Of a DNA stretch of 40,356 bases, positions 1-40,356 are shown piece after piece. Origin of the DNA: Alphaproteobacteria bacterium MarineAlpha9_Bin3 (GTDB lineage Bacteria > Pseudomonadota > Alphaproteobacteria > TMED109). The DNA lies in assembly GCA_002937655.1 (NCBI GenBank), contig PTKH01000013.1:1-40356 (forward strand), written 5' to 3'. The translations under genes and the position numbers were made by a program. Numbering within the stretch: the stretch's first letter is position 1; the number at the start of each line of letters is the position of its first letter. A model generated the notes under the pieces. That model made no database searches, was not told where the DNA came from, and was given only the letters and a program-made list of their open reading frames with translations.

Positions 1-76
1 GGAACTGGTAGACGCGCAACGTTGAGGTCGTTGTGAGAGAAATCTCGTGGAGGTTCAAGTCCTCTTGGCCGCACCA
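1..76 (+). tRNA. tRNA-Leu(GAG), 5' end cut by the window edge
   Basis: A type II tRNA whose acceptor 5' strand lies outside the window. The D-arm remnant is followed by an anticodon stem CAACG/CGTTG closing a 7-base loop with anticodon GAG (leucine, CUU/CUC codons). A long variable arm and a T-arm (GGAGG / TTCAAGT / CCTCT) follow, then the acceptor 3' strand TGGCCGC, discriminator A and an encoded CCA. The long variable arm plus anticodon identify leucine. The next gene on the right converges on it. Confidence 0.95.
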
Positions 77-87
77 AATAATTATCT

Positions 88-273
88 CTAGCTCCATAGG
101 CTATAACAAGAAAACACTTCTTTATCTTCATTAATTATACAGATATATTTTTTATTATTGTATTCTATTAAATATTTATTTTTTTCAATTATTAGCAATA
201 CTTTACCTTTTTTTACTATTTTTTTTGTATCTTTATGTATAAATGGTAAATTATTTTGATCGTTATGTTTCAT
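88..273 (-). CDS. Unrecognised 61-aa basic protein, candidate SOS-regulated gene
   Basis: I do not recognise a family. The predicted protein is lysine-rich with alternating hydrophobic stretches (LLIIEKNKYLIEYNNKKYIC) that suggest a few beta strands; there is no signal peptide or membrane segment, and it holds two cysteines. Support for a real gene is contextual. A good minus-strand promoter (TTGTTC, 17-base spacer, TAAAAT) lies just upstream, an AGGA-type ribosome site precedes the ATG, and a GAAC-N7-GAAC motif covers the spacer and -35. The stop lies 12 bases from the tRNA-Leu end. No other gene fills this gap, but an ORF this short could still be chance. Confidence 0.45.
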   Translation of the reverse strand: MKHNDQNNLPFIHKDTKKIVKKGKVLLIIEKNKYLIEYNNKKYICIINEDKEVFSCYSLWS

Positions 274-299
274 TAAACTTATTTTCCTTTTGAAACACT

Positions 300-328
300 A
301 TTTTAACACAAGAACAAAAAGAGAACAA
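300..328 (-). promoter_or_regulatory. Leftward promoter with candidate LexA (SOS) box
   Basis: On the minus strand, TTGTTC (328-323), a 17-base spacer and TAAAAT (305-300) form a near-consensus promoter pointing at the 61-aa ORF. The plus strand reads GAACAAAAAGAGAAC at 312-326, a GAAC-N7-GAAC direct repeat. That is the known LexA-binding pattern of many alphaproteobacteria (GTTC-N7-GTTC on the other strand). It overlaps the -35 and spacer, where a repressor would block transcription. The motif also lies 20 bases before the methyltransferase start on the plus strand, so either gene or both could be the target. Binding is inferred. Confidence 0.5.
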
Positions 329-345
329 ACATATTTGGTAATAAA

Positions 346-1032
346 ATGTCAGGTTGGAATGAATCAAAAAAAATATTAAAAAAAGAATTAAGTTTTAAAA
401 ATAAGAATGTTTTAGATGTAGGGTGTGGAAATGGATGGTTTGGTTTTTGGGCAGAGAGTAATGGATGTCAAGTAGATGCTATTGATCCTTCAGAAAGTCA
501 AATAACAGAAGCAAAATATAAAGATAAAGAAAATAAGATAAACTTTTTATTAGCAGGTGCTGAAAATATTAATAGTTTAGAGAATACTTATGACTTAATA
601 TTTTTTTTTAATAGTTTGCACCACATTCCCAGTAATCTGATGGAGAGGTCTATAGAGTATTGCGCCAGTAAAATGAATAGTAATGGGAAAATAATAATTA
701 TTGAACCAATTCCTGAAGGTAATTTTCATAATTTTGTAAAAAATATAGATGACGAAACTAAGGTTAGAGATCTTGCATTTAAAGCAATAAAAAATTGTAA
801 AAAATATAATTTAAAAATTAATAAAGAGTTATTGTATAATGAATTAAAAACTTTCAATAATGGTCTTGAATGTATAGATTTTTTATCTAAGGTTGACGAA
901 ACTAGAATAAATTATATTGAGAGTAATAAAGAATTTTTATTAAATGAATTTAATAACTTATCCAATTTTAATGATAATAAATATGAATTTTTACAGCCAA
1001 TGAGATTAAATATAATTAGTAACATTAAATAG
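346..1032 (+). CDS. SAM-dependent class I methyltransferase
   Basis: This is a Methyltransf_11/UbiG-like enzyme that would transfer a methyl group from S-adenosylmethionine. Motif I (VLDVGCGNGWFG) is near residue 23, an acidic motif II (VDAIDPS) follows, and motif IV-like residues (YDLIFFFNSLHHI) are near residues 82-95. A motif with IIIIEP follows, as in small-molecule methyltransferases. At 228 aa the length is normal for a single-domain enzyme. The C-terminal third is lysine/asparagine-rich and not recognisable, so the substrate cannot be read. The gene is 9 bases from the NIPSNAP gene and probably co-transcribed with it. A candidate LexA box lies just upstream of its start. Confidence 0.8.
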   Translation: MSGWNESKKILKKELSFKNKNVLDVGCGNGWFGFWAESNGCQVDAIDPSESQITEAKYKDKENKINFLLAGAENINSLENTYDLIFFFNSLHHIPSNLMERSIEYCASKMNSNGKIIIIEPIPEGNFHNFVKNIDDETKVRDLAFKAIKNCKKYNLKINKELLYNELKTFNNGLECIDFLSKVDETRINYIESNKEFLLNEFNNLSNFNDNKYEFLQPMRLNIISNIK

Positions 1033-1041
1033 GAGAATATA

Positions 1042-1368
1042 ATGTCATCATTTTTTGAATTAAGAACATATAAAATATATCCAGGAAAAATGGATGAGTG
1101 GCTAAATTACATGGAAAACACAATTATTCCATTTCAAGTATCAAAAGGTATGGTTATACACGGAAGTTTTTCTGTTGATGGTGATAATGAAACTTACATA
1201 TGGATTAGAAGATTTAAAAATGAAGAACATAAAAATAAGTTATATGAAGATGTATATAAAAGTTCTGTATGGATCAATGAAATTGCACCGGTAGTAGGAA
1301 AATTGATTGATAGGGATGCTATTAAAGTTCAAAACCTTAAAGCTACAGATTTATCTATAATGAAATAA
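1042..1368 (+). CDS. NIPSNAP family protein
   Basis: A 108-aa dimeric alpha/beta-barrel (ferredoxin-like fold) protein of the NIPSNAP family. The typical opening FELRTYKIYPGKMDEWL and the later core (ETYIWIRRFKNEEHK, then VYKSSVWINEIAPVV) are visible. The family's biochemical role in bacteria is not established; members often accompany small-molecule metabolism genes. A good ribosome site (TAGGAGAATATAATG) fixes the start. It follows the methyltransferase by 9 bases and converges on the Sel1 gene with 2 bases between them. Confidence 0.85.
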   Translation: MSSFFELRTYKIYPGKMDEWLNYMENTIIPFQVSKGMVIHGSFSVDGDNETYIWIRRFKNEEHKNKLYEDVYKSSVWINEIAPVVGKLIDRDAIKVQNLKATDLSIMK

Positions 1369-1370
1369 AA

Positions 1371-1889
1371 TTATTTCTTTATAGAATTTTTAAAGATTTT
1401 TAACCCCTTTTTTTCAAAATCATTTATTTCTTCTGGAGTTAATTGATTTTGTAACTCTTTTAAATAATTTAAATGCATTTCTTCATTAGTTTTACGAGCT
1501 ATGAATGCCCACATATATGCTTTTTCATTACTTACTTTTGTACCTATTCCTTCTTTATACATATTTGAAAGAGTAATTTGAGATTCTAAAGCTAAAGCTT
1601 TATCGTGAGAGTATAATCTTTCTGCAGAATATAGGATCATTTCATAAGCATTTTTATTGTTAATTTCTATTCCTAAACCTTTTAAATACATCTGAGCCAA
1701 AAGGTAAGTTGCTACTGGATTTCCAGCTGGCGCAATATTTGAGAGTGATTTATAGGCTACTTCATAATTTTTATTATTAAATTCTTTAATAGCTTGATTA
1801 AGAAGATATCCAGACATATCAGCTGCAACTAAAGTTTTTGAAGATATTAAAAAAAATATTATTATGTAAAATCTAATTAATTTAGTCAT
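1371..1889 (-). CDS. Exported Sel1/TPR-like repeat protein
   Basis: An N-terminal signal peptide (basic MTKLIR, hydrophobic core, cleavage probably after LVAA near residue 23) is followed by Sel1-like helical repeats. These include NPVATYLLAQMYLKGLGIEINNKNAYEMI (split across residues about 57-85) and ITLSNMYKEGIGTKVSNEKAYMWA, both with the A/G spacing of SLR units. The family usually serves as a periplasmic protein-interaction scaffold; no catalytic motif is seen. It overlaps the upstream pentapeptide gene by 4 bases (ATGA-type junction), so the two exported repeat proteins are translationally coupled and may act together. Confidence 0.75.
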   Translation of the reverse strand: MTKLIRFYIIIFFLISSKTLVAADMSGYLLNQAIKEFNNKNYEVAYKSLSNIAPAGNPVATYLLAQMYLKGLGIEINNKNAYEMILYSAERLYSHDKALALESQITLSNMYKEGIGTKVSNEKAYMWAFIARKTNEEMHLNYLKELQNQLTPEEINDFEKKGLKIFKNSIKK

Positions 1890-2350
1890 TTTTCACATCC
1901 TGAGTTATCAATTCCATATTTCATATTACTATTACATAAAATAACATTTTTAAAGCTTGTTTTTCTAATGCCCGCTTTTCTAAAATCTGTATTTCTGGCA
2001 GTAGCACCGTCCATTAAAGCATGTCTAATTATGGCCCATCTAAATGAACTATTATCTAAATTTGTATTTTGTAAATTAACTCTTCTAAGGTTAGCTCCTT
2101 CAAAGGAGCAATTAGTCAGATTAGCTCCTTCTAGATTTGCTCTCCATAGGTTGGCCTTATCTAGATTAGAACCTTCAAGATTAGCTCCAACTAAATTTAG
2201 TTTCTTTAAATCCGCTTCAGATAAATCACAATTAATACATTCGTTATTTTGAAGTAATTTATTTAAATCATTTTCATTATAAGCATAAGTATAGCTAGAG
2301 GTAGTTAATACCATAATAATTATATAAATATATGATAAATATTTAAGCAT
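1886..2350 (-). CDS. Exported pentapeptide-repeat protein
   Basis: A signal peptide of about 23 residues (ending TSSYTYA) precedes tandem pentapeptide repeats of the A(D/N)LxX type, for example ADLKKLNLVGANLEGSNLDK and the following ANLWRANLEGANLTN. The repeats run from about residue 43 to 140 and would form a right-handed quadrilateral beta-helix. The pair Cys38-x-x-Cys41 just before the first coil (ECINCDLSEADL) is a common cap in exported members, and two more cysteines lie near the C terminus, so disulfides are likely in the periplasm. The function is unknown. It is the first gene of a two-gene operon with the Sel1-like protein. Confidence 0.8.
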   Translation of the reverse strand: MLKYLSYIYIIIMVLTTSSYTYAYNENDLNKLLQNNECINCDLSEADLKKLNLVGANLEGSNLDKANLWRANLEGANLTNCSFEGANLRRVNLQNTNLDNSSFRWAIIRHALMDGATARNTDFRKAGIRKTSFKNVILCNSNMKYGIDNSGCEK

Positions 2351-2435
2351 ATGAATAATTTTCTTTTTATAAACTATATCTATATCATATAATTAGTATA
2401 TAATTAATTACTTTTAATATTTTTTTGGTGTTCCT

Positions 2436-3305
2436 ATGTTTGAAGACTTTGAAGAAAATAGATCATTAGTAAATGGTATAAATATAAATTATAAAATTGG
2501 AGGTAGTGGAGAACCTATATTATTTCTTCATGGTTACCCGCAAACTCATATTTTATGGAGAAAAATGGCGCATTTATTTGCCAAAAATTATACTGTTATA
2601 TGTTCTGATTTAAGAGGTTATGGTGATAGTGATAAACCCAAATCTGATAAGAAGCATCTTACATATTCAAAAAAAAATATGGCCTTTGATCAAAATGAGT
2701 TAATGCATAAATTGGGTTACAATAAATATTATCTAGTAGGACATGATAGAGGTGCTAGAGTTGCACACAGAATGGCGATAGATTATCAAGATAAAATAAA
2801 AAAACTATCTTTATTAGATATTGTACCTACTTCTCATGTGTTTGAAAATACAAATGCTTTATTAGCAAGACGTTATTATCATTGGTTTTTTTTGATACAG
2901 TCATTTCCTCATCCAGAAACTATGATAGGTAAGGATTCGGAATATTATTTACGTTCAAAACTCAAGATGTGGGGTACAAATAATGATTATTTATCAGAAG
3001 ATGTAATAAAAGAATATTTAAGGTGTTTTAATTCTGAGACTATTCATGCTTCATGTGAAGATTATAGAGCAGGAGCTACAATTGATTTACTACATCATAA
3101 GGAAGATTTTGAAAAAAAAATAATATGTCCTCTTCAAGTTTTATGGGGAGAAAAAGCTACTGTTGAGGAGTTATATGATCCAATTAAAGTATGGAAAAAG
3201 TGGGCAACAAATGTTGAAGGAGAAAGTATAAATTGCGGACATTTTCTACCAGAAGAAAAGCCTATTGAAACTTTTGAAGCAATTAGTAAATTTTTAAGTA
3301 AATGA
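2436..3305 (+). CDS. Fluoroacetate/haloacetate dehalogenase-like alpha/beta hydrolase
   Basis: This alpha/beta hydrolase closely resembles fluoroacetate dehalogenases such as Rhodopseudomonas RPA1163, which hydrolyse fluoroacetate to glycolate and halide. Visible residues are the oxyanion loop HGYPQTH (32-38), nucleophile Asp104 in GHDRGAR with Arg105 and Arg108 (carboxylate binding), acid Asp128 (LLDIVPT), His149-Trp150 (YYHW) and Tyr210 (EDYRAGA) forming the halide pocket, and base His269 (CGHFLPEE). All functional positions I recall from RPA1163 are kept. At 289 aa the length is normal. Activity on C-F bonds is inferred, and another haloacid or an epoxide cannot be excluded. The stop is TGA. 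The DUF502 gene follows after 19 bases. Confidence 0.82.
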   Translation: MFEDFEENRSLVNGININYKIGGSGEPILFLHGYPQTHILWRKMAHLFAKNYTVICSDLRGYGDSDKPKSDKKHLTYSKKNMAFDQNELMHKLGYNKYYLVGHDRGARVAHRMAIDYQDKIKKLSLLDIVPTSHVFENTNALLARRYYHWFFLIQSFPHPETMIGKDSEYYLRSKLKMWGTNNDYLSEDVIKEYLRCFNSETIHASCEDYRAGATIDLLHHKEDFEKKIICPLQVLWGEKATVEELYDPIKVWKKWATNVEGESINCGHFLPEEKPIETFEAISKFLSK

Positions 3306-3324
3306 AGATATTAGCAGTGAGAAA

Positions 3325-3975
3325 ATGAAAGATAATAAAAGTATATTTACTAAAATTAGAAGCTATTTTCTAACAGGAATTATAGTAACTGCTCCAGTGG
3401 GACTTACTTTCTATGTCTCATTTCTTTTTATCGGTTTTATTGACTCAAAGGTTAGAAATATAATTCCTGTTAAATACCATTATGATAATATTCTTCCTTT
3501 TGAAATCCCTGGAATAGGGCTTTTAATAGTATTCATTATGTTAACTTTTATAGGCTTCCTTACTGCAGGTATAATTGGCAGATATATAATTAAATTAGGC
3601 GAGAGAATTATAGCACGTTTACCTATAATTAGATCAGTTTATGGTGCTCTTAAGCAAATTTTTGAAAGTGTATTGAAAACATCCTCCAAGTCTTTTAGAG
3701 ACGTGGTTTTAATTGAATATCCTAGAAAGGGAATTTGGGCTATTGGCTTCATTACTGGAGATACAAAGGGTGAAGTTCAACAAATTTCTAAAGATGAATT
3801 TGTAAACGTTTTTTTACCTACTACACCAAATCCTACATCAGGTTTTTTACTATTTGTTCCTAGGAAGGATTTAAAAATTCTTAATATGAATGTAGAAGAG
3901 GGTATTAAGATGGTTATCTCTGGAGGAATAGTTACCCCTAAATTTAAAAAAAAATATATAAAAAAGATTAAATAA
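3325..3975 (+). CDS. DUF502 family inner-membrane protein
   Basis: A DUF502 protein of 216 aa. Two N-terminal membrane helices span about residues 14-38 and 58-86, followed by the family signature LPIIRSVYGALKQIFESV (about 100-117) and a soluble C-terminal domain (GFITGD, VFLPTTPNPTSGFLLFVP). The biochemical role is unknown. In Alphaproteobacteria this gene commonly neighbours recG, as it does here (convergent, 8 bases apart). The basic C terminus (KFKKKYIKKIK) probably lies in the cytoplasm. Confidence 0.88.
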   Translation: MKDNKSIFTKIRSYFLTGIIVTAPVGLTFYVSFLFIGFIDSKVRNIIPVKYHYDNILPFEIPGIGLLIVFIMLTFIGFLTAGIIGRYIIKLGERIIARLPIIRSVYGALKQIFESVLKTSSKSFRDVVLIEYPRKGIWAIGFITGDTKGEVQQISKDEFVNVFLPTTPNPTSGFLLFVPRKDLKILNMNVEEGIKMVISGGIVTPKFKKKYIKKIK

Positions 3976-3983
3976 TATATAAT

Positions 3984-6065
3984 TTATCCTGATTTAATTA
4001 GCTTTATTGCTTTATCTTGGCCAAATAAATTTAATAAATTTTTAATTTTTTTTCCCTCGCTTCCTAATAGATTAGGGTTTTTATTTATTATAAGCTTGGA
4101 GTTTTGATTTGCTATTGTAATTAAATTTTCATGTTTGCTAATGTCTAAAACTTTAAACATTTGACCTCCCGATTGCTTTGTACCAAGTATTTCTCCCGCA
4201 CCTCTAAGTTTCAAATCTTTTTCAGAAATAAGGAAACCGTTATTTGTTTCTCTCATTACTTTTAGACGTTCTCTTGCTATATCTCCTATTTTTTGATCAT
4301 ATAATAATATACAAACAGATTTTTTATTTCCTCTTCCTATTCTACCTCTTAGTTGATGTAGTTGTGCTAATCCAAATCTTTCGGCGTGCTCTATTATCAT
4401 TATTGTAGCATTAGGAATATCAATTCCTACTTCTATTACGGTAGTTGAAACTAATATATTTTTTTTATTTTTAGAAAATTTTAATAATGCTTCTTCTTTT
4501 TGTTTGCTATCCATTTTTCCATGCACGAGAGCCACATTATCAGGAAAAAATTTATTTAAATAGGTTTGTCTTGTTTCTGCAGCTGCTAAGTCTAATTTTT
4601 CTGAGTCATTTACTAAAGGGCATACCCAAAATATTTGTTCATTATTTTCTACTGCCCTAGATATAGCCTTTATTACTTCACGCATTCTAGGAATACTGAC
4701 ACTTATAGTATTTATTTTAGGTCTATTTTTCGGTTTGGTATGAATAATTGAAATATCCATATCTCCATAATCAGTTAAAACTAATGTTCTAGGTATTGGA
4801 GTTGCAGTCATTACCATAAAATCAGTATTTGGAGATTTTTTAGATAATTCAAGTCTTTGATATACACCAAAGCGGTGTTGTTCATCTATAATTGCTAACC
4901 TTAAATTTTTAAATTTAATATTTGATTGAATTATTGCGTGTGTTCCAATTACTAAATTTATTTTTCCTTTGCTAATATCAATAATATTATTAGATTTAAT
5001 ATTTTTTTGTAGCTTGCTTGTTAATAAAGCTATCTTAATACCTAATATATTTTCGTATTTTTTAAAAAAAACATAATGTTGATATGCTAGAATTTCTGTT
5101 GGCGCCATTAAAGCTCCTTGAAAACCATTTTCTATTACATGAATTAAAGATAAAAAAGCAACTACAGTCTTACCACTTCCAACATCACCTTGAAGCAGTC
5201 TATACATTCTCTTACTAGAATTTATGTCTTTATAAATAGATTTTAAAACAGCTTTTTGATCTTCAGTAAGCTCAAAAGGTAACTTATTTAATAATATATT
5301 TTTTAAAGTATCATTGTTAGTAAGAATACTTTGCTCTATTTTTTGCTTATGTTTTCTAATTAAATTTAAAGCTAATTGTCTAGATAAAGCTTCGTCATAT
5401 GCAAGTCTTTCTCTATATAAATTATTATTATCAATTTCTTCTTTGTTTTTTGGGAAGTGTAATTTGTATAAAGATTGATTAAAACTATACCAATTGTAAC
5501 TTTTTAATAAATCTTTGTTTATCCATTCGCTAAATTCTGGGACGGATTCTATAGAATATTTAATTGCAGTTTTAATTTTTTTGTGAGAAAGGCCGGCAGT
5601 TAATGGATAAGTGGTTTCATAGATAGGTATAATTTCTTCTGAGTCTTTCTTTTGAATTATATCTGGGTGTATAATTTGATATTTGTTTCCTTTTTTTGTT
5701 AATTCACCACTTATAATAATATTATTATTAATTATAAAATTATTTGAGAACCAATTTTTATTAACATTAAAATATATAATTTCTAGTTTTTGATTATTAA
5801 CTTCAATTGAAACAATAGATATTTTTGGTGCCTTATTACTAAACCACGTTTTATTAATTTTACCGTTTACAATTACCCTTTTGAATAAGTATTCATTTTT
5901 TAAATCTTTTATTTTTAGCCTTTTTATTAATGAAGAAGGGAGATGAAATATTATATCTAGTAATCTATCACCACATAGTTTTTCAAACAAAATTAAATTT
6001 TTTGGTCCAAAACCTCTAAATTTATCTATTTTATTGTATAAATCATCTAGTAATTTTAGAGACAT
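3984..6065 (-). CDS. recG: ATP-dependent DNA helicase RecG
   Basis: RecG remodels stalled replication forks and branch-migrates Holliday junctions. The order of parts is the N-terminal wedge/OB domain (about 1-240), the helicase motor with Walker A GDVGSGKT, the DEQH box IDEQHRFG, motif III MTATPIPRT, then motifs V/VI (ATIMIIEHAERFGLAQLHQLRGRIGRG, split around residue 600) and the RecG-specific C-terminal EKDLKLRGAGEILGTKQSG. I chose the ATG at 6065 (MSLKLLDDLYNKIDKFRGFG), which gives 693 aa, the usual length. The longer frame to 6176 adds an AT-rich hydrophobic leader with no homology. The gene is divergent from sdhE-mfd. Confidence 0.97.
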   Translation of the reverse strand: MSLKLLDDLYNKIDKFRGFGPKNLILFEKLCGDRLLDIIFHLPSSLIKRLKIKDLKNEYLFKRVIVNGKINKTWFSNKAPKISIVSIEVNNQKLEIIYFNVNKNWFSNNFIINNNIIISGELTKKGNKYQIIHPDIIQKKDSEEIIPIYETTYPLTAGLSHKKIKTAIKYSIESVPEFSEWINKDLLKSYNWYSFNQSLYKLHFPKNKEEIDNNNLYRERLAYDEALSRQLALNLIRKHKQKIEQSILTNNDTLKNILLNKLPFELTEDQKAVLKSIYKDINSSKRMYRLLQGDVGSGKTVVAFLSLIHVIENGFQGALMAPTEILAYQHYVFFKKYENILGIKIALLTSKLQKNIKSNNIIDISKGKINLVIGTHAIIQSNIKFKNLRLAIIDEQHRFGVYQRLELSKKSPNTDFMVMTATPIPRTLVLTDYGDMDISIIHTKPKNRPKINTISVSIPRMREVIKAISRAVENNEQIFWVCPLVNDSEKLDLAAAETRQTYLNKFFPDNVALVHGKMDSKQKEEALLKFSKNKKNILVSTTVIEVGIDIPNATIMIIEHAERFGLAQLHQLRGRIGRGNKKSVCILLYDQKIGDIARERLKVMRETNNGFLISEKDLKLRGAGEILGTKQSGGQMFKVLDISKHENLITIANQNSKLIINKNPNLLGSEGKKIKNLLNLFGQDKAIKLIKSG

Positions 6066-6093
6066 TATGTATTTTGCTCCTACATAGATTATA

Positions 6094-6120
6094 ATCAATA
6101 TATATTTTTTATATATTGAT
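6094..6120. repeat. 10-bp inverted repeat between recG and sdhE
   Basis: ATCAATATAT (6094-6103) and ATATATTGAT (6111-6120) are perfect inverted copies around a 7-base AT loop, in the 57-base gap between the divergent recG and sdhE starts. It could be an operator shared by the two promoters or an AT-rich coincidence; composition makes chance matches common here. Confidence 0.4.
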
Positions 6121-6122
6121 AT

Positions 6123-6425
6123 ATGAAATATATAATTATTAAAGGTATTAGAAAAGTGAATAAAAAACTTAAACAATTAAAATTTAGATCTTGGCATCGT
6201 GGCATGAGAGAAATGGATATTTTAATGGGAGGTTTCTATGATATGTTTCATAAAGAATTCTCTGATAAAGAAATAGATGAAATTGAGAAATTTATTATAC
6301 CTCTATCTGATAACGATTTATATAATTGTTTTCTAAATAAAATAAATTGGCCTAATTCAATTTCAGCCAGTTTAAACAATAAATTAAAAATTTATTCTAA
6401 TGAGAATGGTTTGAACAATTCTTAA
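6123..6425 (+). CDS. sdhE: Succinate dehydrogenase assembly factor SdhE (FAD assembly, DUF339)
   Basis: SdhE promotes covalent attachment of FAD to the succinate dehydrogenase flavoprotein. The hallmark RSWHRGMREMDILMGGF, with the RG pair that contacts SdhA, is present. The acidic C-terminal half (FSDKEIDEIEKFI, then LSDNDLYNCFLNK) fits the family's five-helix fold. The ATG at 6123 has no visible ribosome site. A GTG at 6156 is preceded by AAAGG and leaves about ten residues before RSWHRG, as in known SdhE proteins, so the true start may be 6156. In Alphaproteobacteria sdhE commonly sits between recG and mfd, exactly as here. Confidence 0.88.
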   Translation: MKYIIIKGIRKVNKKLKQLKFRSWHRGMREMDILMGGFYDMFHKEFSDKEIDEIEKFIIPLSDNDLYNCFLNKINWPNSISASLNNKLKIYSNENGLNNS

Positions 6426-9400
6426 ATCATTTTTTAAAGATAAACATACTATAAATGTTGGAGGTATAATTGAAGGTTTAGATGTTTTTTCTATTGGTGA
6501 TACTATTATTAAAAACGAAAATGTATCACTTGCATATGTTTTAAAAAATGAAGATAAACTTTATAAGACTTCACAATTAATTAAAGAGATATATCCTAAT
6601 ATAAACTATGCAATTCTTCCCGCTTGGGATTGTTTACCTTATGATAGCGTTTCTCCTAGTACCAGAGTATCTGGTGAGAGAATTAATTCTTTCTTAAAGA
6701 TATTAAATAAGAAAAAACCAGTAAGGTTAATTTTATTAACGGTAAATGCATTATTACAAAAAAATATACCGTTAAAACACTATCCTTCAAGTGTTCATAC
6801 TTTAACTGTAGGTAATGAAATAAATTTATCTTTATTTGTCCAGAATTGTATAGCTGCAGGTTACAGAAGGTCTGGAAATGTTATGGATATTGGTGAAATA
6901 GCAGTAAGAGGAGGTATTATAGATATTTATACTCCTAATTATACTGAACCTATAAGAATAGACTTTTTTGGAGATGAAGTAGATCAATTAAAGTTTTTTG
7001 ATCCTTTAACTCAATTAACAAAAGAATCAATTAATGAAGTTCTAATTTTACCTACATCCGAAGTTCTACTAAATGAATATAATATCAATGCTTTTAAAAA
7101 TAATTATAGAAAGGTATTTGGGAGTAATTCTTCTCAAGATGATTTATTTCAGGCAATATCTAATGGAGATCGTTACCCTGGGTTAGAACATTGGGCAAGT
7201 CTATTTTATCCTAAGTTAGAATCTATATTTGATATTCTAGAAAATAATTATAGTTATATTTTTGATTCTTCATTTGATAATTATTGTAATATGCGTTTTG
7301 ACGATATAAATGACTATTATAACACAAGAAATATTACATATAAAGAATCTATAAAATGCAAAAATTTATTAAACTGCTATAAACCTCTAGCTTTAGAGGA
7401 ATTATACTTAAGCAGAAAAGAACTTGAAAAATCAATTTCTAATATTTCATCAATTAAATTATCTCCATTTAATAACACTGAAACCGGAAATAACCTCAAA
7501 GGAAAAAGTATACCTAATTTTTGGTTAAATAAAAAGATTAAATCTATGGATTTATTTGAAGATTTAATTTCTTATATTAAGTCTCAAATAGAAAATGGCT
7601 ATAAAGTTATAATCGCATGTAAATCGGCCGGAAGTAGAAAAGTTTTTTCTGAGCAGTTAAATAAATATTCTATCTCTAATATAGATTTTGGAAATTCTTG
7701 GGTTATTAAAAATTTTAGTTCAAATAATATTATATCTCTTTTAATTGCTAATTTTGAAAAAGGTTTTGAAATCGGAAATAATATAATCATTTCTGAGACA
7801 GATATTTTTGGAAAGCGATATTCAAAAGTAAATAAATCTAAAAAGTTAGAAACTGCCCTCCAAGAAGCAGAATCTTTTAATATTGGAGATTATTTAGTAC
7901 ATTTAGAATATGGTGTTGGTAGGTATAATGGTCTTAAAGTTGTAGAAATTAATAAAGTAAAGCATGACTGTATTGAACTAGAATATTTGTCTAAGGATAA
8001 GTTATTAATACCAGTACAAAATATTAATTTATTGAGTAAATTTTCTAGTAAAGATTCACAGCCATTATTAGATAAACTAGGAAGTAAATCTTGGAGCAAT
8101 AAAAAAAGAAGAGCTAAAGAAAAAATAAAAGATGTTGCTGAAAACTTGGTTCGAATTGCTTCGGAAAGAAAACTTGGAAATGCAGTTAAGTTAACTTGTG
8201 ATAATAATGATTTTAATGATTTTATCTCTAAGTTTGAATATTATGAAACGGATGATCAACTTGATGCTATAAAAGATGTTTTAAAAGATATTAATTCTGA
8301 TAAACCAATGGATAGACTTATTTGTGGTGATGTTGGTTTTGGAAAAACTGAAGTTGCCATGAGAGCAGCATTTGTAGCAGTAAAATCAAAAACTCAAGTT
8401 TTAGTTATAGCTCCAACTACAATTCTTGCTCGTCAACATTATGAAACTTTTTCTAATAGATTTAAAGATGAGAATATTTCAATTGCACATTTGTCTAGAC
8501 TAACTAATTCTAAAGAAAAGAATGATATTACCTATAAGTTAAAAGAAGGCTCTATAGATATTGTTATAGGAACTCATAGCTTACTATCTAATAAAATATT
8601 ATTTAATAATTTATGTTTAGTAGTCGTCGATGAAGAACAAAGATTTGGTGTCTCCCAAAAAGAAAGATTAAAAAATTTAACTGTAAATTCTCATATTTTA
8701 ACTTTAACAGCGACGCCTATTCCTAGAACTTTACATATGGCTTTATCAGGTATTAGAGATTTATCTATAATTGCATCAGCACCTCTAGAAAGGTTACCTA
8801 TTAGATCTTTTGTAACTCCATTCAATGATTTTAATATTAAAGAGGGTATTCAAAGAGAATTACATAGAGGGGGGCAGGTATATTTTATTGTTCCACGTAT
8901 AAAAGATATAAAAGATCTTGAGGATAAAATATCGTCATTAATTGATAATGCAACAATTTCTTCTATTCATGGAAGAATGACTCCAAATGAAATTGAAAAT
9001 ACTATGATGAATTTTTATGAAGGTAAGATCAATATTTTGATAGCCACTTCTATTATTGAGAATGGATTAGATATACCTAATGCAAATACTATTTTTATAC
9101 ATAATGCTGATATGTTTGGCTTAGGTCAATTGTATCAACTAAAAGGTAGGGTAGGTAGGTCAGACAGAAGAGCTTATGCTTATTATTTACTAAGTGATAA
9201 TAGAGATATATCTTTGAATGCTGAAAAAAGATTATATGCAATTCAATCTTTGGAAGGTCTTGGTGCAGGTTTTAGTCTAGCAGCACATGATTTAGATATT
9301 AGGGGTGCTGGTAACTTATTAGGCGATGAACAATCAGGACAAATTAAAGAGGTAGGAGTAAGTTTATATCAGCAATTACTAAATGAAGCTGTATTAGATC

Positions 9401-9879
9401 TTAAAGGAAAAGTAAAAGTTAAAAAAGATTTTTCTCCACAGATTAATCTTCAGGCACCAGCATTAATTCCAGAAGATTATATATTAGATTTAAGCATAAG
9501 ACTTCAAACTTATAGAAGGTTAGGAAATATAAATAATATTAAAGAATTTGAAAATTTTAGTATTGAATTAATAGATAGGTTTGGCAATATACCCAAAGAA
9601 TTAAATTATTTAATAAAGGTAATGAAAATTAAATTAAATTGCGAAGAATCAGGAATTTTAAGGATTGATAGCGGAATTAATGGAGCCACTTTAGAATTTA
9701 TAAACAATGGATATATTGATCCTAGTAGCTTTATGAACTGGTTAGAAAAGTCAATTTATCAACTAAAAATTAGAAATGATCAAAAATTAATTCTGCATTA
9801 TAAATGGAATAACATAGATGAAAGACTAGATGTTATTGATGCATTAACGAATGAAATTAGATCTTTATCTAATATTTAA
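6418..9879 (+). CDS. mfd: Transcription-repair coupling factor Mfd (non-canonical start)
   Basis: Mfd removes stalled RNA polymerase and recruits UvrA to lesions. The UvrB-like N-terminal module is clear upstream of the first ATG (6883): LPAWDCLPYDSVSPSTRVSG at about 6613-6672 and LLTVNALLQKN soon after. The RNAP-interaction domain (GDYLVHLEYGVGRYNGL), helicase Walker A CGDVGFGKTEVAMRAAF, DEEQRFGV, TATPIPRTLH and the TRG region with GAGNLLGDEQSG follow. The frame stays open back to a TGA at 6412-6414, and the only start-like codon before the conserved region is ATT at 6418. That gives 1153 aa, normal for Mfd. There is an 8-base overlap with sdhE, suggesting coupling. Starting at 6883 would delete part of the conserved domain. 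Confidence 0.9.
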   Translation: MLKSFFKDKHTINVGGIIEGLDVFSIGDTIIKNENVSLAYVLKNEDKLYKTSQLIKEIYPNINYAILPAWDCLPYDSVSPSTRVSGERINSFLKILNKKKPVRLILLTVNALLQKNIPLKHYPSSVHTLTVGNEINLSLFVQNCIAAGYRRSGNVMDIGEIAVRGGIIDIYTPNYTEPIRIDFFGDEVDQLKFFDPLTQLTKESINEVLILPTSEVLLNEYNINAFKNNYRKVFGSNSSQDDLFQAISNGDRYPGLEHWASLFYPKLESIFDILENNYSYIFDSSFDNYCNMRFDDINDYYNTRNITYKESIKCKNLLNCYKPLALEELYLSRKELEKSISNISSIKLSPFNNTETGNNLKGKSIPNFWLNKKIKSMDLFEDLISYIKSQIENGYKVIIACKSAGSRKVFSEQLNKYSISNIDFGNSWVIKNFSSNNIISLLIANFEKGFEIGNNIIISETDIFGKRYSKVNKSKKLETALQEAESFNIGDYLVHLEYGVGRYNGLKVVEINKVKHDCIELEYLSKDKLLIPVQNINLLSKFSSKDSQPLLDKLGSKSWSNKKRRAKEKIKDVAENLVRIASERKLGNAVKLTCDNNDFNDFISKFEYYETDDQLDAIKDVLKDINSDKPMDRLICGDVGFGKTEVAMRAAFVAVKSKTQVLVIAPTTILARQHYETFSNRFKDENISIAHLSRLTNSKEKNDITYKLKEGSIDIVIGTHSLLSNKILFNNLCLVVVDEEQRFGVSQKERLKNLTVNSHILTLTATPIPRTLHMALSGIRDLSIIASAPLERLPIRSFVTPFNDFNIKEGIQRELHRGGQVYFIVPRIKDIKDLEDKISSLIDNATISSIHGRMTPNEIENTMMNFYEGKINILIATSIIENGLDIPNANTIFIHNADMFGLGQLYQLKGRVGRSDRRAYAYYLLSDNRDISLNAEKRLYAIQSLEGLGAGFSLAAHDLDIRGAGNLLGDEQSGQIKEVGVSLYQQLLNEAVLDLKGKVKVKKDFSPQINLQAPALIPEDYILDLSIRLQTYRRLGNINNIKEFENFSIELIDRFGNIPKELNYLIKVMKIKLNCEESGILRIDSGINGATLEFINNGYIDPSSFMNWLEKSIYQLKIRNDQKLILHYKWNNIDERLDVIDALTNEIRSLSNI

Positions 9880-10514
9880 CTAGGACTTTCTAATAAGCAA
9901 GTTTCAAATATTTTTTTAAATACTTCGCTTTCCTGAGCTCCTGAAATAGCATAATTGTCATTTATGATGAAAAATGGAACACCGCTAATACCTTTTGATC
10001 TAGAAATTTCATCGGAGTTTTGAACCTTTTCTTTTATATCCTTTCGATTTATAAGAAATTCTTCAGAAAAACCTTTAATATTATTAATTTGAGCTATATC
10101 ATTTAATTCATGAAATTTGCCTATATTTTTTCCATATATAAAAAAAGCTTCGAATAAATCGGCAGATATTTTATTTTGTAAGCCTGACTCTTTACTTAAT
10201 TCAATTAACATATGCGAATAAAATGAATTAGGCATCATATGTATTTTTTCAAAATTAAAAGTAATATTAGAAGATAAACCGGCCATCTTTATTTGATTAT
10301 AAACGCTATCTGCCCTTTCTTTGCCTCCAAATTTTGAAGATAAATACAGTTGCCTATTAATACCTTCTTTTGGCATTGTTGGATTTAGCTGAAAAGCGTG
10401 CCAATTTATATCAAAGTGTTGGTCACTATAATCCTCTATTGCTTTATCAAGTCTTTTTTTACCAATATAGCACCAAGGGCAAACTGTGTCAGATACTATA
10501 TCTATTTTTATCAT
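9876..10514 (-). CDS. DsbA-family oxidoreductase (FrnE/2-hydroxychromene-2-carboxylate isomerase-like)
   Basis: A 212-aa thioredoxin-fold DsbA-like protein of the FrnE group. It opens with IDIVSDTVCPWCYIGKKRLD, with a CPWC active site at residues 12-15, contains the inserted helical domain, and closes with the cis-proline loop SGVPFFIINDNYAISGAQ. There is no signal peptide, so it should act in the cytoplasm as a disulfide oxidoreductase or glutathione-dependent isomerase; the two cannot be separated by sequence here. It overlaps the end of mfd by 4 bases (convergent) and is divergent from an SDR gene, with a perfect palindrome between them. Confidence 0.85.
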   Translation of the reverse strand: MIKIDIVSDTVCPWCYIGKKRLDKAIEDYSDQHFDINWHAFQLNPTMPKEGINRQLYLSSKFGGKERADSVYNQIKMAGLSSNITFNFEKIHMMPNSFYSHMLIELSKESGLQNKISADLFEAFFIYGKNIGKFHELNDIAQINNIKGFSEEFLINRKDIKEKVQNSDEISRSKGISGVPFFIINDNYAISGAQESEVFKKIFETCLLESPS

Positions 10515-10534
10515 TATTTTACCTTAAAAATATT

Positions 10535-10555
10535 TAATTCTTATGATAAGAATTA
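10535..10555. promoter_or_regulatory. Perfect 9-bp-arm palindrome between frnE-like and SDR genes
   Basis: TAATTCTTA-TGA-TAAGAATTA is a perfect inverted repeat 21 bases long, centred between two divergent genes, 21 bases from the frnE-like start and 36 bases from the SDR start. The shape fits a dimeric repressor or activator site. The cognate factor is unknown and no regulator gene is adjacent. Confidence 0.45.
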
Positions 10556-10590
10556 TTATATCAATTTAAAAAAAAATAAAGGATAAAAAA

Positions 10591-11370
10591 ATGACTAATT
10601 CTCAATTTTTGGAAAAACTAAATCTTAAAAATAAAACGGCATTAGTTACAGGAGCTTCAAGAGGATTAGGTAGGAGATTTAGTACTTTATTGAGTAATAT
10701 GGGAGCAAATGTAGTATTGGCTGCCAGAAATAAAGATAAACTATTAGAAACTGAGAATATTATAAAAAAATCTAATGGAGAATGTTATTCAGTTGATATA
10801 GATGTGAATTCTGAAGAGTCTATTAATAACGCTTTTGAAAAATCAGAAAATAAATATGGTGAAATTTCAATACTTATAAATAATGCAGGTATTGCATTAT
10901 CTAAATCATCTCTTAAAACATCTATTCAAGATTGGGATAGTGTAATTAATACAAATCTCAGAGGTGTTTTTGCATGCTCAAAAGTCTTTGCTAATAGATT
11001 AATAACTCACAAAAAACCGGGTAAAATTATAAATATATCATCAATAGCAGCTGAAATAGTTTTAGGAAATTATTTATCTTCTTATTGTGCATCAAAAGCA
11101 GCCGTAAGTCATTTAACTAGAACGCTAGCATTTGAATATGCTAAATATAACATTCAGGTTAATGCTATTGCACCTGGTTATATTCTAACAGATTTAAATA
11201 GAAATTTTTTTGAAACTGACGAAGGTAAAGAAATGATAAAAACTATTCCTCAAAAAAGATTAGGTGTACCTGAAGAGCTTGATGGAGCGTTACTTTTATT
11301 ATGTACAGAATTAGGGTCATTCATGACTGGAAGTGTAATAAGAGTAGATGGAGGACATGTTATTGGTTAA
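10591..11370 (+). CDS. Short-chain dehydrogenase/reductase (classical SDR)
   Basis: A classical NAD(P)-dependent SDR of 259 aa. It has the cofactor motif TGASRGLG (about 20-27), ARN after beta-2 (Arg favouring NADP), NNAG (about 93-96), catalytic Ser in NISSIAA, and YCASK (Tyr and Lys about 162-166), with the C-terminal GSVIRVDGGHVIG. Overall it resembles the gluconate 5-dehydrogenase/3-oxoacyl reductase group, but the substrate is not readable. AAAGGA before the ATG is a good ribosome site. Its last 11 bases overlap the end of the convergent sensor kinase gene. Confidence 0.85.
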   Translation: MTNSQFLEKLNLKNKTALVTGASRGLGRRFSTLLSNMGANVVLAARNKDKLLETENIIKKSNGECYSVDIDVNSEESINNAFEKSENKYGEISILINNAGIALSKSSLKTSIQDWDSVINTNLRGVFACSKVFANRLITHKKPGKIINISSIAAEIVLGNYLSSYCASKAAVSHLTRTLAFEYAKYNIQVNAIAPGYILTDLNRNFFETDEGKEMIKTIPQKRLGVPEELDGALLLLCTELGSFMTGSVIRVDGGHVIG

Positions 11371-12730
11371 TGTTTAAAAACTTAATATTAACAATAAGGC
11401 CAGGATTATTATTATTAAGGGAGATTTGTGCCTCGTGAAGTTTTAATATAGCCTTAACCATACTTAATCCTAACCCATTTCCTTCAGTTTGTCTGTGTTT
11501 TTCTAGTCTGACAAATCTATCAAAAACCCTATTAAAATCTTTTTCTTCGATTCCTTCTCCATTATCTTTAAATTCAACATTAACTATATTATCTGTATTG
11601 AATAAATTAATTTTTATTTTTCTATTTATATCATTTTTTGTATATTTAATTGCATTATCTAATATGTTTGTGAAACTTTGAGTTAATAATATTTTATTAC
11701 CAAATACTTTAAGGTCTTTCTCTAGATTACTACTAAATATAATATTATTCTCTTCAAAAACAGGCTTATATATTTCGATAATAGAATTAATTAAAAGTGT
11801 TAAATCTACAATTTTAAAATCTTGTTTTTTCTCGCTTTCAAAGCTTGCTATATCAAGTAAGGCGTTAAATATTTTAATTAAATTATCAGCTTCAATTACA
11901 GCTTGATTTATATATTTTGTACTACTTTTATTTGTAACTTTTAAAGCCACCAATTCTAAATTAGATTTTAGCTTTGTTAAAGGTTTTTTTAAGTCATGAG
12001 CAATATTACCAGATATATTTTTTGAGTTATCTACTAACTCATCAATTCTTTCTAACATTCTATTAACATTTGTCGCTATCTGTATGTATTCATTATTAAT
12101 AATTTTATTATCAATACGTCCATTCAAATCATTATCTGTAATATTTTGAATCGCATTATTTAAAATATTAACTTTTGTTAAAGAATATCTTCCAAGAAAT
12201 ATACTGCCTACTATGCCTGAAAGAATAATAAAAATTATTGTAAATATAATAAGGTTAGTAAGAGCATTAGATATTAATATTTCAGGTTGTACATCTCTAC
12301 CTACCAATAGTTTTAATCCATTTTTAAATTCAATAATTTTTGCTCTACAATTGTGTGTGATAATTTCAGAGCCGAGAGAACGGCTTATTGCAAAATTAAT
12401 AAAACCATCTTCATCAATTTTTTCTTCAGGCCATGAATTTAGATTGCCGGCAATTTTATTTTTATCGACATCAGTAGCAATATATATAGCTGTATTTTGA
12501 TTTTTTGATCTTTGATTAATAGTTAAATATAATTGTTGTGGACCATATTTTAAATAAGTTTTTACAAGATACTCGTATTCAATATTTATTACTCTATTAT
12601 TTTCTTTCTTCATAACTTTATATGTGAATTCATATACTGACAAAGATAAAACTATTATAATAAATATAAAAAATAGTGAAAATATTAATACTGTTTTTGC
12701 AGTTAAAGCTCTAAAGTAATTTAAAAACAT
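11360..12730 (-). CDS. Sensor histidine kinase (EnvZ/PmrB-type)
   Basis: A membrane histidine kinase of 456 aa. TM1 (about 13-33), a roughly 120-residue periplasmic sensor domain, TM2 (about 156-180) and HAMP (about 180-235) come first. Next are a HisKA domain with phospho-acceptor His245 in GNIAHDLKKPLTKL, and a HATPase domain with N box (NILDNAIKYT), G1 (DNGEGI), F box (DRFVRL) and G2 (GNGLGLSM). The HDLKKPL rather than HDLRTPL form is typical of a proteobacterial subgroup. It is the second gene after the response regulator, 2 bases away. The signal is unknown. Confidence 0.93.
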   Translation of the reverse strand: MFLNYFRALTAKTVLIFSLFFIFIIIVLSLSVYEFTYKVMKKENNRVINIEYEYLVKTYLKYGPQQLYLTINQRSKNQNTAIYIATDVDKNKIAGNLNSWPEEKIDEDGFINFAISRSLGSEIITHNCRAKIIEFKNGLKLLVGRDVQPEILISNALTNLIIFTIIFIILSGIVGSIFLGRYSLTKVNILNNAIQNITDNDLNGRIDNKIINNEYIQIATNVNRMLERIDELVDNSKNISGNIAHDLKKPLTKLKSNLELVALKVTNKSSTKYINQAVIEADNLIKIFNALLDIASFESEKKQDFKIVDLTLLINSIIEIYKPVFEENNIIFSSNLEKDLKVFGNKILLTQSFTNILDNAIKYTKNDINRKIKINLFNTDNIVNVEFKDNGEGIEEKDFNRVFDRFVRLEKHRQTEGNGLGLSMVKAILKLHEAQISLNNNNPGLIVNIKFLNINQ

Positions 12731-12732
12731 TA

Positions 12733-13413
12733 TTAAACTGAATTATATTGGATGCTATATCCAGCACCTCTAATTGTATGAAGTAATTGTATATTGTGAC
12801 CTTTATCAATTTTTTTTCTAAGTCTACTGATATGGACGTCTATTATGTTAGTTTGTGGGTCAAAGTGCAAATCCCATACCTTTTCTAATAACATAGTTCG
12901 TGTTATAACTTCATTAGAGTTTTCCATTAAGACTTCTAAAAGTTTATATTCTTGTGGTTGTAAATTAATTAATATTGAGTTTCTAGTTACTTTTCTACTT
13001 TTTTTATTTAAAAGTAAATCATGAATTTTTAACACATCTATATCACTTTTTGGGTTTTGTCTTCTATTTAAGGCTTCGATTCTAGCTATTAGTTCTGAAA
13101 ATGAAAAAGGCTTAGTTAAATAGTCATCACCTCCAGCTTTAAGTCCTTTCACTTTATCATTTACTTCTCCTAACGCAGATAGAAAGAGTACAGGTGTTGT
13201 AATTTTATTATTTCTAATTTTAGTTACAATTGTTAAACCATCTATTTCAGGTAACATTCTATCTAATATTATCACATCGTGATCATTTAAATAAGCTGCA
13301 TCAAGTCCATCATTTCCATTAGAAAAGGCATCAACTATATGACCAGACTCTTTAAGGCCTTTCTTAATGAAATTTAGAGTTGATAGGTCATCTTCTACAA
13401 GTAATATTTTCAT
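12733..13413 (-). CDS. OmpR/PhoB-family response regulator
   Basis: A 226-aa two-domain regulator. The receiver domain has the acidic pair in VEDD, phospho-acceptor Asp51 (ILDRMLPEIDG) and Lys101 (DDYLTKPF). The winged-helix DNA-binding domain (about 130-222) has LQPQEYKLLEVLMENSNEVI and the recognition region IDVHISRLRKKID, ending GAGYSI. It is co-transcribed with the kinase behind it. The promoter should lie in the 217-base gap before the divergent acyl-CoA dehydrogenase operon, which also contains a strong hairpin. Confidence 0.94.
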   Translation of the reverse strand: MKILLVEDDLSTLNFIKKGLKESGHIVDAFSNGNDGLDAAYLNDHDVIILDRMLPEIDGLTIVTKIRNNKITTPVLFLSALGEVNDKVKGLKAGGDDYLTKPFSFSELIARIEALNRRQNPKSDIDVLKIHDLLLNKKSRKVTRNSILINLQPQEYKLLEVLMENSNEVITRTMLLEKVWDLHFDPQTNIIDVHISRLRKKIDKGHNIQLLHTIRGAGYSIQYNSV

Positions 13414-13457
13414 AATAAATTTCTTAACAAAATTAATTTATTTTAATCTAACATTTT

Positions 13458-13497
13458 ATAATTAACCCAGCAACAGGAGGTAAACTGGGCTAATTAT
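13458..13497. repeat. 13-bp inverted repeat with SD-like loop
   Basis: The left arm ATAATTAACCCAG (13458-13470) and right arm CTGGGCTAATTAT (13485-13497) pair over 13 positions with one mismatch, closing a 14-base loop CAACAGGAGGTAAA. The stem contains the most GC-rich run in this gap (CCCAG/CTGGG). It lies 45 bases upstream of the response regulator start and just before the promoter of the opposite operon. There is no T-run on either side, so a simple terminator is unlikely. It may be an operator or part of a small RNA; the loop holds a perfect Shine-Dalgarno hexamer with no start codon nearby. Confidence 0.55.
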
Positions 13498-13509
13498 TGG
13501 ATACATTAT

Positions 13510-13537
13510 TTGAGAGCTTTATATATAATGATATAAT
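13510..13537 (+). promoter_or_regulatory. Predicted promoter of the acyl-CoA dehydrogenase operon
   Basis: TTGAGA (13510-13515), a 16-base spacer and TATAAT (13532-13537) lie about 93 bases before the first dehydrogenase gene. The matches to the housekeeping consensus are good (4 of 6 and 6 of 6). The inverted repeat at 13458-13497 ends 13 bases upstream of the -35. Confidence 0.55.
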
Positions 13538-13630
13538 CTATACAATTTAAGGTTGCAGTATGATTGCTAAAATATTAAAAATTGTTAATATTTCTTATTA
13601 TTTTTTTAATGTGTAAAACTGGAGTATTTT

Positions 13631-14827
13631 ATGAACTTAACATTTAGTGAAGAAGATTTAAAATTTAAAGATGAAGTAAAAAAATTTATTGATAAAAACT
13701 TGGATAAAAGTACACAAAAAAAAATAAATAATGGACACCATTTAAGCAAGGATGATCTGGTAAATTGGCAAAAAAAATTATATGAAAAAGGTTGGATGGC
13801 ACCTAATTGGCCAAAGCAATATGGTGGAACGGGATGGAGTATTACACAAAGATATATATTTGATGAAGAGTGCGGTGCAGCAGCAGCACCGTCTGCGTTA
13901 CCATTTGGAGTAACAATGGTTGCTCCTGTAATAATTAAGTTTGGAACTGAGGATCAAAAATCAAAATACTTGCCAAGAATTTTATCTAGTGATGATTGGT
14001 GGTGTCAAGGTTACTCCGAGCCAGGATCTGGTTCTGATTTAGCTTCTTTAAATACAAAAGCAGAAAAGGTTGAGGGTGGTTATATTATTAATGGAACAAA
14101 AACATGGACTACATTAGCACAACATGCAGATATGATGTTTATTCTGGTTAGAACAAATTCAGATTGTAAACCACAAGAAGGTATATCATTTATGCTTTTA
14201 GACATGAACGCTCCTGGCGTTTCTGTAAAGCCTATTATAACTCTTGATGGAGGACATGAAGTAAATATGGTTTATCTTGAGAATGTAACAGTTCCAGATG
14301 AAAATTTGATTTTTGAAGAAAATAAAGGGTGGACAGTTGCTAAATACTTACTTGGTCATGAAAGAACTTCTATTGCTGCAGTATCTAGATCAAAAAAAGC
14401 ATTATCTAAAGTTAGAGAAATAGCAAAACTTAATATTAATGGTAATTCAACTTTAAATGAAGACTCAAGGTTTATGGATAAAGTAACAAAATGTGACGTA
14501 AGGCTTCAAGCACTAGAGTATGCAGAATTAAAAAGCATTTCAGATGATGTTAAGGGAATTCCTCCTGGCCCAGAGGCAAGTATGTTAAAGATTAGAGGCT
14601 CTGAAATTCAACAAGAAATAACAGAACTAGTCTTAGAAGCTAGTGGTTATTATGCAAATCCTTATCAACCTAATATAATGGATATTGGTAATAATGAGCC
14701 TTTAATTGGCCCTGATTGGTCTTCAGCAGCTGCCCCTAAGTATTTTAATACAAGAAAAACTACTATTTATGGTGGTTCAAATGAAATTCAAAAAAATATA
14801 TTAGCTAAAATGGTATTAGAATTATAA
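13631..14827 (+). CDS. Acyl-CoA dehydrogenase, large subunit of a paired (PimC-like) type
   Basis: An FAD-dependent acyl-CoA dehydrogenase of 398 aa forming a 2,3-double bond in an acyl-CoA. It has the N-terminal helical domain, the middle beta-domain motif CQGYSEPGSGSDLASL (about 130-146), GTKTWTT, and C-terminal IYGGSNEIQKNI. The wording (GWMAPNWPKQYGGTGWS, SALPFGV) resembles pimeloyl-CoA dehydrogenase large subunits. At the position of the MCAD-type catalytic Glu (YEGTSQ) it has Gly, as is usual in this subfamily, so the base lies elsewhere or in the partner. The second dehydrogenase follows after 12 bases; the two probably form a heterotetramer. The substrate is unknown. Confidence 0.9.
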   Translation: MNLTFSEEDLKFKDEVKKFIDKNLDKSTQKKINNGHHLSKDDLVNWQKKLYEKGWMAPNWPKQYGGTGWSITQRYIFDEECGAAAAPSALPFGVTMVAPVIIKFGTEDQKSKYLPRILSSDDWWCQGYSEPGSGSDLASLNTKAEKVEGGYIINGTKTWTTLAQHADMMFILVRTNSDCKPQEGISFMLLDMNAPGVSVKPIITLDGGHEVNMVYLENVTVPDENLIFEENKGWTVAKYLLGHERTSIAAVSRSKKALSKVREIAKLNINGNSTLNEDSRFMDKVTKCDVRLQALEYAELKSISDDVKGIPPGPEASMLKIRGSEIQQEITELVLEASGYYANPYQPNIMDIGNNEPLIGPDWSSAAAPKYFNTRKTTIYGGSNEIQKNILAKMVLEL

Positions 14828-14839
14828 GGAGTAAAATAA

Positions 14840-15964
14840 TTGGATTTATCACTAAATGAAGATCAAGAATTAATAAAGGCATCTGTAGAAAAATTTATAA
14901 TTGAAAGTTATGATAGTGAGAGCAGAAGAAAAACCATAAAAAGTAATTTGGGCTCTGATGAAAATATTTGGAAGCAATTTGCAGAATTAGGTTGGTTAGG
15001 TTTACCTTTTCTAGAAAAGGACGGAGGCTTTGGAGGAGATTCTATGGACCTTAACATTTTAATGGAGTCTTTTGGTAAAGGTTTAGTAATCGAGCCGTAT
15101 TTATCTACAGTAGTTCTATCTGGTTCTTTATTAACTCTTTGTCCAGAAAGTAAAATTAGGAATTCAATTATTAATAATATTATACTAGGAAATAATAAGG
15201 TATCTTTTGCTTATGCAGAACCTACTTCTAGATTTAACTTAAATGATGTAACTACGACAGCGAAATTAGATAATAATAAATGGGTATTAAATGGTCATAA
15301 ATCGGTTGTTTTTGGAGCAGGGCAATCTGACTTTATTATAGTTTCTGCTCGAACTAGAGGTAATAGATTTGAAGAAGATGGAATTTCACTTTTTATAGTT
15401 GCAAAAGATACTTCAGGGCTAGAAGTTCAGGATTATGCTACAGTGGATGGTTTTAAGGCTGCAGAAGTGAAACTTAATAGTATTCAATTATCACCAGAAC
15501 AATTAATTAGTGTTGAAAATGAAGCTATTGATATAATTAATAAATCAATAAGTAAAACATTAGTAGCAGTAGCTGCTGAGGCCTCTGGTATAATGTCTAA
15601 AATGTACGAAATGACTTTAGAATATATAAAAACCAGGAAACAATTTGGTGTACCAATAGGAAAATTTCAGGCTATACAACATAGAACTGTTGAGATGTTA
15701 ATATTAAGCGATGAAATGAATTCATTAGCATCAATGGCTGCTTTAAAAGCAGATAGTCCAGAAGGTATAAAGTCTACATATGCTTCAAAAATTCATATTG
15801 GTATTGGAGGTAGAAAACTTGGCCAAGAAGCTATTCAGCTTCATGGAGGTATGGGAGTCACAGAAGAAATGGATATAGGACAATATTTTAAAAGAATTAC
15901 TATGTTAGATACTTTCTTAGGTAATTCAGATTATTATTTAGGGGCTTATTCGAAATTAAGCTAA
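14840..15964 (+). CDS. Acyl-CoA dehydrogenase, small subunit of a paired (PimD-like) type
   Basis: The companion dehydrogenase is 374 aa and starts at TTG, supported by AAGGAG 8 bases upstream. The PimD-like features are LGWLGLPFLEKDGGFGGDSM, GRGLV/EPYL-type text (FGKGLVIEPYLSTVVLSG), FAYAEP in the middle domain, and TRKQFGVPIGKFQAIQHRTVEM and LHGGMGVTEEMDIGQYFKR in the C-terminal domain. Paired dehydrogenases of this kind (as in pimeloyl-CoA and sterol side-chain degradation) share active sites between the two chains. Co-transcription with the large subunit is near certain. No other beta-oxidation genes follow, so the acid degraded cannot be deduced. Confidence 0.88.
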   Translation: MDLSLNEDQELIKASVEKFIIESYDSESRRKTIKSNLGSDENIWKQFAELGWLGLPFLEKDGGFGGDSMDLNILMESFGKGLVIEPYLSTVVLSGSLLTLCPESKIRNSIINNIILGNNKVSFAYAEPTSRFNLNDVTTTAKLDNNKWVLNGHKSVVFGAGQSDFIIVSARTRGNRFEEDGISLFIVAKDTSGLEVQDYATVDGFKAAEVKLNSIQLSPEQLISVENEAIDIINKSISKTLVAVAAEASGIMSKMYEMTLEYIKTRKQFGVPIGKFQAIQHRTVEMLILSDEMNSLASMAALKADSPEGIKSTYASKIHIGIGGRKLGQEAIQLHGGMGVTEEMDIGQYFKRITMLDTFLGNSDYYLGAYSKLS

Positions 15965-15974
15965 TATGTATTAA

Positions 15975-16244
15975 ATGTCTTTCAATAATAAAAATAATTT
16001 TTACTCGCTTCCCATAAGTAAAAATATTGGTTGTCTTGGTTTTATAATTGGAATTTTTATTATATCACTTATATTATTTTTAGGATTTTTTGTAGGTTTA
16101 TTTGTTCTAGGTTTTATTACTTTATTTTATATTTATAAATTTTTTAAAAATAAAATTAATAAAAACAATAATTTAAATGATAATAATGAAGAATATACCG
16201 AAGCAGAATTTATTGAAATAAATGATGACGATAATAACAAATAA
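15975..16244 (+). CDS. Small membrane protein of unknown function
   Basis: An 89-aa protein with a glycine-containing hydrophobic region (about 18-58) that probably forms two closely spaced membrane helices. A basic stretch (KFFKNKINKNN) and a strongly acidic, asparagine-rich tail (NDNNEEYTEAEFIEIND) follow. I recognise no family. It lies 10 bases after the small acyl-CoA dehydrogenase and may be the last gene of that operon. The composition suggests an inner-membrane anchor with a disordered cytoplasmic tail. Confidence 0.6.
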   Translation: MSFNNKNNFYSLPISKNIGCLGFIIGIFIISLILFLGFFVGLFVLGFITLFYIYKFFKNKINKNNNLNDNNEEYTEAEFIEINDDDNNK

Positions 16245-16247
16245 TTT

Positions 16248-17279
16248 TTAATTTTTATTATGAATGTTTTCTTGTTTTGCTCCTAAATTTACAACTTTCT
16301 CATAATTTTCATTTATAAAATCTAATTTGCCATTTATAAATATTAAATGGTTACTTAAATCTGGAAATACTTTATTAATTAAGTTAACTGTTTTCCCTAC
16401 CTGAAATCTACTTAACTTATTTGTACCTTTACTATCTATAATGGAAATTTTATAAGAAAAATTTTTGTAAGAAAATTGAAGCTTATGCATTTCTTCTAAT
16501 AATATAATATCCTCTATACTTTCAAAGCTACTAATAAGCATTATAGAAATATTATCTTTACTATAAATAATATTTTTGATTTCATTTAATGTTGAAATAA
16601 TATGATCATTCTCAGATAAGAATAGTAGTGGCTTATCATTTGATATATAAATTAAATCTGTTTCATATGGTCCTTTTATAGTTAGGGTTTCTCCGTGTAT
16701 CAAGGAATGATTAAAAAATTTATTTATGTTTCTATTCGCATTTTTATTTATTAATAGATTTATTGTCCCATTATTTTTTTCATTTTGATTTATAGAATCT
16801 AAAATGTAATATTTTTTATTATTTTTTATACTCGGAATTACTATTTCTATATAGTTTGATTTTTTATAATTATAAATAAACCTTTTAGGGACTGAAATAC
16901 ATAATTCTATTATGTTTTTATTAATATTTTTTATAGAAAGTATTTCTGAAATTATCTCTCTTGCTTTTGATAATTCTACTCTTCTAGGTATAGGTGCTAG
17001 AGGTTCTATTTTTATTACATCAGATTTTGCGGCTGCTTGACAAAGTAGAACAATATTATTTTCTTTTTCATCTTCAGTAAGAATATGATTAATTTTATTA
17101 TTTCTTTTAAATTCTCCATTAAGTACTTTTGCTTTACAAGTTCCACATATTCCTGATTTGCAACTGTAAGCTAATTTAATATTTTTTTCTAATGAAGCTT
17201 CTATAATATTTTTATCTCTTGATATTGTATAATTTAGATTATACTTAGGTATTATAATGTTAGTATGTTCAGAAGACAT
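16248..17279 (-). CDS. [2Fe-2S] ferredoxin fused to a degenerate FNR-like reductase module
   Basis: Residues 1-95 are a plant-type [2Fe-2S] ferredoxin with Cys40, Cys45, Cys48 and Cys80 (SCKSGICGTCKAKV ... LLCQ). The rest has the layout of an FNR-type flavin reductase (CDP-6-deoxyglucoseen-reductase-like), but its hallmarks are eroded. The FAD motif RxYS reads KKYY at about residue 158, and the GGTGIAP nucleotide loop reads SENDHIIS near residues 228-235. The CG.-type C-terminal motif reads INGKLDF. The reductase half may no longer bind FAD or NAD(P)H and may act as a docking domain; the ferredoxin half should be functional. It is 1 base after a thioredoxin-like gene in the same operon. Confidence 0.72.
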   Translation of the reverse strand: MSSEHTNIIIPKYNLNYTISRDKNIIEASLEKNIKLAYSCKSGICGTCKAKVLNGEFKRNNKINHILTEDEKENNIVLLCQAAAKSDVIKIEPLAPIPRRVELSKAREIISEILSIKNINKNIIELCISVPKRFIYNYKKSNYIEIVIPSIKNNKKYYILDSINQNEKNNGTINLLINKNANRNINKFFNHSLIHGETLTIKGPYETDLIYISNDKPLLFLSENDHIISTLNEIKNIIYSKDNISIMLISSFESIEDIILLEEMHKLQFSYKNFSYKISIIDSKGTNKLSRFQVGKTVNLINKVFPDLSNHLIFINGKLDFINENYEKVVNLGAKQENIHNKN

Positions 17280-17280
17280 A

Positions 17281-17811
17281 TTATTTCCACTTAATAGAAC
17301 ACCCTATACTTGGGTTATTAAAGGGCACATCTTCATTTTTAGAAATTGCAATCATTGAAGAAAATAATTCTCTGATATCGCTGTTATTTGGGTTTTTTAC
17401 TCTTCCTCTATATTTTAAAGATAAATTTTCATCAAAGCCAAAAAAATCTGGTGTGCATAATGCATTATATGATTTTGCAACAATTTGATTTTCATCATAT
17501 AAGTAAGGAATATTAAATTTATTATTTTTTGCAAACAAAACCATTTTTTCAAAACTATCTTCTTCGTATACATTTACATCGTTCGGCATAATTGCGACAG
17601 ATGAAATTCCATACTCCTTTAATTCATTTGTATCTTTAACCAAATCAGAAATAATTTCTTTAACATAGGGGCAATGATTGCAAATAAAACAAATTAAAGT
17701 ACCTTTATCACCTTTAACTTTCTCTAAGCTATAATAACTATTATTAACACCTAAAAGGTGAAAGTCTTTTGCAATAAAATTAGTATCTATGCGACCAGAT
17801 TCTGTTAACAT
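17281..17811 (-). CDS. Thioredoxin-like (AhpC/TSA-fold) redox protein
   Basis: A 176-aa member of a cytoplasmic thioredoxin-fold family. The redox motif CNHCPYVKEI lies at about residues 44-53, with CTPDFFGFDENLSLKYRGR at the cis-proline/second-cysteine region and the C-terminal PSIGCSIKWK typical of the family. The peroxiredoxin resolving pattern is not complete, so it may be a thiol peroxidase-like or disulfide-exchange protein. There is no signal peptide. It leads a two-gene operon with the ferredoxin-reductase-like protein (1-base gap), which hints that the two share electrons; this is inference. Confidence 0.82.
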   Translation of the reverse strand: MLTESGRIDTNFIAKDFHLLGVNNSYYSLEKVKGDKGTLICFICNHCPYVKEIISDLVKDTNELKEYGISSVAIMPNDVNVYEEDSFEKMVLFAKNNKFNIPYLYDENQIVAKSYNALCTPDFFGFDENLSLKYRGRVKNPNNSDIRELFSSMIAISKNEDVPFNNPSIGCSIKWK

Positions 17812-17866
17812 AATTATTTATATTCCTAAATTTTACTTTTTTAAATAATAAATTATCATAATATAC

Positions 17867-17895
17867 TTGAAAGTATTCGTAAGTGATACTATTTA
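17867..17895 (+). promoter_or_regulatory. Predicted promoter of the Gld-type ABC operon
   Basis: TTGAAA (17867-17872), a 17-base spacer and TATTTA (17890-17895) precede the ABC ATPase by about 35 bases. The spacer carries AGTAT...ATACT inverted arms, which could be an operator. A further TGCAA-N7-TTGCA repeat sits in the predicted leader just ahead of the AAGGGA ribosome site. Confidence 0.5.
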
Positions 17896-17930
17896 TGTGC
17901 AATAATTTTTTGCAAAGGGAAATTTAATAT

Positions 17931-18674
17931 ATGTCTGTTTTGATTGAAGTCGATCATTTAACAAAAAGCTTTGGCCCATTTATAGCAGTGGACAACATTA
18001 GCTTTTCTCTCAAAAGGGGAGAAGTTTTAGGTTTTCTTGGTCCTAATGGTGCAGGTAAGACCACTACTATGAGAATGATAACGGGGTTTTTATCACCTAC
18101 TGAGGGTAACATTAACGTATGTGGTAATGATGTCACTAGATACCCCTTACAAATTAAAGAAAAAATAGGATATGTTCCTGAAGGAGCTCCTCTTTATGGA
18201 GAAATGACCGTATTAAATTTTTTAAATTTTATCGCAGAAGTTAGAAAAATTCCAAAAAAAAAGGTAGATAGTGCTATAGAAAGCGCTATAAAAAAATTAG
18301 GTTTAGAATTAGTATTGTATCAGCAGTTAGAGACATTATCAAAGGGATACAAGAGAAGAGTTGGTTTATCTCAAGCTATCATACATGATCCAGATGTTTT
18401 AATACTTGATGAACCTACTGACGGTTTAGACCCTAACCAGAAACATGAAGTTAGAAAATTAATTAAAGAAATGGCTTCAACAAAAGCTATAATTATATCT
18501 ACTCACATACTTGAAGAGGTGGATGCAGTTTGTACAAGAGCAATGATAATTTCTAAAGGAAAAATGGTAGTTGATAAATCGCCAAAAGAGCTATTAATTG
18601 GTGCCCCAAAAGGTTCAAATTTAGATGACGTATTTAGAACTCTTACAATAGGTGATGATAAGGTAGAAAATTAA
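17931..18674 (+). CDS. ABC transporter ATP-binding protein (GldA-like)
   Basis: A 247-aa ABC-2-type ATPase. Walker A GPNGAGKTTT is near residue 38, signature LSKGYKRR near 139, Walker B VLILDEPTDGLDP near 158-170 and the H-loop ISTHILEE near 190. The VPEGAPLYGEMTVLNFLNF segment matches the GldA/NosF/CcmA-like exporter group. It is first in a four-gene operon with a permease, a GldG-like auxiliary protein and a DUF4340 protein. In Bacteroidetes the homologues are linked to gliding, but in Proteobacteria this cassette is of unknown export function. Confidence 0.92.
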   Translation: MSVLIEVDHLTKSFGPFIAVDNISFSLKRGEVLGFLGPNGAGKTTTMRMITGFLSPTEGNINVCGNDVTRYPLQIKEKIGYVPEGAPLYGEMTVLNFLNFIAEVRKIPKKKVDSAIESAIKKLGLELVLYQQLETLSKGYKRRVGLSQAIIHDPDVLILDEPTDGLDPNQKHEVRKLIKEMASTKAIIISTHILEEVDAVCTRAMIISKGKMVVDKSPKELLIGAPKGSNLDDVFRTLTIGDDKVEN

Positions 18675-19408
18675 TGAATACAGTTTTATCAATAACAAAA
18701 AGAGAAATAAGTGGTTACTTTGCTACTCCGGTTGCATATGTATTTATTGTTATATTTTTAATTATGTCCGGTCTGTTTACCTTTTATATGGGAGGCTTTT
18801 ATGAAAGAGGCCAAGCTGATTTAACATCTTTTTTTGAATGGCATCCATGGTTATATTTATTTTTAATTCCGGCTATATCTATGAGGTTATGGGCTGAAGA
18901 AAGAAGAAATGGTACAATAGAATTGTTAATGACTCTTCCTATAAGTACTTCACAGGCAGTATTAGGCAAATTTATTGCTGCATGGTTATTTACAGCTATA
19001 TCTTTAATGCTAACTTTTCCTATGTGGATTACAGTTAATTATCTCGGTAATCCAGATAATGGAACTATTATAGCTAGTTATTTAGGAAGTTTATTAATGG
19101 CAGGCGGATATTTAGCAATTGGTTCCTGTATCTCATCTTTAACAAAAAACCAAGTTATAGCATTTGTTGTTACTATAGCAGTTTGTTTTTTATTTACAGT
19201 AAGCGGTATGCCAATAGTTTTAAATTTCTTTTCTAGCTGGACTCCACAGGCTCTACTAGACACTATTGCTTCATTTAGTTTTATATCTAATTTCACAGAT
19301 TTAACACAAGGTGTAATAGATATTAGAAATATAATATATTTTATATCTCTAATTCTAGCGACTTTGACATTGAATGTCATATCTATCAATTCTAAAAAAG
19401 GGATATAG
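18674..19408 (+). CDS. ABC-2 type permease (GldF-like)
   Basis: A 244-aa six-helix ABC-2 permease. It starts inside the stop of the ATPase gene (TAATG junction), a sign of coupled translation. The text KREISGYFATPVAYVFIVIF and WAEERRNGTIELLMTLPIST is characteristic of the GldF family. The conserved E-rich coupling helix (AEERRNGTIELLM, about 74-86) should contact the ATPase. It is the membrane component of the Gld-type exporter encoded by the operon. Confidence 0.9.
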   Translation: MNTVLSITKREISGYFATPVAYVFIVIFLIMSGLFTFYMGGFYERGQADLTSFFEWHPWLYLFLIPAISMRLWAEERRNGTIELLMTLPISTSQAVLGKFIAAWLFTAISLMLTFPMWITVNYLGNPDNGTIIASYLGSLLMAGGYLAIGSCISSLTKNQVIAFVVTIAVCFLFTVSGMPIVLNFFSSWTPQALLDTIASFSFISNFTDLTQGVIDIRNIIYFISLILATLTLNVISINSKKGI

Positions 19409-19409
19409 A

Positions 19410-21356
19410 ATGTTACTCTCTTTATTAAAAAATGATAATACATCTTCTTCTACTTTAGTTAGATTTGCTGCTTTTGCAGTTATAATTCTATTTATTTCTT
19501 TAAATACGCTGAGTAATCAACTGTTTTCTGGGGCTAGATTAGATCTTACAGAAAATAATCTTTATACTTTAAACCCTGGAACATTTAAGGTTATTGAAAC
19601 TATCAAAGAACCTATTACATTAAGGTTATTTTTTTCGGATAAATTAAGTAGAGATATTGCTCCTATGAGAGAGTATGGTCAGCGAGTAAGAGAGTTGATA
19701 GAAGAATACGTGGTAAGATCTAATGGTATGATTAGACTAGAGAGAGTTGATCCTGAGCCTTTTACTGATAATGAAGATTTAGCGATCTTATATGGTTTAC
19801 AGGGAATGCAGGTCTCTCAAGCAGGAGAAAAGTTTTATTTTGGCTTAGTTGCAACTAATTCTACTGATGATATATCAATAATACCATTCTTTGAACAAAA
19901 TAGAGAAACTTATTTAGAATATGATATAAGCAGAATAGTCAATGATCTAGCTAATCCTAAAAAAAAGAAATTGGGTTTAATTAGCTCATTACCTATTAAT
20001 GGTGGATTAGCATATCCAGATGCTCCAGCATCAGATTATGTTCCTCCTTGGGAAATTTATAATAGATTAGCAGAAGTTTTTGAAATTATTAGTATTCCTT
20101 ATGAGTCTAATGAGATATCCGATGAAATTGACTTACTTATGGTAGTTCATCCTAAAGACTTAAAAAACTCTACAAAATATGCAATAGATCAATTTGTTCT
20201 TTCCGGAAAGGGCGCAATATTTTTTGTTGATCCTTATTCTGAAGTTGAGAGAAATGCTTTACCATTAGAGCAAAGAAGAACATATATTCCTGGTTCAAAT
20301 TTAAACACACTTTTTAGTAATTATGGCGCATATGTGGAGCCTGGAATGATAGTTGGTGATAGAATATCTGGAAGAAAAGTTACTATAGGAAGATCACAAA
20401 ATTCAAGAGTTATTACCTATGTACTATGGTTAGCTTTATCTAAAGATTTAATGAATCCTAATAATTTAATTACTAATGAATTAGAGTCTATTTTAACAAA
20501 TACTCCAGGTGGTATAATAAGATCTAAAGATGCAAAATCAAAATTTGAAATATTATATAGTTCAAATGCTGATTCTATGTTTATAGAAAGATTTAAAATA
20601 CAATTTAGGCCAGACCCAACTTTATTATTGTCTGAGTTTCAAACTGATAACAAAGTTAAGAATCTTGCAGTTAGTTTAACAGGAGAATTTAAATCTACAT
20701 ATATTGATGGACCGCCTTTGTCGGAAGATGGAGAAAAAATTATTGTAAATAACTCACATCTGAAAGAAACTAAAGAGGGTAATATATTAATTTTTGCAGA
20801 CACGGATATGTTATCAAATTCAATTTGGACACAAAAACAAGATAATTTTGGCAAAGAAACATTTACTCCAATATCTGATAACGGCTCTTTAGTAATTAAT
20901 GCTGTAGAGTTTCTTGCAGGGGGAGGAGAATTAATTGCTCTTAGAACAAGAGGTACTTCAATGCGACCTTTTATTGTTGTAGAAGAACTTCAGAAAAAAG
21001 CTGAAACAGCATACAGAGAAACAGAAAAAAGTTTACAGAATGATTTGACTAATACAGAAAATAAATTAAGAGATTTACAAAGAGGAGCATCTATTGCAAC
21101 TCAAGATGGAGCGCCAATTTTATCAAAAGAACAAGCTGATACTCTTCAAGAATTTAAAGATCAGATTATAAACATTAGAAAAAAGCTTAGAGATGTTCAA
21201 AGAGACTTGAGAGTTGATATTGAAAAATTAGGATTAATGTTAAAGCTTTATAATATATGGATTGCTCCAATATTAGTTACTATTTCTTCAATTCTCGTAT
21301 TTATTATGAGAAGAAGGAAAAGAATTAATCATTTAGCTAGTATGCGAATTAAATAA
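19410..21356 (+). CDS. GldG-like ABC auxiliary protein
   Basis: A 648-aa substrate-side accessory protein of the Gld-type ABC system (ABC_transp_aux domain). A membrane helix lies near residues 18-36, followed by LDLTENNLYTLNPGT-like text (RLDLTENNLYTL), a large extracytoplasmic domain, a coiled-coil (about 535-615, rich in K/E/Q) and a C-terminal helix (about 620-640) ending in MRRRKR. I use the ATG at 19410, which lies 7 bases after an AAGGG ribosome site and 1 base after the permease stop. The longer frame from 19374 lies inside the permease. Confidence 0.88.
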   Translation: MLLSLLKNDNTSSSTLVRFAAFAVIILFISLNTLSNQLFSGARLDLTENNLYTLNPGTFKVIETIKEPITLRLFFSDKLSRDIAPMREYGQRVRELIEEYVVRSNGMIRLERVDPEPFTDNEDLAILYGLQGMQVSQAGEKFYFGLVATNSTDDISIIPFFEQNRETYLEYDISRIVNDLANPKKKKLGLISSLPINGGLAYPDAPASDYVPPWEIYNRLAEVFEIISIPYESNEISDEIDLLMVVHPKDLKNSTKYAIDQFVLSGKGAIFFVDPYSEVERNALPLEQRRTYIPGSNLNTLFSNYGAYVEPGMIVGDRISGRKVTIGRSQNSRVITYVLWLALSKDLMNPNNLITNELESILTNTPGGIIRSKDAKSKFEILYSSNADSMFIERFKIQFRPDPTLLLSEFQTDNKVKNLAVSLTGEFKSTYIDGPPLSEDGEKIIVNNSHLKETKEGNILIFADTDMLSNSIWTQKQDNFGKETFTPISDNGSLVINAVEFLAGGGELIALRTRGTSMRPFIVVEELQKKAETAYRETEKSLQNDLTNTENKLRDLQRGASIATQDGAPILSKEQADTLQEFKDQIINIRKKLRDVQRDLRVDIEKLGLMLKLYNIWIAPILVTISSILVFIMRRRKRINHLASMRIK

Positions 21357-21371
21357 TAAAGGATAAAAATA

Positions 21372-22490
21372 ATGAAGCAGTCAAATGCTTATTTAATTAT
21401 ATTAATTTCTCTAATTTTTGTTGGGCTTACATTTTTTGTAAGTCTTTATAGAGACGCTGAAAATAGAAGAGTAGAAGGAGAAAGATTTTTATTTCCAAAG
21501 CTAAGCGTTTCAACAGATGAAAATAGTCTTAAATTACTAAACGAAATTACTGAAGTGAATATAACGAATAATAAAGAAAGTTTTTCAATTATGAGAGATG
21601 AAGATAGTTGGTATCTTCCTGGTTTAGCAAATTTTCCAGTACCTTTAGATAAAATAAAAAGAGTTATAGTTGGTGTTGCACAATTAGAAACTATAGAGCC
21701 TAAAACAAAAAATACGGAACTCCATGGAGAACTTGGTTTAAATGATGTTGATAATGAAGTTAACTCGGCAAGTAAGGTTACTTTGATTAATAACGATAAA
21801 GGGGAAGTAGCATCTATATTAGTAGGGAACGACTCCAAATTTGGAAAAGAAACTAGATATGCAAGAAAGCCAAATAATAGTCAAAGTTGGCTAGTATGGA
21901 GAAATTTTGATGTTCCAGAATCTGAAATTGATTGGCTAGATGATACTTTATTTACAGTTCATAGAACTAGAATAGCAGATATCACCATTACTCATGCCGA
22001 TGGACATGAAGTTCTTATAAAAAGAGATAATTATTCTGAGCAATATTTCAAGTTACAAAACTTAGATGATGATACACTGCCTGTAAACCCTTATGTGGGT
22101 AATCAATTAGGAAGTGCTCTGGATAATGTTTCGTTAATTGATATTCGGTCTAAAGATGATATTTCTTTTTCTGATAAAGCTACTACTATTGTTTATACAA
22201 CATTTGATGGATTGAAAATAGTCATAAAAAACGAAAATATTAAAGGTTTTAATTGGGTAAATTTTGTAGCTACTTCAGATATTAAATTAAGAAGAGAGCT
22301 ACCAAAAGATGGCCCAGTAAATGTAGGCTTGCCTGAAATGGAAACTTTTAAGAGTGTAGAAGATGAAGTTGTTAAACTAAATGCCAATTTTAGTGATTGG
22401 GTATTTGCATTAAAAAATGAAAAACATCAACAATTTAATAGTAGACTTGAAGACTTAACAAAAAAGAAAGATGTTGATATTAAAGAATAG
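21372..22490 (+). CDS. DUF4340 domain protein of the Gld-type ABC operon
   Basis: A 372-aa protein with one N-terminal membrane helix (about 7-26) and a long periplasmic region. That region has DUF4340 features: repeated units such as VNITNNKESFSIMRDEDSWYL and WRNFDVPESEIDWLDDTLF. DUF4340 proteins regularly sit after gldG-like genes in proteobacterial and other ABC cassettes, as here (15-base gap, AAAGGA ribosome site). Its function is unknown; a periplasmic partner for the exported substrate is a reasonable guess. It converges on apt with 1 base between. Confidence 0.85.
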   Translation: MKQSNAYLIILISLIFVGLTFFVSLYRDAENRRVEGERFLFPKLSVSTDENSLKLLNEITEVNITNNKESFSIMRDEDSWYLPGLANFPVPLDKIKRVIVGVAQLETIEPKTKNTELHGELGLNDVDNEVNSASKVTLINNDKGEVASILVGNDSKFGKETRYARKPNNSQSWLVWRNFDVPESEIDWLDDTLFTVHRTRIADITITHADGHEVLIKRDNYSEQYFKLQNLDDDTLPVNPYVGNQLGSALDNVSLIDIRSKDDISFSDKATTIVYTTFDGLKIVIKNENIKGFNWVNFVATSDIKLRRELPKDGPVNVGLPEMETFKSVEDEVVKLNANFSDWVFALKNEKHQQFNSRLEDLTKKKDVDIKE

Positions 22491-22491
22491 T

Positions 22492-23019
22492 TTATTCACC
22501 ATCAAATTCCATTAAAGAGTAAACATTATTACCATTATCAATTAATTTTTTAGAGCCGCCTAAATTTGGTAAATTAACCAAAAATGAGTACTCATATATT
22601 TTAGCGTCTAATTTCTTTATTAAGTTTCCTGCGGCTATTGCAGTTCCACCAGTGGCTATTAAATCATCAACTAATACTACTTTTGAATTCTTACTAAGTG
22701 CGGAAATATCTATTTCTAATGAATCAGTTCCATATTCTAATAAATATTCTTCAGATATGACATCGCAGGGAAGCTTTCCTTTCTTTCTTATAGGTACAAA
22801 AGAAATACCTAATTTTTCCGCAATAATTGAACCAAATATGAAACCTCTTGCTTCAATGCCTGCAATAGCGTTAATATTTTTATTTTTATAACGATTTAAA
22901 TAAATATCAGATATATATTTTAAGGCATTTCCGTTGTATAGTAATGTTGAAATATCACGAAATAATATTCCAGGCTTGGGATAATTTGGGACAGTTCTTA
23001 TGAGACTTTTTAAATTCAT
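22492..23019 (-). CDS. apt: Adenine phosphoribosyltransferase
   Basis: Apt salvages adenine by converting it with PRPP to AMP. The 175-aa protein opens LKSLIRTVPNYPKPGILFRD, has AGIEARGFIFG near residue 58, and the PRPP loop VLVDDLIATGGTA near residues 114-126. Length and all motifs match the family. AAGGA precedes the ATG. Its 5' end overlaps the 5' end of the divergent L,D-transpeptidase by 20 bases, so each gene's promoter must lie inside the other's coding sequence. Confidence 0.96.
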   Translation of the reverse strand: MNLKSLIRTVPNYPKPGILFRDISTLLYNGNALKYISDIYLNRYKNKNINAIAGIEARGFIFGSIIAEKLGISFVPIRKKGKLPCDVISEEYLLEYGTDSLEIDISALSKNSKVVLVDDLIATGGTAIAAGNLIKKLDAKIYEYSFLVNLPNLGGSKKLIDNGNNVYSLMEFDGE

Positions 23020-23908
23020 TATTATTCCTTTTTTATTTATATACTCTAATTATTCGTTATCAGATAATAGCAATATAAATAATGATATCTATGGAGTAAA
23101 TACTTACTATACTACGAATGAAAAAGATACGTTAATTAGTATAGCAAGAAAGTATGGTATTTCATTTGCTGATATATTATCTGCAAATGATGTAAATATG
23201 GATCCATGGATACCAGGTAAGGATAAAAAATTATTAATTCCAAAATCTCATATTGTGCCTTTAAGTAAAAGAGATGGAATAGTAATCAATATCGGTGATC
23301 TTAGACTATATTATTTTGAAGAGGGCGAACTGATTGATACTTTTCCAATTGGAATAGGAAGAAGTGGTTGGGAAACGCCATTAGGAAAAGCTAAGGTTAT
23401 AAAAAAAAAGCAAAACCCTATCTGGATACCTCCTGAATCCGTAAGAAAAGAAGATCCAAGCTTACCAAAAGTTGTTGCTGCAGGTGATGATAATCCATTA
23501 GGTAATAGAGCCATTTATTTATCAATGCCCTCTTATTTAATACATGGAACTAATAAACCATATGGTGTTGGAATGAAAGTTTCGCATGGTTGTATAAGGT
23601 TATATCCAGAAGATATTGAGACTTTATATGATTTAGTAGTAGAGGGAACAAATGTAAATATAATAAATCAATCAATTAAAGCAGGTTGGAAGGATAGTCA
23701 ATTATATTTAGAAGTACATATACTTCCTGATTATGTTACTAGCAGTGATGAAAAACAAGTTATTAATAGTTCTGACTTATATCCTCAAGCTTATGAAGTA
23801 ATTCAAAGAGCTGCAGGTTTAGACATAACTAAAGTAGACTGGGATAAAGTTAAAGAAGCTGTAAAGAAAGCTAATGGTATACCAATAAATATTACGATTT
23901 CAGAATAA
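23000..23908 (+). CDS. LysM L,D-transpeptidase (ErfK/YbiS/YcfS/YnhG family)
   Basis: A periplasmic L,D-transpeptidase of 302 aa. It has a signal peptide (about 1-21), a LysM-type peptidoglycan-binding segment (about 36-82, DTLISIARKYGISFADILSA) and a YkuD catalytic domain (about 93-220) with His182 and the SHGCIR nucleophile motif (His196, Cys198). The family makes 3-3 peptidoglycan crosslinks or attaches proteins such as Lpp to peptidoglycan. The alphaproteobacterial/enterobacterial ErfK-type wording (PLGKAKVIKKKQNPIWIPP) fits. A small Lpp-like lipoprotein ending in Lys converges on it across a shared terminator. Confidence 0.93.
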   Translation: MRLFKFIIIPFLFIYSNYSLSDNSNINNDIYGVNTYYTTNEKDTLISIARKYGISFADILSANDVNMDPWIPGKDKKLLIPKSHIVPLSKRDGIVINIGDLRLYYFEEGELIDTFPIGIGRSGWETPLGKAKVIKKKQNPIWIPPESVRKEDPSLPKVVAAGDDNPLGNRAIYLSMPSYLIHGTNKPYGVGMKVSHGCIRLYPEDIETLYDLVVEGTNVNIINQSIKAGWKDSQLYLEVHILPDYVTSSDEKQVINSSDLYPQAYEVIQRAAGLDITKVDWDKVKEAVKKANGIPINITISE

Positions 23909-23942
23909 AAAAAGGGTTCTTAAATTAAGAACCCTTTTTTTT
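23907..23942. terminator. Bidirectional rho-independent terminator
   Basis: GGGTTCTTA (23914-23922) and TAAGAACCC (23926-23934) form a perfect stem around a 3-base loop, flanked by a 7-base A-run on the left and a T-run of 8 on the right that also pair. It can end transcription from the L,D-transpeptidase (plus) and from the Lpp-like gene (minus). It is the clearest terminator in the window. Confidence 0.93.
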
Positions 23943-23958
23943 ATAATAAAATTAAGTA

Positions 23959-24285
23959 TTATTTACGAGATATAGTTTCAAACATTCTATCTATTTTATC
24001 ATTAAGCGCTCTTAAAGCAGCTTGATTTTGATTAGCCATCTCGACACCACGTTCAGCAATTCTTCTAGCTGTTTGAGCCGCCTGAAAAGCTTCATTAGCT
24101 CTTGTATTAGCTGCATCTGCAGCTGCTTGTGCGGCTGCAATAGAGTCATCTTGCATTTGTTCTGAGGATCCTGTTGCACTCATAGCTTCCTTGGAGGCCA
24201 TTTGAGTATTTTGACATGCAGAAAGACTAACTATAGCAGTTCCAACAATAGCTAACATTAATATTCTTTTTATAATTTTGTTCAT
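23959..24285 (-). CDS. Lpp-like alanine-zipper lipoprotein with C-terminal lysine
   Basis: A 108-aa lipoprotein with a signal peptide and lipobox LSAC (acylated Cys24). A short linker leads to a helical region of about 60 residues with alanine heptads (IAAAQAAADAANTRANEAF and onward), ending FETISRK. The architecture matches Braun lipoprotein: an acylated N terminus, an alanine zipper, and a terminal Arg-Lys like E. coli Lpp. A convergent L,D-transpeptidase gene is its neighbour. Covalent attachment to peptidoglycan through Lys108 is inferred, not shown. OprI/Lpp-type proteins are the nearest known relatives. The mature protein is about 85 aa, somewhat longer than Lpp. Confidence 0.8.
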   Translation of the reverse strand: MNKIIKRILMLAIVGTAIVSLSACQNTQMASKEAMSATGSSEQMQDDSIAAAQAAADAANTRANEAFQAAQTARRIAERGVEMANQNQAALRALNDKIDRMFETISRK

Positions 24286-24365
24286 TTTTAAGCCCCAAAT
24301 AAAATATATATATAACTTTAGTACAACATTATATATTAAATTGCAAAAAATTAATAAATTCTAGC

Positions 24366-25118
24366 TTAATAAGTAGCTCTTCCTCCTGATAAATCAAAGG
24401 CTGCAGCTGTACTATAAGAACATTCATTAGAACTTAACCAACAAATTAAAGCAGCTACTTCACTAGGTTGACCCATTCTTCTCATTGGAATTTTTGACAC
24501 CATATATGCCTTATGTTCATCACTTACCTGTGATAGCATTTCAGTTTCTATAACCGCTGGAGTAATACAATTAGCTAATACTCCGGTTTCAGCAAGTTCT
24601 TTTCCTAATGATCTGGTAAATGTTATAACACCTGACTTAGATGCACTATAGTGAGCAGCATTTGGATTGCCTTCTTTTCCAGCTACAGATGCAATATTAA
24701 CAATTCGTCCATACTTATTCTCTACCATATCCTTTATTACTTCTCTACAACATATAAAAGTTCCATTTAAGTTAATATTTATAACTCTTCTCCATTCATC
24801 AGGATCTGTTTTTTCTATAGTTGCATTTATTCCGGCAACTCCAGCACAATTAACTAAAATTGAAGGAGAACCCAGTTTATTTCTAACTTCGCTAGCGGCG
24901 TTACTTACAGAATTTTCATCAGATACATCAACTAAAACTGAAAGGGAATTTTCTCCAAGCTCATTTTGTATATTATTTAAAGTATCTTGATTATAATCCC
25001 ATAATGCTACTTTAGCTCCGTTATCAATCATTCTTTTTGCTGTTTCTTTGCCAATACCACTTCCTGCACCAGTTATAATTGCTACTTTTTTAGAAAAGTT
25101 TTCACTATAATTAATCAT
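24366..25118 (-). CDS. Short-chain dehydrogenase/reductase (FabG-like)
   Basis: A classical SDR of 250 aa. It has TGAGSGIGKE (about 16-25), Asp at the end of beta-2 (LWDYN, favouring NAD), NCAGVAG, the Ser of NIASVAG and YSASK (Tyr/Lys). The C terminus ends AFDLSGGRATY. The closest groups are 3-oxoacyl-ACP reductase-like and hydroxyacyl-CoA dehydrogenases; the acyl or sugar substrate cannot be assigned. It is divergent from the TtuC-like dehydrogenase with a 61-base gap, so the two may share regulation. Confidence 0.85.
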   Translation of the reverse strand: MINYSENFSKKVAIITGAGSGIGKETAKRMIDNGAKVALWDYNQDTLNNIQNELGENSLSVLVDVSDENSVSNAASEVRNKLGSPSILVNCAGVAGINATIEKTDPDEWRRVININLNGTFICCREVIKDMVENKYGRIVNIASVAGKEGNPNAAHYSASKSGVITFTRSLGKELAETGVLANCITPAVIETEMLSQVSDEHKAYMVSKIPMRRMGQPSEVAALICWLSSNECSYSTAAAFDLSGGRATY

Positions 25119-25179
25119 TTCAATCCCCTATCATTTAATATATAATTTTAATCATAATAATATTATAAGATAATTACAT

Positions 25180-26250
25180 ATGAAACAATTGAATAAACAT
25201 AATATAGCTATAATTCCTGGCGACGGTATTGGACCAGAAGTTATTAATTCTGGCTTAAAAGTTATCAGAAGATCATTAAGATTAGATAATATATCAATAA
25301 AAGAAAAAGTATATAATTGGGGCAGTAATTATTATAAAAAACATCAATTAATGATGCCAAAAAATGGTTTAGAAAAACTTAAGCAGCATAATGCAATATT
25401 TTTTGGTGCAGTTGGTGATGAAAAAATTGCAGATGATATTACATTATGGGGTCTTAGGCTTAAAATTTGCCAGGGATTAGATCAATTTGCTAATATTCGA
25501 CCATCTAAGTATATTGAAGGAATTAAATCTCCTTTAGATAAAAAGATAGCAAAAAATATTGATTGGTTAATAGTAAGAGAAAATAGTGAAGGAGAATATG
25601 CTGGCTCTGGAGGAATTGTACATAGAGATCTTCCAATTGAAATTGGAAGTGAAGTAGCAATTTTTACTAAAGAGGGATGTAGAAGAATTCACGATTATGC
25701 TTTTAAATTAGCTTTAAAAAGACCAAGAAAACACTTAACATTAATTACGAAATCTAATGCTCAAAGACATGGCATGAAGCTATGGGATAAAATGTTTTAT
25801 GAAGTTAAAAGAAAATACCCAACAATAAAAACCGAAAAACTTTTAGTAGATGCAGCAACGGCAGTAATGGTAAATAATCCGGAAAAAATTGACGTTATGG
25901 TTGCAACTAATTTACATGCAGATATATTATCTGATTTGGCTTCTGCTTTATCTGGTAGTCTAGGAATTGGCGCTACTGCAAATATTTCTACTGATAAAAA
26001 AATTCCATCTATGTTTGAGCCAATTCATGGTTCTGCATTCGATATTGTTGGTAAAAATATTGCTAATCCAATAGGTGCTATATGGAGTGGAATGATGATG
26101 CTTGAACATCTTGGAGAAAAAAAATCAGCAGCTAGAATATTTAAAGCTATAAAAATATATGCAAATAAAAATGGCCCATTTACCCCAGATTTAGGAGGAA
26201 TAGCTTCCACAGATCAAGTTACAAATGAGATATTAAAACTTTTAGACTAA
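25180..26250 (+). CDS. Tartrate dehydrogenase/D-malate dehydrogenase (decarboxylating), TtuC-like
   Basis: An NAD- and divalent-metal-dependent beta-decarboxylating dehydrogenase of 356 aa in the isocitrate/isopropylmalate dehydrogenase family. It has IPGDGIGPEVI, WGSNYYKKH, WGLRLKICQGLDQFANIRP, VRENSEGEYAG (Tyr), TKSNAQRHGM (Lys) and NLHADILSDL (metal Asp), with FEPIHGSAFDI at the C-terminal cofactor site. The ITLWGLRL and ENSEGEYAG wording separates it from LeuB and fits tartrate/D-malate dehydrogenases. It would supply oxaloacetate or pyruvate from hydroxy-diacids. Which substrate it uses in vivo is open. Confidence 0.88.
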   Translation: MKQLNKHNIAIIPGDGIGPEVINSGLKVIRRSLRLDNISIKEKVYNWGSNYYKKHQLMMPKNGLEKLKQHNAIFFGAVGDEKIADDITLWGLRLKICQGLDQFANIRPSKYIEGIKSPLDKKIAKNIDWLIVRENSEGEYAGSGGIVHRDLPIEIGSEVAIFTKEGCRRIHDYAFKLALKRPRKHLTLITKSNAQRHGMKLWDKMFYEVKRKYPTIKTEKLLVDAATAVMVNNPEKIDVMVATNLHADILSDLASALSGSLGIGATANISTDKKIPSMFEPIHGSAFDIVGKNIANPIGAIWSGMMMLEHLGEKKSAARIFKAIKIYANKNGPFTPDLGGIASTDQVTNEILKLLD

Positions 26251-26327
26251 TTATTTTAATAATTTTATGGACTTTTTTCTTTAAAAAATATCTAATCCCA
26301 TTCTAATAATTTTTATTTGGAAAAAAT

Positions 26328-27398
26328 ATGAGTATTAAACCATATACTGCTGTTGGATTAATTCCAACAGTTAGAGGTATCAGACATAGATCTGATATTA
26401 AACATAATTTAACACATATAAAACATTTAACTAAAGCCGCATCATGGCTTTCTAGTTTGGATATTCCGGTTAGATTAATAGCTGTTCCTGAGGGAGCATT
26501 ACAAGGTTTTAATGACGAAGTATTAGATGCTGAACATGAAGATTTTGCTAAAACATGTTGTATAGATATTCCGGGATGGGAGACAGATATGTTAGGAGGT
26601 ATTGCTAGACAATATAACAGTTATATTATAGCACAAGCTAAGGCTAGACATCCTGATTGGCCTAATAGGTTTTTTAATTGTGGCTTTATTATAGATCCTT
26701 CAGGCGAGGTAATTTTAGTCCATTATAAAGTTTCTCCATTATTTCCAGTAGAACATTCTGTTTGTCCACATGATGTCTATGATTGGTGGATTGAAAAATA
26801 TGGAAATAATTTAGACGCATTTTGGCCAGTTGTAGAAACTGATATTGGAAGATTAGGAATTATGATGGCTAATGAAGGATCTTACCCTGAAAATGCTAGA
26901 GCCTTAGCATTAAATGGAGCTGAAGTAGTATATAGAGCTTCTTATCCTCACCCAGCAACAGGTAATGATATGTTTGAAATACAGAGTAGAGCTAGAGCTT
27001 TAGATAATAATATGTATGTCTTAGCTCCAAATATGGGTACATATTATTTACATAAAGAGGGAGATACACCTATAGATACATTTGGAGGGAGATCTTATAT
27101 AATTGATTATAAAGGTAAAATAGTAGGTAGGCAGGATTATGGTGGTTCTTCTACTTATGTTTCAGGTGTAGTTGATATAGAAGCCTTAAGGTTTCATAGA
27201 GAAAATGCACAATGGGATAATTGGATGAAAGATATTAGAACTGAATTATATCAACTCCTTTATAAGGATCCAATCTACCCAAAGAACTTGTACCTTGATA
27301 GAATTCCTATGAAGCATAAGGAATATAAAACTAAAGTAATTGATAAACAGATAAAATTATTGCAAGATAAAGGTATATGGGTTAAGTCCAAGAAATAA
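26328..27398 (+). CDS. Nitrilase-superfamily protein lacking the catalytic cysteine
   Basis: A carbon-nitrogen hydrolase fold protein of 356 aa. Glu55 (VPEGALQGF) and Lys134 (LVHYKVSP) of the Glu-Lys-Cys triad are present. The nucleophile-elbow segment aligns without gaps (GIMMANEGSYPENAR against the usual GxMICYDxxFPExAR) and puts Ala181 at the cysteine position; the codon is GCT. The downstream NGAEVVYRASYPHP and DNNMYVLAPN parts are normal. A roughly 60-residue C-terminal extension goes beyond the usual 270-300 aa. It may be a non-hydrolytic member, or may use another residue. It is 19 bases upstream of the TrpB2-like gene in one operon. Confidence 0.78.
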   Translation: MSIKPYTAVGLIPTVRGIRHRSDIKHNLTHIKHLTKAASWLSSLDIPVRLIAVPEGALQGFNDEVLDAEHEDFAKTCCIDIPGWETDMLGGIARQYNSYIIAQAKARHPDWPNRFFNCGFIIDPSGEVILVHYKVSPLFPVEHSVCPHDVYDWWIEKYGNNLDAFWPVVETDIGRLGIMMANEGSYPENARALALNGAEVVYRASYPHPATGNDMFEIQSRARALDNNMYVLAPNMGTYYLHKEGDTPIDTFGGRSYIIDYKGKIVGRQDYGGSSTYVSGVVDIEALRFHRENAQWDNWMKDIRTELYQLLYKDPIYPKNLYLDRIPMKHKEYKTKVIDKQIKLLQDKGIWVKSKK

Positions 27399-27417
27399 AA
27401 TTCACAAGGAGAGGTAG

Positions 27418-28836
27418 ATGTTTAAAAAGGGAGAGCAGGATGTACTTTCTGCGTTAGATCAAACTAATTATGAAAATGAAAGAGTAAAAATTTTATTAAA
27501 TGAATATGAGATGCCAACACATTGGTACAATATTTGCTCTGATTTAAAAACCCCACTGGCTCCTCCATTAAATCCTGGAACTGGAGAAGCTATTGGGCCT
27601 GAAGATCTTGCTCCGCTATTCCCAATGGAATTGATTATGCAGGAGGTGAGTACTGACAGGGAAATTGAAATTCCTGACCAGGTTAGAGAAATATATAGGC
27701 AATGGAGGCCAAGTCCCCTTTATAGAGCAAGAAAGTTAGAAAAAGCGTTAGATACACCAGCTAAAATTTATTATAAATACGAAGGAGTAAGTCCTTCTGG
27801 AAGTCATAAACCTAATACAGCAGTTCCACAAGCCTATTATAATAAGGAAGAAGGAGTTAAAAAGTTAACTACGGAAACAGGTGCTGGACAATGGGGTTCT
27901 TCTCTTGCATTTGCTGGTTCAATATTTGGTTTAGAGGTAGATGTTTATATGGTTAAAGTCAGTTTTAATCAAAAACCTTATAGAAGAGCATTAATGGAAA
28001 GTTTTGGTGCTAGATGTGTTGCTAGTCCTAGTAATGAAACAGAATCTGGTAAAGCTATTTTAAAAGATAGTCCCGATAGTACTGGCAGTCTTGGTATTGC
28101 TATATCGGAAGCTGTAGAAATGGCTGCCCAAAGGGATGATACTAAATATGCATTAGGAAGCGTTTTAAATCATGTACTTTTACATCAAACTATAATAGGC
28201 CAGGAAAGTATGAAGCAACTAGAGATTGCAGGTGACGAACCTGATGTGATAGTAGGTTGCACAGGAGGAGGTTCAAATTTTGCAGGTATTGCTTTTCCTT
28301 TTATAGGTAGAAATTTAAGAGGAGAGAGTAAAACAAGAATAGTTGCCGTTGAACCAGCAAATTGTCCTACTCTAACAAAAGGTAAATATGCATATGATTT
28401 CGGCGATACAGGACATTTAACTCCGTTAGTAAAGATGCATACTTTAGGATCAGCATTTGTACCTCCTGGGTTTCATGCAGGTGGTCTAAGATATCATGGT
28501 ATGTCTCCATTAGTTAGTCACTTAGCTAATGAGAATGAAATTGAGTGTACTTCATATAAACAATTAGAATGCTTTGAAGCAGGAGTTACCTTTGCAAAAG
28601 CTGAAGGCATATTGCCTGCTCCAGAAGCAAATCATGCTGTAAAAGGAGCTATTGTAGAAGCTTTAAAAGCAAAAGAAGAGGGAGAAAGTAAGACTATATT
28701 GTTTAATTTATGTGGTCATGGGCATTTTGATATGCAAGCTTATACAGATTATTTTGGAGGAAAGCTAAAAGATCAAGATTATGATGAAAGCGAAGTTGCT
28801 ATGGCTTTAGCAAATTTACCATCTGTATCAGCTTAG
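27418..28836 (+). CDS. TrpB2-type tryptophan synthase beta-like PLP enzyme
   Basis: A 472-aa pyridoxal-phosphate enzyme of the TrpB2 branch, which lacks the loops that bind TrpA. Schiff-base Lys131 lies in [11 protein letters not shown], catalytic Glu153 in [11 protein letters not shown], the phosphate-binding loop is [10 protein letters not shown] and the C-terminal region has CGHGHFDM. The long N-terminal part ([23 protein letters not shown]) is typical of TrpB2. Known members condense indole with serine or salvage indole. No trpA or trpC is nearby, so an accessory or alternative beta-replacement role is likely. AAGGAGAGG before the ATG is a strong ribosome site. Confidence 0.9.
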
Positions 28837-29603
28837 TTATTATTTAAAAAATTATAAATTTTGTTCGCAATTTCTTTTGGATATTGTGAATGAGGACTAT
28901 GTCCACAGTTTTCTAGCTCATATCTTTTTATAATTCCTTTAGAATTATTTTCTATACTTTCAATTTGTTTGATTGTTCCGTATGTGTCCTGTTTTCCTTG
29001 AATTAATAAGATAGGGCAGTAAATTTTATCTAGATAGTCTTCTATATTCCAATAATAAAATTCTTTAGACAACCAAGCATTACACCAACCATTAAATGCT
29101 CCGTATGGATCTTGATGATATTTTTTAAGTTTATCTTTTAAATTACTGTTATCCCATAATTTTTTAGCATCTCTTATTCCTTTAATGGAAATGTCTTCTA
29201 CAAATACATGAGGAGCTTCTAGAATCATTGATTTTACTTTATTTCCACTACCAGCATAAATTAATGCTATTGAAGCTCCATCGGAATGTCCTAGTAAAAT
29301 AGGAATTTTAATATTTAAAAAATTTAAAATTTTTGGTAGATAATATATTGCTTCTTGATGCATATAGTTAGTTTTTCTAGGTTTATTTAATGCTGAAGAG
29401 TTCCCCATACCAACTCTTGAGTAAATAATTACATCACGTTTTGTCAAATTATAAATTTCATTCGGAAAATTCTTCCATAATGCTATTGAGCCAAGACCTT
29501 CATGTAAGAAAATTATAGGCTCTAAAGTAGAATTTTTATGAATAAGAGATTTGATTTCAATCTTGTTATCATCAATTATTAGATAATCGTTTATTTCATT
29601 CAT
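28833..29603 (-). CDS. Alpha/beta hydrolase of the benzoyl-CoA cluster
   Basis: A 256-aa alpha/beta hydrolase: FLHEGLGSI oxyanion loop, nucleophile elbow GHSDGASIA (Ser near residue 108), Asp in QGKQDTYGT and His in NCGHSPHSQ. It overlaps the end of the benzoate-CoA ligase gene by 8 bases and is the third gene of the flavodoxin-ligase-hydrolase operon. Similar hydrolases are found in other box clusters. A role as a thioesterase or ester hydrolase that frees aromatic acid or CoA is plausible but inferred. It converges on the TrpB2 gene with a 4-base overlap. Confidence 0.82.
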
Positions 29604-31125
29604 TATTTGTTCTTAATTTAAATCTTTGTATTTTTCCTGTAGCTGTTTTAGGAAGCTCATCTACAAATTCATACCAGCGCGGGTATTTAAATGGTGTTAA
29701 TTGCTTTTTAACATGGTTTGTGAGATCAAGTTTTATATTCTCTAATTTTTTTGAATTAGTTTTCAGTATTATATAAGCTTTTGGCTTAATTAAATTATTA
29801 TTATCTCTATTTGCTACAACTGCAGCTTCCAAAACTTCTTCATGTGTTTGTAAAGCAGCTTCAACCTCAAAAGGAGATACATATTGCCCAGAAACCTTCA
29901 TCATATCGTCAGCACGTCCACAATAAGTATAAACACCATTTGAGTCACGAATATATTTATCACCAGTTTTTGTCCATTCACCTTTAAATGTTATAGAAGT
30001 TTTTTCTGGTTTATTCCAATATGAGCTTGCACTGGAAGGCCCTTTTATTTCCAACTCAGCAATTTCATTATCATTTGCTACTTTTCCATCATCATTAATA
30101 AGCCTCGCTTCATAACCTTGTACTGGCTTACCAGATGCCCCAGGAGTAATATTTTCAATTGTATTTGAAATAAATATATGAAGCATTTCAGTAGAACCAA
30201 TTCCGTCTAGTACCTGTACTCCTAAAAAATTATACCATTTTTCATATAAATTTGCAGGAAGAGCTTCTCCTGCTGAAACAGATAATCGTAAGGATTTAAA
30301 TAGGTCTGAGTTTATTTGCGCATTTAATAATGCAGCGTAAAGAGTAGGAACTCCAAAAAATAATGTAACAGATTGTTTGTTTATAATATTTGACACCGAT
30401 TCTGGAGTTGGTCTATCTGCCATTAGCACAGATGTAGCTCCAACACTCATAGGAAATGTAAGCGCGTTTCCAAGCCCATATGCAAAAAATAATTTTGCTG
30501 CTGAAAAGCAAATATCATTTTCAGTTATACTTAATACTGTTTTTGCATAATTATCTGATGTTGCAATTAAACTTTTATGCATATGAAGAGTTCCTTTAGG
30601 AGATCCTGTAGAACCAGAGGAATATAACCAAAAAGCTATATCATCACCATATGAATTGTATGGAGTTTCCTTATATTCTATAGTCTGATTAATTAAACTT
30701 TTTAAATCATTATTATTATTTAAAATAATTAAAATATCATCATTTTTATCAATTATGGGTGTAAATTTATCAATTAAGTGTTCTGATATAATTACAGCTT
30801 TTGCATCTGAGTCTTCAATCATATATTTGTAATCTTTACTAGGTAGCAAAGTATTTATACAGATCGGAATAATTCCTGTCCAAATTAGGCCTAAAAATAC
30901 TATGGGGTAGGATATATTATCGTCCATACAAATTATAACTCTATCGTTAGCATGAATATTTTTATTTGTTATAGAATATGAGAAAGCCTTAACTTTAAGA
31001 TAAAGGTCATTGTATGTAATTTCTTCATTATTATCTATAAAAGCTATTTTATCTGGGTTTTTAATGATATTTCTGCTTAAAAGATCGTATGCTGCATTAT
31101 ATTTTTTGTTTTTAATTGAGGCCAT
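29596..31125 (-). CDS. Benzoate-CoA ligase
   Basis: An ANL-family acyl-CoA ligase of 509 aa that would activate benzoate to benzoyl-CoA using ATP. The P-loop-like motif is YSSGSTGSPKG (168-178). The substrate-site region AKLFFAYGLGNALTFPMSVG (about 210-228) and FFGVPTLYAALL are diagnostic of benzoate/4-hydroxybenzoate-CoA ligases. The hinge and A8 motif read GRADDMMKVSGQYVSP, and the A10 lysine Lys498 sits in KTATGKIQRFK. The start is 1 base after the flavodoxin stop. Clustering with boxB, boxC and boxR makes benzoate the likely substrate, though ring-substituted analogues are possible. Confidence 0.93.
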   Translation of the reverse strand: MASIKNKKYNAAYDLLSRNIIKNPDKIAFIDNNEEITYNDLYLKVKAFSYSITNKNIHANDRVIICMDDNISYPIVFLGLIWTGIIPICINTLLPSKDYKYMIEDSDAKAVIISEHLIDKFTPIIDKNDDILIILNNNNDLKSLINQTIEYKETPYNSYGDDIAFWLYSSGSTGSPKGTLHMHKSLIATSDNYAKTVLSITENDICFSAAKLFFAYGLGNALTFPMSVGATSVLMADRPTPESVSNIINKQSVTLFFGVPTLYAALLNAQINSDLFKSLRLSVSAGEALPANLYEKWYNFLGVQVLDGIGSTEMLHIFISNTIENITPGASGKPVQGYEARLINDDGKVANDNEIAELEIKGPSSASSYWNKPEKTSITFKGEWTKTGDKYIRDSNGVYTYCGRADDMMKVSGQYVSPFEVEAALQTHEEVLEAAVVANRDNNNLIKPKAYIILKTNSKKLENIKLDLTNHVKKQLTPFKYPRWYEFVDELPKTATGKIQRFKLRTNNE

Positions 31126-31126
31126 T

Positions 31127-31588
31127 TTATAATTGTTCTTTAATATTTTTTGTAAACCATTCTAAGGCTACTTCTTCCGGTAAACTTCCATCTGAAGCAT
31201 CATGATAGAATGGATCACCTATCTTAGTTGCATTAAGAGAATCTAGCAAATCAGAAAACTTTTTTCCTCCATATGCAAAAGTATCTCTGTATGTCATATC
31301 ACCTAATCCGAATAATGCATATCTAATATGGCTTAGGTCAGGAGATAATTCTTTCAATTTATTATAAAAATCTTGAGCACTATCTGGAACATCTCCTTGG
31401 CCGTAAGTAGAAGAACATATTAAAACCGGATTATTTGCATTAATTAAGATATCTACATCAGCATTGTCTATTTCGATAATATCTGTATCTAAATTATTTT
31501 CATTACAATATTCTGCTATATCCTCAGCTGCCATAAGTGCTGTTCCAGTCATAGTAGCCACTAAAATTAAAAGTTTTCCAGAGTCCAT
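31127..31588 (-). CDS. Flavodoxin-like FMN protein, candidate electron donor to BoxB
   Basis: A 153-aa free-standing flavodoxin domain of the MioC/CPR-like type. The FMN phosphate loop is ATMTGTAL (11-18), the 50s loop SSTYGQGDVP (59-68) and the 90s loop FGLGDMTYRDTFAYGGKK (93-110). There is no NAD(P)H domain, so it needs a separate reductase. It is first in the operon with benzoate-CoA ligase. The usual BoxA reductase (FAD plus ferredoxin domains) is not in the window, and BoxB needs electrons for its diiron centre, so this flavodoxin may replace or supplement BoxA. The family call is firm; the partner is inference. Confidence 0.88.
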   Translation of the reverse strand: MDSGKLLILVATMTGTALMAAEDIAEYCNENNLDTDIIEIDNADVDILINANNPVLICSSTYGQGDVPDSAQDFYNKLKELSPDLSHIRYALFGLGDMTYRDTFAYGGKKFSDLLDSLNATKIGDPFYHDASDGSLPEEVALEWFTKNIKEQL

Positions 31589-31624
31589 AAAAAATTCCTT
31601 ATTAAAAAAGTTTACATTTTAAAT

Positions 31625-31648
31625 ATATATGCATTATAATGCATATAT
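31625..31648. promoter_or_regulatory. Perfect 24-bp palindrome, candidate BoxR operator with divergent promoters
   Basis: The palindrome is centred on TGCATTATAATGCA (31630-31643), i.e. TGCA-N6-TGCA, extended by ATATA/TATAT arms to 24 bases. TGCA repeats are the known recognition element of BzdR/BoxR regulators. On the plus strand TTTACA (31611-31616), an 18-base spacer and TATAAT (31635-31640) place the -10 of boxR inside the operator core. By symmetry the flavodoxin-ligase operon can use a TATAAT on the other strand. Binding here would repress both directions. Confidence 0.78.
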
Positions 31649-31676
31649 TATTTATCATCTGTTATGAAAGTTGTAA

Positions 31677-32570
31677 ATGAATAATATACAGGAATATAAA
31701 AATAATATTTTATTAGAACCATCAAATCCTAATAAAGAGGATGATGAAAACAATATAGGTTTGCTTGTTAAAAAATATCGACTCAAAAGAGGTATGACTC
31801 GCCAAGTTTTAGCTAATAAATCTGGAATCTCTCTGAGGTATTTAGCTCAATTAGAAAGTGGAAAGGGAAACCCAACGGTATCTATAATTTCTAATATCTC
31901 ACATGCATTAAATCTATCTTCCTATGAGTTTTTTTATAATGAAAAAAATATCATTGATACGGATTTGCTTGATTATAGGTTTAAGAGTTTCAATTCTAAA
32001 CAAAAAAATAAAGTTTTTGAACTCATAAACAAAATGTATAACGAAAATAAGTATAAAAAAAGTAAGAATAAGATCGCTTTTATAGGGTTAAGAGGAGCAG
32101 GAAAGTCAACTCTAGGTAATATGTTACATGAAGAGTTTTCTTACCCTTTGTATGAAGCAACCAACGAAATAGAGAAATTAGGAGGCATGAATATAAATGA
32201 AATTATTGAACTGGGTGGTCAAGGTATGTATAGGCGTTTTGAATTTGATGTAGTTAAATACTTATTTGAAAATCATAGTAAATTAATTCTTCTTGCAGGT
32301 GGCAGTATAGTTTCAGAGGATAAGACTTATAATTATGTTTTAAATAATTATTTTACTATCTGGATTAAAGCTAGTCCTAGTGAACATATGCAAAGAGTAT
32401 TAAACCAAGGGGACTCACGACCAATGAGTTCTAACCCTAGAGCTATGGATGACTTAAATAATATATTAAATGAAAGAATAGCACTATATTCAAAGGCAGA
32501 TTTAATAATTGATTCTGAAAATAGGAGTGCAGAAGAAGCATACAAAGATTTAAAGACTAAGTTAGTTTAA
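31677..32570 (+). CDS. boxR: BoxR/BzdR-type regulator: XRE helix-turn-helix fused to shikimate-kinase-like domain
   Basis: A 297-aa regulator. The XRE helix-turn-helix spans about residues 28-82 (RGMTRQVLANKSGISLRYLA and GNPTVSIISNISHALNL), a linker covers about 90-130, and a shikimate-kinase-like domain has Walker A GLRGAGKST (137-145) and the AGGSIV and DSRPM segments. In BzdR/BoxR the kinase-like domain binds benzoyl-CoA instead of shikimate and releases the DNA. The gene lies between two TGCA-N6-TGCA operators, which fits autorepression and control of both box operons. The sequence ahead of the ATG has only a weak ribosome site (GAAAG). Confidence 0.93.
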   Translation: MNNIQEYKNNILLEPSNPNKEDDENNIGLLVKKYRLKRGMTRQVLANKSGISLRYLAQLESGKGNPTVSIISNISHALNLSSYEFFYNEKNIIDTDLLDYRFKSFNSKQKNKVFELINKMYNENKYKKSKNKIAFIGLRGAGKSTLGNMLHEEFSYPLYEATNEIEKLGGMNINEIIELGGQGMYRRFEFDVVKYLFENHSKLILLAGGSIVSEDKTYNYVLNNYFTIWIKASPSEHMQRVLNQGDSRPMSSNPRAMDDLNNILNERIALYSKADLIIDSENRSAEEAYKDLKTKLV

Positions 32571-32571
32571 T

Positions 32572-32602
32572 TTGATATTTTTAAATAGTGCATTATATTG
32601 CA
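32572..32602 (+). promoter_or_regulatory. boxCB promoter with candidate BoxR operator over its -10
   Basis: TTGATA (32572-32577), a 16-base spacer and TATATT (32594-32599) form a promoter beginning immediately after the boxR stop. The -10 lies inside TGCATTATATTGCA (32589-32602), a second TGCA-N6-TGCA element like the one before boxR. A GGAGG ribosome site follows, then boxC at 32619. Repression by occlusion of the -10, relieved by benzoyl-CoA, is the obvious model. Confidence 0.75.
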
Positions 32603-32618
32603 TATACTGGAGGTAACT

Positions 32619-34268
32619 ATGATAACTTTTGAAAGAGAACCTGATAGCTATAAACATTGGAAAGTAGAGATTAAAAATAATAAGGCTACTTTATTTTTGG
32701 ATGTTTCTGAGAAGGATGGAATAAAACCAGGTTATGATTTAAAACTTAATTCTTATGATTTAGGTGTAGATATTGAGTTAAATGATATAGTGCAAAGAAT
32801 AAGATTCGAACACCCAGAAGTTAAGGTAGTTGTGATAACTTCAAGTCAAGAAAAAAACTTTTCGGCTGGAGCCAATATATACATGTTAGGTCAATCTGAA
32901 CATACTTGGAAAGTTAACTTTTGTAAGTTTACCAATGAGACCCGAAATGGTTTTGAAGATTCTAGTGAATCTGGGTCTATAAAATTTATAGCTGCAGTGA
33001 ATGGTATTTGTGCTGGAGGAGGTTATGAAGTAGCTCTGGCATGTGATGAAATTTTACTTATAGATGATAGGTCAAGTACAGTGAGTTTGCCTGAAGTTCC
33101 TCTCTTAGGAGTTCTTCCTGGAACTGGTGGAGTAACCAGATTAATTGATAAAAGAAAAGTAAGAAAAGACCTTGCTGATATTTTTTGTACAAATGCTGAC
33201 GGTGTAAGAGGTAAAAAAGCTGTTGATTGGAAATTAGTTGATTTTATAGCTCCTCCTTCAAAGTTTAATGACCTTATAGAAGACAGAGTGTCTGAAATGA
33301 CTAAAAAGGTAAAATTACGCGATGGTAAAGAGGGGATTAAACTTAACAAACTTAATAGAAGTATTACTAATGAAGGTATAAATTATGATTTCTTAAAAGC
33401 TAAGATCAATAGAGAAGATAGGATAGCTAATATTCATATAATGGGACCTAATTCAAATGATGTATTAAATCTTGATGAAATATTAAAAAAAGGAAGCGAT
33501 TGGTGGCCGCTAAAATTTGCGAGAGAATTAGAGGATCTTATTCTATTATTAAGAACCAATGAATTAGAGGTAGGAGTTTTAACGATAACCTCAGAGGGAA
33601 GTGCTGATGATATTTTAGGTGTTACTTCTCTATTAGAAGATAATAAAGATGTGTGGTTTATGAACGAAATAATAGGCTTGCTAAGAAGAACTTTATCTCG
33701 ATTAGACTTATCTTCTAGATCTATATTTACAATAATTGATAATGATAGTTGTTTTTCAGGTCTTTTGGCAGAGTTGTTATTTGTTGCAGATAGAACTTAT
33801 ATGCTAAATAATTCCATGTCACCTGACGGCCTTAAAGGTCCTTTTATAACATTAAGTAATATCAATTTTTCTTCTTTAGAGATGGTAAATGGTTTATCTA
33901 GACTTGCTACTAGATTTAATAATGATGAATCAAAATTAAGTACATTACGTAATATTGTTGGTGAATCTTTAAATGCTGAAAGAGCATTTGAAGAAGAATT
34001 AATTACGGTCATTCCGGATGATTTAGATTGGAATGATGAAATTAGGCTTAGCGTTGAGGAAAGAACAAGTTTTTCACCTGATGCTTTGACAGGTTTAGAG
34101 GCTAATTTAAGATTTCCTGGTAAAGAAACATGTGAAACTAAAATATTTGGAAGATTAACTGCATGGCAAAATTGGATTTTCAATAGACCTAACGCTGTGA
34201 GTGAAGAGGGGGCCTTAAAATTATTTGGTACTGGCTCCAGAGCTAAATTTGATAATAAAAGGGTATAA
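32619..34268 (+). CDS. boxC: Benzoyl-CoA-dihydrodiol lyase (2,3-epoxybenzoyl-CoA hydrolase) BoxC
   Basis: BoxC cleaves the ring of 2,3-epoxybenzoyl-CoA with two waters, giving 3,4-dehydroadipyl-CoA semialdehyde and formate. The 549-aa protein is a crotonase-superfamily enzyme of the long BoxC type. Oxyanion loops are FSAGANIYML (81-90) and NGICAGGGYEVALACDE (128-144), followed by SLPEVPLLGVLPGTGGVTRL; Glu137 and Glu159 are candidate acids. I use the ATG at 32619, behind GGAGG. An in-frame TTG at 32598 lies inside the operator and is unlikely. boxB follows after 2 bases. Confidence 0.95.
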   Translation: MITFEREPDSYKHWKVEIKNNKATLFLDVSEKDGIKPGYDLKLNSYDLGVDIELNDIVQRIRFEHPEVKVVVITSSQEKNFSAGANIYMLGQSEHTWKVNFCKFTNETRNGFEDSSESGSIKFIAAVNGICAGGGYEVALACDEILLIDDRSSTVSLPEVPLLGVLPGTGGVTRLIDKRKVRKDLADIFCTNADGVRGKKAVDWKLVDFIAPPSKFNDLIEDRVSEMTKKVKLRDGKEGIKLNKLNRSITNEGINYDFLKAKINREDRIANIHIMGPNSNDVLNLDEILKKGSDWWPLKFARELEDLILLLRTNELEVGVLTITSEGSADDILGVTSLLEDNKDVWFMNEIIGLLRRTLSRLDLSSRSIFTIIDNDSCFSGLLAELLFVADRTYMLNNSMSPDGLKGPFITLSNINFSSLEMVNGLSRLATRFNNDESKLSTLRNIVGESLNAERAFEEELITVIPDDLDWNDEIRLSVEERTSFSPDALTGLEANLRFPGKETCETKIFGRLTAWQNWIFNRPNAVSEEGALKLFGTGSRAKFDNKRV

Positions 34269-34270
34269 AA

Positions 34271-35701
34271 ATGACAAATTTAAACTATCAAGAAAAAATT
34301 CCTAACAATGTTGATCTCAGTACTGATTTATCTTTACAAAGAGCATTGGAACATTGGCAACCAAAATTTAAAAATTGGTGGACTGAAATGGGTCCTGAAG
34401 GTTTTCAAGCCTCCGATGTTTATTTGAGGACTGCTACATCTGTAGACGCAGATGGTTGGGCAACGTATGGTAAGGTGAAGATGCCTGAATACAGATGGGG
34501 CATATTTTTAAATGATAAAGTAGAAGATAGAAAAATTCATTTTGGTGATAATATTGGTGCACCTGTTTGGCAGCAGGTTCCAGGTGATTATCGATCAATT
34601 CTAAGAAGACTCATAGTAACACAGGGAGACACTGAGCCTGCTTCTGTAGAACAACAGCGAGAGTTAGGTAAAACATGTCCATCATTATTTGATTTAAGAA
34701 ACCTCTTTCAGGTTAATGTTGAGGAAGGTAGACACCTATGGGCTATGGTTTATTTATTGCATGCATATTTTGGAAGAGATGGAAGGGAAGAAGCAGAAGC
34801 TTTATTAGAGAGAAACTCTGGAGACATTGATAATCCCAGGATACTTGGTACATTTAATGAGCCAATTACGGATTGGGTAAGTTTTTTTATGTTTACCTAT
34901 TTTACGGATAGAGATGGTAAATATCAGCTCAAATCTCTAGCAGAAAGTAGTTTTGACCCGCTTGCAAGAACATGTCAATTTATGCTTACTGAAGAGGCTC
35001 ATCATATGCAAGTTGGTGAAACTGGAATTACTAGAATGATACAGAGAACACTTGATGTTATGAATAAATTAAAAACAGATTCTATTGAAGCTGTTAGAAA
35101 TGCAGGCGCTATAGATTTACAAACTATTCAAAGATATATAAATTTTTGGTTTTCTTCATCTTTAGATTTATTTGGATCAGAGATTTCATCTAATTCAGCA
35201 ACAGCTTTCGCTAATGGTTTAAAAGGAAGGCCAGATGAAATGAGATATGAAGATCATTCCGAAAAGAACTCAACATTTACTTTTGAAGGTCTATCAATAA
35301 AAAATACTATTGAAACACAAACTATACCTATGAGGAATGCTATGAATGAGATAACCAGAAGGGCATACGTTACTGACTGTGAAGTTGGGTTAAAAAGATG
35401 GAATAGGATTATAAAAAAAGCAGGCCATGATATTCAATTAAAATTACCTTCAACTAGATTTAGAAGAAATATAGGTATATGGGCAGGTGTTGATGTTAAT
35501 CCTGAAGGTAAAATTTTAGAAAAAAGTGATTTTGATGCTCAAGTTGCTTCTTGGTTACCTTCTGATCAAGATAAAGAATTTATTAAAAGCTTAATGGTAC
35601 AAGTTGTAGAAGTTAATAAAACTGCCGGTTGGATTGCAGCTCCTAGCAGAGGCATAAATAATATGGACATAGGCTTTGATTACGTAAATTTAAAATCTTA
35701 A
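34271..35701 (+). CDS. boxB: Benzoyl-CoA 2,3-epoxidase subunit B (BoxB)
   Basis: BoxB is the diiron oxygenase that epoxidises benzoyl-CoA with O2. The 476-aa protein keeps the pattern Glu122 (GDTEPAS), Glu152-x-x-His155 (EEGRHLWAM), Asp213 (YFTDRDG) and Glu242-x-x-His245 (EEAHHMQVGE). Each is shifted by +2 from the Azoarcus evansii ligands as I remember them. The 5' end PNNVDLSTDLSLQRALEHWQ is typical. It ends 1 base before the convergent livF stop. Its reductase partner BoxA is not in the window. Confidence 0.96.
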   Translation: MTNLNYQEKIPNNVDLSTDLSLQRALEHWQPKFKNWWTEMGPEGFQASDVYLRTATSVDADGWATYGKVKMPEYRWGIFLNDKVEDRKIHFGDNIGAPVWQQVPGDYRSILRRLIVTQGDTEPASVEQQRELGKTCPSLFDLRNLFQVNVEEGRHLWAMVYLLHAYFGRDGREEAEALLERNSGDIDNPRILGTFNEPITDWVSFFMFTYFTDRDGKYQLKSLAESSFDPLARTCQFMLTEEAHHMQVGETGITRMIQRTLDVMNKLKTDSIEAVRNAGAIDLQTIQRYINFWFSSSLDLFGSEISSNSATAFANGLKGRPDEMRYEDHSEKNSTFTFEGLSIKNTIETQTIPMRNAMNEITRRAYVTDCEVGLKRWNRIIKKAGHDIQLKLPSTRFRRNIGIWAGVDVNPEGKILEKSDFDAQVASWLPSDQDKEFIKSLMVQVVEVNKTAGWIAAPSRGINNMDIGFDYVNLKS

Positions 35702-36397
35702 TTATATGCCTATCCATTCTTTGTGATAGGTTATATTTTTTTTAAATTCATTTTTTGTTCCGTTCCATTTTGTTTCACCTTTACCAATAATAGAGATTTC
35801 ATTAGCTATCTCTAGAGCCATATTTACGTTTTGCTCTACTATTAAAAGTGAAATATTTTCACTAAGTATTCTTTTTAATATTTCCACAAGTTCTAAAACA
35901 ATATTTGGTGCAAGGCCCTGAGTAGGCTCATCTAAAAGTATAAGCTTTGGATTAGTTAGAAGTGCTTTACTTATAGCAAGCATTTGTTGTTCTCCTCCTG
36001 ATAGACTTATCGAATTATTTTGAAGTTTAGATTTTAATTGTGGAAATGACTCTAATACTCTTTCAATATTCCATTTATTATTATTATTATTAATTATATT
36101 TAGACTTTCAATTACAGTTAGTGAAGAAAACATACCTCTATTTTCAGGCACCATAGTAAGACCTTTTTCAGCAATTTGATACGTAGATAAACCTTTTAAT
36201 TTTGTATCTTTAAAAATAATTTCTCCAGAAGATGGTTTTGTTAAATTTACAATAGAACGTAAGGTAGTGGATTTTCCAGCTCCATTTCTACCCAATAAAG
36301 CTAAACAACCAGGTTTATCTAAATTTAAATTAACACCCTGTAAAATATGACTTTTTCCATAGTAAGTATTTAAATTTTTAATATTAAGTATAGACAT
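35702..36397 (-). CDS. Branched-chain-type ABC importer ATPase, LivF-like
   Basis: A 231-aa ABC ATPase of the LivF group. It has Walker A LGRNGAGKST, the Q-loop region VPENRGMFSSLTV, signature LSGGEQQML, Walker B LILLDEPTQGLAP and the H-loop replaced by LIVEQN as in the LivF/LivG group. It is the last gene of the five-gene HAAT operon, 7 bases after the LivG-like ATPase. The gene converges on boxB with no intergenic base. HAAT importers next to aromatic-acid genes often carry benzoate-type ligands, so aromatic uptake is a reasonable inference. Confidence 0.92.
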   Translation of the reverse strand: MSILNIKNLNTYYGKSHILQGVNLNLDKPGCLALLGRNGAGKSTTLRSIVNLTKPSSGEIIFKDTKLKGLSTYQIAEKGLTMVPENRGMFSSLTVIESLNIINNNNNKWNIERVLESFPQLKSKLQNNSISLSGGEQQMLAISKALLTNPKLILLDEPTQGLAPNIVLELVEILKRILSENISLLIVEQNVNMALEIANEISIIGKGETKWNGTKNEFKKNITYHKEWIGI

Positions 36398-36404
36398 ATA
36401 TATA

Positions 36405-37139
36405 TTAAATCCCTAAGTAAACTTTTTGAACTAATTCAGAATTTTTTACTGCATTAGGACTACCTTCAAATATTAACTTACCTCTATCTAAAACATAAAT
36501 TTTATCAGCTAAGTTATATATTACCTCCATGTCATGCTCTACTATTATAATTGAATATTCTTTAGAAAGTTTTTTGATTAAATTAATTATATCTTTAGTT
36601 TCTGCTGGACTCATACCTGCTGTAGGTTCATCCAATAAGAGTAATCTAGGATTGCAAGCAATAGCTATTCCAAGTTCTAACTGTCTTTGCAGACCATAAG
36701 ATAAAAATTCAGATTTAATATCTAAATAGTTTTGAAGGCCTATATCTTTTGCTATCTTGATAGCATCTTCAGAAATAAAATTGTTCTTATATAATGGTTT
36801 GATAAAATTAAATGAAACCTTATATTTATGGCTGCATGCAATCATTAGACTTTCTTTAACTGTCATTTCTAAAAACAAAGAATTCTTTTGAAAGCTTTGA
36901 GATATACCTAATCTTGCTCTTTCTTCAACATTTAGTGCATTTACACTCTTACTATTAAATTCTACATAACCATTATCTTGTTTTATTATTCCAGAAATTA
37001 CTTTAAATAAAGTACTTTTCCCTGCACCGTTTGGTCCAATAATTGCCAAGCATTCTTTCTTTTCAGATGTGATATTTATATCTTCTAATACAATAGTAGA
37101 TCCAAATGATTTATTTATATTACTTAATTTTAATATCAT
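36405..37139 (-). CDS. Branched-chain-type ABC importer ATPase, LivG-like
   Basis: A 244-aa ABC ATPase. It has Walker A IGPNGAGKSTLF, the LivG-typical GISQSFQKNSLFLEMTV Q-loop region, signature LSYGLQRQLELGIA, Walker B LLLLDEPTAGMSP and the H-loop IIVEHDMEVI. It differs from its LivF partner in the usual places; the two ATPases form a heterodimer under the LivH/LivM-type permeases. It lies 1 base after the LivM-like gene. Confidence 0.92.
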   Translation of the reverse strand: MILKLSNINKSFGSTIVLEDINITSEKKECLAIIGPNGAGKSTLFKVISGIIKQDNGYVEFNSKSVNALNVEERARLGISQSFQKNSLFLEMTVKESLMIACSHKYKVSFNFIKPLYKNNFISEDAIKIAKDIGLQNYLDIKSEFLSYGLQRQLELGIAIACNPRLLLLDEPTAGMSPAETKDIINLIKKLSKEYSIIIVEHDMEVIYNLADKIYVLDRGKLIFEGSPNAVKNSELVQKVYLGI

Positions 37140-37140
37140 T

Positions 37141-38097
37141 TTAAGAACTACATTTCTTTTTTATACGTTCTATTAATCCCCATAGTCCATCTTGCATAAA
37201 TAATACTACTAATATAAATCCAAAACCAATCACTAACATCCACCAATTAATAATATTTGATAATTCATGTTGAATTATATGAACTACTGAAGCACCTAAT
37301 ATAGCTCCAGAAATTGATCCTATTCCTCCAACTATAATCATAATTAATCCTTCACCAGATACTGTCCAATGAGTAAGTTCAGGAGAAATAAATCCATTTA
37401 ATTGAACATATAATGATCCAGCCAAAGATGCTATACCTGCAGAAATACTAAATGCTATAGCTTTATATGTCTTTTTATATGCTCCTATTGCGGATGCTCT
37501 ATCACTGTTCTGCCTAATAGCATCTAAATTTCTACCAAGAGGAGCATCAGTGACCTTAGAAATTAAAAGATAAACTATAACTAGCCAGAATATGGTGTAA
37601 AATGAAAAAATTAATGGTTGATTTAGATCTATGTAAAAAGAAGATAGATCTGGTCTAAGTATACCAGTTATTCCATCAGATCCTCCTAATAATTCTGAAG
37701 TAAATACCCAGGCATGAAACATTTCTCCTAAAGCTAATGTTACCATTATAAAAAATATTCCATCTAATAATACGATAAAATAACCTATTATTAGAGCTAT
37801 AAATAGACCAATAATAATAGAGAAAAACATGGAATAGAAGGGAGGTATTCCGTAATTAGTGGAAAGTACAGCAGTTGCGTAGGCCCCAATACCTAAGAAC
37901 ATTGCATGACCTAGAGAAACCATTCCTCCTCTTGAGGCAATAAAATCTAAACTAATAGCAAAAATAGATAAAATTGTTATTTCTGCTATAAAAAATCTAG
38001 TAAAATAACCACCAAATATATTAAATATAATTGATAAAAGAACTAGAATTACCATTACTTGAAGTCTTAATTTAGGATTATAATTAACTGCTCTCAT
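37141..38097 (-). CDS. Branched-chain-type ABC importer permease, LivM-like
   Basis: A 318-aa inner-membrane permease with eight to ten helices. The LivM signature SRGGMVSLGHAMFLGIGAYATA lies split around residues 54-75, and GGIGSISGAILGASVV near residue 255 is the coupling region. It starts at the last base of the LivH-like stop (1-base overlap). It forms a heterodimer with the LivH-like protein. Confidence 0.92.
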   Translation of the reverse strand: MRAVNYNPKLRLQVMVILVLLSIIFNIFGGYFTRFFIAEITILSIFAISLDFIASRGGMVSLGHAMFLGIGAYATAVLSTNYGIPPFYSMFFSIIIGLFIALIIGYFIVLLDGIFFIMVTLALGEMFHAWVFTSELLGGSDGITGILRPDLSSFYIDLNQPLIFSFYTIFWLVIVYLLISKVTDAPLGRNLDAIRQNSDRASAIGAYKKTYKAIAFSISAGIASLAGSLYVQLNGFISPELTHWTVSGEGLIMIIVGGIGSISGAILGASVVHIIQHELSNIINWWMLVIGFGFILVVLFMQDGLWGLIERIKKKCSS

Positions 38098-38945
38098 TAT
38101 CTCTTAAACAATCCATCAGGTCTAAATAATAGAGTTAATGCCATTACAGCATATATTATTATTTGTGCTAATTGCGGAATATATACTTTACCAAAACTAT
38201 CAACGAAACCAATTAATAAGGCTCCTACTATAGCTCCTTTTAAGCTTCCAGGTCCACCCACTACAACCACAATTAAAGTAAGAACTAAGACTTCCATATC
38301 CATTCCTGGCTCTACTCCCAATATTGGAGCTACTGTTATACCCGCGAGTCCAGCTAAACCACACCCAAGTGAGAATGTGTAAAATAAAATTTTATCTGTG
38401 TTAATTTTAAGTAGTCTGGCTGCTTCAGGATCATCTACAGATGCTCTTACTTTTGCACCTATAACAGTTTTTTCTAAAATAAAATATAAACAAAATAAGA
38501 CAAATATACCAACAAAAATTACAAACAATCTATATGAGGGGTAGGGGTCATTAATTAAAATAATCGACTTTGATAGTAATTCAGGAGCAGATATAGAATG
38601 ACTCATTGTACCCCAAATTAGTCTTACTGAGTCTAAACCAATGTAAATTAATCCAAATGTAAGTAATACTTGTTTCATAGGGTCAGCATTTTGAATATGC
38701 TTAAATAAAATATTATATAAAAATGCACCAATTAGCGCAGTAATTAATGGAGAAAAAATAAGAGCTAACCAAAAAGAATCAAAATAACTCCATATGGATA
38801 AACCAATATATGCTCCAATCATATAAAGGCTGCCGTGAGCTAAATTAACAATTTTCATTAATCCAAATATTATGGTTAGACCAACGGCTAATAAAAATAA
38901 CGTCATGCTAAATTGTAGTGCGTTAAGAAATTGAATTAATAACAT
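38097..38945 (-). CDS. Branched-chain-type ABC importer permease, LivH-like
   Basis: A 282-aa inner-membrane permease. IFGLMKIVNLAHGSLYMIGAY near residues 26-46 and GGPGSLKGAIVGALLIGFVDSF near residues 230-251 are the LivH signatures, and VRASVDDPEAARLLKI is the cytoplasmic coupling segment. It is second in the operon, 10 bases after the binding-protein gene. Confidence 0.93.
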   Translation of the reverse strand: MLLIQFLNALQFSMTLFLLAVGLTIIFGLMKIVNLAHGSLYMIGAYIGLSIWSYFDSFWLALIFSPLITALIGAFLYNILFKHIQNADPMKQVLLTFGLIYIGLDSVRLIWGTMSHSISAPELLSKSIILINDPYPSYRLFVIFVGIFVLFCLYFILEKTVIGAKVRASVDDPEAARLLKINTDKILFYTFSLGCGLAGLAGITVAPILGVEPGMDMEVLVLTLIVVVVGGPGSLKGAIVGALLIGFVDSFGKVYIPQLAQIIIYAVMALTLLFRPDGLFKR

Positions 38946-38955
38946 AAGTTATAGC

Positions 38956-40143
38956 CTAAATATTACATTTTTTACCAGGAGCCTTAACAGCTTTTATTGT
39001 GTCTAAAACTTTTAATTCGGGACCTTTCTCTCCAGCTATTACTTCAAATATATATATATTCTGTATTACATTATTTGTTTTTTTATCAATAGTTAGAGGT
39101 CCTCTTGGTCCATTTATTGAAACTGTTCTAATTGCTTCAGCAAGATTATCTTTATTTGTTACATCCCCAGATAAGGATTTTATAGCTTCAATTATAACTT
39201 TACCAGAATCATAGCCCTGTACCGCAAATTCAGAAGGAATTCTTCCGAATTTACTTTTATATGAGTTTATAAATATCTTATTTGCTTCAGTATCAATTGA
39301 TGGAACATAATTTAAACTTCCAATAAAGCCAATTGCAGCATCTTTTTGCGCAGGAAGAAATAATGGAGATGTAGTCCATCCTGCCCCAGTGAGCTTCATT
39401 ACTTTGGATAAACCAAACGAATGCGCTTGTTTTATGAAATTTATAGCTTCTCCACCTGCATAAAATACATAAACCGCATCTGCTCCACTTTCTTTAACTC
39501 TAGCTAAATAAGGTCCAAAATCTTTTGTTTTTCGAAATGGAGTGTATTCTTCACCTAATATTGCACCACCAGCTTCTGTAAATTTCTCTTTAAATGCATT
39601 CATCATTTCTTTTCCAGCAGCATAATTGGGAGCCAATAAAAAAGCAGTTTTAATACCTTGATTAGCTAGCCATGATCCCATAGGAGCATTAATTTGGTAG
39701 TTAGAGAATGAAATTCTAGTTATAAATTTAGAGCATTTTTCATCAGTTAATACATTTGCTCCAGCATTAGGTATTATTAATGGAGTTTTTGTTTGGACAA
39801 CAATATCACGTAAAGCTAGTGCAACCGATGAAGAAACTGGTCCTACTAAAATATCTACTTTATCTGACGAAATTAATTTTCTACTTTTTTGTAAGGCTAT
39901 ATTTGGTTTTACTTCTGTATCACCCTTAATAATTTCAATAGTATTACCATTTATTTTATTACCTATCTCATCGAATGCTAAAGACATTGCATTTGTAATT
40001 TCTTCTCCCAATACGGTGTAAACCCCTGAGTATGGAAGCAAGGTTCCAATTTTTATAATATCTTTAGAATAAGATATTGAAGATGAATATACTGAAAAAA
40101 GTATAATAAATATGAATCTAAAAAAGATATTTTGTGTATTCAT
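38956..40143 (-). CDS. Periplasmic binding protein of a branched-chain-type ABC importer
   Basis: A type I periplasmic binding protein (LivJ/LivK, ANF-like fold), 395 aa with a signal peptide (about 1-26, ending SSSISYS). The mature start DIIKIGTLLPYSGVYTVLGEE is typical of HAAT binding proteins, as are VDILVGPVSSSVALALRDIV and GFIGSLNYVP. The ligand cannot be read from sequence. Position next to the box cluster suggests an aromatic acid such as benzoate; an amino acid is equally compatible with the family. I chose the ATG at 40143, which gives a clean signal peptide behind a GGGGAC-type ribosome site; the frame to 40188 adds an unlikely leader. Confidence 0.92.
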   Translation of the reverse strand: MNTQNIFFRFIFIILFSVYSSSISYSKDIIKIGTLLPYSGVYTVLGEEITNAMSLAFDEIGNKINGNTIEIIKGDTEVKPNIALQKSRKLISSDKVDILVGPVSSSVALALRDIVVQTKTPLIIPNAGANVLTDEKCSKFITRISFSNYQINAPMGSWLANQGIKTAFLLAPNYAAGKEMMNAFKEKFTEAGGAILGEEYTPFRKTKDFGPYLARVKESGADAVYVFYAGGEAINFIKQAHSFGLSKVMKLTGAGWTTSPLFLPAQKDAAIGFIGSLNYVPSIDTEANKIFINSYKSKFGRIPSEFAVQGYDSGKVIIEAIKSLSGDVTNKDNLAEAIRTVSINGPRGPLTIDKKTNNVIQNIYIFEVIAGEKGPELKVLDTIKAVKAPGKKCNI

Positions 40144-40174
40144 TTTTTGTCCCCATAAACATAAGTTAATACTT

Positions 40175-40195
40175 TTAAAGTAATACATACTTTAA
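40175..40195. promoter_or_regulatory. Palindromic operator candidate 1 before the ABC importer
   Basis: TTAAAGTA (40175-40182), a 5-base spacer and TACTTTAA (40188-40195) are perfect inverted arms 32 bases upstream of the binding-protein start. An adjacent ACTTT (40171-40175) adds a third half-site. A second copy of the core lies 62 bases away. The site would sit over or near the leftward importer promoter. Confidence 0.5.
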
Positions 40196-40237
40196 TTGAC
40201 AATGTGAATTAATGTTTTTACTTTTTTAATTTATTAA

Positions 40238-40256
40238 TAAAGTATTGACTACTTTA
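40238..40256. promoter_or_regulatory. Palindromic operator candidate 2 and tRNA-Glu -35 region
   Basis: TAAAGTA (40238-40244), a 5-base spacer TTGAC and TACTTTA (40250-40256) repeat the same palindrome with the same spacing. The spacer and the first base of the right arm form the TTGACT -35 of the tRNA-Glu promoter, so a factor binding here could affect both the importer operon and the tRNA. The two centres are 62 bases apart, about six helical turns. Confidence 0.5.
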
Positions 40257-40273
40257 ATTACTACTTATATATC
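40245..40273 (+). promoter_or_regulatory. Predicted tRNA-Glu promoter
   Basis: TTGACT (40245-40250), a 17-base spacer and TATATC (40268-40273) end 9 bases before the tRNA 5' end, the spacing expected for a short-leader stable RNA promoter. Confidence 0.6.
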
Positions 40274-40282
40274 AATTATTGT

Positions 40283-40356
40283 GTCCCCTTCGTCTATCGG
40301 TTAGGACACCAGGTTTTCATCCTGGAAAGAGGAGTTCGATTCTCCTAGGGGATACC
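40283..40356 (+). tRNA. tRNA-Glu(UUC), last base outside the window
   Basis: All four arms fold. The acceptor is GTCCCCT paired with AGGGGAT, with a G1:U72 closing pair. The anticodon stem CCAGG/CCTGG closes loop TTTTCAT with anticodon UUC. The T-arm is AGGAG-TTCGATT-CTCCT. Discriminator A is followed by CC, so an encoded CCA is cut one base short by the window end. The A73/U72 end differs from the G73/C72 of E. coli tRNA-Glu. Confidence 0.95.

What the first reader, a model, noticed from the sequence alone, without database searches (positions are those of the whole stretch)
31127..35701. Box (aerobic benzoyl-CoA) cluster with a flavodoxin in the place of BoxA
The sequence shows benzoate-CoA ligase, BoxR, BoxC and BoxB with intact diiron ligands, but no BoxA reductase in the window. 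A free-standing flavodoxin is the first gene of the ligase operon and is controlled by the same operator region. From the known pathway, BoxB needs electrons from BoxA (NADPH, FAD, Fe-S). A flavodoxin recharged by a general reductase would be a different electron supply for benzoyl-CoA epoxidation, perhaps also one that saves iron in the sea.
Basis: partly seen in the sequence, partly recalled or inferred. Interest (0 to 1): 0.75.

Follow-up and report, generated by a model that had tools for sequence, protein, structure and literature searches.

The report
Flavodoxin replacing BoxA in benzoate breakdown
Many alphaproteobacteria, marine ones among them, seem to power the oxygen-using step of benzoate breakdown with a small flavin protein instead of the iron-sulfur reductase known from model bacteria; gene order across many genomes supports this, but it has not been tested at the bench.

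Summary
The window carries abH-bclA-flavodoxin diverging from boxR-boxC-boxB, with all six diiron ligands of BoxB and TGCA-N6-TGCA sites before flavodoxin/boxR and before boxC. No boxA passes its cut-off in the window's genome (96% complete) or in any of 28 family genomes. The flavodoxin sits at the box cluster in 13 of 13 small-genome family members with boxB. Among 114 box loci it occurs in 31 and BoxA in 20, never both. In 385 sampled Alphaproteobacteria, close relatives of the flavodoxin occur in 32 of 81 boxB genomes and 4 of 304 others; 67 of the 81 lack boxA. Its best solved relative is cindoxin, the flavodoxin that feeds a P450. In eight flavodoxin loci of three other families an FprA/adrenodoxin-reductase-like gene follows boxB; the window's genome has one elsewhere. 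Best reading: NADPH, FprA-like reductase, flavodoxin, BoxB. Against it: 38 boxB genomes have neither BoxA nor this flavodoxin; three have both; four have the flavodoxin without BoxB; the BoxA/flavodoxin split needs only two changes on the BoxB tree; no biochemistry was possible. The iron-saving idea is untested. New variant of a known pathway.

The parts
28833..29603 (-). alpha/beta hydrolase (abH), third gene of the flavodoxin-ligase run; same place as the predicted 3-hydroxyadipyl-CoA lactone lactonase of betaproteobacterial box divergons
   Evidence: PF00561; overlaps the ligase by 8 bases; lactonase role from passages of PMC6449761
29596..31125 (-). benzoate-CoA ligase (bclA)
   Evidence: TIGR02262 663 bits, cut-off 375
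31127..31588 (-). MioC/YqcA/cindoxin-type flavodoxin, first gene of the ligase run, proposed electron donor of BoxB
   Evidence: PF00258; best PDB match cindoxin 4oxx E 3.6e-20; conserved neighbour of box genes
31630..31643 (.). TGCATTATAATGCA, BoxR-type operator between flavodoxin and boxR
   Evidence: TGCA-N6-TGCA as main BoxR/BzdR motif from passages of PMC6449761
31677..32570 (+). boxR, XRE/shikimate-kinase-like repressor
   Evidence: PRK08154 290 bits; HTH_3 + SKI
32589..32602 (.). TGCATTATATTGCA, second BoxR-type site, at the start of the boxC ORF
32598..34268 (+). boxC, 2,3-epoxybenzoyl-CoA dihydrolase (ORF from TTG; the in-frame ATG at residue 8 is the likelier start)
   Evidence: TIGR03222 815 bits, matched from residue 9
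34271..35701 (+). boxB, diiron benzoyl-CoA 2,3-epoxidase, all six iron ligands present
   Evidence: TIGR03225 736 bits; alignment to 3per; ligands
35702..40188 (-). livF, livG, livM, livH, livK: branched-chain-type ABC transporter, probably for benzoate
   Evidence: ORFs; Peripla_BP_6 for the binding protein; beside boxB in the genera nearest to the window; gene names by homology among loci, substrate inferred

Best explanation
The flavodoxin is the dedicated one-electron carrier of BoxB in this box cluster and stands in for the NADPH-dependent iron-sulfur flavoprotein BoxA. Benzoate (or benzoyl-CoA) derepresses BoxR; the flavodoxin is made together with benzoate-CoA ligase and the hydrolase from one arm of the divergon, BoxC and BoxB from the other. 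A separate NADPH-dependent flavoprotein, most likely the FprA/adrenodoxin-reductase-like protein on contig C14, reduces the flavodoxin; the reduced flavodoxin docks on BoxB and delivers two electrons, one at a time, to make the diferrous site that activates O2 and epoxidises benzoyl-CoA; BoxC opens the epoxide. Shown: gene content, order, operator-like sites, ligands, absence of boxA over cut-off, recurrence of the pairing. Inferred: the electron transfer itself, the identity of the reductase, the regulation.
For: BoxB is the only enzyme of the flavodoxin operon and the box divergon that needs outside electrons (pathway knowledge; passages of PMC5489048 and PMC4498308). No boxA over cut-off in the window's genome or in 28 family genomes, 20 of which have boxB; the same model finds it in 13 of 76 other boxB genomes of the class, so detection works. 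abH-BCL-flavodoxin diverges from the box genes in 13 of 13 boxB genomes of the small-genome genera, also in the two that lack boxR there (L103, L107). 12 of 12 named close relatives show it. Rescan of 114 loci: flavodoxin 31, BoxA 20, both 0; 13 of the 31 are from the window's family. Class sample: 32 of 81 boxB genomes against 4 of 304 others hold a flavodoxin of 202 bits or more, Fisher p=2e-20, relatedness not corrected; in 26 of the 29 that lack boxA it was seen beside box genes. Best solved match is cindoxin, electron donor of P450cin through an NADPH reductase (PMC9687028 passages). FprA-like gene on the boxB strand, -1 to 2112 bases after boxB, in 9 loci, 5 of them within 20 bases; 8 of the 9 with flavodoxin, none with BoxA. 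It is present in 26 of 29 BoxA-less flavodoxin genomes against 3 of 11 with BoxA only and in the window's genome on C14. BoxA acts transiently and in minor amounts (PMC4498308 passages), so a diffusible carrier could replace it.
Against: 38 of 81 boxB genomes have neither BoxA nor a flavodoxin of this kind, and so have all seven genomes of genus g8 in the window's own family, so BoxB can evidently live on other donors; 26 of these 38 also have the FprA-like protein, which is thus not tied to the flavodoxin. Three genomes hold both BoxA and such a flavodoxin. Four genomes without boxB keep a flavodoxin-abH pair beside aconitase. Among BoxA-type and flavodoxin-type rows the BoxB tree needs two changes and the paired test has no power. 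In the window's genome the FprA-like gene lies before an acyl-CoA dehydrogenase with no TGCA-N6-TGCA site in its locus, and 5 of 8 family genomes without boxB have it too. No biochemistry.
Confidence: 0.72

Rival explanations
1. BoxB is reduced by the genome's BenC/PaaE-like 2Fe-2S-FAD reductase (contig C27) or by a housekeeping ferredoxin, and the flavodoxin does something else.
For: The C27 reductase is the only PF00175-type reductase found in the window's genome and resembles BenC and PaaE; a ferredoxin-like protein is present; 38 of 81 boxB genomes run without BoxA and without this flavodoxin.
Against: The C27 reductase has its own diiron neighbour (PaaA-like) in a gentisate cluster. 6 of 13 flavodoxin-bearing family genomes show no PF00175 reductase at all, though these six are 54 to 88% complete.
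Confidence: 0.17
2. The flavodoxin serves the ligase or hydrolase arm, or a repair or stress role, and not BoxB itself.
For: A flavodoxin-abH pair persists without BoxB in 4 of 304 boxB-negative genomes and away from the box cluster in two BoxA-type genomes, G222 and G314.
Against: Neither CoA ligases nor alpha/beta hydrolases are redox enzymes (family knowledge). The box-free copies nest beside box-linked ones in the flavodoxin tree (support 88 and 96), so they look like remnants. A related flavodoxin faces a PaaA-like diiron gene in 4 of 5 loci read, pointing to the diiron enzyme as the partner.
Confidence: 0.08
3. boxA exists in the genome but falls in an assembly gap.
For: The genome has 72 contigs and is 96.4% complete.
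Against: 0 of 28 family genomes have boxA over cut-off, ten of them at least 90% complete and at most 5% contaminated; classical boxA lies directly after boxB (Mycetohabitans), where the window reads through without it.
Confidence: 0.03

Closest known systems
Classical Box pathway (BoxA-BoxB-BoxC, Azoarcus/Burkholderia type; Mycetohabitans rhizoxinica plasmid cluster as annotated example)
   Same: Same ligase, hydrolase, BoxR, BoxC, BoxB, same divergon and the TGCA-N6-TGCA type of site
   Different: No BoxA after BoxB; a flavodoxin is added as first gene of the opposite arm
Cindoxin / cindoxin reductase / P450cin system
   Same: A MioC-type FMN flavodoxin that serves one oxygenase; it is the window protein's best PDB match (PMC9687028 passages)
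   Different: Here the presumed partner is a diiron CoA-ester epoxidase, not a haem P450; the reductase candidate is of the FprA/adrenodoxin-reductase family and is unlinked in the window's genome
E. coli MioC and YqcA
   Same: Same flavodoxin family (the name YqcA for 2m6r is recalled)
   Different: Those are housekeeping flavodoxins (recalled); this branch tracks box genes
PaaABCE phenylacetyl-CoA epoxidase with PaaE reductase
   Same: Diiron CoA-ester epoxidase homologous to BoxB (PMC4498308 passages)
   Different: PaaE is a 2Fe-2S-FAD reductase; no such protein is linked to the window's boxB

Membership tests
Box (aerobic benzoyl-CoA) pathway | BoxB over curated cut-off with diiron ligands | tested here: met
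Box (aerobic benzoyl-CoA) pathway | BoxC and benzoate-CoA ligase over cut-off in the same cluster | tested here: met
Box (aerobic benzoyl-CoA) pathway | BoxA reductase (NADPH, FAD, two 4Fe-4S) | tested here: not met
   none over cut-off in the genome or its 28-genome family. The cluster works like a Box pathway minus BoxA; it is filed as a variant, not as the classical type
Box (aerobic benzoyl-CoA) pathway | BoxR with TGCA-N6-TGCA operators | tested here: met
   motif from PMC6449761 passages; binding itself not testable
Box (aerobic benzoyl-CoA) pathway | BoxD aldehyde dehydrogenase | not tested
   none seen among ORFs of window 20000-40356; 1-20000 and the genome were not searched for it
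MioC/YqcA/cindoxin-type flavodoxin | Flavodoxin domain with conserved T-x-T-G-T, TYGxG and GLGD loops | tested here: met
   (roles of the loops in FMN binding are recalled)
MioC/YqcA/cindoxin-type flavodoxin | Passes a curated equivalog cut-off | tested here: not met
   PRK08105 96.7 of 160 and MioC 87.3 of 158 bits: same family, not an ortholog of either
Cindoxin-like dedicated oxygenase donor | Reduces the neighbouring oxygenase | not testable with these tools
   needs purified proteins
FprA/adrenodoxin reductase family (candidate reductase, contig C14) | Similarity to FprA or adrenodoxin reductase over most of its length | tested here: met
   1lqt FprA E 5e-71, residues 5-365 of 426; 1cjc adrenodoxin reductase E 1.3e-69, best stretch 4-213

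The most novel reading that the evidence does not exclude
In Alphaproteobacteria a branch of cindoxin-like flavodoxins has become the dedicated, iron-free electron donor of CoA-ester diiron epoxidases in general: one subfamily replaces BoxA for BoxB, a sister subfamily replaces PaaE for a single-subunit PaaA-like epoxidase in paa-type clusters, both recharged by FprA-type reductases; BoxA would then be a lineage-specific option and not a defining part of the Box pathway.
Probability: 0.45. Interest if true: 0.8.

Novelty: new variant of a known kind. Interest (0 to 1): 0.68.

Why it matters
BoxA is treated as part of the definition of the Box pathway, and clusters that lack a BoxA or BoxB gene have been set aside as incomplete (PMC10803450 passages). 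In the class sample 67 of 81 boxB genomes lack boxA. A linked flavodoxin would explain 29 of those 67, would widen the count of organisms that degrade benzoate aerobically, would give a diiron arene epoxidase fed by a flavodoxin, and makes a clean biochemical test possible. It also raises an open question: what feeds BoxB in the 38 genomes that have neither.

Tried and rejected
Gene calling: a first greedy ORF call in high-GC loci hid several genes; the counts of flavodoxin, BoxA and FprA-like genes used here come from HMM rescans of all six frames.

FprA-like gene regulated with the box genes in the window's genome: rejected, no TGCA-N6-TGCA site in its locus L310, and an acyl-CoA dehydrogenase follows it.

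Anti-correlation of BoxA and flavodoxin at genome level: weak (p=0.15); the tree-based paired test had no power. Both are reported as they are.

BoxB residues that separate BoxA-type from flavodoxin-type: several found, but the numbering printed there is shifted by 3, the ligand line printed there is wrong for that reason (mended), and the pattern follows the tree; no claim is made.

Plasmid records gave no flavodoxin-type box cluster: best flavodoxin identity 42% with the copy of L204 as query; at E<=1e-60 BoxB only in 11 records of Mycetohabitans, Nonomuraea and Embleya. Nonomuraea (L344) shows BoxB and BoxC but no match to the BoxA or flavodoxin model within 10 kb.

Literature: no held paper has flavodoxin, boxA, boxB and benzoyl-CoA together (0 papers). 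Of 727 papers I saw the list of 25. One search listed nine papers with three of benzoyl-CoA, flavodoxin, boxB, epoxidase; two hold all four (PMC12008989, PMC9765128), and the passages I saw do not link the flavodoxin to BoxB. The two primary BoxB papers are not held. This says nothing about papers outside the library.

No structure was predicted and no complex modelled.
Full report
WHAT IS THERE. The window holds a box divergon without boxA. On the minus strand run flavodoxin (31127-31588), benzoate-CoA ligase (29596-31125) and an alpha/beta hydrolase (28833-29603), with one base between the first two and an 8-base overlap between the last two; on the plus strand run boxR, boxC and boxB; a branched-chain-type ABC transporter follows on the minus strand. 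Family models confirm ligase, BoxR, BoxC and BoxB over their cut-offs. The six iron ligands listed for Azoarcus BoxB in PMC5489048 (passages) are present at E122, E152, H155, D213, E242 and H245 and are kept in the 114 aligned BoxB rows (one row has a gap at E122). TGCA-N6-TGCA, the main BoxR motif according to PMC6449761 (passages), occurs only twice in the window, before flavodoxin/boxR and at boxC (8 of 100 shuffles also reach two).

NO BOXA. The curated BoxA model finds nothing over cut-off in the window's genome and nothing in any of 28 genomes of the family, of which 20 have boxB. The same model finds BoxA in 13 of 76 other boxB-positive genomes of the class and in two of four named genomes, beside boxB, so it works. 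A fourteenth, G256, is cut by its contig end at 416 bits and is counted as BoxA-positive below.

THE PAIRING RECURS. In the window's family the flavodoxin is found in 13 of the 20 boxB genomes, always as hydrolase-ligase-flavodoxin facing the box genes (13 of 13). G003, without boxB, has two weak matches (55 and 56 bits), one in a 611-residue frame. In two of the 13 (L103, L107) boxR is missing, yet the flavodoxin remains. The seven boxB genomes without it are all one genus with larger genomes (g8). All 12 named close relatives show the arrangement (L068-L079); of the 16 more distant named loci (L080-L095, some cut by contig ends) none has the flavodoxin and 6 have BoxA.

Over the class I sampled 385 genomes; 81 have BoxB over cut-off. 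Three more have sub-threshold matches and are counted as boxB-negative; one of them, G336, is probably a boxB cut by a contig end. Neighbourhoods of boxB from these, from the family and from named records, 114 loci in all, were rescanned in six frames: flavodoxin in 31, BoxA in 20, both in none. The models used there were built from members of the same loci, some genomes give two loci, and 13 of the 31 are from the window's family. With a 17-row flavodoxin alignment (A1) the 385 genomes give 36 with a match of 202 bits or more; the next match has 180. 32 of the 36 have boxB, that is 32 of 81 boxB genomes against 4 of 304 others (Fisher p=2e-20, not corrected for relatedness). Of the 29 boxB genomes with this flavodoxin and without BoxA, 26 were seen to have it beside boxR, ligase or boxC, sometimes at a second site away from boxB (L298-L302); in three (G383, G306, G213) it lies about 13 to 15 kb from boxB on the same contig and its neighbours were not read.

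RESULTS AGAINST. At genome level the flavodoxin is found in 3 of 14 BoxA genomes (G222, G314, G091) and 29 of 67 BoxA-less ones, not significant. 38 of 81 have neither. Four genomes have the flavodoxin without boxB, with an alpha/beta hydrolase and beside aconitase. In the flavodoxin tree these four sit next to a box-linked copy, that of G331 (support 88), which is of the same family as three of them; the fourth, G107, is of another family, its copy lies on a 3.3-kb contig and differs from that of G242 at two residues, so it may be misbinned. The copies of G222 and G314 sit next to the box-linked copy of their own genus (96). These look like remnants after loss or exchange of a box cluster. 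On the BoxB tree of the 51 BoxA-type and flavodoxin-type rows the two separate with two changes: the donor goes with the BoxB subtype. With the 63 rows that have neither nearby, flavodoxin adjacency needs 9 changes and BoxA 5; some of these 63 have the flavodoxin elsewhere or end at a contig end. Four families (f42, f65, f80, f82) contain both types, so whole modules seem to move between relatives, but the number of independent exchanges is too small for a test. Locus-level exclusion must be read with that in mind.

WHAT THE FLAVODOXIN IS. It belongs to the MioC/YqcA group without passing an equivalog cut-off. Its best solved relative is cindoxin, E 3.6e-20; with the alignment, flavodoxin 2m6r (YqcA, recalled), cindoxin and MioC lead. 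Cindoxin carries electrons from an NADPH reductase to P450cin (PMC9687028 passages). A dedicated flavodoxin for an oxygenase therefore has a precedent.

WHAT REDUCES IT. On the boxB strand after boxB in nine loci of four families (f66, f61, f80, f57) lies a gene whose solved relatives are FprA and adrenodoxin reductase, at -1 to 2112 bases, within 20 bases in five (the PDB comparison was made with the copy of L198). Eight of the nine also have the flavodoxin; none has BoxA. The ninth, L226 of family f57, has no flavodoxin match in its genome at E<=1e-12. The window's genome has one such protein, 324 bits, 41% identical to the query, on contig C14. Among the 13 flavodoxin genomes of the family, 11 have it in full, G011 in part at a contig end, and G017 (54% complete) not; none of the seven g8 genomes has it; 5 of the 8 family genomes without boxB have it too, so it is not box-specific there. 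In the class sample it is present in 26 of 29 BoxA-less flavodoxin genomes, 26 of 38 with neither, 2 of 3 with both and 3 of 11 with BoxA only. Its frequency in boxB-negative genomes of the class was not measured. In the window's genome it sits before an acyl-CoA dehydrogenase with no TGCA-N6-TGCA site in its locus, so its role there is inferred. The only PF00175-type reductase found in the genome is the BenC-like protein on C27, and 6 of 13 flavodoxin genomes of the family show none (these six are 54 to 88% complete).

A PARALLEL CASE. A second, lower-scoring flavodoxin group (128 to 153 bits, ten places) was looked at in five genomes. In four (L286, L287, L289, L290) it faces a PaaA-like diiron gene (385 bits or more with a model built from two of them; 65 and 57 bits with curated PaaA for L286 and L290, cut-off 280) followed by a crotonase-type gene; in L287 come PaaI, a 3-oxoadipyl-CoA thiolase and PaaK over their cut-offs. 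In the fifth, L288, no such diiron gene was found. In the flavodoxin tree this group is separate from the box-linked ones. Whether these genomes also have PaaABCE was not tested. It suggests that flavodoxin-fed diiron epoxidases may not be limited to BoxB.

MECHANISM AND ITS LIMITS. [quoted passage not shown] The proposed chain NADPH, FprA-like reductase, flavodoxin, BoxB contains no iron before BoxB (cofactors from family knowledge), whereas BoxA carries two 4Fe-4S clusters (same passages); an iron saving follows on paper. The arrangement also occurs in genomes of 3 to 7 Mb whose habitats I could not see, so the marine explanation is neither shown nor excluded.

WHAT IS KNOWN. PMC10803450 (passages) sets clusters that lack BoxA or BoxB aside as incomplete with an undefined lower pathway, naming an alphaproteobacterium (Ferrovibrio terrae K5) and, for missing BoxA, the chromosomal copy of P. 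xenovorans LB400. I found no held paper that links a flavodoxin to BoxB (searches, of which I saw the lists; passages). The primary BoxB papers are not held.

VERDICT. Observation confirmed. Interpretation supported by comparative genomics in its core, open in its chemistry, unsupported in its ecological gloss.

Noticed in passing
L023 (contig C27 of the window's genome), 7103-13391: A second aryl-CoA cluster: CoA ligase, thioesterase, gentisate 1,2-dioxygenase (534 bits, cut-off 442), a 235-aa PaaA-like diiron protein (88 bits, cut-off 280), SDR and a BenC-like 2Fe-2S/FAD reductase; looks like CoA-ester hydroxylation on the way to gentisate.
   Followed up: partly
L286, L287, L289, L290: A sister flavodoxin faces a PaaA-like diiron gene, in L287 within a paa-type cluster, as if a flavodoxin stood in for PaaE.
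   Followed up: partly
L096-L102 and many loci: 38 of 81 boxB genomes of the class sample have neither BoxA nor this flavodoxin; what reduces BoxB there is unknown.
   Followed up: partly
L295, L296 (G222, G314): Genomes with a BoxA-type box cluster keep a flavodoxin-abH pair elsewhere (beside an NnrU-like gene in L295), while a genome of the same genus (G108) has a flavodoxin-type box cluster: likely exchange of a whole module.
   Followed up: partly
window 25180-28836: Iso_dh, nitrilase/amidase-family and TrpB2-like genes lie beside the box cluster in conserved order in three genera of the family; their link to benzoate is unclear.
   Followed up: no
L231 (G385): A single-contig 8 Mb genome whose BoxB falls among BoxA-type ones yet has no BoxA over cut-off.
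   Followed up: no
L241 (G091): BoxA lies between a BoxB gene and a second BoxB piece, and this BoxB branches with a flavodoxin-type one; a flavodoxin is on another contig.
   Followed up: no
L226 (G375): The FprA-like gene follows boxB by 4 bases although no flavodoxin of this kind was found in the genome; a peroxiredoxin-like gene (named by eye) comes next.
   Followed up: no
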